DNA from: Streptomyces capitiformicae
GTDB lineage: Bacteria > Actinomycetota > Actinomycetes > Streptomycetales > Streptomycetaceae
Length of the DNA stretch: 64,000 nt
Direction of reading: 5' to 3'
Assembly (NCBI RefSeq): GCF_002214185.1
Contig: NZ_CP022161.1
Span: 8,439,486 to 8,503,485 of the forward strand
The position numbers were made by a program, and so were the translations under genes. Under the pieces are notes generated by a model. It was not told the DNA's origin and made no database searches. It saw nothing but the letters and a program-made list of their open reading frames with translations. Below are positions 1-64,000 of the stretch, one piece after another. Each line of letters starts with the position of its first letter. Position 1 is the first letter of the stretch.

Positions 1-876
1 GCCCGGGTCGGCCAGCCGGAGTTGTTCGGGGCGCAGCACCACCGTGCCCGTGCGCGGTCTGTCCGGTGGTTCGGCCAGCGCCACGGTGCCCAGTGGTGTG
101 GTGGCGGTGGAGCCGCTGTTCCCGACCGTTCCGGAGAGGAGTACGGCATCGCCGACGAAACCGGCGACCCAGGGGTCGGCGGGGCGCAGGTAGAGGTTCT
201 GTGGGGTGTCGCATTGGGCGATGCGGCCCTGTCGTACGACGGCGACGAGGTCGGCGGTGGACAGTGCCTCCTGCTGGTCGTGGGTGACCAGGAGTGCCGT
301 GGCTCCGGTGGTCCGCAGGGCAGCCCGTACGTCCGCGCGTACCCCGGCGCGCAGCGCGCTGTCGAGGGCGTTGAACGGCTCGTCGAGCAGGACGAGCGCG
401 GGGCGCGGAGCGAGTGCTCTGGCCAGGGCGATGCGTTGCTGCTGTCCTCCGGAGAGCTCGTGCGGCATCCGGTCGCCGTACCCGGCGAGTCCCACCAGAT
501 CGAGCATCTCCTCGGTCCTGCTGCGTCGCTCGGCCCGGTCGAGGCCGGTGAGGCCGAAGGCCACATTGCGGGTCACGCTCAGATGCGGGAAGAGCGCGCC
601 CTCCTGCGGGACGATCCCGATGCGGCGCCGCTCCGGCGGCAGATGTACGCCGGGGCCGGTCAGGGTGCGTCCGTCGACGCTGACCGTGCCCATGTCCGCC
701 TGCAGGAACCCGGCGATGATGCGCAGCAGGGTGGTCTTGCCGCAGCCGGAGGGTCCGAGCACGGCAACCAGCGCGCCGCCCGGCACCGTGAGGTCCAGCC
801 CTTGGAGGACGGGGGCTTCAGGGCCGTAGGACTTGGTCAGTCGCTCGATGCGCAGCTCGTTGTGACGGTCGTTCAT
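1..876 (-). CDS. Iron(III) ABC transporter ATP-binding protein (3' end cut by window edge)
   Basis: Cytoplasmic ATPase that would power a ferric-iron (FbpABC/AfuABC-type) importer. Read on the minus strand from ATG at 876, it shows Walker A (GPSGCGKTT) about 45 codons in, the ABC signature LSGGQQQR, Walker B (LVLLDEP) and the H-loop VTHDQ, so the nucleotide-binding domain is complete. The C-terminal regulatory (TOBE-like) part, of which ATTPLGTVALAE is visible, runs off the left edge without a stop. The start overlaps the permease stop in an ATGA junction, so the two are translationally coupled. It is third in a substrate-binding protein, permease, ATPase operon. The family is clear. Iron as substrate is inferred from the binding protein and the upstream iron box. 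Confidence 0.93.
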   Translation of the reverse strand, partial: MNDRHNELRIERLTKSYGPEAPVLQGLDLTVPGGALVAVLGPSGCGKTTLLRIIAGFLQADMGTVSVDGRTLTGPGVHLPPERRRIGIVPQEGALFPHLSVTRNVAFGLTGLDRAERRSRTEEMLDLVGLAGYGDRMPHELSGGQQQRIALARALAPRPALVLLDEPFNALDSALRAGVRADVRAALRTTGATALLVTHDQQEALSTADLVAVVRQGRIAQCDTPQNLYLRPADPWVAGFVGDAVLLSGTVGNSGSTATTPLGTVALAEPPDRPRTGTVVLRPEQLRLADPG

Positions 877-2474
877 GTGCGGTGCCTGCCCAGGAGGTAG
901 GAGGGGACGGCGGCGAGCAGGATGAGGGTGGCGGCGTAGGGAGCGGCGGCCGCGAAGGATCCGGCTCCGGTCTCGGTCCACAGCCGGGTGGCCAGGGTGT
1001 CCATGCCGGTGGGGCGCAGCAGCAGCGTCGCGGGCAGTTCCTTCATGCAGACCACGAAGGTGAGCGCGGCACCGGCGGCCACACCCGGTGCTGCCAGTGG
1101 CACGGTGACCTCGCGCAGGACCCGCAGTGGCGACCTGCCCAGCGAGCGGGCCACGTCCTCCAGTACGGGTGGCGCCTGCAGCACGGCGGCCCGGGTGGCG
1201 GCGACGGCGACCGGCAGGAAGAGCACGGCGTACGCGCAGACCAGCAGCGGGAGTTGCTGGTAGAGCGGATAGGCGTAGCGCACCGCGAAGAAGACCAGCG
1301 AGAGGGCGACCGTGATGCCGGGCAGCGCGTGCCCCGCGTACGCCGCCTGTTCCAGCAGCTGCGCGCGCCTGCCCCGGTGCCGGGCGGCGATCACGCCGAC
1401 CGGCAGGGCGAGGGCCGTGGTGAGGGCGGCGCCCGCGGCGGCGACCCCGAGGGTGGCCCAGGCGGTGTCCGCGAGGCCGGCCAGGTCCCAGGTGGCCGAG
1501 GTCCCCGCGGCCAGCCAGTAGCCGAGGGTGCCGAGCGGGAAGGCGAGTGCGACGGCCACCACCGCTCCGCACCAGAGCAGGGCGATGGGCTGCCGGCGCC
1601 CGAGGGGGAGTTGAACAGCCGGGCGGGCGGTGCCCGTTCCGGCCCTGGCGTGCCCGGCCCGGCCGCGGGTGCGGGCCTCGGCGGCGACCAGCGTCACCGT
1701 CATCACCACCAGCACGACGCTGAGCGCGGCGGCCGGGGTGCGGTCGAAGGATGCGCGGTAGGAGGTGTGGATGGCCCGGGTGAAGGTGTCGTACCGCATC
1801 AGCGACACGGCGCCGAAGTCGGAGAGCACGTACAGCGCGACGAGCAGTGCCCCGCCGGCGGCGGCCGGGCGCAGCTGCGGCAGCGTGACGCGGAGGAAGG
1901 TGCGCAGCGGCCCGTGACCGAGGGAGCGTGCGGCCTCCTCCTGTGCCGGGTCGATCCCGCGCAGCGCGGCCGCGACGGGCAGATGGACGTAAGGGAAGCT
2001 CACCAGGGTCAGCGCGAGGGCGGCCCCGCCGAAGCCGGCGGCCTGAGGCACGGCGGCCAGCCAGGCGAAGGCGGCGACGTAGCTGGGCACGGCGAGCGGC
2101 AGGGTGGCCAGCACCGACCAGGCGCGTGCCCCGGGCAGATCGGTGCGTACGGTCAGCCAGGCCAGGGAGATGCCGAGCACCAGGCAGGCCGCCACGACGA
2201 CCGCCGTCAAGCCGAGGCTGCGGCCCAGGAGTTGGAGCGTGCGTTCGTCGGCGACGACGTCCCAGGCGTAGCCCGGCCCGCGTTCGAGGGCGCGGACGGC
2301 GAGATAGCCGAGCGGCAGCAGGGCGAACAGGGCGGCGATGCAGGCAGGGACGAGCAGGACCAGCGGGGGTCTGCGGCCGGAGCCGGCCGGGGCCCCGCGA
2401 GCCGTACGCAGGCGTCGGCGCCCGGCCGGAGCGGGTGCTCCGGCCGGGCGTGCCGCGGAGGAAGTTGTGGTCAC
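873..2474 (-). CDS. Iron(III) ABC transporter permease, fused two-domain type
   Basis: Inner-membrane channel of the importer, about 533 residues. It is a tandem duplication of the binding-protein-dependent permease fold, as in FbpB, with roughly 12 membrane segments. Each half carries an EAA loop that docks the ATPase: EEAARSLGHGPLRTFLRVTL in the first half and EDVARSLGRSPLRVLREVTV in the second. I chose the GTG at 2474 because an earlier in-frame start would run deep into the preceding binding-protein gene; 34 bases then separate the genes. The N-terminus before the first helix is proline/arginine-rich and poorly constrained, so the start is uncertain. The stop overlaps the ATPase ATG. Confidence 0.9.
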   Translation of the reverse strand: MTTTSSAARPAGAPAPAGRRRLRTARGAPAGSGRRPPLVLLVPACIAALFALLPLGYLAVRALERGPGYAWDVVADERTLQLLGRSLGLTAVVVAACLVLGISLAWLTVRTDLPGARAWSVLATLPLAVPSYVAAFAWLAAVPQAAGFGGAALALTLVSFPYVHLPVAAALRGIDPAQEEAARSLGHGPLRTFLRVTLPQLRPAAAGGALLVALYVLSDFGAVSLMRYDTFTRAIHTSYRASFDRTPAAALSVVLVVMTVTLVAAEARTRGRAGHARAGTGTARPAVQLPLGRRQPIALLWCGAVVAVALAFPLGTLGYWLAAGTSATWDLAGLADTAWATLGVAAAGAALTTALALPVGVIAARHRGRRAQLLEQAAYAGHALPGITVALSLVFFAVRYAYPLYQQLPLLVCAYAVLFLPVAVAATRAAVLQAPPVLEDVARSLGRSPLRVLREVTVPLAAPGVAAGAALTFVVCMKELPATLLLRPTGMDTLATRLWTETGAGSFAAAAPYAATLILLAAVPSYLLGRHRT

Positions 2475-2508
2475 GTGATGCTCACGGTTTCCGTCGGGCT
2501 CAAGCCGC

Positions 2509-3555
2509 TCAGACCAGTCCGACGTCCTGCAGCATGGCCAGAGTCTCCTGTAGGGATTCCAGCTTGCCGAGGTCGATGTCGGGGGACTGAAGGGAGTCGA
2601 ACGGCGGCAGCCCCTCAACGGTGCTGGTCACGCCCGCGGCCAGCGGGTACTCCTTCGTCTTGTCCGCGAAGTACGTCTGCGCCTCCTTCGACAACAGGTA
2701 GTCGACGGCCTTCTGCGCGGTCTGGGTCTGGCCGCTGTCCTTCAGGATGCCCACGCCGGCCACGTTGATCAGCGCGCCGGGGTCCTTGCCGGGCAGGAAG
2801 TGCAGCTTGGCGCCCACCTTGTCCTCGCCCTTCTCGGCCACCCGCTCGTACCAGTAGTAGTGGTTGACCAGACCGAGGGAGACCTCGCCGGCCTCGACGG
2901 CGTCCAGGGTCGCGAGGTTGTGGGCGTAGGTCTTGGCGCCGTTGGCCTTCAGGTCCTCAAGCCACTTGCGGGTGGCTTCGTCGCCCTCCAGGACGCGCAT
3001 GCCGGTGACGAACGCCTGGAAGGAGGCGTTGGTGGGCGCGAAGCCGACCTTGTCCTTCCACTCGGGCTTCACCACGTCGTGGACGCTGTCCGGGACGTCG
3101 TCCTCGGTGACCTTGTCCGGGTTGTACGCGATGACTCGCACGCGCCCCGACAGGCCCACCCAGTCGCCGGCGCCGCCCCGGTAGGCCGAGTCGACCTCGT
3201 CGAGGCTGGACTGCGGCAGCTTGGCCAGCATGCCCTCCTTGGAGAGGGCACCGAGCGCGCCCGCGTCCTGTGAGAGGAACAGCCCGGCCTTGGTGCCGTC
3301 GCCCTCCTCCAGTATCTGCGCGGCCAGTTCGGCGCTGTCGCCGTAGCGCACCTGGACCTCGGCGCCGACGGCCTTCTCCAGCTTGTCGAGGATCGGCTTG
3401 ACCAACTTCTCGTTGCGGCCGGAGTAGATGACGAGGCCGGTGTCGCCGCCCTCCGAGCCGCTCTTGTCGTCGTCGGAGCCGCAGGCGGCAAGGGCGGGGA
3501 GCAGCAGACCGGCCGCGAGGAGCGCGGTGACCCGGCCAGCCAGGGGGCGTCGCAT
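2509..3555 (-). CDS. Iron(III) ABC transporter substrate-binding lipoprotein
   Basis: Extracellular lipid-anchored receptor that binds ferric iron and hands it to the permease; 348 residues. ATG at 3555 follows a good AGGAAGG Shine-Dalgarno. The N-terminus is a lipoprotein signal (MRRPLAGRVTALLAAGLLLP) ending in the lipobox LAAC. The mature protein begins with the FbpA/AfuA-like stretch LVIYSGRNEKLV. The adjacent tyrosines in VNHYYWYERV correspond to the pair that binds Fe3+ in FbpA. It is the first gene of the operon. An iron box lies about 100 bases upstream, so iron-dependent repression by a DmdR/IdeR-type regulator is expected. Confidence 0.93.
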   Translation of the reverse strand: MRRPLAGRVTALLAAGLLLPALAACGSDDDKSGSEGGDTGLVIYSGRNEKLVKPILDKLEKAVGAEVQVRYGDSAELAAQILEEGDGTKAGLFLSQDAGALGALSKEGMLAKLPQSSLDEVDSAYRGGAGDWVGLSGRVRVIAYNPDKVTEDDVPDSVHDVVKPEWKDKVGFAPTNASFQAFVTGMRVLEGDEATRKWLEDLKANGAKTYAHNLATLDAVEAGEVSLGLVNHYYWYERVAEKGEDKVGAKLHFLPGKDPGALINVAGVGILKDSGQTQTAQKAVDYLLSKEAQTYFADKTKEYPLAAGVTSTVEGLPPFDSLQSPDIDLGKLESLQETLAMLQDVGLV

Positions 3556-3656
3556 GTGGTGTGCCTTCCTGCGTGGCTCGCCGTGACGCCGCAGTTCGTC
3601 GTCGGTCAGCGAGCGGCGAAGTGATGCTTTCAAGCCAGCTGTGAACATGCTATGAA

Positions 3657-3675
3657 TAAGGTAAAGCTTGCCTAA
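3657..3675. promoter_or_regulatory. Iron box (DmdR/IdeR-type operator) between divergent genes
   Basis: The 19 bases read TAAGGTAAAGCTTGCCTAA. The outer arms TTAGG / CC(T)TA and the overall length match the actinobacterial IdeR/DmdR consensus, an imperfect palindrome of the form TTAGG...CCTAA. It lies about 100 bases upstream of the iron-binding lipoprotein (minus strand) and about 20 bases upstream of the adenylation-acyltransferase gene (plus strand), so one site could repress both. The match is seen in the sequence; binding and the effector metal are inferred. Confidence 0.75.
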
Positions 3676-3695
3676 CCGTCAAGGGATCTGTGCTG

Positions 3696-6443
3696 ATGCG
3701 GACGCTGCCGCAGAAAGGTCGCGCGCGCGTGATAGACCCCGTCAGACCTCTCTCGGCCCCTTTCACCCTCCCCACGTCACGCACGACCTCGGTTCCCTTT
3801 CCGCGACGGCCCGTACGGCCGCGTGGTGTTCCGTTCGCACGGGACCTCGCGTCGTACGGTGACCGCACCGCGCTCATCACGCCTTCCGGCGAGCTCAGTT
3901 ACCTGGCGCTCGCCGAGCGGGTCGCCGCCGCCGCCGAACGCCTCGGCCCCGCACGCCGCCTGGTCCTGCTGGCCGGGGCGAACCGGGCCGACGCCCTGGT
4001 CGTCCACCTCGCAGCCCTGTTCGCCGGCCACCCCGTCCTGCTCGTACCCGGCGACAGCGTCGGCACCATCGACGCCCTGACCGCCGCGTACGACCCGGAT
4101 GTGGTCGCACGGCCGGACGGCCACGGCACCTGGGTGCTCGACGAACGGCGGCGCGAGAGCGCCCACACCCTCCACCCGGATCTCGCGCTGCTGCTCAGCA
4201 CCTCCGGTTCCACCGGCTCCCCGAAACTGATCCGGCTCTCGCACGAGAACCTCCAGGCCAACGCCGAGTCCATCGCCGCCTACCTGGACATCCGCGACAC
4301 CGACCGGGCCGCCACGACGCTGCCCATGCACTACTGCTACGGCCTGTCCGTCATCCACAGCCATCTGCTGCGCGGCGCCGGGCTGCTCCTCACCGAACGG
4401 TCAGTGGCCGACGCCGACTTCTGGGAGGAGTTCCGCGCCGCCCGCGGCACCTCGCTCGCCGGAGTGCCGTACACCTTCGACCTCCTCGACCGGATCGGCT
4501 TCGACCGGATGCGGCTGCCCCACCTGCGCTACGTCACCCAGGCCGGAGGCCGCCTGGCGCCCGAACGCGTCGCTCACTACGCCGAGTTGGGCCGCCGCGC
4601 GGGATGGGAGCTGTTCGTGATGTACGGGCAGACCGAGGCGACCGCCCGCATGGCGTATCTGCCCCCGGCGTTCGCGGCCGAGCGCCCGCAGGCCGTCGGA
4701 GTGCCGATCCCCGGCGGCTCCTTCCGGCTGAAGCCGGTGGACGGCATCGACGATCCGGACGCGGGCGAACTGGTCTACTCGGGCCCGAACGTCATGCTCG
4801 GGTACGCCGAGAGCCCGTCGGACCTCGCCCGGGGCCGGACGGTCGAGGAGTTGCACACCGGGGACATCGCCCGGCATGCTCCGGACGGGCTGTACGAGAT
4901 CGTGGGGCGCCGCAGCCGGTTCACCAAGATCGTGGGCCTGCGGATAGACCCGCAGCGCGTCGAAGCGATCCTGGAAGGCCATGGCATACGTGCCCTGTGC
5001 GCGGGTGAGGACGACGCGCTGGCCGTGCTCGCGGCCCGCACCGCGGGTGTCGACGCGACACGCGTCCGGCGCCTGGTGGCGGACGGCTGCGGTCTGCCGC
5101 CGCGGGCGATACGGGTGCGGGTGGTCTCCGAGCTTCCCCGGCTCGCCTCGGGCAAGCCCGACTACCAGGCCGTACGCCGGCTGGTGCGCGAGGTGGAAGC
5201 GCCGCCGGCCGAGTCCGGCACCACCGCCGACGACCTGTGCGCGCTCTACGCGGAGATCCTCGACCGGAGCGACGTCACCGAGGACAGCAGCTTCGTGAGC
5301 CTGGGTGGCGACTCGCTGTCCTACGTCGAGATGTCACTGCGGCTGGAGCGGGCACTGGGCCGGCTGCCCGCCGACTGGCACACCACATCGATCCGGGAGC
5401 TGCGCCGGCACCGTGCCGCGCCGCTCCCGGCCGGGAGTACGCCCTCGCGGCGCGGGGTCCTGCGGCCTCTGGAGACCGGCATCGCCCTGCGGGCGATCGG
5501 GATCGTCCTGATCGTGGGCTCGCACATTCCCGTCTTCACCGTCCAGGGCGGCGCCCATGTACTGCTCGGCGTGGCCGGCTTCAACTTCGCCCGCTTCCAA
5601 CTCTCCGCGCACGAGCGCCGGGAGCGCCTGCGGCGGATGTGCCGCAGCATCGCGCGCATCGCCGTACCGAGCATGCTGTGGATCACCTTCGCGCTGCTGC
5701 TGACCCGTGAGTACGACCTCGCCAACATCGTGCTGGCCAACAGCCTCTTCGAACAGGACAACTCCGGCCCGGAGTGGCGCTACTGGTTCGTCGAGGCGCT
5801 GGTCTACTTCCTGACCGGGCTGGCGATGCTCCTGGCGGTCCCCCTGCTGGACCGCGCGGAGCGGCGCAGCCCCTTCGGCTTCGCCCTGGCGCTGGTGGGC
5901 CTCGGCCTGGTCGGGCGCTACGACCCCTGGAGCCTCGCGCACATCCGCTACCACCTCAGCCCGACCGTCGTGTTCTTCCTGTTCGCGGTGGGCTGGGCAG
6001 CGGCGCGGGCACGCACAGCGGGACAGCGGCTGCTCCTGACCGCCGTTCTGCTGGTCAGCGTTCCGGGGCTGTTCCCCGGGGGACAGCCCCTGCGCACCAC
6101 AATCGTCATTGGCGGCCTGCTCCTGCTGCTGTGGGTCCCGTCCCTGCCCAGCGTGGACCCGCTCAACCGGCTCGCGAGTGTTCTGGCGGGCAGCTCGCTG
6201 TACATCTATCTGACGCACTTCCAGGTCTACCCGTATGTACGCGACCACTCGCCGGTGCTGGCCCTGCTGGTCTGCCTGGTGTTCGGTGTGGCGTACGGGT
6301 CGGTGGCCACGCGTCTGACGCGCCGGCTCTTCCCTTCGCCCGGAACCTCGGCGAACGCCTCCGGCCAGGCGGAGCTGGACGGACGGAGGGGGAGAGCGTA
6401 TTGCGGTTCCGTGCGGGCGTCCGGACGCTCCCGGGAGGGCTGA
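3696..6443 (+). CDS. Adenylation-carrier-acyltransferase fusion protein (Dlt-like self-loading membrane acyltransferase)
   Basis: 915 residues, three modules. Residues about 45-490 are an ANL adenylation domain: phosphate loop STSGSTGSPK near 168, YGQTEATARM near 311, HTGDIA near 390, GRRSRFTKIVG hinge near 405, and the catalytic lysine in RLASGKPDY near 487. Residues 510-570 are a phosphopantetheine carrier (FVSLGGDSLSYVEM, serine near 540). From about 590 to 880 is an acyltransferase-3-like membrane domain with some ten hydrophobic segments (GIVLIVGSHIPVF; GSSLYIYLTHFQ). It would activate an acid, load it on its own carrier arm and transfer it at the membrane, combining the jobs of DltA, DltC and DltB. 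Substrate and acceptor are unknown. The iron box immediately upstream suggests a siderophore or iron-stress role. ATG 3696 is preferred over GTG 3690 because of its spacing from AAGGGA. Confidence 0.85.
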   Translation: MRTLPQKGRARVIDPVRPLSAPFTLPTSRTTSVPFPRRPVRPRGVPFARDLASYGDRTALITPSGELSYLALAERVAAAAERLGPARRLVLLAGANRADALVVHLAALFAGHPVLLVPGDSVGTIDALTAAYDPDVVARPDGHGTWVLDERRRESAHTLHPDLALLLSTSGSTGSPKLIRLSHENLQANAESIAAYLDIRDTDRAATTLPMHYCYGLSVIHSHLLRGAGLLLTERSVADADFWEEFRAARGTSLAGVPYTFDLLDRIGFDRMRLPHLRYVTQAGGRLAPERVAHYAELGRRAGWELFVMYGQTEATARMAYLPPAFAAERPQAVGVPIPGGSFRLKPVDGIDDPDAGELVYSGPNVMLGYAESPSDLARGRTVEELHTGDIARHAPDGLYEIVGRRSRFTKIVGLRIDPQRVEAILEGHGIRALCAGEDDALAVLAARTAGVDATRVRRLVADGCGLPPRAIRVRVVSELPRLASGKPDYQAVRRLVREVEAPPAESGTTADDLCALYAEILDRSDVTEDSSFVSLGGDSLSYVEMSLRLERALGRLPADWHTTSIRELRRHRAAPLPAGSTPSRRGVLRPLETGIALRAIGIVLIVGSHIPVFTVQGGAHVLLGVAGFNFARFQLSAHERRERLRRMCRSIARIAVPSMLWITFALLLTREYDLANIVLANSLFEQDNSGPEWRYWFVEALVYFLTGLAMLLAVPLLDRAERRSPFGFALALVGLGLVGRYDPWSLAHIRYHLSPTVVFFLFAVGWAAARARTAGQRLLLTAVLLVSVPGLFPGGQPLRTTIVIGGLLLLLWVPSLPSVDPLNRLASVLAGSSLYIYLTHFQVYPYVRDHSPVLALLVCLVFGVAYGSVATRLTRRLFPSPGTSANASGQAELDGRRGRAYCGSVRASGRSREG

Positions 6444-6626
6444 GCGGCCCCGTCCGCGATGTGAACCGCCCAGTCCAGAATCTGCACCGCCGCCCCCGCG
6501 ACCTCCAGCCCCCGGCAGCGGGCATGGTGCCTGAGGGGGATGCCGTCCAGGTCGAGGTGGCCGCCGAAGGCGGGATGGGCGGCCAGGGGGCGTGAGCCCT
6601 TGTGAGCCGTTGTGAGCCCTTCCCCA

Positions 6627-6653
6627 GTTTTCCTATCGAATTACTAGGAAAAC
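6627..6653. promoter_or_regulatory. Perfect 9-bp inverted repeat, candidate sulfur-regulon operator 1
   Basis: GTTTTCCTA and TAGGAAAAC form a perfect 9-bp inverted repeat around a 9-base spacer. It lies 38 bases upstream of a cysteine-containing leader peptide. The right half-site and the CCTA-N9-TAGG core recur upstream of the second leader peptide (8800-8821). A shared dimeric regulator is the simplest reading; its identity is not evident. Confidence 0.55.
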
Positions 6654-6691
6654 CTTGACGGCGTCCCGCGCGGATGCGCAGGATGATGCAC

Positions 6692-6775
6692 ATGTCCCGT
6701 ACGCAGCAACGACTCGTTCGTCGTCGGCATGTCGACTTTGGTCACGTCGTCAGCGCCGCCTGCTGTCGCGCGTAA
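6692..6775 (+). CDS. Cysteine-containing leader peptide 1 (27 aa)
   Basis: A 27-residue peptide, MSRTQQRLVRRR then HVDFGHVVSAACCRA, ends in two adjacent cysteines three codons before the stop. The RRHVDFG-x3-SA-x-C pattern is that of the short actinobacterial leader peptides found before sulfur-assimilation genes. Polycysteine short ORFs act as cysteine-responsive attenuators in mycobacteria. ATG 6692 sits 8 bases after AGGA; ATGs at 6683 and 6686 are in the same frame. The next gene begins 108 bases downstream. The inferred role is that ribosome stalling at the Cys codons when cysteine is scarce alters expression of the winged-helix/oxidoreductase unit. Confidence 0.75.
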   Translation: MSRTQQRLVRRRHVDFGHVVSAACCRA

Positions 6776-6883
6776 GGCACGCGGCTCACAGCGCCCGTGC
6801 CGCTCCGCTCCTTCTTTCCCCGGCGATCAGACGCCTTCACCACCGCGCCTGACGGCCCGACACACACCTGAGGGACAACCGCC

Positions 6884-7453
6884 ATGACCACGGCACTTCC
6901 GGCCCAGGCCACTCCACACGATCCGCCCCTGTCCGACACGCGCCATCTCCGCCTGGTGGGCGACACCGCTCAGAGCGGTGCCGATGGACACACTTCCGCG
7001 CCGCTCGTCGGTTATCTCCTGCTCGTCCCCGAGGGCACCGATCCCGCCGAGCTCTTCGTCAAGGACAGGCCCCGGCCCGAGATCCGACCGGTCGTCTCCA
7101 CGGACTCGGCCCCTGTCCGGCAGAGGGGAGACGACGTCGTCCGCATCGATCCCGCGCGCCATGTCGCCGAGGTGGACGGACGCGAACTCGACCTCACCTA
7201 CCTGGAGTTCGAGCTGCTGGCGCATCTCGTTCTGCATCCCCACCAGGTGCATGCGCGCGATCGGCTGGTGACCGCCGTCTGGGGCTACGACCACATCGGC
7301 GACGGCCGCACCGTGGATGTCCACATCGCCCGCCTGCGCCGCAAGCTGGGCGAGGCCCACCGGCACCGGATCGTCACCGTACGACGCGTGGGCTACAAGT
7401 ACGTGCCCGATCAGCGGGAAAGCCCCAACACCGCACCCTGCCACCGACCTTGA
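6884..7453 (+). CDS. OmpR/PhoB-type winged-helix DNA-binding protein without a receiver domain
   Basis: 189 residues. The C-terminal half (about residues 90-180) is a clear OmpR-family winged helix: LDLTYLEFELLAHLVLHPHQ, RDRLVTAVWG, a recognition helix RTVDVHIARLRRKLG, then the wing VTVRRVGYKYVP. The first 80 residues are a short non-receiver region (PLVGYLLLVPEGTDPAEL) with no phospho-acceptor aspartate, so it cannot be an ordinary response regulator. It lies 13 bases upstream of the SfnB-like oxidoreductase and behind a cysteine leader peptide. It is therefore a good candidate for the transcription factor of this sulfur unit, perhaps reading the TAGGAAAAC palindromes. The target is inferred. 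Confidence 0.85.
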   Translation: MTTALPAQATPHDPPLSDTRHLRLVGDTAQSGADGHTSAPLVGYLLLVPEGTDPAELFVKDRPRPEIRPVVSTDSAPVRQRGDDVVRIDPARHVAEVDGRELDLTYLEFELLAHLVLHPHQVHARDRLVTAVWGYDHIGDGRTVDVHIARLRRKLGEAHRHRIVTVRRVGYKYVPDQRESPNTAPCHRP

Positions 7454-7466
7454 GGAGACCACCGCC

Positions 7467-8696
7467 ATGGGCGTTGCCACCGCTCCGGCCGGCCCCGACG
7501 CGGAATACGACCGGACCGGGCCCGGCCGGGAGCACTGGCTGCGGGTGGCCCGTGAGATGGCGGACGACCTGGCCACGGACGCGGTGGCGCGGGAGCAGGC
7601 GGGCAAGGCCCCGTTCGACGAGGTGTCCCGGCTGCGCGAGGCGGGGCTCCTGACGCTCCTGGTACCGGCCGCGTCCGAAGGAGGCGGCGCGGCCTGGCCC
7701 ACGGCCTACGCCGTTGTCCGGGAGATCGGCGCGGCCGACGGCGCGATCGGTCAACTGCTCGGCTGTCACTACTTCCTGTCGTGGAGCGCCCGCTTTTTCA
7801 CGGAGCCCTCTCTCGCCGCCGAGGCCGAGCGGCGGTCGGCGGCGGGGCAGTGGTTGTGGGGTGGTGGATTAGCCCGTCAGGAACCGTCTCCGACGGTGGC
7901 CAGGACAGCCGCCGGCCTGGTGCTCGACGGCCGGCAGAGCTACACCACCGGGGTCCTGGTCGCCGACCGCCTCGCCGTGCGGGCCGTCCGGGCCGACACC
8001 GGCGAACCACTCGCCGTCATCGTCGACCCCACCCATCACGGCGTGCGGATCGACGACGACGCCGACACCTTCGGCCAGCGGCTCGCGGCCGGCGGAAGCG
8101 TGGAGTTCGACGCCGTGCCGGTGGCCTCCGACGACGTACTCGGCTCCCTGTCCGCGGACGAGGACGCCCTGTCCCCCTTGGCCGCCCTGGCATCTCCGGT
8201 CGGACGTCTCGTCTCCGTCCAACTCCTTCTCAGCATGGCCGAGGGAGTGCTCGCCGAAGCCCGTGAGTACAGCAGGACGGGCCACACACCCTGGCCCCCC
8301 GCCCGGCCGGTCGGCACTCCCCACGACTCGCAGGCGCTGACCGCCTACGGAGAACTCACCGTCCTCACCCGCTCCGCGTCCGCACTCACCGATCAGGCGC
8401 TGGAAGCCGTGCAGGGCGGGCTGACACGCGGCGACGACCTCACCTACGACGAGTACGCGGACATCTCCGTCCTGGCGGCCATGGCCGAAGCCGCCGCGTC
8501 CAGGGCCGCGCAGGAGTCCACCACCCGCGCCCTCGACATCATCGGCACCCGCTCCACCTCCTCGCGGCTGGGCTTCGACCGCTTCTGGCGCAACGCCCGG
8601 ACCCACACCTTGTACGAGCCCGTCGCCCACCGACTCCGCGATGTCGGGGACTACTTCCTCAACGGAGCCCACCCTCCGTTCACCCTGCCCGCCTGA
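7467..8696 (+). CDS. Acyl-CoA-dehydrogenase-fold oxidoreductase, SfnB/DszC-like, sulfur acquisition
   Basis: 409 residues with the acyl-CoA dehydrogenase fold: an N-terminal helical domain (DEVSRLREAGLLTLLVP; VVREIGAADGAIGQLLGCHY), a central beta domain (GLVLDGRQSYTTGVLVADRL) and a C-terminal four-helix bundle (RALDIIGTRSTSSRLGFDRF). This subfamily includes SfnB and the DszC flavin-dependent monooxygenases that release sulfur from organic sulfur compounds. The sulfur assignment rests on that resemblance and on context: a cysteine leader peptide upstream and a sulfonate importer downstream. ATG 7467 follows GAGGAG closely. It is probably cotranscribed with the winged-helix gene. The exact substrate cannot be read from sequence. 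Confidence 0.85.
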   Translation: MGVATAPAGPDAEYDRTGPGREHWLRVAREMADDLATDAVAREQAGKAPFDEVSRLREAGLLTLLVPAASEGGGAAWPTAYAVVREIGAADGAIGQLLGCHYFLSWSARFFTEPSLAAEAERRSAAGQWLWGGGLARQEPSPTVARTAAGLVLDGRQSYTTGVLVADRLAVRAVRADTGEPLAVIVDPTHHGVRIDDDADTFGQRLAAGGSVEFDAVPVASDDVLGSLSADEDALSPLAALASPVGRLVSVQLLLSMAEGVLAEAREYSRTGHTPWPPARPVGTPHDSQALTAYGELTVLTRSASALTDQALEAVQGGLTRGDDLTYDEYADISVLAAMAEAAASRAAQESTTRALDIIGTRSTSSRLGFDRFWRNARTHTLYEPVAHRLRDVGDYFLNGAHPPFTLPA

Positions 8697-8799
8697 GCCG
8701 TGACACACCAGGGCACTCACCTCTGATCCCAAGAAGCGAGATGACGCCATCCATCATGTGAACACCCTCTTGGGGTGGGCGCCGCCTTCTGCCACTATC

Positions 8800-8821
8800 C
8801 CTAGCAACCAGGTAGGAAAAC
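8800..8821. promoter_or_regulatory. CCTA-N9-TAGGAAAAC palindrome, candidate sulfur-regulon operator 2
   Basis: CCTA, a 9-base spacer and TAGGAAAAC repeat the architecture and right half-site of the element at 6627-6653. An overlapping pair, TCCCTAG (8798-8804) and CTAGGGA (8821-8827), extends the symmetry. The second leader peptide starts 21 bases downstream. Confidence 0.5.
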
Positions 8822-8842
8822 TAGGGAATGAGGGGTGTGGTC

Positions 8843-8962
8843 ATGCGAACGCTCGACCGCGCAGTCCGCTTGCTCCCCCTCCTGACCTGGCGTCGCCACA
8901 TCGACTTCGGCCGTACGGCCAGCGCCATCTGTCGGCCCGTCCGAGACCTCCGCAAGAGCTGA
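8843..8962 (+). CDS. Cysteine-containing leader peptide 2 (39 aa)
   Basis: A 39-residue peptide beginning MRTLDRAVRLLPLLTW and continuing RRHIDFGRTASAICRPV. It shares the RRHxDFG-x3-SA-x-C signature with the peptide at 6692. AGGGG lies 7 bases before the ATG. It sits 208 bases upstream of the sulfonate-transporter operon, and no other gene lies between. The family is the short sulfur-associated leader peptides of actinobacteria. Attenuation by Cys-tRNA availability is the inferred function. It has only one cysteine, whereas the first peptide has two. Confidence 0.75.
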   Translation: MRTLDRAVRLLPLLTWRRHIDFGRTASAICRPVRDLRKS

Positions 8963-9170
8963 CGCGCCGCCGCACCCGCTGACCGCACGCTTCAGGCGCG
9001 GCGCCGTGACGGACAGGCGCAACATCCACTCCCCCCACGATCCACTCCTCAGCCCGAGATGGCTTTGCCGTTGCCGAGGGCCGGCGAGTGGAGTGCTGGT
9101 GCGTGCCCATGGGCCTCATGCCTCGCTTTCCACGCCTCCCTGATCACCCCTCCCCTGAGAGGACACCTCC

Positions 9171-10277
9171 GTGTCTGCCGCAAGACCGCTCACCACCCTG
9201 CGCACCATCGCCGTCACGGCGGCACTGCCCCTCCTGTTGACCGCCTGCGGTTACGGTGCCGAGTCCACCGACGACGCCAAGCAGACGAAGGTCGCGGCGG
9301 GCGCCAAGAAGCTCTCCGCCGACGAAGTGAAGATCGGCTACTTTCCCAACCTCACGCACGCCACCGCTCTCGTGGGCGTCCAGGAAGGCCTGCTTCAGAA
9401 GGAGCTGGGCGGCACCACGATCAAGGCCGCGACCTTCAACGCCGGCCCCTCCGAGATCGAGGCGCTGAACGGCGGCTCCCTCGACATCGGCTGGATCGGC
9501 CCCTCCCCCGCCATCAACGGCTACACCAAGTCGAACGGCAAGAACCTGCGCATCATCGGCGGTTCCGCCTCCGGCGGCGTGAAGCTGGTCGTCAACCCGG
9601 ACAAGATCAAGTCCCTCAAGGACGTCAAGGGCAAGAAGATCGCCACCCCGCAGCTCGGCAACACGCAGGACGTCGCGTTCCTCAACTGGATCGCGGACCA
9701 GGGCTGGAAGGTCGACGCGGAGAGCGGCAAGGGTGACGTCTCCGTGATCCGCTCCGACAACAAGGTCACCCCGGACCTCTACAAGGCGGGCTCGGTCGAC
9801 GGCGCGTGGGTACCGGAGCCGACCGCGTCGAAGCTGGTCGCCGAGGGCGCGAAGGTACTGCTCGACGAGTCGACGCTGTGGCCCGACAAGAAGTTCGTGA
9901 TCACGAACATCATCGTGCGCCAGGAGTTCCTGAAGGAGCACCCGGACGTCGTCGAGGCCGTGCTGCGCGGCTCGGTGAAGACCAATCAGTGGATCAACGC
10001 CAACCCGGAGAAGGCGAAGGCTTCCGCCAACGCGGCACTGAAAGCGGAGTCGGGCAAGGCTCTGCCCCCCGAGGTCATCGACCCGGCCTGGAATTCCATC
10101 ACCTTCCTCGACGACCCTCTCGCCGCCACGCTCAACACCGAGGCGGAGCACGCGGTCACGGCCGGCCTACTGGAGAAGCCCGATCTGAAGGGCATCTACG
10201 ACCTCACGCTCCTCAACAAGGTCCTCAAGGCCGAAGGCAAGGACGAGGTCGACGACGCCGGTCTCGGCGCCGAGTAA
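9171..10277 (+). CDS. ssuA: Aliphatic sulfonate ABC transporter substrate-binding lipoprotein
   Basis: 368-residue extracellular receptor of the SsuA/TauA (NMT1-like) family. It has a GTG start, a signal peptide and the lipobox LLTAC. The mature domain shows family hallmarks: VKIGYFPNLTHATALVG near the N-terminus, FNAGPSEIEALNGGSLDIGW, and GKKIATPQLGNTQDVAF. It is the first gene of a complete binding-protein, ATPase, permease operon under the second cysteine leader peptide. Sulfonate uptake fits the adjacent desulfurising oxidoreductase. Taurine or another organosulfur compound is an equally possible ligand, so the symbol is given for the family. Confidence 0.88.
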   Translation: MSAARPLTTLRTIAVTAALPLLLTACGYGAESTDDAKQTKVAAGAKKLSADEVKIGYFPNLTHATALVGVQEGLLQKELGGTTIKAATFNAGPSEIEALNGGSLDIGWIGPSPAINGYTKSNGKNLRIIGGSASGGVKLVVNPDKIKSLKDVKGKKIATPQLGNTQDVAFLNWIADQGWKVDAESGKGDVSVIRSDNKVTPDLYKAGSVDGAWVPEPTASKLVAEGAKVLLDESTLWPDKKFVITNIIVRQEFLKEHPDVVEAVLRGSVKTNQWINANPEKAKASANAALKAESGKALPPEVIDPAWNSITFLDDPLAATLNTEAEHAVTAGLLEKPDLKGIYDLTLLNKVLKAEGKDEVDDAGLGAE

Positions 10278-10316
10278 CGACAACCGGACCCGATGACTTC
10301 CCAGGAGGTGACGACC

Positions 10317-11114
10317 ATGGCCACCACGATCTCCAAGGCCCCCGAGGACGCCACGGCGGTGACACACGCCGCCCGTATCGAGCACGTCTCGAAGTCCTTC
10401 CCCGCTCCGGGCACACCCGGCGGACGGCAGCTCGTGCTGGACGACATCACGCTCGATGTCGCACCCGGCGAGTTCGTCACCCTCCTGGGAGCTTCCGGCT
10501 GCGGCAAGTCCACCCTGCTCAACCTGGTCGCGGGGCTGGACCGGCCGTCCGCGGGCACGATCGCCACGGACGGCCGGCCCGCCCTGATGTTCCAGGAACA
10601 CGCACTGTTCCCGTGGCTGACCGCGGGCAAGAACATCGAGCTCGCGCTGAAACTGCGCGGGGTCGCGGGGCCGGAGCGCCGCGCCGAGGCGGAACGGCTC
10701 CTGGAACTCGTACGGCTGCAGGGCGCGCACGGCAAGCGGGTGCACGAACTGTCGGGCGGTATGCGGCAGCGCGTCGCACTGTCCCGGGCGCTCGCCCAGG
10801 ACAGCCGGCTGCTGCTGATGGACGAACCGTTCGCCGCGCTGGACGCCATCACCCGTGACGTGCTGCACGACGAGCTGACCCGCATCTGGCACGAGACGGG
10901 ACTGTCGGTGCTGTTCGTCACGCACAACGTGCGGGAGGCGGTGAAGCTGGCGCAGCGGGTGGTGCTGCTGTCCTCACGGCCGGGACGGATCGCCCGGGAA
11001 TGGACCGTCGGCATCCCGCAGCCGCGCCGCCTCGAGGACAGCGCGGTCGCCGAACTGTCCGTCGAGATCACCGAAGAACTGCGCAGGGAGATCCGCCGCC
11101 ATGGCCGGCACTGA
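10317..11114 (+). CDS. ssuB: Sulfonate ABC transporter ATP-binding protein
   Basis: 265-residue ATPase. Walker A is GASGCGKST, the signature LSGGMRQRVALSRAL, Walker B LLLMDEP and the H-loop VTHNVREA. The Q-loop context (MFQEHALFPWLT) matches the SsuB/TauB/NrtD group. An in-frame ATG at 10293 exists, but ATG 10317 is chosen because AGGAGGTG ends 6 bases before it. The gene follows the binding protein by 39 bases and overlaps the permease by 14 bases, so the three are one operon. Confidence 0.9.
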   Translation: MATTISKAPEDATAVTHAARIEHVSKSFPAPGTPGGRQLVLDDITLDVAPGEFVTLLGASGCGKSTLLNLVAGLDRPSAGTIATDGRPALMFQEHALFPWLTAGKNIELALKLRGVAGPERRAEAERLLELVRLQGAHGKRVHELSGGMRQRVALSRALAQDSRLLLMDEPFAALDAITRDVLHDELTRIWHETGLSVLFVTHNVREAVKLAQRVVLLSSRPGRIAREWTVGIPQPRRLEDSAVAELSVEITEELRREIRRHGRH

Positions 11115-12027
11115 CAACCGCATCGACATCAGGAACGACGACTCCCCGTCAGCCGGGGAGTCCCAGGACCCGAACGGTCTGGCCGGCCTGGAGGCCGGCC
11201 TCGATGCGCTCGAGTCGGTGCAGGCCGGTCGTACGCCGCTGCGCCAGACCCTGATGCGCAAAGTGCTGCCGCCCCTCACCGCCGTGGCACTGGTGCTGGT
11301 GGTCTGGCAACTGCTGGTGTGGGCCGAGATCGCCCCCGGCTACCAGCTTCCCGCGCCGTCCGCGGTGTGGGACGAGGTGCGCGATGCCTGGCTCCAGGGC
11401 ACGCTGCTCGACTACATCTGGACCAGCGCCTCGCGCGGTCTGCTCGGCTTCCTCATGGCCCTGGCCATCGGCACGCCGCTCGGCCTGCTGGTCGCCCGGC
11501 TGGGGTTCGTCCGGGCGGCCATCGGCCCCATCCTGTCCGGTCTGCAGTCGCTGCCGTCGGTGGCCTGGGTGCCGCCCGCCGTGATCTGGCTGGGCCTGAA
11601 CGACTCGATGATGTACGCCGTGATCCTGCTCGGCGCGGTCCCGTCCATCGCCAACGGCCTCGTCGCGGGCATCGACCAGATACCGCCGCTGTTCCTGCGC
11701 GCCGGGCGGACACTGGGCGCCACGGGTCTGCGCGAGGCCTGGCACATCGTCATGCCGGGTGCCCTGCCCGGCTATCTGGCGGGGCTCAAGCAGGGCTGGG
11801 CGTTCTCCTGGCGGTCGCTGATGGCCGCCGAGATCATCGCCTCCTCGCCCGATCTGGGCGTCGGTCTCGGCCAGTTGCTGGAGAACGGGCGCACGAACTC
11901 CAGCATGTCGCAGGTGTTCCTGGCCATCTTCCTGATCCTGCTCGTCGGTATCGCCATCGACCTGCTGATCTTCAGCCCGCTGGAGCGGTGGGTACTGCGC
12001 GGCCGGGGCCTGCTGGTCACCCGCTGA
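11101..12027 (+). CDS. ssuC: Sulfonate ABC transporter permease
   Basis: 308-residue inner-membrane protein of the SsuC/TauC family. An unusual charged 45-residue N-terminal extension precedes six or so membrane segments. The EAA-type loop reads LGATGLREAWHIVMPGALPG, followed by the family motif GWAFSWRSLMAAEIIA. ATG 11101 lies inside the end of the ATPase gene (14-base overlap), so the genes are translationally coupled. It is the last intact gene of the sulfur operon. Confidence 0.9.
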   Translation: MAGTDNRIDIRNDDSPSAGESQDPNGLAGLEAGLDALESVQAGRTPLRQTLMRKVLPPLTAVALVLVVWQLLVWAEIAPGYQLPAPSAVWDEVRDAWLQGTLLDYIWTSASRGLLGFLMALAIGTPLGLLVARLGFVRAAIGPILSGLQSLPSVAWVPPAVIWLGLNDSMMYAVILLGAVPSIANGLVAGIDQIPPLFLRAGRTLGATGLREAWHIVMPGALPGYLAGLKQGWAFSWRSLMAAEIIASSPDLGVGLGQLLENGRTNSSMSQVFLAIFLILLVGIAIDLLIFSPLERWVLRGRGLLVTR

Positions 12028-12040
12028 AGGGAGCGGACGC

Positions 12041-12832
12041 GTGGGCGGGTGGAGAGCGGGGCTGCTGCTGGTGGGGTGTACGAGCGGAACCGGGGATGCG
12101 AGGACCGGGACGAACGGCCCACGGCCGGCGAGATACGGCGGCTGCTCGCCGAGGACACTCCGGACGCCTCCGGCGGCCGGCTCGCCGACACCGTCGCCGG
12201 ATCGTCGCCGCACGGTCGAGTGAGAGTCGCGCGCTGCCCGACGTCGAGCCCACGGTGGTGGACGAACAACAGACCACCCGCCCGCCGCGCTGCGCCATCT
12301 GAACCGGGTGGTGAAACCCGCCCACACGGTGGCCGTGCACGACCTGGCCACCGGGGCGGAGAGCCTGCCCACGGTCCATATCGCCACGGTCCACGGCAAG
12401 CTCGACGTGACACGGCCGTGGAGGAGGCCGCCGCGGAGGAGGCCTTCGCCGACACGGCGCGCCGGATCGCCGCCCGTCCCCGCGACGCCGTTCTCTTCGC
12501 CGAGGTGAGCCCCGGTCGCGCCGCCGCCTGCGCCCGCGCGCTGCGGGACACGGACCACCGGGGCGCCAAGGTCGCGGGCGAGCACGTACTCGCCGCCCCC
12601 CTTCCTCGGCGTCGGCGAGGACTGGCGGATCGGCACGGGTTACACCGACGCGAGCGCCGACTCCCGTACCAAGGGGTTCGCCGCCGCGTTCCGGACCCGT
12701 CACGGGGGTGCGCCCGGGCCGTGGGCGGCCGAGGCGTACGACGCCGTCCGCTTCGCCGCCCACGGCCTCACCTCCGCCGACGGAACGGCCCGCTTCGTGG
12801 GGCGCTTCGGCGGCATCGGTGAGGGGGCATGA
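12041..12832 (+). pseudogene. Decayed lipoprotein gene (receptor/ligand-binding type)
   Basis: No single frame is open, but protein-like segments appear in successive frames. A lipoprotein signal remnant (WRAGLLLVGCTSG) is at about 12044-12080. A stretch PTVVDEQQTTRPP then RHLNRVVKPAHTVAVHDLAT spans about 12250-12360. A C-terminal segment (VGEDWRIGTGYTDASADS; WAAEAYDAVRFAAHGL) in a third frame ends in TGA at 12832. The last piece resembles the end of periplasmic receptor/branched-chain-amino-acid-binding-like proteins. Several frameshifts make it non-functional. Family assignment is tentative. Confidence 0.6.
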
Positions 12833-12869
12833 GGCCGTGACCTCATAGGCCCATCGATCCCAAAGAAAG

Positions 12870-12907
12870 CTTTGCAAAGGAACCGTTGCAACGCTTTCTT
12901 TGCAAAG
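12870..12907. promoter_or_regulatory. Twin CTTTGCAAAG palindromes upstream of ArsR-type regulator
   Basis: The 10-bp perfect palindrome CTTTGCAAAG occurs at 12870-12879 and again at 12898-12907, centres 28 bases apart. AAAGAAAGC (12862-12870) and GCTTTCTTT (12893-12901) form a further inverted repeat around them. The second copy ends 14 bases before the regulator's ATG. This is a likely autoregulatory operator array, possibly also keeping the decayed upstream gene silent. Confidence 0.7.
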
Positions 12908-12921
12908 CTATGTTGGTACGC

Positions 12922-13518
12922 ATGAACGAGCCGCAGGACCCGCAGGTCCACAATCTCGACGCCCACTCGCTGCGCGGACTCGCGCATCCGCTCCGTATGC
13001 AGCTGCTGACCGCCCTGTGGCGCGGCGGCCCGGCCACCGCGTCACAACTGGCCGCGAAACTGGGCGAGTCCAGCGGCGCCACGAGCTATCACCTGCGTCA
13101 GCTCGCCGCACACGGCTTCGTGGAGGACGCGCCGGAGCACGGCAAGGGCCGGGAGCGGTGGTGGAAGGCGGTCCACATGGGCGTGCAGTTCGACGATGCG
13201 CTGCTCAAGAACCGCGACCCCGAGGTGCGCGGGGCCGCCGACCTGTTCATGCACGAGGTCGCCAACCAACACACCCGGGAGCTCGCGACCTGGCTCGGCA
13301 CCCGCCACGACTGGTCCGAGGAGTGGAACCGCGCCTCGGACATGAGCGACTGGACGCTGAACCTCACACCCGAGCTCGCCCTCGAACTCGTCGAAAAGAC
13401 GCACGCCCTCATGGAGAGCTACCGCGCCCTGGCACCCGAAGCGGGCACCCCGGGCACCGAGCAGGTACGCATCCACTCGCACGTCCTCCCCACCCGCACG
13501 GACCGAGAGGCCGACTGA
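12922..13518 (+). CDS. ArsR-family winged-helix transcriptional regulator
   Basis: 198 residues. Residues 15-85 are an ArsR/HTH_20-type helix-turn-helix: LRGLAHPLRMQLLTALWRGG, then ATASQLAAKLGESSGATSYH and a wing. The C-terminal half (VANQHTRELATWLGTRHDW ... LVEKTHALMESYRAL) is a helical region seen in regulators that control drug or efflux genes. No metal-binding cysteine motif is visible, so it is probably not a metal sensor. ATG 12922 lies just after two palindromic sites. It overlaps the next small gene by one base (TGATG), so the two are coupled. Confidence 0.85.
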   Translation: MNEPQDPQVHNLDAHSLRGLAHPLRMQLLTALWRGGPATASQLAAKLGESSGATSYHLRQLAAHGFVEDAPEHGKGRERWWKAVHMGVQFDDALLKNRDPEVRGAADLFMHEVANQHTRELATWLGTRHDWSEEWNRASDMSDWTLNLTPELALELVEKTHALMESYRALAPEAGTPGTEQVRIHSHVLPTRTDREAD

Positions 13519-13709
13519 TGCACCCCGAGACCCACCTCGCCCTGCACCACACCCGCGCCGCCGAACTCCGTGGCGAAGCCGACGCGTACCGCCTCGCCAC
13601 CACGGCCCGGCACCGCCGCGGCCTCCGCCTCCGTGCCCGTCTCGGTTGGACCCTCGTGGAGGTCGGCCTGCGGCTGGCCGCTTCCCGGCCCGCGGTCGCC
13701 GTTCCCTAG
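13518..13709 (+). CDS. Small conserved protein coupled to ArsR-type regulator (63 aa)
   Basis: 63 residues, basic and alpha-helical in character: MHPETHLALHHTRAAELRGE ... LRARLGWTLVEVGLRLA. The start overlaps the regulator stop as TGATG. Small proteins of this pattern often follow such regulators in Streptomyces. The function is unknown. The C-terminal VEVGLRLA stretch could be a membrane-facing helix but is too short to call a transmembrane segment. Confidence 0.65.
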   Translation: MHPETHLALHHTRAAELRGEADAYRLATTARHRRGLRLRARLGWTLVEVGLRLAASRPAVAVP

Positions 13710-14836
13710 TCGCTTCGGCGCGTCGCCGTCAGGAGCGTCTCGGCCGTGGTCTTCACATGGGGTTCCTCCATGAGGGTGAGGTGGTCGCCCGGGACGGGGA
13801 GGACCTCGACGTGGCCGTCGACCAGGTGGTGCCAGCCGTTCGTCCTGTCGTTGTACTGGGTGCCCATGGCGTCGTGCATGGGACGGAGTTCCTGGGGGAA
13901 GGGCTCGGTGGCTCGGAGGAGGATGAGGTCCAGGGGGAGGCGGGTGGGGCGATAGTCGAGGGCGGCTGTCCAGTGGGCGGCGTAGACGTCGAAGAGGCGG
14001 CGGACGACGGCGGATGACGTGCCTGCGGGCAGGACGCCCTCCGCAACGGCCAGTTCGGCGATGTACTCGAACTTCTCGGTCAGGGTCGTGCGGTGGGGTG
14101 GGATGGTCTCGATCGGGGAGCGGCCGCCGCGTTCGAGGAGGAGCATTTCCCAGAAGAACCAGACGAGGAGTTCGTCCTCGGTGTGGTGGTGGCGTTCGCC
14201 GGGGGTGACCGCCGTGGTGTCGAGGACGAACAGGTCGGTGACCTCCTCGCCCGCCGCGGTCAGTTGGCGGGCCATCTCGAAGGCCACGTAACCGCCGAAG
14301 GACCAGCCACCGATACGGTACGGCCCCTGCGGCTGCACGCGGCGCAGGGCCTCGATGTAGCTCGCGGCCAGTGCCTCCATGGATCTCAGCGGCTCGGTGG
14401 CCGGGTCGGCGCCGGCGGCCTGGAGGGCGTACAGCGGCTGGTCGGCGGGGAGGTGCCGGGCGAAGGGCAGGTAGCACAGGACGTTGCCGCCCATGGGGTG
14501 GACCAGGAACAGCGGGCGTCTGCCGCCGCCGGGCCGGATCGGGACCAGCGGGTCGAAGACGGGTACCGCGTGGGCCGAGCTCAGCCGCCGGGCCAGGTCC
14601 GCGACGGTGGGTGTCTCCAGGACGCCGGCGATCGGGATGTTGACGCCGTACCGCTGCTTGATCGTCACCACCAGCCGCATCGTCGTCAGTGAGGTGGCGC
14701 CGAGGTCGCAGATGTCGTTACATGGCTCCTTGGCGGCGTCCTCGGTCGCGTCGGGGTCGTTGACAAGGCCCAGCCAGACCGGGCGGGCGCCGGTGGCTCG
14801 GGCCTTTGGGGGTGCCGCGGCAGCGGTCTCGGCGGA
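13706..14836 (-). pseudogene. NRPS 3' remnant: carrier-protein plus thioesterase domains
   Basis: Read on the minus strand the frame is open from 14836 to the stop at 13706, but the first usable start (ATG 14680) falls inside a carrier-protein domain. Upstream of it, in frame, are CNDICDLGATSLTTM, containing the phosphopantetheine serine, and then YGVNIPIAGVLETPTVADLA. A type-I thioesterase follows: LFLVHPMGGNVLCYLPFA, the catalytic serine in RIGGWSFGGYVAFEMA, and the C-terminal histidine in VPGDHLTLMEEP. The condensation and adenylation domains are missing, replaced by a stop and degenerate sequence. The thioesterase half could still be made from ATG 14680, but as an assembly-line module it is truncated. 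Confidence 0.75.
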
Positions 14837-15096
14837 CTACGACTGGGCTTTCCACGTCGGCGATCGGAGCGACGGAGGTGGACAACGGGCCCGCCCCCGG
14901 CCGACGCGACACCGCCGAGCGCGGCCCAGGGGACGAGCACCGGCGCGATATCGGCGGCGGCCGGGAGGATCAGGCCCGTGCCCATGGGCAGACCTGGGAG
15001 CGGATCGCTGCCGCACTCGGCATGCGAACCGGTGTCGACCGGATCGCGACAGTGCGGCTCAGCGCCGGCGAACCCCAGGTCAGCCCCCACCCTCCG

Positions 15097-16443
15097 TCAT
15101 TCGACCGGCTTGAAGTAGTGGTCCAGGGTCCATTCGCCGATTTCGCGGCCGACTCGGTTGCCGACGATGTCGGCGGTGCGGAAGTGGACGCCGCCCCAGA
15201 CACGGGCGTTGATCACGTCGCGGTTGAAGTCGGCCGAGCTGGTGTACGTGCGGGTGGTGTCCGTTGCGGCCGACGAGATGCGGAAGTCGATGTCGCCGCC
15301 GGTGAGGCGGTCGAGTACGGCCATGACGGCCCCGTCGTTGGCGCAGTGGCCGCCGATGTACTCCGGGTACGGCGGGGTGTTGAGCAGTGACTCCCAAGTG
15401 CGGTCGGGCTTGGTGGCGGGGTTGCCGTCGGTGTCGGCCAGCCGGATCGCGGTGATGGGGCGCCACAGGGCGTGGGTGTACTTGGAGTTCCAGGTGGTGA
15501 TCGACGCGTCGGCGGTGGCCGCGCCGGCGGCGGCGAACAAGCGGGCCGCGTCGACGATGTCCAGCTTGTGCCGGGTGGCGTAGCCGCGGTAGGCGGCCTG
15601 GAACTGCTGCGGCAGCGAGTCGGCGAAGAAGCGCGCGGTCTCGGTCTGCCAGGCGGTCCGCACCTTGCTCTTCTTCCCGCCCACCGCCTTCACCTCGGCG
15701 AGGTCCCGGGCGTACTGCTTCGAGGTCAGCGCGGGCGGCGGGGCCGGCATGAACTGGTCGGGCGAGTCGGCGACCAGCGGCCGCGTCCTCCCCAGCCAGA
15801 TGTTGGTGAAGACGCCGTTGTTCGGCGGGGAGGGTCGCCAGACACCGGGGGCGGGCTTCTTGTCGAACGCGATCTTGACGTCCCGCCCGTCGTCCTTCCG
15901 GAGTTCGACGATGTGCGCGGCGGCCCGCTCGCCGAAGCGGACGCCCTTGTCCTCGGCAGGCCCGTCGGGGATCTTCGCGAGCGACGCGGCGTACGCGGTG
16001 TCGATCCGTTTCCGCGACTTGGGGAAGTAGGTCAGCAGGACGCGGCGCGCGGCGGTCGCGGCGGCGGCCTCGGAGGAGGCGTGGCGGGGGCCGCGGGCCT
16101 CGCGGGGGTGCCACTTGTACGGGGTGTAGCGGCCCTCGATGCCCACGACCGCGTTGTACACGGCGGTCGACATGATGCCGTAGAAGATGAACGGCTCGGA
16201 TGTCGGGCGCTTGGCGTCCTTGCCGACCACGGCGGTGGCGACGCTGCTCCAGTCGCTGATCACTTCGGACCCCGGTGTGTGCGGATGCGCCGAGGGCGCC
16301 GCCGACGTCCGGTCCTGGGTGGCCTCGGCCGCCCAGGGAAGGGCGGCGAGGGTGGCGGCCGCGAGGCCGACGGCGAGGGTACGGCGGGTGCTGCGGGAAG
16401 GTCGGGGTCTGCGGGGCCGGTGGGGCCGTGGTGCTGGGTGCAT
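15097..16443 (-). CDS. Exported vanadium-haloperoxidase-type (PAP2 superfamily) protein
   Basis: 448 residues. ATG 16443 follows AAAGGAG. The N-terminus is arginine-rich then hydrophobic (RRTLAVGLAAATLAALPW), a probable Tat- or Sec-type signal. The C-terminal half carries the vanadate/phosphate-binding signature of vanadium haloperoxidases and PAP2 acid phosphatases: KYTHALWRP (K-x6-RP), PEYIGGHC in place of P-S-x-SGH, and RVWGGVHFRTAD with the final histidine. The serine before Gly-His is replaced by Gly, so peroxidase activity is uncertain. A secreted phosphatase is equally possible. It stands alone, with no halogenase-type cofactor genes nearby. Confidence 0.85.
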   Translation of the reverse strand: MHPAPRPHRPRRPRPSRSTRRTLAVGLAAATLAALPWAAEATQDRTSAAPSAHPHTPGSEVISDWSSVATAVVGKDAKRPTSEPFIFYGIMSTAVYNAVVGIEGRYTPYKWHPREARGPRHASSEAAAATAARRVLLTYFPKSRKRIDTAYAASLAKIPDGPAEDKGVRFGERAAAHIVELRKDDGRDVKIAFDKKPAPGVWRPSPPNNGVFTNIWLGRTRPLVADSPDQFMPAPPPALTSKQYARDLAEVKAVGGKKSKVRTAWQTETARFFADSLPQQFQAAYRGYATRHKLDIVDAARLFAAAGAATADASITTWNSKYTHALWRPITAIRLADTDGNPATKPDRTWESLLNTPPYPEYIGGHCANDGAVMAVLDRLTGGDIDFRISSAATDTTRTYTSSADFNRDVINARVWGGVHFRTADIVGNRVGREIGEWTLDHYFKPVE

Positions 16444-16550
16444 GCTGCTCCTTTGTCGAGCAGGCTCTTCCGAACCTGCGTTTAGGCACTTTGTCATGAG
16501 ATGCCCGCTTCAGAAGGTTTTGCGTTACCCCTTCGGAGGGTTTCGGGGCG

Positions 16551-17432
16551 TCAGGGCAGCGAATGGGCGGCGCCCCGGTCGAGCAGGGGGGCCAGCAGGT
16601 CGCCGTAGTCCTGGAGGCGGGGGGCGATGTCCGGCGCCCGGAACACCAGTTGGCCGGGGGATGTGCAGCCCTCGACCTCGTCCCAGGTCACCGGGGCCGA
16701 GACCGTGGGTTCGGGGCGGGCACGCAGGGTGTAGGGGGTGGCCGTGGTCTTGCGTGCCGCGTTCTGGCTCCAGTCGACGAACACCTTGCCGGGGCGCAGG
16801 CTGCGGGTCATACGGTGCACGACGCGCCGGGGCATCGCCTTCTCCGCCTCCACGGCCAGCTCCTTGGCGTACTCCGTCACCCGTTCGGAGGGCGCCCCGC
16901 GCACCGCCGCCAGCAGATGGAGCCCCTTCGACCCGGACGTCTTCGCGTACGCCTCGATCCCGTCCGCCGCGAGCCGCTCGCGCAGCCAGCAGGCGACCTC
17001 GCAGCACTCCACGATCGTCGCGGGCGTCCCCGGATCCAGGTCGAAGACCAGCCGGTCGGCCTCGTCCGGGGAGTACGCGGTCCACTGGGGCGTGTGGAAC
17101 TCCGTGACGAGGTTCGAGGCCCACATCAGGCTCGCCAGATCCTGGACCAGCACCATCCGGGCCGGGCCCTCCATGCGCTTCACCTCGGCGGTCGTGACCC
17201 AGTCGGGGGTGCCGGGCGGCACGTTCTTGGCGAAGAAGACCTGGCCGTCCGGGCCGTCCGGGTAGCGCAGGAAGGAGACCGGGCGGTCGTGCAGATGGGG
17301 CAGCAGGGCGTCGGCGGTCGTGGCGTAGTAGTGCAGCAGCTCGCCCTTGGTGAAGCCGGTCGCCGGATGGATGACCTTCTCCAGATTGGACAGGGCGACC
17401 CGGTGGCCCTCCACCTCGGTGATCGGCGTCAT
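16551..17432 (-). CDS. ligD: Non-homologous end-joining polymerase, LigD Pol-domain type
   Basis: 293-residue stand-alone LigD polymerase/primase domain that fills in and extends broken DNA ends with ribonucleotides. The archaeo-eukaryotic primase catalytic motifs are intact: the metal-binding DLDPG in RLVFDLDPG, KTSGSKGLHLLA, and FVDWSQNAARKT. No ligase or nuclease domain is attached, as is usual for Streptomyces, where these activities are on separate genes. ATG 17432 is chosen; an in-frame GTG at 17459 would add 9 residues and neither has a strong Shine-Dalgarno. The gene diverges from ku with 80 bases between starts. Confidence 0.92.
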   Translation of the reverse strand: MTPITEVEGHRVALSNLEKVIHPATGFTKGELLHYYATTADALLPHLHDRPVSFLRYPDGPDGQVFFAKNVPPGTPDWVTTAEVKRMEGPARMVLVQDLASLMWASNLVTEFHTPQWTAYSPDEADRLVFDLDPGTPATIVECCEVACWLRERLAADGIEAYAKTSGSKGLHLLAAVRGAPSERVTEYAKELAVEAEKAMPRRVVHRMTRSLRPGKVFVDWSQNAARKTTATPYTLRARPEPTVSAPVTWDEVEGCTSPGQLVFRAPDIAPRLQDYGDLLAPLLDRGAAHSLP

Positions 17433-17512
17433 GCGATGAGAATCGCATGAAAACGGCACAAAACATCTGAAAGGGATACCGTGTGGATGACTCGGACTGA
17501 TCCGAAAGGTGC

Positions 17513-18556
17513 GTGCTGCTCGTGCGATCCATATGGAACGGCGCCATCTCGTTCGGCCTGGTCAGCATCCCGATCAAGCTGGTCAACGCCACCGAGAGCC
17601 ACTCCGTCTCGTTCCGCCAGATCCATCTGGAGGACGGCGGCCGCATCCGCTACCGCAAGGTGTGCGAGCTGGAGGACCGCGAGGTGACGCAGGGGGAGAT
17701 CGGCAAGGCGTACGAGGACGCGGACGGCACGATGATCCCGATCACGGACGACGACCTCGCCGCGCTGCCCATCCCGACCGCCAAGACCATCGAGATCGAG
17801 GGGTTCGTGCCGGCGGAGAGCGTCGACCCGCTCCAGGTGGACGCCGCGTACTATCTCGCCGCGAACGGTGTTCCCGCCGCCAAGCCGTACACCCTCCTCC
17901 GCGAGGCGCTCAAGCGCAGCGGGAAGGTCGCCATCTGCAAGTTCGCCCTACGGGGGCGTGAACGGCTCGGCATGCTCCGGGTGGTGGACGACGTACTCGC
18001 CATGCACGCGCTCCTGTGGCCGGACGAGATCCGTACGACCGAGGGGGTCGCCCCCGACACGGGCGTCACCGTCCGCGACAAGGAACTCGACCTCGCCGAC
18101 GCCCTCATGGACACCCTCGGCGAGGTCGACCTCGCATCGCTCCACGACGACTACCGGGAGGCAGTCGAGGAACTCATCGCCGCGAAGGCCTCCGGCGAGG
18201 AGCCCCCCAGCATCCCCGCCCCCGCGCCGGGCGGCAAGGTGCTCGACCTCATGGCGGCCCTGGAGAAGAGCGTCCGCGAGGCCAAGGAGTCCCGCGGCGA
18301 GGAAGTCGCCGAAGTCGCCCCCATGCGGTCCCGGCCCACCCCCAAACAGCCCACCGGCAAGAAGTCCACGGCGACGACGAAGACGGCCGCCCCCTCGGCC
18401 GCCGCGAAGAAGTCCACGGCCAAGTCGACGGCGAAGAAGACGACCGCGGGGAAGACAGCCGAGAAGAAGTCGGCCGAGAAGAAGTCGACGGCGAAGAAGA
18501 CGACGGCCAAGAAGACCACAGCGAAGAAGACCCCAAGCCGCAAACGCTCGGCCTGA
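17513..18556 (+). CDS. ku: Ku DNA end-binding protein with lysine-rich tail
   Basis: 347 residues. Residues 1-250 form the bacterial Ku ring (RSIWNGAISFGLVSIPIKL near the N-terminus; LLREALKRSGKVAICKFALR in the core). It encircles broken double-strand ends and recruits LigD. The last 75 residues are a low-complexity Lys/Thr/Ala tail with repeated KKTTAKK/KKSTAKK units, an extension like those of actinobacterial Ku proteins that bind DNA non-specifically. GTG 17513 follows AAAGG; an in-frame GTG at 17522 is possible. The divergent LigD-Pol neighbour completes the minimal NHEJ pair. Confidence 0.95.
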   Translation: MLLVRSIWNGAISFGLVSIPIKLVNATESHSVSFRQIHLEDGGRIRYRKVCELEDREVTQGEIGKAYEDADGTMIPITDDDLAALPIPTAKTIEIEGFVPAESVDPLQVDAAYYLAANGVPAAKPYTLLREALKRSGKVAICKFALRGRERLGMLRVVDDVLAMHALLWPDEIRTTEGVAPDTGVTVRDKELDLADALMDTLGEVDLASLHDDYREAVEELIAAKASGEEPPSIPAPAPGGKVLDLMAALEKSVREAKESRGEEVAEVAPMRSRPTPKQPTGKKSTATTKTAAPSAAAKKSTAKSTAKKTTAGKTAEKKSAEKKSTAKKTTAKKTTAKKTPSRKRSA

Positions 18557-18572
18557 CCCCCGCCCATGCGGG

Positions 18573-18710
18573 TCACCGCACCTGGACCGTGCGGCGGAGG
18601 GCCAGGACCGCGTTGTGGCCGCCGAAGCCGAAGGAGTTGCTGAGAGCGAGGTCGCCGTCGGTGGGTAGGGGGCGTGGGGCTTTGGTGACCAGGTCGAGGG
18701 GGATCGCGTC
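18573..18710 (-). pseudogene. 3' scrap of a beta-ketoacyl-ACP synthase (FabF-like) gene
   Basis: On the minus strand the last 40 or so codons before the stop at 18573 read IPLDLVTKAPRP then ALSNSFGFGGHNAVLALRR. The SNSFGFGGHNA stretch is the diagnostic C-terminus of KAS II/FabF enzymes and carries the last active-site region. Nothing of the other 370 residues is present upstream, so this is a leftover of a deleted gene. Confidence 0.75.
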
Positions 18711-18854
18711 GTCCGGTCCTTGCGATCGCACGCACCAGACGACGTGCGCTGATCCGGCCGGGGGGGCAGACACAGGCTCTCACCCGCCCGACGCCTCCTG
18801 TCGCAGGAATAGTTCCCCGTTCAACAGACCCCCATCCACGCCCACCGCCCGGGT

Positions 18855-19967
18855 TCACAGCACCTTGGCCCGTACCAGCGCCGAGAGGACCAGCGTGCCC
18901 GGGATCAGTGGCAGCCAGACCGTGAGGACGCGGTAGCCGATGACCGTGGTGGTGGCGAGGGTGGCGGGGGCGCCGAAGGCGACGAGGGTGAAGACGAGGG
19001 CCGCGTCCACGGGGCCGAGGCCGCCCGGGGCGGGTACGGCGCCGGCCGCGGTGCTGGCCACCAGATAGGCGAAGACCATCTGGATCCAGGAGACCGGCAG
19101 GTCGAGGGAGGAGCCGACCGAGGCGACAACGGCCCCCTGGCAGAGGGGGAAGGCAGCGGCTCCGCCCCAGAGGGCGAAGGCGCGGACGGGACGGCTGTGG
19201 ACGAGCCGGGTGTCGGTGAAGGCGGTGCGCAGGCCACCGATCAGGGGCCGACGCAACGGTCGTACGGTGGTGATCAGGGTGACCACGGCGGCGAGGCTGA
19301 CGGCGGTGATCGCGCCGGCCAGGGCGAGGGTCTCGCCCTTCGGGAGGAGTGCGGTCAGGCGGAGCGTGCCCGGGAAGGCGACGAGGAAGGCGAGGATCAC
19401 CAGCGTCTTGGCCACCGGTTTGACCGCCGAGTACATGGCGAGCGAGGCGGTGCACCGGGCGAGGGGTATGCCCCGGCCCCGCAGGAAACGCAGGACGACC
19501 GCGTGGGCGCCGATGTTGCCCGGCAGCGCGTGGCCGGCCGCGCCCGCGGCGAACTGCGTGGCGAGCAACTGGCCCGGCGGGAGCCGCTCCGGCACCGCGC
19601 CCTGGCGTATGAACGCGGAGGCCACGGAGCACAGGCCGGTGAAGAAGGCACCGGCCAGCAGCCACAGGGGATGGGCGGAGGCCAGCCGGGCGGCGCCCGT
19701 GTAGACCGTGTGCCAGTCGACCGCCGCCCATATCGCGAGCAGCAGCAGGGGCAGCAGGCTGAGGGCGAGGCGGAGCCTACGGGCGGCGGCCGGGGTGAGG
19801 GCGGGGAGGTGGGTCCGGAGTCTGGCGGGGAGGGGGAGCCGCGAGGGGCCTGGGGCGGGGGCGGCGGGCCGCGCGGGGGGCGGCGCGTCGAGCGGGAGCG
19901 GATACAAGGGGCACGTCGTCCTTCCGTGTCGCCGCCGGCCCGGCGGGGGCCGGACCGGCGGTGGCAA
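18855..19967 (-). CDS. Lysylphosphatidylglycerol-synthase-like membrane protein (UPF0104 family)
   Basis: 370 residues. After a proline-rich cytoplasmic N-terminus of about 65 residues come around eight hydrophobic segments. It carries the LPG_synthase_TM pattern: QGAVPERLPPGQLLATQF, AGHALPGNIGAHAVVLRFLR, and near the C-terminus STAAGAVPAPGGLGPVDAAL. The family is integral membrane proteins related to the flippase half of MprF. No aminoacyl-transferase domain is attached, so a lipid transport role is more likely than synthesis. The start is uncertain because the N-terminus is low complexity. Confidence 0.82.
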   Translation of the reverse strand: MPPPVRPPPGRRRHGRTTCPLYPLPLDAPPPARPAAPAPGPSRLPLPARLRTHLPALTPAAARRLRLALSLLPLLLLAIWAAVDWHTVYTGAARLASAHPLWLLAGAFFTGLCSVASAFIRQGAVPERLPPGQLLATQFAAGAAGHALPGNIGAHAVVLRFLRGRGIPLARCTASLAMYSAVKPVAKTLVILAFLVAFPGTLRLTALLPKGETLALAGAITAVSLAAVVTLITTVRPLRRPLIGGLRTAFTDTRLVHSRPVRAFALWGGAAAFPLCQGAVVASVGSSLDLPVSWIQMVFAYLVASTAAGAVPAPGGLGPVDAALVFTLVAFGAPATLATTTVIGYRVLTVWLPLIPGTLVLSALVRAKVL

Positions 19968-20182
19968 GGCGTGACAAGAACGAGGGGGACGACAGGACCG
20001 TTCCCGTTGGACGTGACGCCCAAGTGTGGAGGAGCCGAATTCCCACCGCCGCAGGAGCCATTTTCAGGCGTCCATACAGGGACTTTGTACTCCCCCGTAC
20101 CCTTCTGCGGCTGATGTTGTGATTCGACTCACGCGAGGTCTAGGGTTGAAGCGCTTGGCAGGCGTCCCCGGGGGCGAGCCGG

Positions 20183-23100
20183 GTGGCGGAGCGCGACGGG
20201 GTTCGCCTCCAGGCGAGGGAAGTGATCCCGTTGTCCGTCGCCTGGGACAGCATCGGCGGTCTCGTCGATGCCCATGAGCGCTTCCTCGCCGGTGCGCCGG
20301 TCGACTCGGATGTCCGCGACCCGGTGCTCGACTCCTGGAAGCGGTGCCGTTCCGCGGGGCTCGAACCGCATCGTCTGCTGATCCCCTACGCACCCGATCT
20401 CGCCATGGAGGACCCCTTCCTCCACGCGGCAGACCCGGTGCTCACGCAGCTCACCGCCTCCCTCGCGCATGTGAGCATGACCGTCGTGCTCTGCGACGGG
20501 CAGGCCCGTATGGTCCAGCGGCACGGCGGCGACCGGCAGCTGCTGGCCCGCCTCGACGACGTGAACTTCGCCCCCGGCTTCTGCGCCTCCGAGGCGGCCG
20601 CGGGCACCAACGGCGTCGGCACCGCGCTGGTCGAGCGGCGGCCCGTCTACATCCTCGGCCGCGAGCACTTCGCCGACTGTCTCTCCCCCTTCGCCTGCGC
20701 CGGCGCGCCCGTCCGCAACCCGCTCAGCGGCCGTATCGAGGCCATCCTCGACCTCACCTGTCTGCGCGACGACGGCGACCCCGCGATGCTGCGGCTCGTC
20801 CGCGAGGCCGCCCACGACATCGAGGCCCGGCTGCTGGAGCAGGCCACGGAGCGCGAGCGGGCGCTGCTCGCCGCGTACCGCCGGGCCGCCCGGGACGCGC
20901 CCGGCCCCGCCCTGTGGCCCCGCCAGCCCGAGGTCCCGCCCGGGGAGCACGGGCCGCACGGCCACGACGGCGAGCGCCTCGGCCGCGTCGACCTGGCCGT
21001 GCTCCGCGAGAAGGCCGAGGAACTCATCGCCTCCCCGCACCTCACCCTCGACGAGGTCGCCCTCTCCGGCGGCCGCGTCGCCACGCTGCTGCGCCGCCCG
21101 GTCATGGGCACCGCGGGCGAGCTGGGCGTGGTGGTCGAGGCCCGCGTCCTGGGCGGGCCCCAGCTGCGCCACACGGAACTGAGGTCGGCGCCGACGCCGC
21201 CGGTGGGGCAGGCGCCAGTGCCGGTGTCGGCCCTGATCGGGCAGATGCCGTCGGCCCCGATCGAGCAGGCGCCGTCGGCCCCGATCGAGCAGGCGCCATC
21301 GGCCCCGATCGAGCAGGCGCCATCGGCCCCGATCGAGCAGGCGCCATCGGCCCCGATCGGGCAGATGCCGTCGCCGCCGCCGGGACGGACGACACCGTCC
21401 GCGGCGGGACCGGCGTCACCGCGGACCACAACGGCGAGTGCGGTCGCGGTGGAGTCGCCCCCCGCCCCCGCAGCGCCCCCACCGTCGTACTGCACACGCT
21501 CGCACCGCCCTCCCCACAGGCCCAGCCCCTCCCGACGCGGCCCGCGCCGCCCCGGACCACCCCGTACGGAACCGTCGGCGGCCCCCTCGGCGACTCCGAC
21601 TCCGACTCCGCCGACGGCTGGCTGCTGCTCGTCGGTGAAGCCGGGGTCGGGCGGCTGGCCGTGCTGGCTCGGCGGCGGCTGGAGTTGCTGCACGACGCCG
21701 GGGTCCGGGTGGGGACGACCCTGGACGTCACGCGGACCGCCGAGGAACTCGCGGAGGTGACCGTGCCGCGGTTCGCCGACTTCGCCGCCGTGGACCTGCC
21801 GGACTCCGTGCTGCGCGGTGATGAACCGGAGCCGTTCGGGGTGCGCAGGTCGTTGCGGCGGGTCGCGCTGGGGGCCGTGCACCAGGAGTCACATCTGTAC
21901 GAGGTCGGCGACCCGGTCGAGTACGTGCCGAGCACCCCCCAGGCCCGTAGCCTCGAGAACGGCCGGCCGGTGCTCGAACCCGTCCTCGCCGAGGCCGGCG
22001 GCTGGATCGCCCAGGATCCGGCGCGGCTCGAACGGGCGCTCGCGGCGGGCATCCACTCCCTGATCACGGTCCCGCTGCGGGCCCGCGGCACCATCCTCGG
22101 CGTCGTCAGCTTCTACCGTTCCGAACAGCCCGCCCCGTTCGAGGACGACGACTTGTCGCTGGCCCATGAGCTGGTCGGCCGCGCGGCGATCTGCATCGAC
22201 AACGCCCGCCGCTACACCCGCGAGCACAACACCGCGCTCACCCTGCAACGCAGCCTGCTGCCGCGAGGCAGGTCGGAGCAGAACGCCGTCGAGGTCGCGT
22301 ACCGCTATCTGCCCGCGCAGGCGGGCGTCGGCGGCGACTGGTTCGACGTCATCCCGCTGTCCGGCGCCCGCGTGGCGCTGGTCGTCGGTGATGTCGTGGG
22401 CCACGGCCTGCACGCCGCCGCCACCATGGGCCGGCTGCGTACCGCCGTGCACAACTTCTGCTCCCTGGACGTGCCCCCGGACGACCTCCTCACCCACCTC
22501 GACGACCTGGTCGGCCGCCTCGACCGGGGTGAGGGCTGGGCCGTGGAGAACACCCACCAGGACTCCGGCATCATCGGCGCGACCTGTCTGTACGCCGTCT
22601 ACGACCCGGTGTCGCGGCACTGCACCCTCGCCCGCGCCGGGCACCCGCTGCCCGCGGTGGTCACCCCCGACGGCACGGTGGACTTCGTCGACCTGCCCTC
22701 GGGGCCGCCGCTCGGCCTCGGCGGCATGCCCTTCGAGACGGTCGAGCTGGAGCTGGCCGAGGGCAGCCAGCTCATCCTCTACACCGACGGCCTGGTAGAG
22801 GACCGGCACCGGGACATCGACACCGGTCTCGCCAAGCTCCGCACCGCGCTGAGCTGCGTGGGCCGGGCGCCGGAGGAGACCTGCGAGGTGGTCCTCGACG
22901 CCCTGCTCCCGGCCCGGCCGGAGGACGACGTGGCCCTGCTGATCGCCCGTACGCACGCGATCGGCCCGGGGCGGGTCGCCCAGTGGGAGCTGCCGAGCGA
23001 CCCGGCGGTCGTCTCCCGGGCCCGGATGGCGGTCACCGAACAGCTGGCCGCGTGGGGCCTGGACGACCTCGCCTTCACCACCGAACTGGTCGCCAGCGAG

Positions 23101-23337
23101 CTCGTCACCAACGCCATCCGCCACGCCACCGGCCCCGTCCAGCTCCGCCTCCTGCGCGACCGTGCGCTGATCTGCGAGGTCTTTGACGGCAGCGGCACGT
23201 CACCGCGACCGCGGCGGGCCCGTACCGAGGACGAGGGCGGCCGCGGCCTCTTCCTCGTGGCCCAGCTCACCGAACGCTGGGGCACCCGCTACACCCCCGA
23301 AGGCAAAACCATCTGGACGGAACAGCCACTTCCCTGA
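20183..23337 (+). CDS. GAF-SpoIIE/PP2C phosphatase-ATPase, split by an apparent frameshift
   Basis: Codons read from about 20183 (alternatively GTG 20222) encode an AcoR/DhaR-like N-terminus with a GAF sensor (AHVSMTVVLCDGQARMVQRH; GTNGVGTALVERRPVYILG). From about 21480 the protein continues in another frame: linker, second GAF (SLITVPLRARGTILGVVSF), SpoIIE/PP2C phosphatase (GGDWFDVIPL, VGDVVGHGLHAAATM, ILYTDGLVED, PEDDVALL) and a C-terminal RsbW-like ATPase (ELVASELVTNAIRHA; GGRGLFLVAQL). Both frames are long and open, so neither half shows a stop at the switch. One missing C in a C-run near 21458-21480 would rejoin APP to TVVLHTLAPP. Such proteins control anti-sigma-factor switches. It is either a sequencing indel, a real mutation or a contingency locus. 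Confidence 0.8.
21236..21379 (+). repeat. Six-copy 24-bp tandem repeat in phosphatase linker
   Basis: Six head-to-tail 24-base units. The first and last are variants (ATCGGGCAGATGCCGTCG...). The middle four are nearly identical (ATCGAGCAGGCGCC A/G TCGGCCCCG). In the N-terminal reading frame each encodes an eight-residue unit API(E/G)Q(A/M)PS. The unit is a multiple of three, so copy-number change lengthens the linker without changing frame. The cause of the frame change lies just downstream. Confidence 0.92.
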
Positions 23338-23369
23338 CCCCGCGAGCGTCAGCCACCCGGCGGACCGGT

Positions 23370-24173
23370 CTACACCCGGGCCCACGTATGGCGGTCGCGG
23401 GCCATCGCGTGCAGGGCCTCCACGTCCGCCGCCTTGAGTACGCCGCCCATGCGGGCGAGTTCCGGGAGGTCGGTGTCCTTCAGGACGCGGGCCTCCCGCA
23501 GGGGCGCGGGGACGGCGAGGTCGGCGGGCTCGGTGAGGGCGAGGACGGGGCGGACCTCGGCGGTCAGGGCGTAGGAGGCGCGGTCGGCGTCGGCGCGGAG
23601 CCGGCGGAGCAGGGGGCGCGGTTCGTGGCGGCCGACGGCGACCATGGGGTCGGCGACCCTGACGCGCTGCCTGCGGGCATAGAGGGAGCGCACGCAGAAC
23701 AGGCCGCCGGGTCCGATCACGAGATGGTGGATCCGGTCCCCGCCGGGCAGCGGCACCGAGTGCAGGGTGTGCCAGCCCGCGCCCTCCAGCCGGTCCAGCG
23801 CCTCCCCGACCGTCCGCTCCGCCGCCAGGGCACGGCGGCGCGGATCGGGACGCAGCCGGCGCGGCGGCCCGGGGTCGCGGTCGAGGGCGACGAGGAGGGC
23901 CTCGCCGGGGCGGTTGGGGGCCAGGTCGTCGTCCGGGTGAAGGCTCAGCAGGGCCAGCTCCGCGGCGGTGGGCACGGGCGGCGGGCCCACCGTGACGGAG
24001 CCGGTGAGGAAGGGGCCGAGGACGGCGAGCACTTCCTCGCCGTGCTCCTCGCTCAGGAGGTTCACCCGGCCCGCCTCACGGTCGTACCAGGCCACATGCC
24101 TCCCGTCGGTCCGGCACACGTACAAGCGCTCCTGTCCATGGCGCCAGGTCGGTATGACGCGCAGTCCGCTCAT
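23370..24173 (-). CDS. NERD-domain (nuclease-related) protein
   Basis: 267 residues. The N-terminal third is a short beta-rich region (LYVCRTDGRHVAWYDREAGR). Residues about 115-220 match the NERD pattern found in Streptomyces proteins: GEALDRLEGAGWHTLHSVPL, RIHHLVIGPGGLFCVRSLY and VRPVLALTE. NERD is a distant relative of PD-(D/E)XK nucleases; the catalytic residues are not well conserved here, so activity is doubtful. It is convergent with the phosphatase gene, 33 bases away. The function is unknown. Confidence 0.78.
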   Translation of the reverse strand: MSGLRVIPTWRHGQERLYVCRTDGRHVAWYDREAGRVNLLSEEHGEEVLAVLGPFLTGSVTVGPPPVPTAAELALLSLHPDDDLAPNRPGEALLVALDRDPGPPRRLRPDPRRRALAAERTVGEALDRLEGAGWHTLHSVPLPGGDRIHHLVIGPGGLFCVRSLYARRQRVRVADPMVAVGRHEPRPLLRRLRADADRASYALTAEVRPVLALTEPADLAVPAPLREARVLKDTDLPELARMGGVLKAADVEALHAMARDRHTWARV

Positions 24174-24272
24174 ACACCATCACCCCACGACCATGGGACC
24201 AGGCGGGGTGCTCCATCGGCAAGAACCCCGTTACCTTTGGGGTGACCACCCGCCGTCAGGGGCCAGGGCCCC

Positions 24273-24806
24273 ATGGGGAGGCCGCCGTTGCGGACGCGCA
24301 AGCAATCCGATGTTCCGGCTCCGGACGAACCGTGGAGCGAGGTGGTGCCCGGACTGTGGATGGGCGGGCACCAGTACGCGCGACGGAACGGCACCGGAGA
24401 GGTCGAACTCGCCGTCGTACGCGATGAGTTCGACCTCGTACTGACCCTTCTTCGGCTGCCCGGGTGCGGGCCCGACGACGGGGTCGAGCACCATGTGTGG
24501 CCGATCCCGGACGGGCCGCTCGACGGTACGCAGCTGGCCGGCGTGATGCGACTGGCGCAGGCCGCGTGCGACGCGCTGGAGGACGGCAAGAAGGTCCTCG
24601 TCCGCTGCTACAGCGGCTACAACCGGTCCGGTCTGGTCGTGGCGCACGCGCTGATCCGCGACGGCCACTCCGCCGAGGAGGCGATCCGGCTGATCCGCAC
24701 CCGCCGCTCGCCGTACGCGCTGCACAACGAACTCTTCGTGGACTATCTGCACACCGGGCTGCCCACCGTCCGCCTGCTGGAGGAGTTGGAGGAGGTCACC
24801 GAGTAA
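24273..24806 (+). CDS. Dual-specificity-type protein phosphatase
   Basis: 177 residues. The cysteine phosphatase signature C-x5-R is present as VRCYSGYNRSG, the general-acid region is WPIPDGPLDG, and AEEAIRLIRTRRS follows, as in DSP/PTP-like enzymes. It would hydrolyse phosphotyrosine or phosphoserine/threonine through a cysteinyl-phosphate. The N-terminus (EVVPGLWMGGHQYARRNG) resembles the short entry strand of these enzymes. It precedes a lipoprotein/histidine-kinase pair by about 145 bases and may belong to a separate transcript. Substrate unknown. Confidence 0.82.
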   Translation: MGRPPLRTRKQSDVPAPDEPWSEVVPGLWMGGHQYARRNGTGEVELAVVRDEFDLVLTLLRLPGCGPDDGVEHHVWPIPDGPLDGTQLAGVMRLAQAACDALEDGKKVLVRCYSGYNRSGLVVAHALIRDGHSAEEAIRLIRTRRSPYALHNELFVDYLHTGLPTVRLLEELEEVTE

Positions 24807-24952
24807 CGGGAGTGCGTCACGGAGGGTGGTATGAAAAACGGACTTTCACGCGAATAGGGTGTACGGGATCCCAGCCACCCGAGGGAGGCGCCGGAAGCCC
24901 TCGCGCCCGTCCCGTACCCAATCGCGTACCCAGTCCCGTACCCAGGAGTCCC

Positions 24953-25666
24953 GTGTTCCCCAGCCGCCCCGCGTCGCGCACGGCCGTCGGCCGTGCGGCC
25001 GCCGTGGCCGTCGCCCTGTTGCTGTCGGGCTGCGGCGACTCCGGGGGCCTGGTGAGCGCGGGCGCGACGCCCACCGCGAGCGGCCCGACCCGACTGTGGC
25101 CCGGGGAACCACCCGCCTCCTCCCCCCCGTACGAGTACGGCGAGGCCCAGAGGGGCGTCGTCAAGGGCATCAAGGCCCCCGGCAACGACATCCACAAGGT
25201 GGACCCGGTGGCGGTCGTCCGCGCCGAGATAGCCGCGCAGCCGTACGCGTACTCCGACCCCCAGGCCCCGTACCACGGGACGACCCGCCGCATGGCCGAC
25301 TGCCGGAAGAGGAGTGGGGACCGCGGCGAGTGCCCCGTCCTCAAGGCCTACTATCGGGATCTCACCGGTGACGGGCGCGACGACATGGTGCTCGGATTCC
25401 GGCTGCTGCCCGTCAACCAGACGGCCATACGGATGTACACCTTCCAGCAGGACAAGCTGGTGCAGGTCCTCACCAGCGACAGCGGGGTGACAGCCGTCGA
25501 ACTGGTCGGACGCTCCATCATCATCCGCTCCCCGGCGGGGCTCGTCGGCTACGAGTACCGCACGCAGTGGACCTGGGACAAGGACCAGTTGTCGATGCTC
25601 CTCACCCGCGACGAGATCCTGCGCGTGGCCGGTTCGCACGCCCCGTCCCGGTCGGCCCCGCCATGA
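24953..25666 (+). CDS. Lipoprotein coupled to a sensor kinase
   Basis: 237 residues. GTG 24953 follows AGGAG with correct spacing. The signal peptide ends in the lipobox LLLSGC, so it is anchored outside the membrane. The mature part has two cysteines (RRMADCRKRSGDRGECPVLK) that may pair, and a beta-rich region with LTGDGRDDMVLGF, similar to VCBS/FG-GAP-like repeats. The stop overlaps the kinase ATG (ATGA). The lipoprotein plus sensor-kinase layout recalls the CseA-CseC accessory arrangement, but sequence identity with CseA cannot be claimed. Likely role: accessory to or modulator of the kinase. Confidence 0.78.
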   Translation: MFPSRPASRTAVGRAAAVAVALLLSGCGDSGGLVSAGATPTASGPTRLWPGEPPASSPPYEYGEAQRGVVKGIKAPGNDIHKVDPVAVVRAEIAAQPYAYSDPQAPYHGTTRRMADCRKRSGDRGECPVLKAYYRDLTGDGRDDMVLGFRLLPVNQTAIRMYTFQQDKLVQVLTSDSGVTAVELVGRSIIIRSPAGLVGYEYRTQWTWDKDQLSMLLTRDEILRVAGSHAPSRSAPP

Positions 25667-26934
25667 GACCCCCGTCGAAACGGCCCGGGCTGCGCCGCTG
25701 GACCGCCACGCTCACCTGGAAGGCGCTGGCCTTCATCACGGTCATGTGCTGCGCCCTGGCCGCGCTGCTCGGCGCGCTCGTGCATGTCTCCGTCACCGGC
25801 CAGACCGTCGACGAGGCCCGCGCGCGAGCGCTCGCACGGCTCGACGAGGCGGTCCAGGCGTACGAGTCGGGGGACCGGCTTCCGCCGGGCGCCGCGGTCG
25901 ATCCGTCGGAACTGCCGCGGGCGCTGCGCGAGCTGGCCGAGGGCGGGGAGCGGGGCACGATGGTCAGCGACGTGGAGGGGTACCCCACGATGTGGGCGGC
26001 CGCCCCCGCCGACGGCCGAGCCCTCGCCGTGCGGATCGACTACACGCAGAGCGCGGCCACGATCGAGAACCTCGACCAGGCCATCCTGGGCTCGTCGGCG
26101 CTGGCCATCGGGGCGACGCTGGCGGTGGGCGCGTTCACCGTCACGGGCGTCACCCGGCGGCTGCGCACGACCTCCCAGGTGGCCCGGCGGATCAGCGCGG
26201 GCGACCTCGACGCCCGGGTCGACGATCCCCGTACGACGGACCCGACGCGGCACTGGGACGAGGTGGCCGCGGTGGCCGCCGCGCTCGACACCATGGCGTC
26301 CACGCTCCAGCGGAAGCTGCTCAGCGAGCAGCGGTTCACCGCGGACGTCGCGCACGAGTTGCGTACGCCGTTGACCGGGTTGCACGCGGCCGCGGAGTTG
26401 CTGCCGCCGGGGCGGCCGACCGAGCTGGTGCGGGACCGGGTGGCCGCGTTGCGCACGCTGACCGAGGATCTGCTGGAGATCTCGCGGCTGGACACGGGCA
26501 GCGAGCGGCTGGAACTGGAGGAGACGCGGCTGGGCCGGGTGGCCGAGCGGGTGGCCGCGGCAGCGGTTGCCGGTGGGGCGGCCCGCACCGAGGTCCGGGT
26601 CGTCGAGGACGCGCGCGTGGAGACGGATCGGCGGCGGCTGGAGCGGGTGTTGGGGAACCTGGTGGCCAACGCGCACAAGCATGGGGGACCTCCGGTGGTG
26701 TTGACCGTGGAGGGGCCCGTCGTGACGGTGCGGGATCACGGAGCCGGGTATCCGGAGTACCTGGTGAAGGACGGGCCTCAGCGGTTCCGGACGGAGGGCT
26801 CCGCCAAGGGGCACGGGCTGGGGCTGACCATCGCGGCGGGGCAGGCGGAAGTGCTGGGCGCCCGGCTGGAATTCGAGAACGCCGCCGACGGGGGTGCGTC
26901 GGCGGTCCTGCGGCTGCCGGTGACTGAGGACTGA
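25663..26934 (+). CDS. Orphan sensor histidine kinase
   Basis: 423 residues. Two membrane segments (WKALAFITVMCCALAALLGA near 20-40 and ALAIGATLAVGAFTV near 147-162) flank an extracellular sensor of about 100 residues. HAMP follows, then the H-box TADVAHELRTPLTGL, N-box LGNLVANAHKHGG, and a G-rich ATP lid (GAGYPEYLVKDG; SAKGHGLGLTIA). All catalytic residues look intact. No response-regulator gene lies within several kilobases, so its partner must be elsewhere. Translation is coupled to the lipoprotein (ATGA). Confidence 0.88.
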   Translation: MRPPSKRPGLRRWTATLTWKALAFITVMCCALAALLGALVHVSVTGQTVDEARARALARLDEAVQAYESGDRLPPGAAVDPSELPRALRELAEGGERGTMVSDVEGYPTMWAAAPADGRALAVRIDYTQSAATIENLDQAILGSSALAIGATLAVGAFTVTGVTRRLRTTSQVARRISAGDLDARVDDPRTTDPTRHWDEVAAVAAALDTMASTLQRKLLSEQRFTADVAHELRTPLTGLHAAAELLPPGRPTELVRDRVAALRTLTEDLLEISRLDTGSERLELEETRLGRVAERVAAAAVAGGAARTEVRVVEDARVETDRRRLERVLGNLVANAHKHGGPPVVLTVEGPVVTVRDHGAGYPEYLVKDGPQRFRTEGSAKGHGLGLTIAAGQAEVLGARLEFENAADGGASAVLRLPVTED

Positions 26935-26990
26935 GGACTGACCGCACCCTGATGGCCCATTGCGGCGGGCGCGGCCGACAGGCGACTCCT

Positions 26991-27011
26991 AACGTGGCGA
27001 ATAGTCACGTT
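26991..27011. promoter_or_regulatory. AACGTG-N9-CACGTT inverted repeat
   Basis: AACGTG (26991-26996) and CACGTT (27006-27011) form a perfect 6-bp inverted repeat, with GCGAA/TTCGC adding overlapping symmetry. It lies 26 bases upstream of the SH3-like exported-protein gene and could be a regulator site or part of its promoter. It is short, so chance is possible. Confidence 0.3.
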
Positions 27012-27037
27012 CGCCCCCTTTTCCTGGAGGAGCCTCA

Positions 27038-27406
27038 ATGTCCCTGCGGATTCTGCTCATGCGCTTCGGCATAGCTGCCGCCGGCGGCGCTCTCGTGGCG
27101 CTCGCCGTCACGACCCCCGCCATCGGCGACGACCGGGAAGACAGCGGACAGCACGAGCGCGCCGCCGCCGGCGCCGTCGTGGGCCAGGTAACCGCCCGTA
27201 GCGGGCTGGTCCTGCGCACCGCCCCGATCCGCGGCGGCTCGGTCGTCCGGGTCGCCCCCTACGGCGAGCACGTCTGGATCCACTGCAAGATCAAGAGCCA
27301 GAAGGTCGACGGCAACTCGACCTGGTACCTGCTCAAGAACCACAGCTGGGCCTGGGGACCGGCCCGCTACATCACCACCAAGGAAACGCCACGCTGGTGC
27401 CGCTGA
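27038..27406 (+). CDS. Exported SH3-like domain protein
   Basis: 122 residues. It has a signal peptide (LLMRFGIAAAGGALVALAVT, cleaved near TTPA-IG), then a bacterial SH3-like fold: VTARSGLVLRTAPIRGGSVV, HVWIHCKIKSQKVDGNSTWY, SWAWGPARYI. Two cysteines (in IHCKIK and the C-terminal PRWCR) may form a disulfide. Such small secreted SH3 proteins bind cell-wall peptides or act in spore-wall remodelling. CTGGAGGAG provides a strong ribosome-binding site. It lies just before the SEDS/PBP pair. Confidence 0.8.
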   Translation: MSLRILLMRFGIAAAGGALVALAVTTPAIGDDREDSGQHERAAAGAVVGQVTARSGLVLRTAPIRGGSVVRVAPYGEHVWIHCKIKSQKVDGNSTWYLLKNHSWAWGPARYITTKETPRWCR

Positions 27407-27447
27407 ACCAAGGCCCACAAGACATCCCCTTTAGGTAAGTTCCGGAC

Positions 27448-28833
27448 ATGACCACCAAGGCCGGAACGACCCTGGCGGCGGATCCCGCGGAACCGTCCCC
27501 GCCCGCCGTACGCCTCCCCCGGCGCAGAGGCGTCGAGTTCACCCTCCTCGTCGTGGCCGTTCTCCTCTCCGTGTACGGCTACTGCGCGGTCGGTCTGGCG
27601 AAGTACGGCACCCTCCCGCCCGGCGCCGCCGATTACGGCGCCGGGCTCGGCGTGCTCGCGCTGCTGGCCCATCTCGCGGTGCGGCTGCGGGCGCCGTACG
27701 CCGATCCGCTGCTGCTGCCGATCGCGGTGCTCCTCAACGGGCTCGGACTGGTGCTGATCCACCGGCTGGATCTTCAGACCCCGGCGGACCAGGCGGCGCC
27801 CGCGCAGCTGAACTGGTCGACGCTGGGTGTGGGGTTGTTCATCGTGGTCGTGGCCCTGGTGCGCGACCACCGGGTGCTCCAGCGGTACGCGTATGTCTCG
27901 GTGGTGGCCGCGCTGGTGCTGCTGGCGCTGCCGATCCTCTTCCCGCCGGTCAACGGGGCCCGCATCTGGGTGCGGATCGCCGGATTCTCGCTCCAGCCGG
28001 GCGAGTTCGCGAAGGTGCTGCTCGCGCTGTTCTTCGCCAGCTATCTGGCGGCCAACCGCAACGCGCTGGCGTACGCCGGGCGCCAGATCTGGAGGTTCAA
28101 GCGCCTCCAACTGCCCACCGGGCGCGTCCTCGGCCCGATCGTCACCATCTGGCTGCTGAGCGTCGGGGTGCTGGTCCTGGAGCGGGACCTGGGCACCTCG
28201 CTGCTGTTCTTCGGGCTGTTCGTGATCCTGCTGTACGTCGCCACGGGACGCACCGGCTGGATCGCGGTGGGGCTGCTGCTGGCGTGCGTGGGCGCGGTGG
28301 CCGTCGGCTGGCTCGAACCGCATGTGCACAGCAGGGTCGAGGACTGGCTGCATCCGTTCGCGTCGATCGAGGCGGGCCGGGGCCCGAACCAACTCGCCCA
28401 GTCCCTCTTCGCGTTCGCCGCCGGCGGCCTGCTCGGCACCGGTCTGGGCCTCGGCCACTCCATCCTCATCGGCTTCGCCGCCAAGTCGGACTTCATCCTG
28501 GCCACGGCGGGCGAGGAACTGGGCCTCGCCGGGCTCTCCGCGATCTTCCTGCTCTACGCCCTGCTGGTGGAGCGCGGCTACCGCACCGGCCTGGCCCTGC
28601 GTGACCCCTTCGGCCGCCTGCTGGCCATCGGCCTCGCGTCGATCGTGGCGTTGCAGGTCTTCGTGATCGCGGGCGGTGTCACCGGGCTGATCCCCCTGAC
28701 CGGCATGGCGATGCCGTTCCTCGCCCAGGGCGGTTCCTCGGTCGTCACCAACTGGATCATCGTGGCCCTGCTGATGCGTCTGAGCGACTCGGCCCGCCGC
28801 CAGTACGACGGCCCGGAGGCGACCGGCGCATGA
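27448..28833 (+). CDS. SEDS-family peptidoglycan glycosyltransferase (FtsW/RodA/SpoVE)
   Basis: 461 residues with about ten to twelve membrane segments. Family motifs are present: GARIWVRIAGFSLQPGEFAK, ERDLGTSLLFFGLF with the essential aspartate, and LIPLTGMAMPFLAQGGSS near the C-terminus. SEDS proteins polymerise lipid II glycan strands together with a class-B PBP. The partner gene follows immediately, overlapping as ATGA. Streptomyces carry several SEDS/PBP pairs; which one this is (division, polar growth or sporulation) cannot be decided from sequence. Confidence 0.93.
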   Translation: MTTKAGTTLAADPAEPSPPAVRLPRRRGVEFTLLVVAVLLSVYGYCAVGLAKYGTLPPGAADYGAGLGVLALLAHLAVRLRAPYADPLLLPIAVLLNGLGLVLIHRLDLQTPADQAAPAQLNWSTLGVGLFIVVVALVRDHRVLQRYAYVSVVAALVLLALPILFPPVNGARIWVRIAGFSLQPGEFAKVLLALFFASYLAANRNALAYAGRQIWRFKRLQLPTGRVLGPIVTIWLLSVGVLVLERDLGTSLLFFGLFVILLYVATGRTGWIAVGLLLACVGAVAVGWLEPHVHSRVEDWLHPFASIEAGRGPNQLAQSLFAFAAGGLLGTGLGLGHSILIGFAAKSDFILATAGEELGLAGLSAIFLLYALLVERGYRTGLALRDPFGRLLAIGLASIVALQVFVIAGGVTGLIPLTGMAMPFLAQGGSSVVTNWIIVALLMRLSDSARRQYDGPEATGA

Positions 28834-30305
28834 CCAAGTACATCCGCCGCGCCGCCGCCCTGTGCGTCCTTCTCCTGGTCGCCCTCCTCGTCAACGCCAC
28901 CCGCGTGCAGGTCTTCCCGTCCCGGGCGTACGACGACAGCCCCGCCAACCGCCGCCCGGTGATCGCCCGTTGGGCCCAGCCGCGCGGGGACATCGTGGTC
29001 GACGGCCGGCCGGTCACCGGCTCGAAGGACACGGGAGAGCAGCTCCGCTACGAACGGACGTACCAGGACGGCCCGTTGTACGCCCCGGTCACGGGCTTCG
29101 CCTCGCAGCGGTACGGGACGACGCTGCTGGAGCACGCCGAGGACCCGCTCCTCGACGGCAGCGACCCACTGCTGTCCTTCCTCCCCCTGTGGAACGACAT
29201 CACCCGCGACCGCAACGCCGGCGGCGAGGTCGTCACCACGATCGACGCAGCGGCGCAACAGGCGGCCTACCTCGGCCTCGGCGCCCGCCGGGGCGCTGTC
29301 GCGGCGCTCGAACCGGCCACCGGGCGCGTCCTGGCGCTGGTCTCCAGACCGTCGTACGACCCCGGCGTACTGTCCGGCAACGGCCCCTCGGTGACGGACG
29401 CCTGGGCACGCCTCAACGGGGACGCGGGCAAGCCGATGCTCAACCGGGCGGTGCGGCAGACGTATCCGCCGGGTTCGACCTTCAAGGTGGTGACGGCAGC
29501 GGCGGCACTGGACACCGGGGTGATCACGGACCTCGACGCCCCGACCCGCTCCCCCGCCCCGTACACCCTCCCCGGTACCACCACCTCCCTCGCGAACGAG
29601 GTCGAGGGCTGCGAGAACGCCTCCCTGCGCCATGCCTTCGAGTGGTCGTGCAACACGGTGTTCGCGAAGCTGGGCGTGGACGTGGGCCTGGGCGCCATGA
29701 AGGACACGGCGCGGGCCTTCGGCTTCAACAACGCGGACCTGCGCATCCCGTTCTCGGTCTCCCCCAGCAACTTCGACACCGAGATGGACCGGGCCCAGCT
29801 CGCCCTCTCCTCGATCGGCCAGTACGACACCCGGGCCACTCCGCTCCAGATGGCGATCGTCACGGCCGCCGTCGCGAACGGCGGTGCTGTCAGATCGCCG
29901 TACCTGGTGGAGCGCACGACCACGGCCGCCGGCCGCACGGTCGCCACCACGAGCACCCGCACCCTCGGCCAGGCCATGAACCCGGGGACCGCGATGCGCC
30001 TGCGCGAGCTGATGCGAGGGGTGGTCGAGGACGGCACCGGCACCAACGCCGCCATCCCCCACGCCACGGTGGGCGGCAAAACGGGCACCGCCCAACACGG
30101 CATCGGCAACTCCGGCACCCCCTACGCCTGGTTCATCGGCTGGGCCCAGTCCGACGACGCGATGGAACCCCAGGTGGCGGTGGCGGTGGTGGTGGAGGAC
30201 GCGGAAACGGTGAGGGGTGACATCAGCGGGGGTGGCGACGCGGCCCCGATCGCGCGGGAGGTGATGGAGGCGGTACTGAAATCCACCGACCACCAGCTGA
30301 GATAA
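28830..30305 (+). CDS. Class B penicillin-binding protein (transpeptidase)
   Basis: 491 residues. A single N-terminal membrane anchor (ALCVLLLVALLVNA) is followed by a dimerisation region (RWAQPRGDIVVDGRPVTGS) and the transpeptidase domain with all three active-site motifs: SxxK as PPGSTFKV, SxN as WSCNTVF, and KTG as GGKTGTAQH. It crosslinks peptide stems outside the membrane. It is coupled to the SEDS gene by an ATGA overlap, as SEDS-PBP pairs usually are. Confidence 0.94.
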   Translation: MTKYIRRAAALCVLLLVALLVNATRVQVFPSRAYDDSPANRRPVIARWAQPRGDIVVDGRPVTGSKDTGEQLRYERTYQDGPLYAPVTGFASQRYGTTLLEHAEDPLLDGSDPLLSFLPLWNDITRDRNAGGEVVTTIDAAAQQAAYLGLGARRGAVAALEPATGRVLALVSRPSYDPGVLSGNGPSVTDAWARLNGDAGKPMLNRAVRQTYPPGSTFKVVTAAAALDTGVITDLDAPTRSPAPYTLPGTTTSLANEVEGCENASLRHAFEWSCNTVFAKLGVDVGLGAMKDTARAFGFNNADLRIPFSVSPSNFDTEMDRAQLALSSIGQYDTRATPLQMAIVTAAVANGGAVRSPYLVERTTTAAGRTVATTSTRTLGQAMNPGTAMRLRELMRGVVEDGTGTNAAIPHATVGGKTGTAQHGIGNSGTPYAWFIGWAQSDDAMEPQVAVAVVVEDAETVRGDISGGGDAAPIAREVMEAVLKSTDHQLR

Positions 30306-30346
30306 GGGGTGTGATCCCCACCCCCGACCGACCTATCGTTCGGTCC

Positions 30347-30850
30347 ATGACTTCCACCGCGTACGAACTGGCCCAGGTGAACATCGCCCGTCTCAAAGCC
30401 CCCTTGGATTCCCCGCAGTTGAAGGACTTCGTAGCCGCCCTGGACCCGGTGAACGCCGTCGCCGACGGCTCGGACGGCTTCGTCTGGCGCCTCCAGAGCG
30501 ACTCCGGCAACGCCACGGACGTACCCGTCTTCAACGACGAGTGGCTGGTCATCAACATGTCGGTGTGGCGGGACACCAACGCCCTGACCGCGTTCATGTA
30601 CCAGGGGCAGCACAGGGAGTTGCTGGCCCGCCGCCGCGAGTGGTTCGAGCGCGTCCAGGAGGCGATGGTGGTCCTGTGGTGGGTTCCGGCCGGCCACCGC
30701 CCGACGGTCGCGGAGGCGGAGTCCCGCCTCCTGCATCTGCGCGCGAACGGCCCTACGCCGTACGCGTTCACACTGCGGACGTCGTTCCCGGCACAGGGAG
30801 CGGAGCCGGTGTCGTTCGCGGTGCCGGAGGATCTGGGGTGCTCGGTCTGA
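30347..30850 (+). CDS. DUF3291-type protein
   Basis: 167 residues. It matches the DUF3291 pattern: YELAQVNIARLKAPLDSPQL at the N-terminus, GFVWRLQSD, NMSVWRDTNALTAFMYQGQH, and WWVPAGHRPTVAEAESRLL. The fold is a dimeric alpha/beta barrel related to antibiotic-biosynthesis monooxygenase-like proteins. No cofactor or catalytic role is established. ATG 30347 is used; an earlier in-frame start would add twelve unconserved residues. Confidence 0.8.
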   Translation: MTSTAYELAQVNIARLKAPLDSPQLKDFVAALDPVNAVADGSDGFVWRLQSDSGNATDVPVFNDEWLVINMSVWRDTNALTAFMYQGQHRELLARRREWFERVQEAMVVLWWVPAGHRPTVAEAESRLLHLRANGPTPYAFTLRTSFPAQGAEPVSFAVPEDLGCSV

Positions 30851-30898
30851 CGTCGCCGCTCCGCCGAGTGATCGACGGGCGTGCCGTTGACGCCCGCA

Positions 30899-32005
30899 TC
30901 AGCCCTCCGCCCCCGCCTCGATCGCCTCCCCCACCTCCGCGACCCGCTCCCGTTCCTCCACGGCGAAACGCTCCGCGTCCAAGCGCTCGGCGATCTCCTC
31001 GTCCTGGGCCATGAGGAGGTCGAGGCCGGCGTCCCCCAGCTCCAGGACGCCCATGTCGACGTAGGCCTGCTGGAGCCGTCTGCCCCACAGGCCGATGTCC
31101 TTGACGCAGGGCACGATGCGGCTGAAGAGGAGCTTGCGGAAGAGGGCGAGGAACTCGGAGCGCTCGCTGAACTCCTCGGCCTCCGCCTTCGGGATGCCGA
31201 AGTTCTCCAGGACCTCCATGCCACGCAACCGGTCGCGCATCAGGTAGCAGCCCTCGATGACGAACTCCTCGCGCTCGCGCAGTTCGGCGTCGGTGAGCTG
31301 CCGGTAGTAGTCCCTGAGAGCCATCCGGCCGAAGGCCACGTGCCGGGCCTCGTCCTGCATGACGTACGCGAGGATCTGCTTCGGCAGCGGCTTGTCGGTG
31401 GTGTCGCGGATCATGCCGAAGGCGGCGAGGGCGAGCCCTTCGATGAGCACCTGCATGCCCAGGTACGGCATGTCCCAGCGGGAGTCCCGCAGGGTGTCGC
31501 CGAGGAGGGCCTGGAGGTCGTCGTTGATCGGATAGACCATCCCGATCTTCTCGTGCAGGAAGCGGGCGTAGATCTCGGCGTGCCGGGCCTCGTCCATGGT
31601 CTGGGTGGCGGAGTAGAACTTGGCGTCGAGGTCGGGAACGGACTCGACGATCCGGGCCGCGCAGACCATGGCCCCCTGCTCACCGTGCAGGAACTGGCTG
31701 AACTGCCAGGACGCGTAGTGCTTGCGCAGTTCGCCCTTGTCGCGGTCGGTGAGCTTCGCCCAGTACGGCGTTCCGTACAGGGTCATCGACTCGTCGGGCG
31801 TACCGAGCGCGTCGTACGGATCGACCTCCAGCTCCCAGTCGATGCGCCGCTGCCCGTCCCACTGCTTGTCCTTGCCCTTCTGGTACAGGGCGAGCAGGCG
31901 TTCGCGACCGTCGTCGTACTCCCAGCTGAACCGCGCCGCACCGCTCGCGGGCACTGTCCACAGCGGGTCTCCCGGATCCTTGGCGTACAGCTCGTGCGTC
32001 GGCAT
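30899..32005 (-). CDS. Ferritin-like diiron protein (R2-like oxidase/oxygenase)
   Basis: 368 residues, mostly helical. Two Glu-x-x-His iron-binding motifs lie on successive helices, QTMDEARHAEIYARF and YVMQDEARHVAFGRM, as in ferritin-like and ribonucleotide-reductase-R2-like diiron carboxylate proteins. HGEQGAMVCAARIVE supplies an additional carboxylate upstream. It diverges from an AurF-like diiron gene with 129 bases between starts, so the two may share a promoter region and act in one pathway. Substrate unknown. Confidence 0.82.
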   Translation of the reverse strand: MPTHELYAKDPGDPLWTVPASGAARFSWEYDDGRERLLALYQKGKDKQWDGQRRIDWELEVDPYDALGTPDESMTLYGTPYWAKLTDRDKGELRKHYASWQFSQFLHGEQGAMVCAARIVESVPDLDAKFYSATQTMDEARHAEIYARFLHEKIGMVYPINDDLQALLGDTLRDSRWDMPYLGMQVLIEGLALAAFGMIRDTTDKPLPKQILAYVMQDEARHVAFGRMALRDYYRQLTDAELREREEFVIEGCYLMRDRLRGMEVLENFGIPKAEAEEFSERSEFLALFRKLLFSRIVPCVKDIGLWGRRLQQAYVDMGVLELGDAGLDLLMAQDEEIAERLDAERFAVEERERVAEVGEAIEAGAEG

Positions 32006-32134
32006 ACCTCGCACAGTCACATGGGGTAGACGGGTCGTCAACAAGTGGTGCGCGGGGGATTGACGGCCTTGCTGACAAGTAGTCTCATAACGGTGACCGC
32101 CGGTAAGCACCCGCACCAGGAGCTGATCAGAGCC

Positions 32135-33073
32135 ATGACGACGGTGACCTCGATCTCCGAGGCGGAGGTGCTGCGCGACGCGCTCGGGCTCCTCAAGGAC
32201 CGGGAGCAGGTGGCCGAGCGACTGCTCGCCTCCTCCGCGAAGCACTCCTTCGACCCGGACAAGGAGCTGGACTGGGACGCGCCCTTCGAGGAGGGCAAGT
32301 GGTTCTGGCCGCCGGAGCTCGTGTCGCTGTACGGGACGCCGATGTGGCGGCGGATGTCCGAGGAGCAGCGGATCGCCCTGTCCCGGCACGAGGCGGCGGC
32401 GCTGGCCTCGCTCGGCATCTGGTTCGAGATCATCCTCATGCAGCTGCTCGTACGGCACATCTACGACCGGGCCGCGACCAGCGCGCATGTGCGCTACGCG
32501 CTCACCGAGATCGAGGACGAGTGCCGGCACTCGAAGATGTTCGCCCGCCTCATCGGCAAGGGCGGGACGCCGTACTACCCGGTGAGCCGCCTCCACCAGA
32601 ACCTCGGCCGCGTCTTCAAGACGATCTCCACGACCCCCGGCTCCTTCACGGCGACCCTCCTCGGAGAGGAGATCCTCGACTGGATGCAGCGGCTGACCTT
32701 CCCCGACGAGCGGGTCCAGCCGCTGATCCGGGGCGTGACCCGCATCCATGTGGTGGAGGAGGCCCGGCATGTCCGCTACGCCCGCGAGGAGCTCCGCCGC
32801 CAGATGGTGACCGCCCCGCGCTGGTCCCGCGAGTTCACCCGCGTCACCTCCGGCGAGTTCGCCCGCGTCTTCTCCGTCGCCTTCATCAACCCCGAGGTCT
32901 ACCCGAACGTCGGCCTCGACCAGCGCGAGGCCGTCGCCCAGGTCCGGGCCAGCACCCACCGCCGCGACATCATGCAAACCGGCGCGAAACGGCTGACGGA
33001 CTTCCTGGACGACATCGGGGTGCTGCGGGGTGTGGGGCGGCGGATGTGGAGGTCGTCGGGGTTGCTGGCGTAA
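32135..33073 (+). CDS. AurF-like diiron oxygenase (p-aminobenzoate N-oxygenase family)
   Basis: 312 residues. Family motifs are LTEIEDECRHSKMFARLI and RIHVVEEARHVRYAREEL, each an E...E-x-x-H pair, plus the helical N-terminus with FWPPELVSLYGTPMWRRM. AurF-type enzymes oxidise aryl amines to nitro compounds; related proteins in Streptomyces have unknown substrates. AGGAG lies 13 bases before ATG 32135. It is divergent from another diiron gene and upstream of a TetR regulator. Confidence 0.85.
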   Translation: MTTVTSISEAEVLRDALGLLKDREQVAERLLASSAKHSFDPDKELDWDAPFEEGKWFWPPELVSLYGTPMWRRMSEEQRIALSRHEAAALASLGIWFEIILMQLLVRHIYDRAATSAHVRYALTEIEDECRHSKMFARLIGKGGTPYYPVSRLHQNLGRVFKTISTTPGSFTATLLGEEILDWMQRLTFPDERVQPLIRGVTRIHVVEEARHVRYAREELRRQMVTAPRWSREFTRVTSGEFARVFSVAFINPEVYPNVGLDQREAVAQVRASTHRRDIMQTGAKRLTDFLDDIGVLRGVGRRMWRSSGLLA

Positions 33074-33118
33074 GCGGAGGCCGCGGGAGGGCCGGAGAGC
33101 TCGGGAGGCCGGCGTTGT

Positions 33119-33345
33119 GGGGCGGGGCCGTGTCTTTCAGCGGCGCGGGGAACTGCGCGAGCAACCACGAACCACCCGCAGATCGGGGTCGAAGGGGCAG
33201 CGCCCCTGGGTGGGGGCACCTCCCGCTCATGGGGCCCCTCCCGCTCATGGGGGCCCCTCCCGCTCGAGCGAAGCCGAGTGGGGGAGAAGCCGAGAGTGGG
33301 GCAGAAGCCGAGAGTGGGGGAGGGACGGGTAGGGGCGGCGGGGGC
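33119..33345. repeat. Dispersed Streptomyces-type intergenic repeat
   Basis: The gap between the AurF-like and TetR genes holds two repeat modules. 33119-33182 (GGGGCCGTGTCTTTCAGCGG then GGCGCGGGGAACTGCGCGAG) is of a kind seen scattered between Streptomyces genes. 33210-33330 consists of short tandem CTCCCGCTCATGGGG and GAAGCCGAGAGTGGGGGA units. The latter recurs inverted inside the MITE-like element at 35857-36170. Confidence 0.7.
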
Positions 33346-33381
33346 GAAGCAACTCCCGGCCTCACGACTACCCTGCCAGGT

Positions 33382-34107
33382 ATGACGTCCGACGCCCCCA
33401 CCCGCGCGTACCGCCGACTGAGCGTCGAGGAGCGGCGCAGCCAGCTGCTGCACGCCGCACTGGAGCTGTTCGCGCACCACGCCCCGGAGGACGTCTCCCT
33501 TGACGACGTGGCGGAGGCGGCCGGAGTCTCCCGCCCCCTCGTCTACCGCTACTTCCCCGGCGGCAAGCAGCAGCTCTACGAGGCCGCCCTCCGCTCGGCC
33601 GCCGAGGAGCTGGAGCACTGCTTCGACGAGCCGACCGAGGGCCCCCTCACCCTGCGGCTGACCCGCGCCCTCGACCGCTACCTGGCCTTCGTGGACGAGC
33701 ACGACACCGGTTTCAGCGCCCTCCTCCAGGGCGGCAGCGTCGTGGAGACCTCGCGGGCGACGGCCATCGTGGACGGGGTACGGCGGGCGGCGGCGGACCA
33801 CATCCTCCGGCACCTGGAGGTCGCGGAACCCGGCCTGAGGCTCCGTATGACCGTCCGCATGTGGATCACCTCCGTCGAGGCCGCCTCCCTCATCTGGCTG
33901 GACGATGGCAAGCAGCCGGACGTGGCGGAGCTGCGCGACTGGCTCGTCGAACAGTTCGTGGCCTGCCTCACCGCGACCGCCGGACGCGACCCCCAGACCG
34001 CCGCAGTCGTCCGGGCCGCGCTCACCATCGAGCCCTCCGACGGCGCCGTCGGCACCCTGGCCCGCCGCGTCCTGTCCTTGGTCGGCGACGCGGCTCACCT
34101 GCTGTGA
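33382..34107 (+). CDS. TetR-family transcriptional regulator
   Basis: 241 residues. The N-terminal helix-turn-helix is SVEERRSQLLHAALELFA, then DVSLDDVAEAAGVSRPLVYR, YFPGGKQQLYEAAL. The ligand-binding half (FVDEHDTGFSALLQGGSVVE) is of the TetR_C type seen in regulators near lipid or diiron genes. The AurF-like gene, 308 bases upstream in the same direction, is a plausible target. The ligand is unknown. Confidence 0.9.
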   Translation: MTSDAPTRAYRRLSVEERRSQLLHAALELFAHHAPEDVSLDDVAEAAGVSRPLVYRYFPGGKQQLYEAALRSAAEELEHCFDEPTEGPLTLRLTRALDRYLAFVDEHDTGFSALLQGGSVVETSRATAIVDGVRRAAADHILRHLEVAEPGLRLRMTVRMWITSVEAASLIWLDDGKQPDVAELRDWLVEQFVACLTATAGRDPQTAAVVRAALTIEPSDGAVGTLARRVLSLVGDAAHLL

Positions 34108-34117
34108 CACTGGTCCG

Positions 34118-34435
34118 GTGAAGAGCCAAGACACCCCCTTCGTGGGCGGGCCCCTGGACGGGCGCGTCCTGCCCGTGCTGCTCGGCATCACCGGGCACCC
34201 GCCGAAGACGTACCGGATCCCCGTGCCGAACCGGGCCGGCGGCCCGCCGACCGTGCTGGTGTACCGGAGGGTGGACGCCGGCCGGGGCGGTTTCCTGCAC
34301 CAGCTGTGGAAGTACGAGTACGCCCCCGACGCGGACCCCGGCCGCCGCCTGAAGTGGCCCTGGTCGTCCACGCGCAGGACCCGCGAGGGGCAACCCGCCA
34401 CGCCGCCCGAGAAGCCGCACCGCCACGACGAGTGA
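34118..34435 (+). CDS. Small conserved hypothetical protein (105 aa)
   Basis: 105 residues from GTG 34118, 10 bases after the TetR stop. TPFVGGPLDGRVLPVLLGIT at the N-terminus and LVYRRVDAGRGGFLHQLWKY in the middle give a compact beta-rich protein. The GGPLDGRVLPVL pattern is common in small Streptomyces proteins of unknown function. It is probably cotranscribed with the TetR gene. No catalytic motif is visible. Confidence 0.7.
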   Translation: MKSQDTPFVGGPLDGRVLPVLLGITGHPPKTYRIPVPNRAGGPPTVLVYRRVDAGRGGFLHQLWKYEYAPDADPGRRLKWPWSSTRRTREGQPATPPEKPHRHDE

Positions 34436-34538
34436 CCCTCGTGGGCCGGACGGTCCACCCCGGCGCGCGCCCGCCCCGCGCTCCTCTGATGCTGCCGATG
34501 CGAGGTGGACGGCCCACCTGCGCACCGGAGGTGATGAA

Positions 34539-35792
34539 GTGTCAGAAAGGCTTCTGCGCCGGACATATACGGCAGCGGTCGCGACCCTGGCGGCCGGCAC
34601 GCTCCTCACGACGACCCCAGCCGCCGCAACGGCCGCCCCGGGCGCCCCGGAACCGGCGCCCAGCGACACGGCCCCCGACTCCCTGGACCCGGACGCCGCC
34701 CTCGACTCCCTGGACCCGGACGCCGCCCCCAACGCCCCGGACCCGGACGCCGCCCCCGAGGACCGTTCGGTCGCCGACCTCCTCACCGACCTCCAGCGGC
34801 TCTACCGCGAGGCCGAGGAGGCCACCGAGGCCCACAACGCCACCGAGGAGGAGTTGGCCAAGCAGCGGGCCGAGGTCGCGAAGCTCGACCGGAAGCTCAC
34901 GTCGGCCCGTATCTCCCTGTACGACAGCCGGGGCGCCGCCGGACGGCTGGCCCGGCAGCAGTACCAGAACAGCAGCACCGACCTCTCCCCGTACGTACGG
35001 CTGCTCCTCACCCGCAACCCGCACCGCGCGATGGAGCAGGGCCACGTGATCGGACAGGTCGCCCGGGAACGGGCCCTGACCGTGGAACGCATGGTCGGCA
35101 GCGAGAAGCAGACCGACGCCCTCGCCCGCAAGGCCCGCGCGGCCCTCGACCGCCAACTCACCCTCACCGAGCGCCGCAAGGAGAAACACGACACCGTTCG
35201 CGCCCGCCTGGCCGAGGTCGAGAAACTCCTCGCCTCCCTCACCGCCGAACAACTCGCAGGCGTCCGGAAGTTGGAGAAGGCCACCACCGCCGAGGCCCAG
35301 CAGAACCTCGTCACCTCCGGCGCCCTCAGCTCCGCCCGCCCCCCGACCGGCCCGGGCGCCAAGGCCCTGCGCTACGCCGTGGCCCAGATCGGCAAACCGT
35401 ACGAGTGGGGCGCCGAGGGCCCGAAGGCCTATGACTGCTCGGGCCTGACCTCCCAGGCCTGGTCCCACGCGGGCCACCCCATCCCCCGCACCAGCCAGGA
35501 ACAGTGGTCCCGCCTCCCCCGTGTCCCCCTGAACCGCCTGCGCCCCGGCGACCTGGTCGTCTACTTCCCCAAGGCCACCCACGTAGCCCTGTACCTGGGC
35601 GACGCCAAGGTGATCCAGGCCCCCCGCCCCGGCACCAAGATCAAGGTCTCCCCCATCGCGGCCAACCCGATTCTGGGCGCAGTTCGCCCGGACCCGAAAG
35701 CCAAACCCCTTAAACGCTTCAAGCCCCCAAGACTCCCGAAAGCGGCCAAGGAGAGCTCAGACAGGGGCTACAACGCCACGGATTCCTTGTAA
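34539..35792 (+). CDS. Secreted NlpC/P60 cell-wall hydrolase
   Basis: 417 residues. A Sec signal peptide (TYTAAVATLAAGTLLTTTPA) leads to a linker with near-repeats (DSLDPDAA, DSLDPDAA, NAPDPDAA), then a long coiled-coil (about 75-250). The C-terminal NlpC/P60 peptidase has the catalytic cysteine in AYDCSGLTSQAW and histidine in ATHVALYLGD. It would cut peptidoglycan stem peptides outside the cell. GTG 34539 follows GGAGGTG. The coiled-coil-plus-NlpC layout is like RipA/RpfB-partner hydrolases of actinobacteria. Confidence 0.92.
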   Translation: MSERLLRRTYTAAVATLAAGTLLTTTPAAATAAPGAPEPAPSDTAPDSLDPDAALDSLDPDAAPNAPDPDAAPEDRSVADLLTDLQRLYREAEEATEAHNATEEELAKQRAEVAKLDRKLTSARISLYDSRGAAGRLARQQYQNSSTDLSPYVRLLLTRNPHRAMEQGHVIGQVARERALTVERMVGSEKQTDALARKARAALDRQLTLTERRKEKHDTVRARLAEVEKLLASLTAEQLAGVRKLEKATTAEAQQNLVTSGALSSARPPTGPGAKALRYAVAQIGKPYEWGAEGPKAYDCSGLTSQAWSHAGHPIPRTSQEQWSRLPRVPLNRLRPGDLVVYFPKATHVALYLGDAKVIQAPRPGTKIKVSPIAANPILGAVRPDPKAKPLKRFKPPRLPKAAKESSDRGYNATDSL

Positions 35793-35856
35793 CGAGAGGG
35801 GACAGCACGAAACCTGAAGGGGCGCACCCGGCAACCAAGAAGCACCCCAACGGCGC

Positions 35857-36170
35857 CTAGGGCGTGTTGCGAAAGTCCCACCTGCCGCCCGACGCCCGGC
35901 ACGCTCCCCACTCTCGGCTTCTCCCCCACTCTCGGCTTCGCTCAAGCGGGAGGGGCCCCCATGAGCGGGAGGGGCGCCCATGAGCGGGAGGGGCCCCCAC
36001 CGCCGCACCGGGCGAAAGCCCACGTACATCCAGTCCATCCACAGGGCCTTCCGCCCGGCACGCCGAGAGCACGCTCCCCCACTCTCGGCTTCGCTCGAGC
36101 GGGGGGACCCCCATGACGCCGCCCGGCACGCCCTCCGGGCGGACGACGGGACTTTCGCAACACGCCCTAG
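35857..36170. mobile_element. MITE-like element with perfect 23-bp terminal inverted repeats
   Basis: The 23 bases at 35857-35879 (starting CTAGGGCGTGTTGCGAAAG) are exactly inverse-complementary to 36148-36170. They bound a 314-base element without a transposase gene. CTAG at each end is itself palindromic and could be the target duplication of an IS5-type transposase. The interior holds degenerate GAGCGGGAGGGG and ACTCTCGGCTTC units shared with the repeat near 33.2 kb. The right end overlaps the TAG stop of the flavoprotein gene. Confidence 0.85.
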
Positions 36171-37402
36171 CTCCCGGCAACTTCCGAAAGGTACGCCCGA
36201 GTCTTCTCCGCCTCATAGAAGTACCCCTCGAAATCCGCCGGGTCGTCGAAACCGTTGACAAACCGATTCGCCACCACCGGCAGCCTCTCCGCGACCCCGA
36301 TCAACTCCACCACATGCGAACCCGGCGGAGCCAACATCGTGTTGGTCCACTTCGTCACCGGCCCCACAATCTGCCAGAACCGCTCGAACGTCCGCCCCAT
36401 CCACGCCTCGTCGAACTCCTTCTCCCCGTGTTCGAGGATCGCGTCGAGGTACACGGCCGCACACTTGGTCGCCGAGTTCGCCCCCTGCCCGGTGAGCGGA
36501 TCGTTGGCCACGACCACGTCCCCGGCACCCAGCACCAGCCCGCCACCGGGGAGCCGCGCGGAGGGGTGCCGCACGGTCGGCGTGTAGCGGCCCGCCAACG
36601 CCGCACCCACGTCGGTCACCTCGACCTCGCCGGCCCGCGCGTACTCCCACGGGGTGTACCGCTCCATGAGTTCCAGGGTCAGTTCGAGATGCCGCCCGGC
36701 GTCCCGGACGCCGCCGAACACATCGAGCGGACCGCCGGGCAGCCCCAGCCAGAACAGGGCGTCTGCGCGCCCGGAGGTGGTGAGGACGGGCTGGACGATG
36801 AGTTCGCCGACGCCGGGCACGAGGTTGCAGCGGGCCGCGTCGAAGTCGGGGTGCTCGGGGCGGGGGCCGAGGCCGTGGACGTAGACGGCGGCGAGGGCGC
36901 GCTGCGGCTCGGTGTAGGGCGAGCGGGAGGCATCGCGATCGAACATCCGCACAAGTTCACCCTTGCCCGCCGAGACGACCACGAGGTCGTACATGCGGGA
37001 GAAGTAGTCGAGGTCGGAGACCGCGGCGCCGTGGATGACCAGTTGGCCGCCACGGTGGGCGAAGGTCTCCAGCCAGCCGGCCATCTTCACCCGCTGGTCG
37101 ACGGCCTGCGCGTACCCGTCCAGCCGGCCCACCCAGTCCACGGCGCGCTGCCTGTCCGGGCCGGCGACGGAGACCCCGATGCCCTCGATCCTGGGGGCCT
37201 GGGACTCCCAGAAGTTCAGCCCGAGGTCGCGCTCGTGGCGCAGCGCCGAGTCGAACATGCACTGCGTGGACATGATCCGGCCGGTGCGTATCTCGTCGGG
37301 GGTCCGGTTGGACATCAGCGTGACCTCGTACCCGTGCGACTGCAGTCCGAGGGCCAGTTGCAGCCCGGACTGGCCGGCTCCGACGACGAGTATCTTCCGC
37401 AT
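36167..37402 (-). CDS. Styrene/indole monooxygenase-like flavoprotein (StyA family) of the conservon
   Basis: 411 residues. The FAD-binding GxGxxG motif is at the very start (MRKILVVGAGQSGLQLALGL). The middle shows MSNRTPDEIRTGRIMSTQCM and the C-terminal FAD site GAGDVVVANDPLTGQGANSA, all typical of StyA-type FAD-dependent oxygenases that take reduced flavin from a partner reductase. It lies 70 bases after the GTPase gene of the conservon, so it is probably its fifth member; no reductase is adjacent. The stop codon lies in the CTAG at the edge of a MITE. Confidence 0.85.
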   Translation of the reverse strand: MRKILVVGAGQSGLQLALGLQSHGYEVTLMSNRTPDEIRTGRIMSTQCMFDSALRHERDLGLNFWESQAPRIEGIGVSVAGPDRQRAVDWVGRLDGYAQAVDQRVKMAGWLETFAHRGGQLVIHGAAVSDLDYFSRMYDLVVVSAGKGELVRMFDRDASRSPYTEPQRALAAVYVHGLGPRPEHPDFDAARCNLVPGVGELIVQPVLTTSGRADALFWLGLPGGPLDVFGGVRDAGRHLELTLELMERYTPWEYARAGEVEVTDVGAALAGRYTPTVRHPSARLPGGGLVLGAGDVVVANDPLTGQGANSATKCAAVYLDAILEHGEKEFDEAWMGRTFERFWQIVGPVTKWTNTMLAPPGSHVVELIGVAERLPVVANRFVNGFDDPADFEGYFYEAEKTRAYLSEVAGS

Positions 37403-37472
37403 CCGGGCTGGGCTCCTCAGTTCGTCCTCTTCGTCCCCCTGGTCGGCTCGGTCCGCCGACCCCTGGCCGGGA

Positions 37473-38222
37473 CTACTCGGGGGTGACGGATATCGCGTGC
37501 GCGCACAGCGCCAGCAGGGTCTCCATCGCCGAGGCCCGCTTGCGCGCGTCCATGATCATGACAGGTACATGCGCGGCCACGGTCAGCGCCTCCCGGACGT
37601 CCTCGGGGTCGAACCGCTCGCTGCCGTCGAACGCGTTCACCGCGACGACGTACGGCAGTCCGCAGCTCTCGAAGTAGTCGAGCGCGGGGAAGCAGTCGCC
37701 GAGGCGGCGGGTGTCGGCGAGGACGACCGCGCCGATCGCGCCGCGCGTCATGTCGTCCCACATGAACCAGAACCGCTCCTGGCCGGGCGTGCCGAACAGA
37801 TAGAGGACCAGGTCGTCGGCGAGCGTGATGCGGCCGTAGTCCATGGCCACGGTGGTGGTGAGCTTGCCCGGGGTCACGGAGAGGTCGTCCGTGGCGGCGC
37901 TGGCCTCGGTCATCAGCGCCTCGGTCCTGAGGGGGGTGATCTCGGAGACCGCGCCGACGAAGGTGGTCTTGCCGACGCCGAAGCCGCCCGCCACCACGAT
38001 CTTCGTGGCGATCGGGGCCTTGGAGAGGTCGGCCTGCCAGGGCTTCAGCTCCTCCTCGGGCTCCTCCTGGGCCGCGGGCTCCGGCCCGGGCCGAGGCACG
38101 TCGACGCGAGGGGCGTTCACGTCGACATCGACGCGGGGGGCGTCGTCGACGCCCGGGGTGACGCCGGGCCTGGCGTCGGGGGCGACGCCAGGCGAGGCGG
38201 CGTCAGAGACGGCGGAGTCCAC
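37473..38222 (-). CDS. cvnD: Conservon small GTPase (CvnD type)
   Basis: 249 residues. A Pro/Asp/Val-rich N-terminus of about 60 residues precedes a small GTPase domain: P-loop VVAGGFGVGKTTFVG, G3 region LVLYLFGTPGQERFWFMWDD, and VAVNAFDG for the base. CvnD proteins act with CvnA-C as a membrane-associated signalling complex, likened to eukaryotic GPCR-G-protein modules. GTG 38222 overlaps the CvnC gene by 20 bases. Confidence 0.92.
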   Translation of the reverse strand: MDSAVSDAASPGVAPDARPGVTPGVDDAPRVDVDVNAPRVDVPRPGPEPAAQEEPEEELKPWQADLSKAPIATKIVVAGGFGVGKTTFVGAVSEITPLRTEALMTEASAATDDLSVTPGKLTTTVAMDYGRITLADDLVLYLFGTPGQERFWFMWDDMTRGAIGAVVLADTRRLGDCFPALDYFESCGLPYVVAVNAFDGSERFDPEDVREALTVAAHVPVMIMDARKRASAMETLLALCAHAISVTPE

Positions 38223-38643
38223 TCAGCACCCTTTCCAGCAGAGCGCGGTCCGGCTGTCCCGGTCCGTGACCTGTTCCGTACACACGGATCTTTCCCTGGT
38301 CCGCGAGATCACTGAGGAGGACACGGACCACACCGAGCGGCATTCTCAGCAGCGCGGCGATCTCCGCCACCGTCCGCATACGGCGGCAGAGTTCGACGAT
38401 GGCCCGCATCTCGGGCATCACCTTGGTGTTGAGTGAACCATTCTCCAATTGCGGCCGCTCCGCCGGGGCTTCGAGTACGGCGACGAACGTCTCGACGAGC
38501 AGCACATGACCGAAGCGCGTACGGCCACCGGTGAGCGAGTAGGGGCGTACGCGGGCGGGTTTACGGTCCCCGCCGCGCACCGGAAGCCGCTTCGAGGCAC
38601 CGCCCTTGTGGACACTCTTCTGCGTGCCCTTCGAGCCGCTCAT
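38203..38643 (-). CDS. cvnC: Conservon DUF742 protein (CvnC type)
   Basis: 146 residues. A basic N-terminus leads into the DUF742 domain: RVRPYSLTGGRTRFGHVLLV, LNTKVMPEMRAIVELCRRMR, and the winged-helix-like VAEIAALLRMPLGVVRVLLS. It is the third member of the conservon and probably bridges sensor and GTPase. It starts in an ATGA overlap with the CvnB stop and overlaps CvnD by 20 bases. Confidence 0.93.
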   Translation of the reverse strand: MSGSKGTQKSVHKGGASKRLPVRGGDRKPARVRPYSLTGGRTRFGHVLLVETFVAVLEAPAERPQLENGSLNTKVMPEMRAIVELCRRMRTVAEIAALLRMPLGVVRVLLSDLADQGKIRVYGTGHGPGQPDRALLERVLSGLRRL

Positions 38644-39164
38644 CGTCGGCTCCCGGCCGCCTCGGTCTCCTTGTGGGCCTCGCTCTCCAACGACTTGCGC
38701 AGCTCGCTGCGGAGTTCGGGGGTCAGCACATGGCCGGCGCGGCCGACGAAGAGCGCCATGTGGTACGCCACCACACTCATGTCGCAGTCGGGGGCGCCGT
38801 GCACACCGAGCAGCGAGCCGTCGCTGATCGACATCACGAAGAGGTTGCCCTCGTCCATCGCGACCATCGTCTGTTTGACCCCGCCGAACTCCATCAGCTT
38901 GGCGGCGCCGATGGTGAGGCTGCCGATGCCGGAGACGATGGTGGCCAGGTCGGCGGCGGAACCCCGGGGGCCCTGGGGCCGTGCGTCGCGGGTCTCGCGG
39001 CGGGCCTCGGCGTTTCTGCCGGGGTCGGAGGAGAGGAGGAGCAGACCGTCGGAGGAGACCACCGCGACCGACAGCAGCCCCGGCACCTCCTCGACGAGGT
39101 TGGTCAGCAGCCAGTGCAGGTTGCGGGCTTCACTGCTCAGGCCGAAGGTACTGGGCGCGGTCAA
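38640..39164 (-). CDS. cvnB: Conservon roadblock/LC7 protein (CvnB type)
   Basis: 174 residues. Roadblock/LC7 fold: RNLHWLLTNLVEEVPGLLSV, AVVSSDGLLLLSS, ASGIGSL-type helix (IVSGIGSLTIGAAKLMEFGG) and LFVMSISDGSLLGV. CvnB proteins are thought to act as the GTPase-regulating partner of CvnD. The start is TTG at 39164, overlapping the CvnA stop (TTGA); it is used because the alignment to CvnB proteins begins there. Confidence 0.92.
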   Translation of the reverse strand: MTAPSTFGLSSEARNLHWLLTNLVEEVPGLLSVAVVSSDGLLLLSSDPGRNAEARRETRDARPQGPRGSAADLATIVSGIGSLTIGAAKLMEFGGVKQTMVAMDEGNLFVMSISDGSLLGVHGAPDCDMSVVAYHMALFVGRAGHVLTPELRSELRKSLESEAHKETEAAGSRR

Positions 39165-41956
39165 CTGCTTGCCTCCTCGGAAGTGCCCCCCGTGGTGTCA
39201 ACTGCCTCTGTCCGGTACTCATGCGTCTCGGGCATCCGTGTCTCGCCCGACTGCTCGGCGATCTCGGCCTCGACGTCCCGGCGCCCCTGCCTCGCCCCCT
39301 TGTGGAACCCGCCGAGCCGGCGCCTGAGCTCCTCGGCGTTCACGCCCCCGACGCGCGGCCTGGGGACCGTGGACGGGGCTGCGGTGATCCTGGGCGTGCG
39401 CTTGGGCAGGCCCTTGTCGGTGAGGCGCGGCGCCTCCTCGCCCGACGTGCGGGCCGCGTCCCCCTCGTCGGCGTCCCCCTCGTCCGCGGCACGCTCGTGT
39501 GTGTCGGGTTCGTCGGCGGCGGTCTCCTCCGGGACCACGGGAGCGAAGAGCTCCATGGTGGTCTCGGAGACGGACTCGTGCCGGGCCTCGGGCTCGGGAT
39601 CGTCCTGCGGTACGGCGGTCTCGGGGGCCGTTCCCGCTGTCTCGGCCGCCTCCCGTGCCCGCAGCGCCCGCTCCGCCGCCTCGATGAGCGGGTCCCCGTC
39701 GCCCTCCGGCTCGCGTACGGTGACCGAACGGCCGGTCAAGGCACCCGAGTTGGCCTCGGCCACGGCGCCCGGCAGGGACAGGGTGTGGGTGAGCCCGGCC
39801 GGGGTGCCGACGGGTACGCCGGGGGTGGGGGCCAGCAGCGACTTGGGGAGCACGACGATCGCCGCGGTGCCGCCCCCGTCCTGCTTCTGGAGCCGTACGC
39901 CGGTGCCGAGCCGGTGGGCGAGGCGGGCCACGACGTACAGGCCGAGGCCGAGCCCCTCGCCGTCCTCCTGGTCGTAGGGGGCCTCGGGGTCGAAGTCGGT
40001 GAGGCGGGAGTTGAGCCTCGCGATCCGCTCGGCGGCGATGCCGATGCCGCCGTCCTGGACGGAGAGGGCGATCTCGCCGTTCTCCATCAGCCAGCCGGAG
40101 ACCTCGACGGACATCTCCGGCGGCGAGAACGACGTGCCGTTCTCCATCAGTTCGGCCAGCAGATGGCTGAGGTCGTCCGCGGCGAACCCGGCGACGTGCG
40201 CGGCCGGCGGCAGGGCGGCGATGCGCACGCGCTCGTAGCGCTCGATCTCGCTGACCGCGGCGCGGACCACATCCACGAGCGGGACGGGTCCCGCGTGGTG
40301 CTGGACATGCTCGTGGCCGGCCAGGACGAGGAGGTTCTCGCTGTGGCGGCGCATGACGGTCGCGAAGTGGTCCAGCTTGAAGAGGGTGGCGAGCCGGTCG
40401 GGGTCCTGCTCGCGCTCCTCCAGCGACTCGATGACGGCGAGCTGGCGCTCGACGAGGCCGAGGGTGCGCAGGGCGAGGTTGACGAAGGTGGCGTGGACGC
40501 TGTGCCGGATCTGCGTCAGATGGGCGGTGGCCTCGGCGAGTTCGGCGCGCAGCCGGTCGCGGTCGTCGGCCATGGTCTTGCGCTGGCCGATGAGGTGCTT
40601 GCGGTCGCCCTCCAGGGGCGCGAGCCGCTCGTGCAGGGCGAGGGCGTGCGCGTGGAGCGCGTTGACGGAGCGTACGACCTGGGCGAACTCGTCGTTGCGG
40701 CCGGTGAACTTGATGGGTTCCTCGGTGCTCGGGTCGCCCGCGAGACGGGCCGAGCCGATGCGCACCACGGCGAGCGGGCGGGTGAGCGAGCGGGCCATGC
40801 CGGTGGCGATGCCGACGGCGACGAGCATCAGGGCGCCGAGGACGGCGATGCGGATCTCCAGCGCGGTGACGTCGTCGTCGCGCAGCTGGGCCAGGTCCTT
40901 GGTGCGCTGGTCGTAGAGGGAGGACTCGGCGCCGCGCATCAGGTCGACGCGGGCGGAGAGCGCCGCGTTCACCTTCTTGGCGCTGGTGCCGGCCTCGCTG
41001 TCGGAGAGGGTGGGCTCGTCGGTGAGCTTCGCCAGGTAGGTGTCGGCGGTGTCCGCCTCGGGGCCGGTGACCGTGGAGTCGTACGAGGAGCGGGCGGCGG
41101 CGGGCGCGATCTCGCGGAAGTGGGCGAGGGCGGCGTCGGAGCGGACGCGGGCCTGCTGGGCGGCGGCGCTGAGGGCGTCGCGCTGCTTCTTGTCGGCGGC
41201 CGAGGCGCCGGTCGTGGTGGTGGGCAGGCCGGTGACCGGGTCGATGACGGTCTGGGTGGTCGTCGGGACGTTGAGCGCGGCGAGGAGCAGTCCGCGGGCG
41301 GCGGCGGCCTGCTGGACGGCGCTGTCGAGCTCGGCGAGGGCGTATGCGCCGCCGCCCGCGCGGGACGGGAGCTGCTCGGCCAGTTCCTCGGCGAGGGCGT
41401 GGAGTTCGGTGACGACGGCGGTGTACGCCCGGTGCGCTTCGAAAGCGGTGCTCTCATCGGAGAGCGCCGCTTTCCGTACGCCGGCGATGGACTGGATGTC
41501 CTCGCGCAGGGCGGCGGAGGTGTCGGTGTCCGCGCTCAGTTCCTCGATCTGGAGGTCGACGCGGTCGCTGTGCTGCTTGCTCGGCGCGGCCGAGTCCGGC
41601 CGCCCGGCGGCGATGTAGGCGGTGACCTCGTCGCGCTCGTCTCCCAGCGCGTGGGCGAGGGTGAGGGTCTGCTGGGTCCGCTCGGCGAGCGTCACCAGGT
41701 TCTGGGTGTCGTGCAGTTGCTCCGAGGCGGCGAGGATCGAGGGCGCCCCGGCACCCGCTATGGCGGCGGCGACGACGGCCACGGCCACGATGAGCCGGTT
41801 GCGTACATGCGCCTTGCGCCCGGTGCCGACGGTGGGAGCCTGCCGCTGTACCGGCCCCTGCCGGTTCGGGGAGGCCGCGGAGGCCGTCGATGCCGCCTTC
41901 TTGGCTGCCTTCTTCTCCGCGCGCCGAGGCCGCGTCTTCTGCACCGGTGCTCGCAT
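39161..41956 (-). CDS. cvnA: Conservon sensor histidine-kinase-like protein (CvnA type)
   Basis: About 931 residues from ATG 41956. A short basic cytoplasmic head precedes the first membrane helix (RLIVAVAVVAAAIAGAGAPS). A large extracellular nitrate/sulfate-sensor-like domain (about 280 residues) follows, then a second helix (IAVLGALMLVAVGIATGMA), HAMP and an ATPase domain with LLAELMENGTSFSPP and GEGLGLGLYVVARLAHRLG. The C-terminal 200 residues are acidic and low complexity. CvnA proteins look like kinases but signal to the CvnBCD proteins. The start is uncertain; a longer in-frame start at 42208 exists without better support. Confidence 0.9.
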   Translation of the reverse strand: MRAPVQKTRPRRAEKKAAKKAASTASAASPNRQGPVQRQAPTVGTGRKAHVRNRLIVAVAVVAAAIAGAGAPSILAASEQLHDTQNLVTLAERTQQTLTLAHALGDERDEVTAYIAAGRPDSAAPSKQHSDRVDLQIEELSADTDTSAALREDIQSIAGVRKAALSDESTAFEAHRAYTAVVTELHALAEELAEQLPSRAGGGAYALAELDSAVQQAAAARGLLLAALNVPTTTQTVIDPVTGLPTTTTGASAADKKQRDALSAAAQQARVRSDAALAHFREIAPAAARSSYDSTVTGPEADTADTYLAKLTDEPTLSDSEAGTSAKKVNAALSARVDLMRGAESSLYDQRTKDLAQLRDDDVTALEIRIAVLGALMLVAVGIATGMARSLTRPLAVVRIGSARLAGDPSTEEPIKFTGRNDEFAQVVRSVNALHAHALALHERLAPLEGDRKHLIGQRKTMADDRDRLRAELAEATAHLTQIRHSVHATFVNLALRTLGLVERQLAVIESLEEREQDPDRLATLFKLDHFATVMRRHSENLLVLAGHEHVQHHAGPVPLVDVVRAAVSEIERYERVRIAALPPAAHVAGFAADDLSHLLAELMENGTSFSPPEMSVEVSGWLMENGEIALSVQDGGIGIAAERIARLNSRLTDFDPEAPYDQEDGEGLGLGLYVVARLAHRLGTGVRLQKQDGGGTAAIVVLPKSLLAPTPGVPVGTPAGLTHTLSLPGAVAEANSGALTGRSVTVREPEGDGDPLIEAAERALRAREAAETAGTAPETAVPQDDPEPEARHESVSETTMELFAPVVPEETAADEPDTHERAADEGDADEGDAARTSGEEAPRLTDKGLPKRTPRITAAPSTVPRPRVGGVNAEELRRRLGGFHKGARQGRRDVEAEIAEQSGETRMPETHEYRTEAVDTTGGTSEEASS

Positions 41957-42321
41957 TCCTGACTCGATGTACCCATGGCCCGGGTGACGTTCCGTCAACT
42001 GGTCACTTACGGCCGTCCCCCCGGTACGGCTCCCGACCCTCCCAGTGCCGGTGGGCAGTGGTCCCGCATCGTCAGTCCCGCCACCCGAAGGAGTGAACAT
42101 CCCCGGGGAGTTGGCGGGCAAGTTCCTCCGGCTCGCGCCAACGCCCCGGGCCGGGGGCCGGTTGGACGTCGGCGACGCGCTTTGACAGTATTCGCCGCCG
42201 CGCTTCACCGCTCACGATCATTCCATGCCAAACCCGGCGCCCGGCCTGGAAGGTCCGGGCCGCACGGCAACCATTGTCGGCCTTTCGTGGATCTTATGGA
42301 GGGTGTGTGCAGACTGGCCGA
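41957..42321. other. Divergent intergenic region between conservon and PP2C-like gene
   Basis: 365 bases with no supported gene. The right half is less GC-rich (TATTCGCCGCCG, GGATCTTATGGAGGG) and must hold the two divergent promoters. The N-terminal part of cvnA could extend into this stretch if its true start lies upstream. No clear operator palindrome was found. Confidence 0.5.
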
Positions 42322-43107
42322 ATGCGTACTGAACTCGTCTCGGAGCCCGGCGACCCGACCGGCCCCAACGAGGACTTCGCGGCGGTCGCGCTTCCCGCGG
42401 GAGGGCAGGGCGGCACCCTGGTCCTCCTGGACGGCGTGACACCACCGCCCACCGACTACGGCTGTCGACATTCGGTCGCATGGTTCAGCTCCCGTCTCGG
42501 CGGTACCCTGACCGAACTGTCCGTTTCGCAGCGGGATTCGCCGTTGCCTGACGTCCTCTCACAGGCCATTTCTCGTACCGCTGAGGCGCATACGCAAACC
42601 TGTGACCTTTCTCACCCAAGAACTCCACAGGCAACAGTGGTCCTCGCCCGCTGGTCGGCCACGGCCGTGGAGTACCTGGTGCTGTCGGACTCGGCCCTGC
42701 TGTTCGAGGCACCGGACGGATCGGTGACGGCGGTCCTGGACGACCGCCTGTCACGACTCCCGCGGGCTTCACTCGCCACGGCCGCCATCGCCGACTCCAC
42801 CGTCCGGAACAAGGAGGGCGGCTTCTGGACGGCGGCGGCCGATCCGTCCGTGGCCGTCCGGGCGGTGACAGGGACGGTCCCTCGCGAGAAGGTCCGGGCC
42901 CTGGCCGCATTGACGGACGGGGCGACCCGATGGGTCGAGCGCTTCCGGGAGGGCGACTGGGGGGACTGCTTCACGTTCATACGAAAGGAGGGCGCGGGAG
43001 CGCTGGTGGACCGCGTACGGGAGCTTGAACGGGCCGATGTCGAGCGGCGGTTCCTGGGGCCGAGCAAGACGCATGACGACTCGAGCGTGGTGTTCGCGGA
43101 GCTGTGA
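42322..43107 (+). CDS. Protein phosphatase 2C-like domain protein
   Basis: 261 residues. PP2C-like layout: PTGPNEDFAAVALP, GGTLVLLDGVTPPPTDYG, VVLARWSATAVEYLVLSDS, RALAALTDGATRWVERF and KTHDDSSVVFAEL at the end. The metal-binding aspartates are partly kept (LDGV, LTDGAT, HDDSS), so activity is plausible. It is divergent from the conservon. Start: ATG 42322 is used; GTG 42307, just after GGAGGG, is a real alternative adding five residues. Confidence 0.75.
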   Translation: MRTELVSEPGDPTGPNEDFAAVALPAGGQGGTLVLLDGVTPPPTDYGCRHSVAWFSSRLGGTLTELSVSQRDSPLPDVLSQAISRTAEAHTQTCDLSHPRTPQATVVLARWSATAVEYLVLSDSALLFEAPDGSVTAVLDDRLSRLPRASLATAAIADSTVRNKEGGFWTAAADPSVAVRAVTGTVPREKVRALAALTDGATRWVERFREGDWGDCFTFIRKEGAGALVDRVRELERADVERRFLGPSKTHDDSSVVFAEL

Positions 43108-43123
43108 GGGGCGCCCCCGGTCG

Positions 43124-43618
43124 TCAGCCGTCCGCTCCCCGGTTCAGCTGGTGCAGCAGCCGCGCCAGTTCAGCCACTTCGTCGCGGTCCCAGCCCGCCA
43201 GCTGCCGTACGTACGCCACGCGCCGCGCGTCCCGTACCGCCCGGAATCGCGCGCGTCCCTCGTCCGTGAGGTGGACGAGCCAGGCGCGGCCGTCGGCGGG
43301 GTCGGGTTCGCGGGCGATGAGGCCAAGGTGTTCGAGGGCGCGGAGCTGGCGGGACATGGTGGCCTTGCCGACGCCGATGTACGCGGCGAGTTCGGTGGCG
43401 CGGAGGCGACCGGCCTCGTCGAGGCGGGCCAGCAGACCGTACGCGGCGGACTCCAGGTCCGGGTGGACCGCCCGGGCCATCTCGCCGGACTTGGCGCGGG
43501 CGCGCCGCAGCAGGACCGTCAGCTCCCGCTCCAGCGCCAGGAAGGCCTGGTCCATGCCGCCCGTCGGCAGGCCGGCCCCGGCACCGCTCCCGTCGCCGTT
43601 TCCGCCCTCGTCGTGCAC
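43124..43618 (-). CDS. MarR-family transcriptional regulator
   Basis: 164 residues. Winged helix: AAYGLLARLDEAGRLRATEL, AAYIGVGKATMSRQLRALEH, then the wing DPADGRAWLVHLTDEGRARF. It begins with GTG 43618 after AGGAG. MarR proteins are dimeric repressors released by small aromatic ligands. The target cannot be assigned: its neighbours are a convergent PP2C-like gene and lon upstream on the same strand behind a terminator. Confidence 0.9.
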   Translation of the reverse strand: MHDEGGNGDGSGAGAGLPTGGMDQAFLALERELTVLLRRARAKSGEMARAVHPDLESAAYGLLARLDEAGRLRATELAAYIGVGKATMSRQLRALEHLGLIAREPDPADGRAWLVHLTDEGRARFRAVRDARRVAYVRQLAGWDRDEVAELARLLHQLNRGADG

Positions 43619-43737
43619 ATCAGCTCCTGATTCCGTTGTCGCTCTGTCTGGGTTCTCGCTTTGTCTGGATTTGCCGACGTCAGTATTTCGCAGGCGCGGA
43701 CCGACCTCAGCCGCACCCCGGCCCCCGCTGACAGGCG

Positions 43738-43772
43738 AAAAGGCCCGGTGTCCCGCAGGGACCCGGGCCTTC
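43738..43772 (-). terminator. Rho-independent terminator downstream of lon
   Basis: AAGGCCCGGTGTCCC (43740-43754) and GGGACCCGGGCCTT (43758-43771) form a long GC-rich stem with a GCA loop and one bulge. On the minus strand the stem is followed by a short U-run from the AAAA at 43738. It lies 56 bases after the lon stop, separating lon from the MarR gene. Confidence 0.8.
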
Positions 43773-43827
43773 CGCCATCCGGTGGGCGTCCGTCACTCCG
43801 CCACCGGAGCCTTCGGGGCGAAGCCGC

Positions 43828-46284
43828 TCACGCCGCGACCGGAACCTCCACCTCCGCCGGGGCGAGGGCCAGGTCCAGGACCTGGCGGACGTCGGTGACG
43901 GTGTGGACGTCGAGCTTGTCGAGGACCTCGGCGGGGACGTCGTCCAGGTCGGGCTCGTTGCGCTTGGGGATGACGACGGTGGTGACGCCGGCCCGGTGCG
44001 CGGCGAGCAGCTTCTGCTTGACGCCGCCGATGGGCAGGACCCGCCCGGTCAGCGAGACCTCACCGGTCATCGCCACGTCCGTACGCACGAGCCGGCCGGA
44101 GAGGAGCGAGGCGAGAGCCGTCGTCATGGTGATACCGGCACTCGGCCCGTCCTTGGGCACGGCCCCCGCCGGGAAGTGGATGTGCACGCCCCGGTCCTTG
44201 AGGTCGGCGACGGGCAGCTCCAGCTCGGCGCCGTGCGAGCGCAGGAAGGAGAGCGCGATCTGCGCGGACTCCTTCATCACGTCGCCCAGCTGTCCGGTGA
44301 GCGTCAGCCCCGCCGCGCCCGTCTCCGGATCGGCCAGCGACGCCTCGACGTACAGCACGTCGCCACCCGCCCCGGTGACCGCGAGCCCGGTCGCGACACC
44401 CGGCACGGCCGTACGCCGCTCCGCCGGATCCTGGGCCGATTCGGGCACATGGTGCGGGCGCCCGATGAGGCCGCGCAGATCGCCGTCCGTGATGGTGAAC
44501 GGCAGCTCCCGCTCGCCCAGTTCGTGCTGGGCGGCCACCTTGCGCAGCAGCCGCGCGACGGCCCGCTCCAGGTTCCGCACACCAGCCTCGCGCGTGTACT
44601 CACCGGCGAGCTTGCGCAGCGCGCTCTCGTCGAGGGCGACCTCGTCGGCGCCGAGCCCGGCCCGATCCAACTGCCGCGGCAGCAGGTGATCCCGGGCGAT
44701 GACGACCTTCTCGTCCTCCGTGTACCCGTCCAGCCGCACCAGCTCCATCCGGTCGAGCAACGCCTCCGGAATCGCCTCCAGCACATTGGCCGTGGCGAGG
44801 AAGACGACATCGCTCAGGTCCAGCTCCACCTCCAGGTAGTGGTCCCGGAAGGTGTGGTTCTGGGCGGGGTCGAGCACTTCGAGCAGCGCGGCCGCCGGGT
44901 CGCCCCGGAAGTCGGACCCGACCTTGTCGATCTCGTCGAGCAGGACGACGGGGTTCATGGACCCGGCCTCCTTGATCGCCCGCACGATACGGCCGGGCAG
45001 GGCCCCGACGTACGTACGCCGATGCCCGCGGATCTCCGCCTCGTCGCGCACGCCACCGAGCGCGACCCGTACGAACTTCCGCCCCATGGCGTGCGCCACG
45101 GACTCCCCGAGGCTGGTCTTGCCGACACCGGGCGGCCCGACGAGGGCGAGCACGGCACCGCCCGCCCGTCGCCCACCACCACCCTCAACCGAGGCGCTTC
45201 GCGCGGCCCCCTGGTTGAGCCGCCCACCGACGACGTCCAGCCCCCGGTCGGCACGCCGCTTGCGCACGGCGAGGTACTCGGTGATGCGCTCCTTCACGTC
45301 CTCAAGACCGGCGTGCTCGGCGTCGAGAACACCCTTCGCGCCCTGGATGTCGTACGCGTCCTGGGTCCGCTCGTTCCAAGGGAGTTCGAGGATGGTGTCG
45401 AGCCAGGTCCGGATCCATCCGCCCTCGGGTGACTGGTCACTGGACCGCTCCAGCTTGTCGACCTCCTTGAGGGCGGCCTCGCGGACCTTCTCGGGCAGGT
45501 CGGCGGCCTCGACGCGGGCCCGGTAGTCGTCGGACTCCTCGCCCTCCTTCTCCCCGTTCAGCTCGCGCAGTTCCTTGCGCACGGCTTCGAGCTGACGCCG
45601 CAGCAGGAACTCCCGCTGCTGCTTGTCGACGCCCTCCTGGACGTCCTTGGCGATGGTCTCCGCGACGTCCTGCTCGGCGAGGTGGTCGCGCAGCTGCTGC
45701 GTGGCGAGCTTCAGCCGGGCGATCGGGTCGCCGGTCTCCAACAGCTGGATCTTCTGCTCGGTGGTGAGGAAGGGCGAGTACCCGGAGTTGTCGGCGAGCG
45801 CGGACACATCGTCGATGGCCTGCACCCGGTCCACGACCTGCCAGGCACCACGCTTGCGCAGCCAGCTGGTGGCAAGTGCCTTGTACTCCTTGACGAGTTC
45901 GGCGACATGCCCGGGCAACGGCTCGGGCACGCTCACCTCGACCCGGGTCCCCTCGACCCACAGCGCGGCCCCCGGCCCGGTGGTCCCGGCCCCGATCCGC
46001 ACGCGGCTGCGGGCCCGGACGAGCGCCCCCGGATCCCCGTCGGCAAGCCTCCCGACCTGCTCGACGGTTCCGAGCACGCCGATACTCGCGTACGCCCCGT
46101 CGACCCGCGGCACCAACAGCACCTTCGGCTTCCCGGGCTCCGTCCGCGCCGCCGCCTGAGCTGCCTCCACCGCGGCCCGTACATCCGTGTCATTGAGGTC
46201 CAGCGGCACCACCATGCCGGGCAGCACGACCTCTTCGTCGAGCGGCAGTACGGGCAGGGTGAGCGGTGCGGACGTCGAAGCCAT
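43828..46284 (-). CDS. lon: ATP-dependent protease Lon
   Basis: 818 residues. N-terminal substrate-recognition domain LPVLPLDEEVVLPGMVVPLD; coiled-coil DVQEGVDKQQREFLLRRQLE; AAA+ module with Walker A GPPGVGKTS and Walker B VVLLDEIDKVG; C-terminal protease with the catalytic serine in PKDGPSAGIT and lysine in GGVKQKLLAAHRAG. It degrades misfolded and regulatory proteins in the cytoplasm. ATG 46284 follows GAGGGAGAG. A HAIR operator just upstream indicates HspR repression and heat induction, as reported for Streptomyces lon. Confidence 0.97.
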   Translation of the reverse strand: MASTSAPLTLPVLPLDEEVVLPGMVVPLDLNDTDVRAAVEAAQAAARTEPGKPKVLLVPRVDGAYASIGVLGTVEQVGRLADGDPGALVRARSRVRIGAGTTGPGAALWVEGTRVEVSVPEPLPGHVAELVKEYKALATSWLRKRGAWQVVDRVQAIDDVSALADNSGYSPFLTTEQKIQLLETGDPIARLKLATQQLRDHLAEQDVAETIAKDVQEGVDKQQREFLLRRQLEAVRKELRELNGEKEGEESDDYRARVEAADLPEKVREAALKEVDKLERSSDQSPEGGWIRTWLDTILELPWNERTQDAYDIQGAKGVLDAEHAGLEDVKERITEYLAVRKRRADRGLDVVGGRLNQGAARSASVEGGGGRRAGGAVLALVGPPGVGKTSLGESVAHAMGRKFVRVALGGVRDEAEIRGHRRTYVGALPGRIVRAIKEAGSMNPVVLLDEIDKVGSDFRGDPAAALLEVLDPAQNHTFRDHYLEVELDLSDVVFLATANVLEAIPEALLDRMELVRLDGYTEDEKVVIARDHLLPRQLDRAGLGADEVALDESALRKLAGEYTREAGVRNLERAVARLLRKVAAQHELGERELPFTITDGDLRGLIGRPHHVPESAQDPAERRTAVPGVATGLAVTGAGGDVLYVEASLADPETGAAGLTLTGQLGDVMKESAQIALSFLRSHGAELELPVADLKDRGVHIHFPAGAVPKDGPSAGITMTTALASLLSGRLVRTDVAMTGEVSLTGRVLPIGGVKQKLLAAHRAGVTTVVIPKRNEPDLDDVPAEVLDKLDVHTVTDVRQVLDLALAPAEVEVPVAA

Positions 46285-46306
46285 GATCTCTCCCTCGGCA
46301 GTCAAG

Positions 46307-46325
46307 TTGAGCTATGTCGACTCAA
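46307..46325. promoter_or_regulatory. HAIR operator (HspR site) upstream of lon
   Basis: TTGAGC, a 7-base spacer TATGTCG and ACTCAA match the HAIR consensus CTTGAGT-N7-ACTCAAG at the core and exact spacing. It is 23 bases upstream of the lon ATG. HspR binding to HAIR sites represses the dnaK, clpB and lon genes of Streptomyces outside heat shock. Confidence 0.88.
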
Positions 46326-46464
46326 TGCACATGAGCGTCGAGATGTTCCCCGGGGCTGACGGCGTTCGCTGTGGGCGATCACCGCGGCGACCCCCATGGG
46401 GCCACGCACGTAATACCCTCTAGGCACATTCATCTCTTACAATCTACAACCACGGGGTGGCAAG

Positions 46465-47109
46465 GTGGACCAAATCGTGCGGGCCTGGGTCGACGGATGG
46501 GTCGTCTCGCGCGGGGCGGCACCGCCGATGGTGGAGCCCTGGGGCTGCACGATCGACGTGGGAACCCCCACCCACGTGACCCGCCACGTCTTCGGCGCGA
46601 CGCGCGGCGGGGTCGAGGAGGCGACGGTCCGGAAGGTGGCACAGGCCGTGACCGGGCCTGGGGTGTGGCTGAAGATCTTCGAGGAACCGGAACGGGTCGC
46701 CCCCTGGTTGGGTGAGGGCTGGTGGATCGATCCCGAGCCGGGCTGTCTGATGTCCGTACACCTGACGGCGCGGGAGGCCGCCCCGCCCCTGCCCGACGGC
46801 TACCGGCTGCGCTCCTGGTCCCGCGGCGGCGTGACCCGCGCGCTCATCGCCGCGCCGGACGGCTCCTGGGCCGCGCGGGGCCAGATCGCCCCCACCGGGG
46901 CGACCGCGGTCGTCGACCAGATAGAAACGTCCCCGAACCACCGCCGCCGCGGCCTCGGCACACTGGTGATGCACACCCTCACCCGGGCCGCCCTCGAACA
47001 AGGAGCGGAGACAGGGGTGTTGGGCGGCACACCGGAGGGCCGAGCCCTGTACGAGTCACTGGGCTGGACGGTGACGGCACCACTGACGAGCGCGAGGTTC
47101 ACAGGCTGA
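46465..47109 (+). CDS. GNAT-family N-acetyltransferase
   Basis: 214 residues. The N-terminal half is a diverged region (RAWVDGWVVSRGAAPPMVEP). The C-terminal half is a GNAT fold with the acetyl-CoA pyrophosphate loop in ETSPNHRRRGLGTLVMHTL and the family ending VLGGTPEGRALYESLGWTV. Acceptor substrate unknown. GTG 46465 is the only in-frame start before the conserved N-terminus. It stands alone, divergent from lon. Confidence 0.88.
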   Translation: MDQIVRAWVDGWVVSRGAAPPMVEPWGCTIDVGTPTHVTRHVFGATRGGVEEATVRKVAQAVTGPGVWLKIFEEPERVAPWLGEGWWIDPEPGCLMSVHLTAREAAPPLPDGYRLRSWSRGGVTRALIAAPDGSWAARGQIAPTGATAVVDQIETSPNHRRRGLGTLVMHTLTRAALEQGAETGVLGGTPEGRALYESLGWTVTAPLTSARFTG

Positions 47110-47511
47110 CCCGAGGCGAGGCGTACACCGCTGCTCCGCGGGGCGGCGAGCTACGGAGGAAAGGCCGACCCGCTCGTGGAAGCGACTCGCACAACCCCCT
47201 CCGGAGGCCTACGGCTGCCCCTGATCAGGAACCGGTCGGGTACTAGCGCCAGGGCCTGTCGTTTGGATCACGCCTGGGCCGCGGGGCGTGGCACGCACAC
47301 CGGCAGCATCAAGGCGCCGTAGCCCGAAGCCGGCGCGATCCCTAGGTGTGCAGTTGCTCGCGGTGGCAACGTCGCGCTCCCCCAGTCCGAGAACCTGAGG
47401 CGCCTGCGGCGACGTGGCCGTCCCCTCCTCCGGCCGCGCCGCCTTCCTCGGCCCGCTGGAGGCGCTCGACACGGCCGGCGGCTACGCGGCCGTCGTGGCG
47501 GCCCGAGCCGC
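47110..47511. other. Intergenic region with a probable insertion-sequence end and gene scrap
   Basis: 402 bases without an intact gene. AGGGCCTGTCGTTTGGATCA at 47251-47270 looks like the terminal repeat of a Streptomyces IS5-type element, but no transposase accompanies it. A short plus-strand stretch ending at 47515 (AAFLGPLEALDTAGGYAAVV) reads like the end of a lost protein. Both are weak calls from pattern alone. Confidence 0.35.
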
Positions 47512-48258
47512 CTAAGCCCTCCAGCGCCGCATCACCGGCCACATGGCGACCCCGATCGCCAGCGCCAGCAGATGCCCCCAGTTCGTCATCGGATCCGTGA
47601 AGGCGATCAGGTCGTCCACCAGCATCCCGCCGACCGACACCACAATCGGCCACCGCGACCACGGCGACAGCACCCCCGCCAACGCCCCGACGCTCGCCGC
47701 CACCCCGAAGCTGATCCCGTAGTCGAGACGGTGGAGGGAGGTCCCGTGCAGGTGACCGACCGCCACCGCCAGGCCCACCGGAACCTCGGTCGCGAGCGTG
47801 GCCAGTACGTGCCCCAGCAGGAAGACCCCGGCCGTACGCCACCCTCCGATCCGGCGTTCCAGCGCGGTCAGGACCAGCAGACAAGCGAGGAAGTACGGCG
47901 AACCGATCCCGCCCGCGACCCACAGCGCACTCGCGAACAGCACCAGCACAGGGCTCTGCACCAAGTGCGCCACGTCCGTGCTGGACCCCTGGTGCAGGGC
48001 GTGCACCAGGGCGGGGTCGGCGTACTCGGCCACGATCGAGGTGATCACCAGGACGGTCGCGTACGAGAAGGTGAAGGGCGTGCCCCGGGGAGCGGGGACC
48101 AGTCGCCAGGGGCGCGGGAGCGTGCGCCGGCGTGGGGACGGGGTGGGGCGGACGGGCGCCGCACCGGGCGGCCGAGGGATCCCGTCGAGGACAGGCCCGG
48201 TGACCGACGGCGTCGCGTCAGCCCCACCAGCCCCCTCCGCGGTCTCCACGGCGTCCAC
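47512..48258 (-). CDS. Rhomboid-like membrane protein
   Basis: 248 residues from GTG 48258, which follows GGAAGGGG; an ATG at 48306 would add 16 residues. After a basic/proline-rich head come about five membrane segments: YATVLVITSIVAEYADPALV, PVLVLFASALWVAGGIGSPY, a TM with RRIGGWRTAGVFLLGHVLAT, LDYGISFGVAASVGALAGVL and NWGHLLALAIGVAMW. The serine in GISFG and the late histidine match rhomboid catalytic positions, but GxSG is not intact (Phe follows Ser), so protease activity is uncertain. It belongs to the actinobacterial rhomboid-like group. Confidence 0.75.
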   Translation of the reverse strand: MDAVETAEGAGGADATPSVTGPVLDGIPRPPGAAPVRPTPSPRRRTLPRPWRLVPAPRGTPFTFSYATVLVITSIVAEYADPALVHALHQGSSTDVAHLVQSPVLVLFASALWVAGGIGSPYFLACLLVLTALERRIGGWRTAGVFLLGHVLATLATEVPVGLAVAVGHLHGTSLHRLDYGISFGVAASVGALAGVLSPWSRWPIVVSVGGMLVDDLIAFTDPMTNWGHLLALAIGVAMWPVMRRWRA

Positions 48259-48448
48259 GATGAAGCGCCCCTTCCGTTTCACCCCACTCTCAACGCCCCT
48301 GCCCATCCCAGTCTGTGACCCCTACCACCCACCACCCGATTCGCAGGCAACCGACAGCCTTACGGGACATCCCGTCTCATCCCCCGCAACACTCGCTCCG
48401 CATAAGCCCGAAACCGCCCCGCCATGTCGAACCGTTCCTAAAGACTGA

Positions 48449-48958
<510 letters not shown>

Positions 48959-49313
48959 AACAAGATCACCGGACTCTACGAAACTCGTGCAGCTCACTCG
49001 GCCGGTTGCCTCCTGCCTGGTGGCGCCCACCTCACAGACGAGGCCAGCTCCGGCCCAGAAAAGTGAAACGGCCTGCTGGGACGGGTGCCTTTCTCGTTGT
49101 CCTGGATGCAAACATGCAGGTGAGCGAGGGCTGCCTTTTGCGGAAAACCCCATTACGTGACTGCGTCCCGCGTATGTCCCAGGCAGAGCAATTCCACGGG
49201 ATCGGACAAATGGGATTTCATTGGTCTTGGACTGCAAGGATCCAGGTCGGAGCATCCAGGTGGTGTAGCGATCACGGCGAGGTAGGCCGTTGCTGTTTTG
49301 GCATGCACAGGAA
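48959..49313. other. Intergenic region, nothing recognised
   Basis: 355 bases between the transposase fragment and the tRNA-Arg terminator. GACTCTACGAAACTCGTGCA at 48972-48991 may be part of the IS3 element end. No coding pattern, tRNA or convincing hairpin was found. Confidence 0.4.
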
Positions 49314-49347
49314 AGGCCCTGACCGGCGTTTCCGCTGGTCAGGGCCT
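49314..49347 (-). terminator. Terminator hairpin downstream of tRNA-Arg
   Basis: AGGCCCTGACCGGC (49314-49327) pairs with GCTGGTCAGGGCCT (49334-49347), 13 of 14 positions, with a short loop. On the minus strand it follows the tRNA 3' end by 10 bases and is followed by a short U-rich tract. It terminated transcription of the original chromosomal tRNA-Arg gene. Confidence 0.8.
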
Positions 49348-49357
49348 AAATTTCGGG

Positions 49358-49398
49358 TGCCCCCGGCAGGATTCGAACCTGCGCACACGGCTCCGGAG
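49358..49398 (-). other. 3' fragment of tRNA-Arg(CCG): attachment site of the integrated element
   Basis: On the minus strand this reads CTCCGGA (anticodon loop, anticodon CCG), GCCG, a short variable loop, then the T-arm GCAGG-TTCGAAT-CCTGC and acceptor CGGGGGC with discriminator A. The 5' half (D-arm and 5' acceptor) is replaced by unrelated sequence. A tRNA 3' half abutting its own terminator, with foreign DNA on the other side, is the standard mark of integration by a tyrosine-recombinase element. The intact tRNA copy should lie at the other end, beyond 64 kb. Confidence 0.85.
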
Positions 49399-49856
49399 GG
49401 CCTGTGCGACCTACGCATTCCAGCAGATCAGAGCTTCGCGGGCAGCATCGATGGGCTCATCGGTCCATGAATGGTCCGCAGGCGTCCGCCCGTTGCTGGG
49501 CCGCTTCCAGCCGAACCTGATCCCGCCGCCGATGGTGTTCGCATGCCGGATCACCACTCTGGAGCGATACCAGCCAGGGTCAATAACCACAGGGGAACCC
49601 GGGCTGCCATGCCCCTGTGCTCCGGTCTGCACCGTTCATCCGTATCGAGACGTGCTGCACGCCGAGGTAGCACTCACGCTAAATCAAACAGATGATCTAT
49701 TTGGGGAGCCATCTCAGGCCGTTGTCAGTGGCGGGCCGTAGCATCAGTTGATGACGCTCCTGCCGCACATGCACACAGCAGACGCATGCTTTACAGCCGG
49801 GGTCGACCAAGAGAAAATGTGCAGCGGTGGGCAGTCCAAAAAATCAGGGGGAAGTT
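49399..49856. other. Element-internal region next to att site, no gene recognised
   Basis: 458 bases between the att fragment and the first cargo gene. Only short open frames without family resemblance are present. The last 120 bases are A/T-richer (TAAATCAAACAGATGATCTA) and probably contain the promoter of the nuclease gene at 49857. Confidence 0.4.
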
Positions 49857-51350
49857 ATGGCACGCGTCTCCGAATATTACAATCTCGGACGAACCCAAGG
49901 AACGCTTGATTTTGTAGACGTGGACACCGTAAATGATATTCGGGTGTACGTGGACCCCGGGTTGATTCGGTATCTTGAGGACGACTGGGGCAAGCAATGC
50001 CTTAAAATGCTCGAAACCTTCTTTGATAGCGTCCTTGATTCCGTTCGCTCGAACGATAAGCGGCGAACGGTTTCCCTCCTCAGTCAACTTCGCGAACCTA
50101 ATGAGACACACCTGGGGATCTCGCGTGGGGCAAGTGCAGGCAGGGGTTTCGGAACTAAAATGGGAGCTGCATTCGCGGAGAAGCTCGCGGAAAGCGAAGC
50201 TGCAAGAACAGGGCTGATTCAAGATCTTGAAGATACCGCGTTTTTCATTGATGGTGTCGACATGGACATCGTCTCCGATATCACGACTAATATTATCCGC
50301 GGACCTCTCATTATCTACACCCAGCAGATGGCAGAACTTTTCGGCATCCCCTTGGAGCAGGATGTCGTGAGCGGACCAGTTTGGAACCCCAACACCTTGG
50401 AGTGGGAGAACGGTTTTACGGAACTGCCGACTCCCGATGGAAACAAGCTGCTTCTGGTTCCCAAGATGATCGTGCGCCGCTCCATGCACATGAATCGCAG
50501 TGAGTACTACCGTCACCACCTGGTGCCAGTACTCCAGGAGGAGGAAGCCAAGATTGCTCTTAGGGGGCTTACGGATACCGTTCGCTCACGCGGGAAAGTC
50601 GCGGTCACCAAAAAGCAGATCAAGGAGAAATACGGCAGCACAAAGCCTGACGTCACACGCGAATCACTTAAACGGCCATCCGTGTACGAGCACTACCGGG
50701 CCATCAAGAGGGAGATTCCTCCTCAGCCACTTTCTCACAGAGAACTGTCTGACACGGCAGACTCACCGATGCCTGATTACGAGCAACTGCTGCAAGCGGT
50801 TCTAGATGTTCCGCCCGGCAAGCCGGATGCGACGCGCTATCATGACGCCGTCGAGTCCCTTCTAACTGCCATCTTCTATCCCTCGCTCTCCATGTCGGAT
50901 AAGGAGACTGAGATCCATGATGGGCGCAAGCGGATCGACATCTCATATACGAATACCGCGAGAGACGGCTTCTTCAAGTACCTCATTCGACACAGAATTC
51001 AAAGCCGCTATGTGTTTGTCGAGTGTAAAAACTACGGCAAAGACGTCACTAATCCAGAACTTGATCAACTCTCCTCTCGATTTTCGACGCTTCGCGGCGA
51101 GTTCGGAATCCTAGCTTGCCGTGCATTCAAAGACAAGGAACTTTTTCTCCGCCGCTGCCGCGACACTGCGAGGGATGGGCGTGGTTATGTCATTGCCCTC
51201 GATGATGAGGATCTGAAAAGGCTTGTAGCGGACGTTCTGGCCGCCGTGAAGCCTGCCCCCGTCGACCTGGACGATCCCGACCCTGCGCCTGTCCGTCCTG
51301 TGTCTGACTATCCGCTGCTCCATGAGCGGCTCAAACAACTGCACGGTTAG
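49857..51350 (+). CDS. Putative defence nuclease with C-terminal PD-(D/E)XK (Mrr-like) domain
   Basis: 497 residues. AGGGGGAAG precedes ATG 49857. The N-terminal 330 residues (DFVDVDTVNDIRVYVDPGLI; SLLSQLREPNETHLGISRGA; VDMDIVSDITTNIIRGPLII) match no fold I can name and include a long helical stretch. The C-terminal 150 residues carry a restriction-like core: DGRKRIDISYTN, then YVFVECKNYGKDV (D...ExK) and LGILACR-like strand GEFGILACRAF. It would therefore cut DNA, probably under control of the N-terminal sensor. Composition differs from the chromosome (many A/T-ending codons). It is the cargo gene closest to att. Start and reading frame are firm; function is inferred. Confidence 0.72.
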   Translation: MARVSEYYNLGRTQGTLDFVDVDTVNDIRVYVDPGLIRYLEDDWGKQCLKMLETFFDSVLDSVRSNDKRRTVSLLSQLREPNETHLGISRGASAGRGFGTKMGAAFAEKLAESEAARTGLIQDLEDTAFFIDGVDMDIVSDITTNIIRGPLIIYTQQMAELFGIPLEQDVVSGPVWNPNTLEWENGFTELPTPDGNKLLLVPKMIVRRSMHMNRSEYYRHHLVPVLQEEEAKIALRGLTDTVRSRGKVAVTKKQIKEKYGSTKPDVTRESLKRPSVYEHYRAIKREIPPQPLSHRELSDTADSPMPDYEQLLQAVLDVPPGKPDATRYHDAVESLLTAIFYPSLSMSDKETEIHDGRKRIDISYTNTARDGFFKYLIRHRIQSRYVFVECKNYGKDVTNPELDQLSSRFSTLRGEFGILACRAFKDKELFLRRCRDTARDGRGYVIALDDEDLKRLVADVLAAVKPAPVDLDDPDPAPVRPVSDYPLLHERLKQLHG

Positions 51351-51696
51351 GTCGCCGCCCTCCGACGCCCAACATTGACAGCGGCTAACACAATGGGCCG
51401 AGTTATTGGTGGGCGGAGGTGGGCATGAGGTTGGCGGAGTCTCAATGACCAAGTCAAGCCGGCGGGGCGCCGTCTGTGAGCTAAGACGGCGCCCCCTGGC
51501 GGGCCTTGCGTCAAGCTGCCCCTCGATGCGAACTACGGGCGGTACGGTCGCTGAGGTCTGCTGGGCTGGTCAGGCGGCTGCCTCAAGTCGATGACGGATG
51601 CCATCAGTCGCGTTGGTTGCGGTACTTCCGTGCTGTACTGCACACCCGAACGTCGGGCGGGCTGTCCCCTTGACCGCCACTTCTAGTCTGCTGTCC
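51351..51696. other. Intergenic region, nothing recognised
   Basis: 346 bases between the nuclease and a frameshifted membrane-protein gene. Short inverted GGCGGGGCGCCGTC / GACGGCGCCCC sequences around 51462-51497 could form a hairpin (GGGGCGCCGTC with GACGGCGCCCC), a possible terminator for the nuclease gene. No coding sequence is supported. Confidence 0.45.
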
Positions 51697-52138
51697 ATGC
51701 AGTGGACAGCGCTCCTGGCAACCGCTCTTGGCGCGGCCATCGGAATCGTCAGTACCTCCATCGCAGACCGCGCCAGGTGGCGGCGAGATACCTCCGAGCG
51801 GGACCGCGAAGCCCTCCGGACATCGTTCTCGCCCTACGTTGAGGCACTGAAGGAGGCATACGACGCCATCACACATGTCAGCACGGAAGTGGACCGCCCC
51901 ATCGACGAACGCGCGGAAGTGATGCGCATGGTCATAGGCCAACACGGCGTCTACGCGAAGCAGCACCAACTTGAACTCATGGCTCCCCTCGCCGTAACAC
52001 AGCTCGCGCTTGCGGCCGCGCACAAGCTGGCTCGGGGCCACCCGCGATACACCTCAATGCACCTCGGCAAGGCGGGCTTACCGGGAGGCACGGTACGCGC
52101 TCATGGATGCCATGCGGGCCTCCCTTGAACGACGGTGA
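51697..52138 (+). pseudogene. Membrane-anchored hypothetical protein, frameshifted near its 3' end
   Basis: From ATG 51697 the frame encodes an N-terminal membrane helix (LLATALGAAIGIVSTSIADR), then a basic-to-helical cytoplasmic domain (WRRDTSERDREALRTSFSPY; EVMRMVIGQHGVYAKQHQLE). After about 52065 the expected helical end reappears one frame over as AYREARYALMDAMRASLERR, stopping at 52138. In the original frame the tail is unrelated and stops at 52128. One extra base near 52070 (GGCGGGC) explains this. Proteins of this type are common in Streptomyces and of unknown function. The truncation may still leave a stable protein. Confidence 0.65.
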
Positions 52139-52307
52139 GAGGCTCTTGCGGCTGTCGACCTGCGGCGGATCCTTGGCAGCCCCTTCGCCTCACGGGCAAC
52201 GCGCTGGCCAGGAACTCCACAGAGTCAGGTATCCGCGCTTCAGTCCACGAATAGTCCGGAACCTGGGCTCCAACATCCAGGACTACCACTGCCCGGCTGG
52301 TCCATGG

Positions 52308-53462
52308 CTAGTTGAACAGCTGTTGCCCGCGATCGACAGCCGCGCTCTCGGCCTGTGCCACGGCCCTCTTGGCGTACTCGGCATCATTGTCAGGGGCAAC
52401 CAGGCCGGTAGGCTCCTGCGAAGCGGCGGCTTTGGCAGCCTTCCGCGCCCGCTTCTTTGCCCTGCGCTCAGCGGCGATCTGTTCGCTGAATACCTTCCGG
52501 TAGGCGAGCGATTCCGCTCTTCTGGCCGGCTCCAGAGCCGCCCGCCGCGCTGGAGAGGAACCATCGGTCCGAAGGCAGACCCACTGGCTTTTATCGGTGA
52601 GCTCTATTTCCCCCAGTTCCCACGCGCGTTCTCGGTTGGATATCCAGTGGCCATTGAGGACCTCGAAGCCTTCTGCTCGCAATCTTCTTCGAGTCTCTCC
52701 ACGGAACCGGCGTGCGTCGTCTACCTGTTGCCCGATGGACTCGATGGTGTGCCGGTGGATGATCATACCTTCGCAGCGCTTGAAGAGTTCCAAGGCTCGC
52801 GCGTCACCACTTCGTGGTGCGAGAATGGCGTCCCGGTCCTGCTTGCGGAGACTCATGAGAAAGTTCTCAGGAAGGGACGCATCACCACGCCTTACCAGCC
52901 AGGCGACCTCACTCATTCCACCGGGACTCTGAATGGTGCGCTTTAGATCGCGATTACCGCCTACAAGGATCTCTTCCCTCACCCGGAGTAGACCGACTGC
53001 CATCTCACCGGTGACGTCGTCACCGTGCACTAGAAGGCAAATGTGGCCCACAGCCTCTGGGGGTATCTGCCAACCTCCGAAATTGCGGGACCACTTGCAA
53101 TCGACATCGACACCGCGGACATCGAAGTCCATGCCAGCGGAACCTTCATTCAGCTGGTACTCTTCGCGCACGATGTTCTCGATGTTTACCCCGAGATAAC
53201 TCTTCTCCTGATCATTGCATTGGTCCAGCGTCCAGCGGCGGGTCCGAGAAGTAGCGATGATCTCGTCCGTGGCCTTCCGGATGATGGCGCCCATTCGGGG
53301 GCACACGTTTGACACGAAGAACCCGAAAACGACAGCGAGTTCTGGGTCGTCTTCATGTGCGCATAGAATAGACCGCCCGATTGTGGTTTCGGACGCTATC
53401 TTACGCGCACACGCCTGTCGCTGATTGGTTGATTCCAGAGAGAAGAGAAATCCGTCATCCAT
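52308..53462 (-). CDS. NaeI-type restriction endonuclease
   Basis: 384 residues. The NaeI active-site segment is clear: GMDFDVRGVDVDCKWS contains the aspartate pair nine residues apart and the D-C-K that correspond to Asp86, Asp95 and Lys97 of NaeI. GGWQIPPEAVGHICLLVHGD follows and the C-terminal half contains a winged-helix-like DNA-binding region (ARRFRGETRRRLRAEGFEV). NaeI is a type IIE enzyme that cuts GCCGGC after binding two sites. The last 50 residues are a basic Ala/Lys/Arg tail (AAERRAKKRARKAAKAAA) longer than in NaeI. No cytosine methyltransferase for self-protection is present in this window. Confidence 0.85.
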   Translation of the reverse strand: MDDGFLFSLESTNQRQACARKIASETTIGRSILCAHEDDPELAVVFGFFVSNVCPRMGAIIRKATDEIIATSRTRRWTLDQCNDQEKSYLGVNIENIVREEYQLNEGSAGMDFDVRGVDVDCKWSRNFGGWQIPPEAVGHICLLVHGDDVTGEMAVGLLRVREEILVGGNRDLKRTIQSPGGMSEVAWLVRRGDASLPENFLMSLRKQDRDAILAPRSGDARALELFKRCEGMIIHRHTIESIGQQVDDARRFRGETRRRLRAEGFEVLNGHWISNRERAWELGEIELTDKSQWVCLRTDGSSPARRAALEPARRAESLAYRKVFSEQIAAERRAKKRARKAAKAAASQEPTGLVAPDNDAEYAKRAVAQAESAAVDRGQQLFN

Positions 53463-53490
53463 TATCGAGTAGCTCCGCGGTTCTCACGAT

Positions 53491-54543
53491 TCAATGAGTG
53501 CTGCTCCTCAGCACGTTGCTGCATGACCACCCCCGGTCTCCGCGAGCCTGCATGCGCCGCTGCTCAACGGCTGCTCGAAGTTGGGCAGGTGTGGGCCACG
53601 GCGCATGACGGTGGATCATGCGGTGGCAGTTCGCGCAGATGAGGGCAAGGTCAGTGAGCTTGGTCGTTCCCTCTCCTGCTTCATGCAGAGGCACAACGTG
53701 GTGGCACTCGATGTATCCGGCCCCGCGCTCCCCGTACACCGCCTCGAAGTCAAAACCACAAGCCTCGCAGGCTAGGCTGCCGCCTCGCCGCAACACGGAC
53801 TCGATCTTCTTCTTGCGAAGGCCCTTGTTGCGTTCTCTCGCCCTGTGGCGCCGCATGAGCAGTCGGCCTTCGGGAGCTTCGTACTCGTCGTCTGCCTCCT
53901 CGTCACCTGCGGGCGGCAGCGCTTGCAGTTCTCCTGAAGCGATGCCGAGCCGGATCAGCCGTGCGGTCTCGGTCATCTCCTCCGGACGAGCAAGGAACTC
54001 GTGCAGGACCTGAACGTCCGTCGCGCCGCCGTTCGTTGCCTTCCCCTGGTAGTCAGGGTGCCGGGTAGCGATGTCGAAGGTCTTGCGTGCCACCCCGTTG
54101 GGGTTGCGGAACTTCTCGTTGCGGTCTGCCTCGGCGTGCAGGGGAAGCAACTGAAGCAAGCCAGACAGTTCCACGACCCGCCGGTCGCTAACGTCCAGCC
54201 CGCGCCAGCCGTTGGCCATCACGAGGTCGCAGGCCAGGATCACCTCGTCGCGGGCCCAGTCGGGGTTCTTGATTGACTTGACGTCGAATCCCAGCCGCTT
54301 CAACCACGCAGCGGCGTGATCCTTGCCCCCACTGAACTTGTCCGCAGCAAGCACCGCCCCCTGGTCCCACTTGTGAGCTACGCCGGCGATTGCCTTGGAG
54401 TCGTACTCCCGGCCCTCGTGTACGAGCACGTAGGACACCGCCTTGCCGAACCCGTAGCGGGATAGGAAGGCTTCGCGCCCCAACTCATCATGCTCCGCGA
54501 CGGCCTTGAGTACCGACTCCCGTGAGATCACCCCTCGTTGCAT
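53491..54543 (-). CDS. McrA-like HNH endonuclease (probable type IV restriction)
   Basis: 350 residues. The N-terminal 85 residues (VLKAVAEHDELGREAFLSRY; GREYDSKAIAGVAHKW) match the head domain of ScoMcrA-like proteins, which cut modified DNA. The C-terminal HNH domain has CEACGFDF, YIECHHVVPLHEAG and ALICANCHRMIHRH, that is, two Cys pairs for zinc plus the His-His and Asn-His catalytic residues. No SRA domain is seen. It is 28 bases downstream, on the same strand, of the NaeI-like gene's start side, so the two may be one unit. The target modification is unknown. Confidence 0.85.
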   Translation of the reverse strand: MQRGVISRESVLKAVAEHDELGREAFLSRYGFGKAVSYVLVHEGREYDSKAIAGVAHKWDQGAVLAADKFSGGKDHAAAWLKRLGFDVKSIKNPDWARDEVILACDLVMANGWRGLDVSDRRVVELSGLLQLLPLHAEADRNEKFRNPNGVARKTFDIATRHPDYQGKATNGGATDVQVLHEFLARPEEMTETARLIRLGIASGELQALPPAGDEEADDEYEAPEGRLLMRRHRARERNKGLRKKKIESVLRRGGSLACEACGFDFEAVYGERGAGYIECHHVVPLHEAGEGTTKLTDLALICANCHRMIHRHAPWPTPAQLRAAVEQRRMQARGDRGWSCSNVLRSSTH

Positions 54544-54825
54544 GACTGAAGGCTACGGTGCGGCAGTGACAGATCCCAGGCGATCTAGCTTCGTGGCCTC
54601 TCGATGCGAACGGTGCGCGTGCCGGTCGTTTGAGGGCTTCTGGGCTGGTCAGCTGGACTGAGACAAGCATGAGCAGCCAGTCCCGGTCGGAGAGATGCTT
54701 CACCTCACCGTCTCCCCTGGGACTGAGCTGTCGGGTTCCCTTGGATGGTGTGGCGCGCTACGTGATATGAGGTACTTTGCTTACTCTGTGATATTCACCG
54801 TTACGTTGCGCAGCTAGGGGGCGGG

Positions 54826-56421
54826 ATGGCAGCGCCTGGTGGGGGGCCGAGGTTCAGCGGGCAGCCGGACCTACTTCGCGTAAGCGCGTCAGATGTGCAA
54901 GGGCTGCCTCAGGGATGTGGCTTGCATGGGGCGCTGAAGGTGCGTCCCAAGCTCAAGCCAACAGACTGGGTTCGCCGACGGGACGACTCGCAGACATTCG
55001 TTCTCGGCATTGTCCGCGACGTGAGCCTGAGGCTGCACGATGCCCTGCGATCCCCTGACTGGGAAGCGCTACATAGGCTAGTGCAGATCGAGCTAGCTCA
55101 GTATCAGCTGCATGCAGGAGACAGAAATTATATAGCCCGAGCTATTGAGAATTACCTCAACTGTCACCAGATATCAGAGTCTGAACTCGGTCCTCTCAGG
55201 CTCCGAGTGTGTGACCCAACGGTTGTCCCAGACCCTAGTGTCCCGTCAAATCAGCTATGGGTCTGGGCGCCCGTGTACGACAGTGAATCTGGTGTCCGAG
55301 AAGTTCGAAAGCTCCGTTTTGGCCAGGCTCGCCGAGTAGCAAAAGATGTTGAGAACTGGGCTATCACGGCAGCTCACGTCGCGGGACTGTTCCGGCCACG
55401 AGGGAATCTGGAGCGGATTCGAGTTATAGAAGTCGGTCTTGGTGACGGATCCATGGAGATCCTGTTTGACGAAAGCCCTTCAAGGGCGGAGTCACTATAT
55501 GAAGCCAACGTGTTTCCGATAGTAAGCAAGATCGTCACGTCAAATAAGCCGACACCGGGAAATGGCTGCGGGCGATGTAAAATTGCAGGGTGCTGCTCCT
55601 CTTTGGAGAAGGTTGACGGATTTCTCGGGCAGCCCCATAAGGGACCGGCTACCCGGTCAGTCAGCGCGCGTGACCTAGAGGTCTACGAAAAATGCCCCGC
55701 CCAATGGTACCTAAGTTCGAATAACTTGCCCTCAGAATCGAGCGATCTCCCTTCTTCTGAGCGAGGCAGGGTTATTCATGAGTGGCTAGCTCGGGCCCAT
55801 ATGGGCAGTCACAAATGCGATCCAAGTGATCTTGACGTCATTGACGGCAACTTCCCTCCAGGCCTGGACGAAAGTGACTACCTGGACTCGCGTGACTATG
55901 TTACGCAGCACGCGGCTATATGCCCTATTGGGGAAGGGGTGCGAGTAATCGGGAGTGAAGTCTCGGTATACGGATATGACGCGCAAGCGGATGTTGTAGT
56001 CGTCAGCAAGCCCGACTTGCTGTACGTGGATTCTGATGACACCTTCGTGATCAGAGAAACAAAGACGACTACCTTGAGCATTCCAGGGGATGAACAGGAA
56101 GCATTCGACCGGTTCTTCGCGGTGCCTTGGCTTCTTAACCTGATCGGTAGTGGATACCGGGGTCCCTACAAGAGTGACAAGGCGCGGCTTGAGCTGGAAG
56201 TTCTGGCTTCAGAGGACAGTCGTGTGTTCTCCTGGGACCTTGGCGATACTCGACTACTACGCATGGCAAAGGCCGAAGTGCGCCTGCGCGCCAAGAAGTG
56301 GCACCGGGATACGACCTGGAATAGCGCTCCCGGCGAGCACTGCCGGTGGTGCCCCGTCCGTAGTTGGTGTTCCGACGCGACCACGGACGAGGCTGATGAT
56401 GACCACTTGCGCATCCCGTGA
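54826..56421 (+). CDS. Tandem Cas4/RecB-like PD-(D/E)XK protein with two cysteine clusters
   Basis: 531 residues, apparently an internal duplication. The first half opens with RVSASDVQGLPQGCGLHGAL and closes with the cysteine cluster GNGCGRCKIAGCC. The second half opens with the parallel SVSARDLEVYEKCPAQWYL, has the RecB-family helix RGRVIHEWLARAHM, the nuclease core SKPDLLYVDSDDTFVIRETK (D...E-x-K) and ends in CRWCPVRSWCSD. The four-cysteine sets would hold Fe-S clusters as in Cas4 and AddB. The first domain lacks an evident ExK and is probably inactive. The gene is A/T-richer than its surroundings. No helicase partner is adjacent. Function inferred: DNA-end processing in defence. Confidence 0.72.
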   Translation: MAAPGGGPRFSGQPDLLRVSASDVQGLPQGCGLHGALKVRPKLKPTDWVRRRDDSQTFVLGIVRDVSLRLHDALRSPDWEALHRLVQIELAQYQLHAGDRNYIARAIENYLNCHQISESELGPLRLRVCDPTVVPDPSVPSNQLWVWAPVYDSESGVREVRKLRFGQARRVAKDVENWAITAAHVAGLFRPRGNLERIRVIEVGLGDGSMEILFDESPSRAESLYEANVFPIVSKIVTSNKPTPGNGCGRCKIAGCCSSLEKVDGFLGQPHKGPATRSVSARDLEVYEKCPAQWYLSSNNLPSESSDLPSSERGRVIHEWLARAHMGSHKCDPSDLDVIDGNFPPGLDESDYLDSRDYVTQHAAICPIGEGVRVIGSEVSVYGYDAQADVVVVSKPDLLYVDSDDTFVIRETKTTTLSIPGDEQEAFDRFFAVPWLLNLIGSGYRGPYKSDKARLELEVLASEDSRVFSWDLGDTRLLRMAKAEVRLRAKKWHRDTTWNSAPGEHCRWCPVRSWCSDATTDEADDDHLRIP

Positions 56422-56545
56422 CTCCTCCAGCCGCCCAGAGCTTCTGGTAAGCCGGAGGCGTGTGCATCCACTCGGTGCGGCGGCTACCCTAGGAACGATG
56501 CTCTGACGCCTCGTCGGCGCACATCGGAAGTCGCCGGAGGGGGAG

Positions 56546-57349
56546 TTGGACGATCTGGAGCGCCCCTCTCCGAAGGGGATGGCCCTTCGGCGGCCAAGCC
56601 TCCAGCCGAGGACACAGGCGCGTGTCCGCACCTCAACTTCCCCTGCTCTGCCGCGGCGCCACGTGGATGTGGACCGGGCGTGGGCAGACACGGGGCTGCT
56701 CTGCGCGCTCGCTCGCAGGCCGGTCCTGCTCGACAAGATCTTGGATCTCTACGGGGCATCTCTCGTGGTAGCCGAGGGAGTTGCGGCGGAGATCAGGCGG
56801 CTCTCGGGGATATCTGAAGCGCAACGTACGCCCCAGACGCGATTGCTATGCAGCGGTGCCGATACCGTCGTCCGGTACCTCGATGATGGGCAGATCGTGG
56901 AATGCCCCCTTCCGGCTGGGTCGGACACATTCGACACGTTCGACAAACTCGACCGGGTGCGCAGGCAGTTGAGAGGAATTGATGCTGCCGCAGCTGAACG
57001 TGCTGGCAGGACCGTGGATGCCGTGACATCTGCACACAAGCATGCCGGGGAGATGCACAGCATTGTCTGTGCCGCGCGCACTGTAGATCTCGGACGTCAG
57101 ACCGTGCTCCTTACGAATGACGGCGGCGCGATCACAGTCGCGGAGAGTCACGGTGTCCCCTGTAAGGACCTCGGACAGCTCCTTGCCGAGCTCGGGTGCG
57201 AAGCTGATCCGGTGGACGCTGCGGAGCTGTTCAACAGCTTCAACGAGGTGACACGGACCTTCGCCACTGTCCCTGCGCATCGTCAGCCGGCTGACGCGAG
57301 CGCTTTCCGCTGCTTGAAGCACGGCGATATTTGCCGACTCTGTGATTGA
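56546..57349 (+). CDS. PIN-domain-like protein
   Basis: 267 residues if translated from TTG 56546, which follows GGAGG. The recognisable domain begins at RHVDVDRAWADTGLLCALAR, a PIN N-terminal strand with its acidic residue. ASLVVAEGVAAEIRRLSG, AGEMHSIVCAARTVDLG and VLLTNDGGAITVAESHGV supply the remaining acidic positions of a PIN ribonuclease fold. GTG 56663 is an alternative start nearer the domain. It faces an ImmA/IrrE-type protease gene convergently with 5 bases between the stop codons. A toxin-type role, with the protease as its control, is inferred. Confidence 0.68.
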   Translation: MDDLERPSPKGMALRRPSLQPRTQARVRTSTSPALPRRHVDVDRAWADTGLLCALARRPVLLDKILDLYGASLVVAEGVAAEIRRLSGISEAQRTPQTRLLCSGADTVVRYLDDGQIVECPLPAGSDTFDTFDKLDRVRRQLRGIDAAAAERAGRTVDAVTSAHKHAGEMHSIVCAARTVDLGRQTVLLTNDGGAITVAESHGVPCKDLGQLLAELGCEADPVDAAELFNSFNEVTRTFATVPAHRQPADASAFRCLKHGDICRLCD

Positions 57350-57354
57350 CCACG

Positions 57355-58527
57355 TTATCCGATCGCCGGCTGGTTTATATCCCATCCGGCCTCGCTAAGC
57401 TGCAAGCGAGCGTCCTGGACAGAACCATCAGCGATGACGTCTGCGACAGCTTGCAGACTTACTAGTTGCTCGGCGTAAGCATCAAGGACCTGTTGCGATA
57501 GCCGTTCCGAGGGGAAGTTGTGGCCTCGGGTTGAATTCAATTCATCCCACGCGGTGGAATTTCCTGAGATTCGCATCAGTTCGCCGACTTGGACTTCCTG
57601 GCAAAACTCTATGAGCGATGATTCGAAGTCGTCTTCGGCGATTTCGCTAAGCGCGATCATCGTGGCGTCGCGACTCACCCCGTAAGTCAAAACAAGGTCC
57701 GCAACTAGCGCAGCTGCTTGAGCCCTTGTGGAAATTGGCCCGAACTGCTCTAGTTTGCCCAAAATCGCTTCTTCTGGCAGCAGAAAATGCCGCGCAAAGG
57801 AGTTTGCGATCCTTTCGGGGCGCAAGTCTTGCATTGTTGCGCGGTCGACGATCACTTGACCGGGATCGTTCTGCAAAACGTGACAGAGTTCGTGGGCCAA
57901 AGTGAAACGCTGTCTCGACCAAACGTCACTTGAGTTAATTATTACGACCCAGGAAACGTGATCTCCCCATTTTTCAGGGATTGAGATCCCGTGAACCTGG
58001 CTCGGTAGTTTCCTGTACTCGACAGGGACACCGAGGCTCTCAACTAGACCTGTTAGGTCCTCTACTGGTTCAGTCTCGCTAAAGTCTAGGTAGGCACGCA
58101 GGCGCGCGGCAGTTCTCTCGCCGGCGTTACGGTCATGCCAAACTTTCGATGGAGCGAAGCTTGCCACGTCTATGATCGGCTGAGTGCAACCCCACTCGCG
58201 CGTCAGGCGATCTGTGGCTAGCAATTTAGTAGCGTGGGAAACAACATCACTGACATCGTGAATTCCCTCAACGGTCCCAAGCCGTAGACTTACTCCCATT
58301 GACGGTTCGTCGCCCAGGAGTAGCATGCCGGGAGCCACACTGAAGTAAGCGCTCAACAAAGTTGCTTCGTATGCGGAGGGCAGGCGGGACCCAGACGTCA
58401 ACGCTGTGTATGCTTCCTTGGAGCCCAGCAGGTCAAGCAGGGTTTCTGGTGCTACGCCTTCACGCCTGACTAGCGTATTTAGGGTGTGCTTGAAACGCTC
58501 TTCGCGCGTGCTGTTTGCTGCCATCAT
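57355..58527 (-). CDS. ImmA/IrrE-family metalloprotease with N-terminal helix-turn-helix-like region
   Basis: 390 residues from ATG 58527 after GAAGGGG. The N-terminal 100 residues are helical and regulator-like (HTLNTLVRREGVAPETLLDL). The catalytic domain has the zinc motif HExxH in RFTLAHELCHVLQ, followed by RIANSFARHFLLPEEAIL with the third ligand, as in COG2856 (ImmA/IrrE). Such proteases cleave repressors or antitoxins. It is convergent with a PIN-like gene, an association seen in toxin-antitoxin-like pairs and in mobile elements. Confidence 0.85.
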   Translation of the reverse strand: MMAANSTREERFKHTLNTLVRREGVAPETLLDLLGSKEAYTALTSGSRLPSAYEATLLSAYFSVAPGMLLLGDEPSMGVSLRLGTVEGIHDVSDVVSHATKLLATDRLTREWGCTQPIIDVASFAPSKVWHDRNAGERTAARLRAYLDFSETEPVEDLTGLVESLGVPVEYRKLPSQVHGISIPEKWGDHVSWVVIINSSDVWSRQRFTLAHELCHVLQNDPGQVIVDRATMQDLRPERIANSFARHFLLPEEAILGKLEQFGPISTRAQAAALVADLVLTYGVSRDATMIALSEIAEDDFESSLIEFCQEVQVGELMRISGNSTAWDELNSTRGHNFPSERLSQQVLDAYAEQLVSLQAVADVIADGSVQDARLQLSEAGWDINQPAIG

Positions 58528-59530
58528 CACCCCTTCCGCCGTGCCTTCAGCCGCAGCCGCCCACATCGACTACCTAGTGTGGCAGATGCCTTGTGCTCGT
58601 ACAGGCAGCTGCGCTGGTCTGCGGACTTGATAGAGCTAAGACTAGTGCCCACCACTGACAGTGGCTCTGCCGTGGACGTGCTGTGACTGTAGGAACTAGA
58701 TGCTGGCAGGGGTACGGGCGGTTCTGACCTGTGCTGTCTGGGATCGGCGTGACCGATCCGCTGGCGGTGTGCGCCGGACAGCGCGGTTGGCGGAGCGGCT
58801 TTGGGCTGGAGCTGCTTTGGGGCGAGTGATCATGGCCCCGTAAGCTTCCGGCGTGTCGGGCAGTCTGTTGACCTGCCCGTTAAAGCACGACGTTGGGGCC
58901 ATGATCTTAGAGGCTCGCCCCAAAGTGGCTGCCTAAAGCCGTGGAGCCGACCGCCCCAGCCACAACGAGGTTCTATCCCCAATCATGGCCGCGCCTGCCA
59001 GCCGGTGGCCTGGTGAGGTATCAACGGGCCGTATGCACGCCCGCGCATCCGGCAGCGTTGGACCGCATGCCACCGTCACCACGATCCGGCCTCTTTCGGT
59101 GACACAAAGCGTCTTTACCTGCACCGTTGGGGGGATCACTGTTCGTCCCCGTGCCCGTGTTGGAATGTGGCCGCTGCGTGCGGCGACGGGCGGGCGGCGA
59201 CGTGCGCCGGTGGCGGAGACATGGAGGCGGCGCGGCGGCGACCGGCCGGCGCCGCCGCGCTTGGCGCGGCCCTCTTTGATCCGACCTACTCGTGTAGGCA
59301 ACCGGGTGGAAAGGGGTGCTCGGTGGCACCGGAAGCGGGGCGTTGACGTCCGACGGCTGTTGCCCCTTTCCCCTCCCGAGGCTGGATCGTGGTGGCGGTG
59401 GCATGCGGGCCGTGAGCGGCCGTTGATGCGTCTGAGCGGAGCCTGCGGCGGTCGGGTTGGCGGTGATCGACAGCGCCGTCGGCCACCGGGCGAGCGAGCG
59501 CAGCGAGCCTTGAACCCGTGAAGAAGGTTG
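58528..59530. other. Long intergenic region with a structured inverted repeat
   Basis: 1003 bases without a supported gene. It holds the nested inverted repeat at 58815-58925 (listed separately). 58960-59530 is GC-rich with no recognisable protein in any frame; it contains many short CGGCGGCG and GCGAGCGCAGCGAG repeats near 59490-59510. It separates the nuclease cargo from the conserved control and transfer half of the element. Confidence 0.5.
58815..58925. repeat. Nested perfect inverted repeats (three-stem structure)
   Basis: An outer stem CTTTGGGGCGAG (58815-58826) pairs exactly with CTCGCCCCAAAG (58914-58925). An inner stem GATCATGGCCCC (58828-58839) pairs exactly with GGGGCCATGATC (58895-58906). 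Inside, CGGGCAG (58857-58863) pairs with CTGCCCG (58873-58879). The whole 111-base segment can fold into one branched hairpin on either strand. Candidates are a single-strand origin of the rolling-circle element, a structured RNA or a transposon relic. No gene overlaps it. Confidence 0.7.
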
Positions 59531-60628
59531 TTACTCAGCAGGGGCTGTGATCCGCCACAAGGGAGCGTCGTACTGCTCCGGACGGCTGTTGATCAGCAGT
59601 TGGCGCAGGTCCTCGCGTAGGGAGCCGTTGAAGTTCAGTGCCTCGGTGATGCGGCGGAACGTCGTGTGGGTGACTCCGCGGCTTCGGGCCTCGGCCTCGA
59701 ACTGATCGAGTTGGGTCAGTACAGCCTCGGGGTCGAGTTGTACTGGCGGCTGGTCCTTGAGCCACGTGGCCTTGTTGCGCTCGTAGTCGATCTCTGAGTA
59801 CCCGCAGACCTCGCGGCTGTGTGCCTCTACCTCGTCCAGGGTGGCGGTCGTCGTGATGGCGCGGGCCAATTCGTTGCGGCTCAGCGCCTCGTCCAGGTCG
59901 ACCTCATGGACGGTCGGCCCTTCGTCGGTGAGGGGGATGGGAAGGCCGGCGTCCCGCATCTCGCACGTGCCGCGTACGCCGCGGGCCGTCGCTGCGAGCA
60001 TCCCGGTTGCCTCGGAGGGGTGCCACTCCAGGACCGAGCTGATCGGCTTCACATCCTTCGCGGTGAAGGCGTGGACGAGTGGGCCGAGCACACTGCGCAG
60101 GTCATCAGGAGGAAGTTCGCCGTCCAGGCCGGCACCTGCCACGAGGAGGCGGATCGGTGCGTTCACTTGGCAACACGCGGCGAGCGTGACGGCGTCGGCG
60201 AGCGGGCTCTTGAGCGTCGGCTCATGGCCTCGGGCGAGGATGTCTCCGCCGACGTCCAGGAGGTCGATCGACTCCGGTGAGAAGTGGCGTACCAACTCTT
60301 CGAGTTGGCGGGTGACGCCCTCGACTCCGTGGTGTGGGTCGATCAGGGCGAAGGTGTGCGGCAGTTCTGCCGCGAGGCGGGGGAGGGTGGAGCCAGCTGG
60401 AGCGATCGGGCGGGCTTCGGCCGGCACTGCCCGGACTGCTGGGGTGAGGTGCTGGAGACCGGTGAAGTTGTTCGGTCCTCGGGGGCCCGGTACCGGGTCG
60501 ATCAAGAGGCGGTCCCACGCATACGTGAGGATCACCGCCGGGTCCTCGTCGCCGTAGAGAGCGGCGTGAAGCATTGCGGCGGCGACTGCGTCGCCCCCTC
60601 CTCCTGCTGCGACGATCAACCGCTTCAT
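59531..60628 (-). CDS. DUF1152-type protein of the integrative element
   Basis: 365 residues. It starts with the nucleotide-binding-like glycine loop MKRLIVAAGGGGDAVAAAML and includes HTFALIDPHHGVEGVTRQLE, IDLLDVGGDILARGHEPTLK and LLVAGAGLDGELPPDDLRSV, the DUF1152 pattern. These conserved Asp/Gly loops suggest binding of a nucleotide or sugar phosphate, but no enzyme activity is known. The family recurs beside GntR regulators in Streptomyces integrative elements. It is divergent from the first GntR gene and shares its operator region. Confidence 0.78.
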   Translation of the reverse strand: MKRLIVAAGGGGDAVAAAMLHAALYGDEDPAVILTYAWDRLLIDPVPGPRGPNNFTGLQHLTPAVRAVPAEARPIAPAGSTLPRLAAELPHTFALIDPHHGVEGVTRQLEELVRHFSPESIDLLDVGGDILARGHEPTLKSPLADAVTLAACCQVNAPIRLLVAGAGLDGELPPDDLRSVLGPLVHAFTAKDVKPISSVLEWHPSEATGMLAATARGVRGTCEMRDAGLPIPLTDEGPTVHEVDLDEALSRNELARAITTTATLDEVEAHSREVCGYSEIDYERNKATWLKDQPPVQLDPEAVLTQLDQFEAEARSRGVTHTTFRRITEALNFNGSLREDLRQLLINSRPEQYDAPLWRITAPAE

Positions 60629-60670
60629 GCGGTTCAGCCTACGGGGTCGGGGGTTGACCACACATCCTAT

Positions 60671-60702
60671 AGTGGCTACTGGCCATAGCCACTTGGCTAT
60701 GG
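60671..60702. promoter_or_regulatory. Operator array for GntR regulator 1 (AGTGGCTA family)
   Basis: AGTGGCTA (60671-60678) and TAGCCACT (60686-60693) are perfect inverse complements, and CCATAGCC (60683-60690) and GGCTATGG (60695-60702) form a second, overlapping inverted repeat. They lie between the DUF1152 gene and GntR gene 1. The AGTGGC/GCCACT half-sites recur at 61499-61539, downstream of the same regulator, so this is probably its own operator. Confidence 0.75.
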
Positions 60703-60720
60703 GAAAGGTGAGGAGGCGGC

Positions 60721-61461
60721 ATGCCGCAGATCGAGGAGGCTCAGCCGAAGTATCTCCAGATCGCGCACTACATCCGTGATCAGATTCTTCGGGGTGACCT
60801 GCGGCCGGGGGACGAGGTTCCCTCGGAGAGGCAGTTGGCTGCGAGCTGGAAGGTGTCCCGTCCGACGGCTGCGCGGTCGTTGGAGGCGCTGAGTCATCAA
60901 GGGCTCGTTGAGAAGCGTCAGGGGTCGGGCACGTACGTGCGGAGCCTGGAGGTCAACCGGCGGGCGCGTGAGTTGTATGGGCGGGCTCGGCAGACCGGGA
61001 AGATCTACACGCCCGGTGAGTACGCGGTGATCACCTCGGCCGGTTGGATGGAGGCCCCGGATCACGTCGTTGAGGCTTTGGGTCTGGTCAAGGACCGCCG
61101 GGCCGTGCATCGGCGGCGGGTGACGAACAACCAGGACGGGCCGATCACGCTGTCCACTTCGTGGTTCGCTCCGGACGTCGGCCAGCGTGCGCCGAAGCTC
61201 CTGGAACCTGAGCGGATTCAGGAAGGAACGCTCATGTACGTCGAGAACATGACCGGCCGTCAGGGCAGCTATGCCGAAGATCGCATGTGTGCTCGCGATG
61301 CGACAGAGGAGGAGGCCGCGGATCTCCAACTTCAATCCGGGTCCGCCGTCCTGATCGTTCATCACGTCGTCTTCGACCTCCAGGACCGGCCGTTGGAGTT
61401 CGCCGAAGCCACGTACCCGCCGCATCGCTGGGCGTTCGAGCAGGGTTACCCGCTCACCTGA
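60721..61461 (+). CDS. GntR-family regulator 1 (HutC/UTRA type) of the integrative element
   Basis: 246 residues. The GntR helix-turn-helix occupies residues 10-75: YLQIAHYIRDQILRGDLRPG, DEVPSERQLAASWKVSRPTA, GLVEKRQGSGTYV. The rest is a UTRA ligand-binding domain (FAPDVGQRAPKLLEPERIQE; LIVHHVVFDLQDRPLEFAEA). GAGGAGG lies 4 bases before ATG 60721. AGTGGC-type palindromes lie on both sides, so it probably represses itself, the divergent DUF1152 gene and the small-protein unit at 61561. Confidence 0.9.
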   Translation: MPQIEEAQPKYLQIAHYIRDQILRGDLRPGDEVPSERQLAASWKVSRPTAARSLEALSHQGLVEKRQGSGTYVRSLEVNRRARELYGRARQTGKIYTPGEYAVITSAGWMEAPDHVVEALGLVKDRRAVHRRRVTNNQDGPITLSTSWFAPDVGQRAPKLLEPERIQEGTLMYVENMTGRQGSYAEDRMCARDATEEEAADLQLQSGSAVLIVHHVVFDLQDRPLEFAEATYPPHRWAFEQGYPLT

Positions 61462-61498
61462 TGGCCTGGCAGTTGTGTCGAATCGCTTGCACAGCCCC

Positions 61499-61539
61499 AG
61501 TGGCTAATGCCACTATCCAGGAAGTGGCTAAGGCCACTT
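61499..61539. promoter_or_regulatory. Two AGTGGC-N4-GCCACT operators downstream of GntR regulator 1
   Basis: AGTGGCTAATGCCACT (61499-61514) and AAGTGGCTAAGGCCACTT (61522-61539) are two palindromes with the same half-sites and a 4-base centre, 24 bases apart. They lie 22 bases before the mini-gene at 61561 and share half-sites with the array at 60671. They are likely targets of GntR regulator 1. Confidence 0.78.
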
Positions 61540-61560
61540 GGATTCGGAAGGGGGCACGGA

Positions 61561-61734
61561 GTGACGAGTCAGCGGCCGGATCAGGGCGCGCGTGCAACTT
61601 GCCGGGGATGTCGGGGGCGCGGTTGGAAGCGCGTCGGCTCCCGTACGGCTCTGGCGCTCTCGACGGCCAATGACCGCGTCCGTGCCACGTCGAAACGACG
61701 CTGCCTCGACTGCGACGGCAGCGGCAAGGAGTGA
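61561..61734 (+). CDS. Small CXXCXGXG zinc-knuckle protein (57 aa)
   Basis: 57 residues from GTG 61561, nine bases after GGAAGG. It has two DnaJ-like cysteine motifs, TCRGCRGRGW and CLDCDGSGKE, enough to bind a single zinc ion, and little else. Such mini-proteins recur in the control region of AICEs, next to GntR genes. It lies behind two AGTGGC palindromes and directly before a RsbW-like ATPase gene (AAGGAG overlaps its end). Function unknown. Confidence 0.65.
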   Translation: MTSQRPDQGARATCRGCRGRGWKRVGSRTALALSTANDRVRATSKRRCLDCDGSGKE

Positions 61735-61740
61735 GTGCGG

Positions 61741-62205
61741 ATGGCCTACTCGATCGACCGCTATCCCTCTGCGGACTCGCCGCGACTCGGTGCCATGACC
61801 CTGCACCCCGTCGCGGAGTCCGTGCCTCGGGCGCGGCGCTGGTTCCGGAAGTTCATCGCCCCGTATAACCCGGCCTGCTCGATCGACGACTGCGTGTTGA
61901 TGATCTCGGAGCTGGTGACCAACGCCATTCTCTACGGGCGGGCTGACGAGACCTGGATGGTGCGCGTTGCGTGGTACCGCGTGGAGACGTCACTTCGGGT
62001 GGAGGTGCACAATCCGGGGTTCCCGGCAAGTGTGCGCCTGCGGCAACCGGACGCCGGCGATGCCCACGGGCGCGGGCTGCTCCTCGTCGACTCCATCGCC
62101 GACTCGTGGCACTCCGGTCCCAGCCGCTTCGGCGGGACGGTTGTCTCGTTCACCATGGCCGACGCCTGGTCGCCCGATGAGGTCTTCGGGCCCGTTCTGT
62201 TCTGA
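61741..62205 (+). CDS. RsbW-like ATP-binding regulatory protein
   Basis: 154 residues with the HATPase_c_2 fold of anti-sigma-factor kinases: RARRWFRKFIAPYNPACSID, N-box VLMISELVTNAILYG, and G-boxes HGRGLLLVDSIADSW and FGGTVVSFTM. It would bind ATP and possibly phosphorylate or sequester a partner. AAGGAG is 9 bases before ATG 61741; GTG 61735 would add two residues. It is downstream of the zinc-knuckle mini-gene and probably cotranscribed under GntR regulator 1. Proteins of this type on AICEs have no assigned target. Confidence 0.85.
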   Translation: MAYSIDRYPSADSPRLGAMTLHPVAESVPRARRWFRKFIAPYNPACSIDDCVLMISELVTNAILYGRADETWMVRVAWYRVETSLRVEVHNPGFPASVRLRQPDAGDAHGRGLLLVDSIADSWHSGPSRFGGTVVSFTMADAWSPDEVFGPVLF

Positions 62206-62226
62206 CGGCCCAGTAGTCGCTAGTCT

Positions 62227-62245
62227 GGTTGACCAGTTGACTTGG
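62227..62245. promoter_or_regulatory. GTTGAC operator upstream of GntR regulator 2
   Basis: GGTTGACC (62227-62234) and AGTTGACTTGG (62235-62245) give two tandem GTTGAC half-sites, 8 bases apart. The same RGTTGACTTR motif recurs inverted at 63038-63047 and 63072-63081 on the far side of the gene. It lies 26 bases upstream of the regulator's ATG. Confidence 0.65.
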
Positions 62246-62270
62246 CCAATCTCGACAGACGGCGGCGTTC

Positions 62271-62999
62271 ATGGCGTATGAAGTGGAGGCACCGAAGTAC
62301 GTACGCCTCGCGCAGACGATTCAGCGCCGCATCGAGGACGGCACCTATCCGCCCGGCACTCGGGTGCCCAGCGAGAACCAGCTCGTGCAGTCCTTCGGAA
62401 TGTCCCGCCCGACCGTCGTGCGGGCCTTGGAACTGCTCAAGCGGGACGGCTGGCTGGAGTCTCGGCAGGGGTACGGCACGATCGTCCGGGGCCGCCCTGA
62501 AGTCGTTGAGCAACAGGACCGGCGGGGGCGAGTGGCCCTGAATCGCGATGAGTCGCGGGCCTCGGGGCGCCTGGTCGAGGTCGCTGAAGTTCCTGTGCCC
62601 GCGCGGGTCGCCTCCGCGCTCGGGCTCCCCAAGCGAGCCAAGGTCCTCATGCGCCGTTTCCTTGCGGAGGAGGATGGTGAAGCGGTCGAGTTGGTCTCGA
62701 CGTACTTCCCCGCCGGCCTGGTCGAGGGGACCGAGTTGGCGAGCACTGATGCCCTGAGGGGCAGTGTGCGCGAGCATGTGGAGGCTCGGAAGAAGGTCCG
62801 CTATGACCACGTGACGGAACGGGTCTCGGCTCGACTGCCTGACAGTGGTGAAGCCGAGCTTCTGGGCTTGCCGGACGGTGTGCCCGTGCTCAGCGTCCTG
62901 GTCATCGCGTGCGATGCGTCCGGGCAGGCGCTGCAAGTCTCTGACGTGCTGCTCCCTGCCGATCGTCAGGAACTCGAAGACACCTATCGCTTGAACTGA
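62271..62999 (+). CDS. GntR-family regulator 2 (KorSA-like) of the integrative element
   Basis: 242 residues. The GntR helix-turn-helix is YVRLAQTIQRRIEDGTYPPG, RVPSENQLVQSFGMSRPTVV, DGWLESRQGYGTIV, followed by a UTRA-type domain (RRFLAEEDGEAVELVSTYFP). KorSA proteins of pSAM2-like elements repress transfer and replication genes. GTTGAC motifs flank the gene, so autoregulation and repression of the following transfer operon are inferred. It is a paralogue of regulator 1, not a copy: the recognition helices differ. Confidence 0.88.
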   Translation: MAYEVEAPKYVRLAQTIQRRIEDGTYPPGTRVPSENQLVQSFGMSRPTVVRALELLKRDGWLESRQGYGTIVRGRPEVVEQQDRRGRVALNRDESRASGRLVEVAEVPVPARVASALGLPKRAKVLMRRFLAEEDGEAVELVSTYFPAGLVEGTELASTDALRGSVREHVEARKKVRYDHVTERVSARLPDSGEAELLGLPDGVPVLSVLVIACDASGQALQVSDVLLPADRQELEDTYRLN

Positions 63000-63033
63000 C
63001 GCCTCATTCAAACGAGTTCGCCAGTAACTCCAC

Positions 63034-63085
63034 TTGACAAGTCAACCTGTCGTCTCTAGCTTCAAACTTGCTAAGTCAACTTGTC
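63034..63085. promoter_or_regulatory. Repeated AAGTCAAC-TGTC operators before the transfer operon
   Basis: AAGTCAACCTGTC (63039-63051) and AAGTCAACTTGTC (63073-63085) are near-identical direct repeats 34 bases apart. The first overlaps the palindrome TTGACAAGTCAA (63034-63045). Their GTTGACTT half-sites match the site at 62235. They lie within the promoter region of the small conserved gene at 63123 and the TraSA-like gene, so GntR regulator 2 probably represses transfer here. Confidence 0.75.
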
Positions 63086-63122
63086 AGGTGGCGAGTTGAT
63101 CGACTCAGAAGGAGAAATTTCT

Positions 63123-63473
63123 GTGCGTGTGATCCGCGTTGACGCCACGACCGCCACGATCCTGCTCACCGAAGCGCCGACGCCGAAGGTGCGCGACCGG
63201 CAGACCGGTGAGATCGCCAAGGACGCCGTGAGCGGGGAGGCACTGATGACGGTCGGCGTCGTCTTCATCGACGAGGGCGAGTCGTCCCTGATCCAGGTCA
63301 CCATCCCCGAGAGCGGGGTGACCGACGGGCTGACGGTCGGCGCTCCTGTCTCGCTGCCGGGGCTCGTCGCCCGGCCGTGGGAGAGCGTGTTCAACGGCCA
63401 GCAGCGGCACGGCATCGCCTACCGGGCCACCGCCGTGGCTCCGGGTGCCTTCCCGATGGCACAGGCGGGCTGA
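63123..63473 (+). CDS. Small conserved AICE protein upstream of the FtsK-like gene (116 aa)
   Basis: 116 residues from GTG 63123, with AAGGAG upstream. The sequence (VRVIRVDATTATILLTEAPT; GVVFIDEGESSLIQVTIPES; LPGLVARPWESVFNGQQRHG) is beta-rich and of the sort found between the KorSA-type regulator and the transfer gene in Streptomyces integrative elements. No enzyme motif is seen. It is probably the first gene of the transfer operon. Confidence 0.75.
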   Translation: MRVIRVDATTATILLTEAPTPKVRDRQTGEIAKDAVSGEALMTVGVVFIDEGESSLIQVTIPESGVTDGLTVGAPVSLPGLVARPWESVFNGQQRHGIAYRATAVAPGAFPMAQAG

Positions 63474-63478
63474 TCGCC

Positions 63479-64000
63479 GTGACCGACCTGGTGACGCTGG
63501 CCGAGTGGGGCGCGCCGCTCGCTGCGATAGGCGGCGGTGCGCTCTACGCCCGGCACGCCCACCCTGCGGCGCACTGGTCCACGGTCGGGCTGCCGGTCTC
63601 GGTGGCCCGGCTGCTGGCCTCGTACTCCTCAACGATGGACGCGTGCGGCCTGACGGTCCCGCCGTCCCGGTTGCGGGCGCTGGCCGTCAAGGCGACCACT
63701 CGGCGGGAGGTCCGGCCCGTACCGCCTCGGCGGGGCATGATCCGGCCCACCTCGACCGGTCTGCGGCTCCGTCTGCGGCTCGCTCCGGGACAGGAACCTG
63801 CGGATGTGGCGGCCTCGGCCGAACGGCTGCGGCACGCCTGGGGCGTTCACGCCGTGTACGTGCGGGACGTCAAGCCCGGAGTCGTGGAACTGCGGCTCGT
63901 CGGCTTCGACGTCCTGCGGAACGTGCGGATGCCTCGTCGGACCGTCGCCGGGCCGCTTCGGGTGCCGGTGGCGCTGCGCGAGGATGCGACGGCGTTCGTA
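63479..64000 (+). CDS. FtsK/SpoIIIE-like DNA translocase for transfer (TraSA-type), N-terminal part
   Basis: Starts GTG 63479, 5 bases after the previous stop, and stays open to the window edge (174 codons). A short hydrophobic N-terminus (LVTLAEWGAPLAAIGGGALY) is followed by a soluble region (LRLRLAPGQEPADVAASAER; VKPGVVELRLVGFDVLRNVR) typical of the N-termini of AICE transfer proteins. The ATPase core with Walker motifs would lie beyond 64 kb. TraSA moves double-stranded DNA between mycelia. The assignment rests on position and the N-terminal pattern. Confidence 0.7.
   Translation, partial: MTDLVTLAEWGAPLAAIGGGALYARHAHPAAHWSTVGLPVSVARLLASYSSTMDACGLTVPPSRLRALAVKATTRREVRPVPPRRGMIRPTSTGLRLRLRLAPGQEPADVAASAERLRHAWGVHAVYVRDVKPGVVELRLVGFDVLRNVRMPRRTVAGPLRVPVALREDATAFV

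Follow-up and report, generated by a model that had tools for sequence, protein, structure and literature searches.

The DltA-DltC-DltB(-DltD) pathway shares its logic with the locus described here. In the Dlt system, as is predicted here, an acid is converted to an acyl-AMP, passed to the arm of a carrier and delivered to a membrane acyltransferase. The Dlt steps are carried out by separate proteins, and the acyltransferase is of the DltB type (MBOAT), whereas here the whole sequence is contained in one polypeptide with an AT3/TmAT domain. AT3 enzymes such as OafB and OatA belong to the TmAT superfamily, along with HGSNAT and GWT1, and make use of free acyl-CoA. In the accessible text of one study (PMC9833829), their R-X10-H motif is called absolutely conserved, and a model of OafB has acyl-CoA entering from the cytoplasm near the N-terminus and helices 9 and 10, with Arg14, Arg74, Lys279, and Arg338 placed at the CoA 3'-phosphate. 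In the accessible parts of three papers, the fusion partners named for bacterial AT3 domains are SGNH and racemase domains (PMC9558356, PMC9833829, PMC12423673). Among the matches listed for the open-access PMC literature, no description was found of a fusion of adenylation, carrier, and AT3 domains (A-PCP-AT3), and the accessible portion of an account of the S. coelicolor DmdR1 regulon (PMC12161575) does not mention such a gene.

The third system of relevance is the FbpABC/HitABC group of ferric-iron importers, defined by a common binding-protein family with paired tyrosines, a two-domain permease, and an ATPase. We know of no described FbpABC that has an acyl-activating membrane enzyme as its partner; here, the transporter is repeatedly paired with one.

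The window, by which we mean the whole 64,000-nucleotide stretch of the Streptomyces capitiformicae genome that was analysed, contains the following features:

1..876, minus strand: FbpC-type ATPase, extending about 186 bases beyond the window's left end
873..2618, minus strand: FbpB-type permease with two permease domains; the start codon is tentative
2509..3555, minus strand: FbpA-type ferric-iron-binding lipoprotein; reading frame open to 3648, with Tyr264/Tyr265 (ORF numbering)
3657..3675, no strand assigned: DmdR/IdeR-type iron box between the divergent units, with two mismatches, in the same place in relatives
3690..6443, plus strand: A-PCP-AT3 fusion gene, 917 amino acids from a GTG; alternative ATG at 3696
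3816..5192, plus strand: adenylation domain, residues ~43-501, with pocket residues C216 and R320 and catalytic K489
5232..5375, plus strand: carrier domain, residues 515-562, with the arm on S542 in the motif GGDSL
5475..6329, plus strand: AT3 domain, residues ~596-880, with about ten long helices and R601-X10-H612

All of the domains of the fusion are known, and it is their wiring that is unusual.

The fusion protein and its adenylation pocket

Three Pfam families are matched in the fusion protein above their curated cut-offs: AMP-binding (PF00501; best stretch 158-372, E 3.6e-39), PP-binding (PF00550; 515-562, E 2.4e-7), and Acyl_transf_3 (PF01757; 599-871, E 4e-10, 39.7 bits versus a cut-off of 31). 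These matches, and the intact key residues, bear out the claim of an earlier note on this DNA that adenylation, carrier, and membrane acyltransferase domains are present in one polypeptide. When 21 relatives were scanned with Pfam at E 0.001, AMP-binding and PP-binding were found in all 21 and Acyl_transf_3 in 19; because the three domains recur, a chance fusion or a frame error is ruled out. The residue encoded by the ATG at 3696 is the first residue in some relatives. As expected of an NRPS-like ANL enzyme with its carrier, the adenylation motifs, the catalytic lysine, and the carrier serine are intact, and K489, S542, R601, H612, W699, and E702 are invariant, both in all 68 aligned rows and in the nine further genomes aligned. 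No Pfam match to a condensation domain was obtained in the fusion protein at E 0.01, which sets it apart from multimodular NRPS siderophore synthetases and rules out an ordinary NRPS fragment. The genome encodes the A-PCP-AT3 fusion only once.

The membrane domain has the TmAT fold and belongs to PF01757, instead of being of the DltB type (MBOAT). It shares with AT3 enzymes the Pfam family, the fold, about ten helices, and the R-X10-H motif in helix 1 (R601 and H612 in 68 of 68 rows). It differs from them in being preceded by the adenylation and carrier domains, and in the RXXR motif on helix 3, where the first arginine is absent from all 68 rows and the second is present in 58, with W or A in the other 10. 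Since RXXR is called highly, not absolutely, conserved, it was treated as typical of the family rather than defining. In a small control from the same genome (8 of 10 other AT3 matches examined), RXXR was found in five of the six proteins with a readable R-X10-H. The carrier of the fusion is joined to the N-terminus of the AT3 domain, which is where the OafB model has the entrance for acyl-CoA. We read the loss of RXXR, from the alignment, as a likely adaptation to a tethered donor, while simple divergence is also possible; the retention of R601, the counterpart of the OafB Arg14 at the CoA 3'-phosphate, speaks a little against such an adaptation. The AT3 part gave no match to PDB sequences. 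AT3 relatives of other architecture were scored among the 7997 candidates sharing most words (proteins of up to ~518 amino acids). Judging by domains, length, and contig size, many of the 108 matches look like pieces or short forms of the fusion family, and some, located on long contigs, may be separate genes.

The best solved relative of the adenylation domain by sequence is VinN (3wvn), which is separate from its carrier, VinL, whereas the fusion has its carrier built in. According to the accessible parts of two papers (PMC7756342; PMC11253843), Asp230 of VinN holds the amino group of methylaspartate, while Ser299 and Arg331 hold its second carboxyl. Asp230 aligns with C216, which is cysteine in 66 and serine in two of the 68 rows (serine also in two of nine further genomes), and Ser299 aligns with A285, an alanine kept throughout the 68 rows and the nine further genomes. 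Arg331 is matched by R320 across a one-residue gap, and this arginine is present in all 68 rows and all nine further genomes. At all three pocket positions the VinN chain index equals the published numbering plus 16, by our own count. Arginine at the position of R320 was found in none of five readable motifs among seven other adenylation proteins of the same genome, although this control is small.

Without the amino-clamping aspartate, a pocket with cysteine at this position makes D-alanine or another ordinary amino acid an unlikely substrate. C216 together with the invariant R320 would instead fit an acid that has no amino group and perhaps has a second acidic group, which is a hint at a class of acid and not at a named compound. 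The Dlt-like logic that had been proposed for the fusion therefore stands insofar as all needed residues are intact, but the resemblance does not extend to the membrane domain, which is AT3/TmAT and not DltB-like, or to the pocket, which lacks the aspartate that would hold the amino group of alanine. The fusion also differs from Dlt in having an iron box and an FbpABC partner.

The iron box and the divergent transporter

The site at 3657-3675, TAAGGTAAAGCTTGCCTAA, has two mismatches to TWAGGTWAGSCTWACCTWA, which we take to be the DmdR/IdeR iron-box consensus. It is the only site in the window with three or fewer mismatches, and 100 shuffles gave none. On the forward strand of the 10.99-Mb genome there are 16 sites at this threshold (two of which overlap), compared to one for the reversed pattern. 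The box lies 14 bases from the GTG or 20 bases from the ATG, in agreement with the distance of about 20 bases given earlier. With an iron box at its start, the fusion gene is a predicted member of the DmdR/IdeR regulon; four PF01325 regulators score above the cut-off in this genome. A scan of 3500-3760 for sigma-70 promoters and terminators gave no match.

Five of seven other box places scanned in the genome precede iron genes, namely those for a PF01497 binding protein, a siderophore-interacting protein, a second FbpA-type protein, a haem oxygenase, and FhuF/FecCD. The other two have no evident iron genes downstream, which counts against the role proposed below. One is beside the far end of a pentapeptide-repeat gene, and the other, a box-like site with two mismatches (L003), has an ArsR-type regulator on one side and an Antibiotic_NAT gene on the other.

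The earlier note described the box as shared between the fusion gene and the importer. This is a fair description of the locus itself, but not of 11 relatives (L030-L033, L035-L037, L039-L041, and L065), which have a pair of boxes in the upstream region, separated by ~87-151 bases and lying between the divergent genes or at them, as would be expected if the two units had separate operators.

The divergent genes encode a paired-tyrosine binding protein, a permease, and an ATPase, as in FbpABC importers, and Fe(III) import is predicted. The binding protein matches the ferric-iron-binding protein 7w3w (E 3.3e-73) and HitA 6iwf (E 1.5e-62), which supports the earlier suggestion that the gene beside the fusion belongs to an importer of the ferric-iron type. 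Its start at 3555 is favoured by the lipobox and by relatives. The tyrosine pair is present in 37 of 37 aligned binding proteins and a simple lipobox pattern in 35 of the 37. Against NCBIfam, the transporter proteins score best with aminoethylphosphonate families, but far below the cut-off (71.1 versus 392.75 bits for the binder), and a phosphonate transporter was rejected on these scores and on the ferric-iron-binding structure matches. The second FbpA-type protein of the genome (L108; C1:5753078-5754175) is 50% identical and has its own iron box just upstream.

Other features of the window were also noted. A small ORF at 6692-6775 on the plus strand, MSRTQQRLVRRRHVDFGHVVSAACCRA, presumably resembles the cysteine-rich leader peptide of a sulfur locus, and precedes genes for a winged-helix regulator, a DszC/SfnB-like monooxygenase, and an ABC transporter. 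The 189-amino-acid ORF at 6884-7453 (plus strand) has Trans_reg_C (OmpR-type DNA-binding) as its only Pfam match, and no receiver domain was found in it. At 48001-60000, the G+C content drops from ~71% to 60-62% and there are few long high-GC3 ORFs; this region has perhaps been acquired.

Linkage across actinobacteria

Loci were analysed for the best 80 of 104 confirmed relatives, many of which are close kin. Of these 80 loci, 50 have FbpABC genes in the flanking DNA examined (up to 8 kb). The permease is located upstream on the opposite strand in 33 of the 50, upstream on the same strand in 11, downstream on the same strand in five, and downstream on the opposite strand in one. When the transporter genes precede the fusion on the same strand, FbpA tends to be the gene that has the box before it. 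FbpABC is absent from 22 of the 80 loci with full flanks, which count against a functional link, and from eight on short contigs.

Of the best 80 loci, 55 have a box with three or fewer mismatches where the family gene or its FbpA begins, and 69 do if four mismatches are allowed. The loci comprise 1,353,330 bases and contain 69 boxes with up to three mismatches, 68 of which fall in the start regions of the family gene or FbpA; by our own arithmetic, these regions make up ~4% of the sequence. Under a narrower rule, a box is present at 47 of 78 family genes versus three of 769 other ORFs in the same loci, the latter being simple ORF calls after removal of FbpABC clusters and of any ORF that begins no more than 1200 bases from the start of the family gene.

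A sample of 198 genomes drawn across the phylum supplied ten more with a match, although one (L097) seems to duplicate a locus of the 80 (L058). FbpABC adjoins the family gene in four of the ten, four more have a box (four or fewer mismatches) at its start, and two have neither. In the two most distant relatives found (38 and 43% identity, tblastn), FbpABC genes adjoin the fusion gene without a box, downstream on the same strand in one (L106) and split to both sides in the other (L105). This suggests that the partnership is retained although the genes are rearranged.

The earlier note tied the idea of an iron function to relatives lying beside FbpA-type genes or iron boxes. FbpABC or a box with up to four mismatches is present in 73 of the best 80 loci and in eight of the ten phylum genomes, and the relatives are thus not consistently found in unrelated places without a box. 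Yet both are missing from two of the ten genomes and from seven of the 80 loci: L067, L077, L078, L082, L089, L090, and L025, which is without upstream DNA. The family is also patchy, with members in 19 of 150 genomes from the genus and in 11 of 198 from across the phylum (this genome is counted in both), which again counts against the proposal.

Clustering of ORFs from the 80 loci (simple ORF calls) gave FbpABC as the main recurrent partner. Two other clusters recur, c3 in 20 loci and c4, consisting of mixed ABC-ATPases, in 18. Among these clusters and 20 other neighbours searched with Pfam, which are diverse, there is no recurrent accessory gene that would reveal the acid or the acceptor. 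In three loci without FbpABC (L082, L085, and L089), an ORF of one cluster is located directly upstream of the fusion, a DUF1206 protein in L089, and this is possibly an alternative partner.

A proposed role in iron acquisition

On balance, and with moderate confidence, we favour the view that the fusion belongs to the iron-starvation response and acts, together with FbpABC, as a transmembrane acyltransferase that loads itself, its product feeding Fe(III) import. In iron-replete cells, a DmdR/IdeR-type repressor would occupy the box and keep both units off, and starvation would release it. The cytoplasmic adenylation domain would then activate an acid other than an ordinary amino acid and load it onto the phosphopantetheine arm of S542, a step for which knowledge of the family is strong. 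The loaded arm would enter the AT3 pore from the cytoplasmic side. Since a standalone AT3 enzyme takes in acyl-CoA at that side, we infer with good reason that the fused carrier replaces CoA as the donor, although the uncertain predicted packing of the domains (pTM 0.52) makes this delivery tentative. With the help of H612, the acyl group would then pass to an acceptor at the outer side of the membrane. The resulting product, whether released or kept at the surface, would bind Fe(III) or keep it available, and the FbpA lipoprotein would take Fe(III) for import.

It is possible, as a tentative extension, that siderophore-like ligands are made here by a third route, in addition to those of multimodular NRPS and NIS enzymes. 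One membrane polypeptide would suffice: it would activate the acid itself, its loaded carrier arm would act through the AT3 pore in place of acyl-CoA, and the Fe(III) ligand would be completed outside the cell.

The main rival to a free ligand, which we regard as rather unlikely, is a Dlt-like modification of the envelope. The acceptor would be a wall glycan, a teichoic acid, or a lipid, and there would be no diffusible product; the modified surface would hold Fe(III) near FbpA, or its altered charge would let iron reach FbpA. FbpA is a cell-surface lipoprotein and no gene of a secreted-product pathway recurs beside the fusion gene, as would suit this explanation, and AT3 proteins are described as acting mainly on surface carbohydrates in the accessible text of PMC9558356. 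However, no glycan gene recurs beside the fusion gene either, and the loci come from genera with mycolate envelopes and from genera without them (Mycobacterium, Rhodococcus, Streptomyces, and Arthrobacter), so a common envelope acceptor would have to be very general.

Tailoring of a known siderophore made elsewhere in the genome, which would be acylated or capped during or after export, seems quite improbable. It would fit the predicted iron regulation, and DesG and DesH provide an example, in the accessible part of PMC12161575, of a separate DmdR1-controlled locus able to change a siderophore. However, the partner is FbpA-type, and not a PF01497 (PBP2) protein, the kind linked to siderophores in the portion available of PMC13293324. 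Moreover, no siderophore synthetase was found among the scanned neighbours, and a pocket that is invariant across genera would be expected for one common small acid more than for a range of siderophores. Least probable of all is that the transporter carries another solute (phosphonate), or that the AT3 domain uses acyl-CoA and the A-PCP part is unrelated, the iron link being secondary: the aminoethylphosphonate names and the kept R601 would agree with this, but the NCBIfam scores are too low, the binder resembles ferric-iron-binding structures and keeps its tyrosine pair, and the boxes are concentrated at the fusion and FbpA genes.

As a self-loading acyltransferase, the fusion, together with its iron switch and FbpABC, looks like an unstudied part of iron acquisition in many actinobacteria. 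Actinobacterial FbpABC transporters would gain a biochemical partner, and the linkage points to an iron ligand or a surface change produced by a small set of genes that would escape searches based on condensation domains or NIS enzymes. A family with a built-in carrier also makes the passage of the donor across the membrane in AT3 enzymes testable by one serine mutation. If the third route proves true, ligand synthesis and export would be one act, and FbpABC, one operator, and the fusion would form a four-gene iron-scavenging cycle across actinobacteria.
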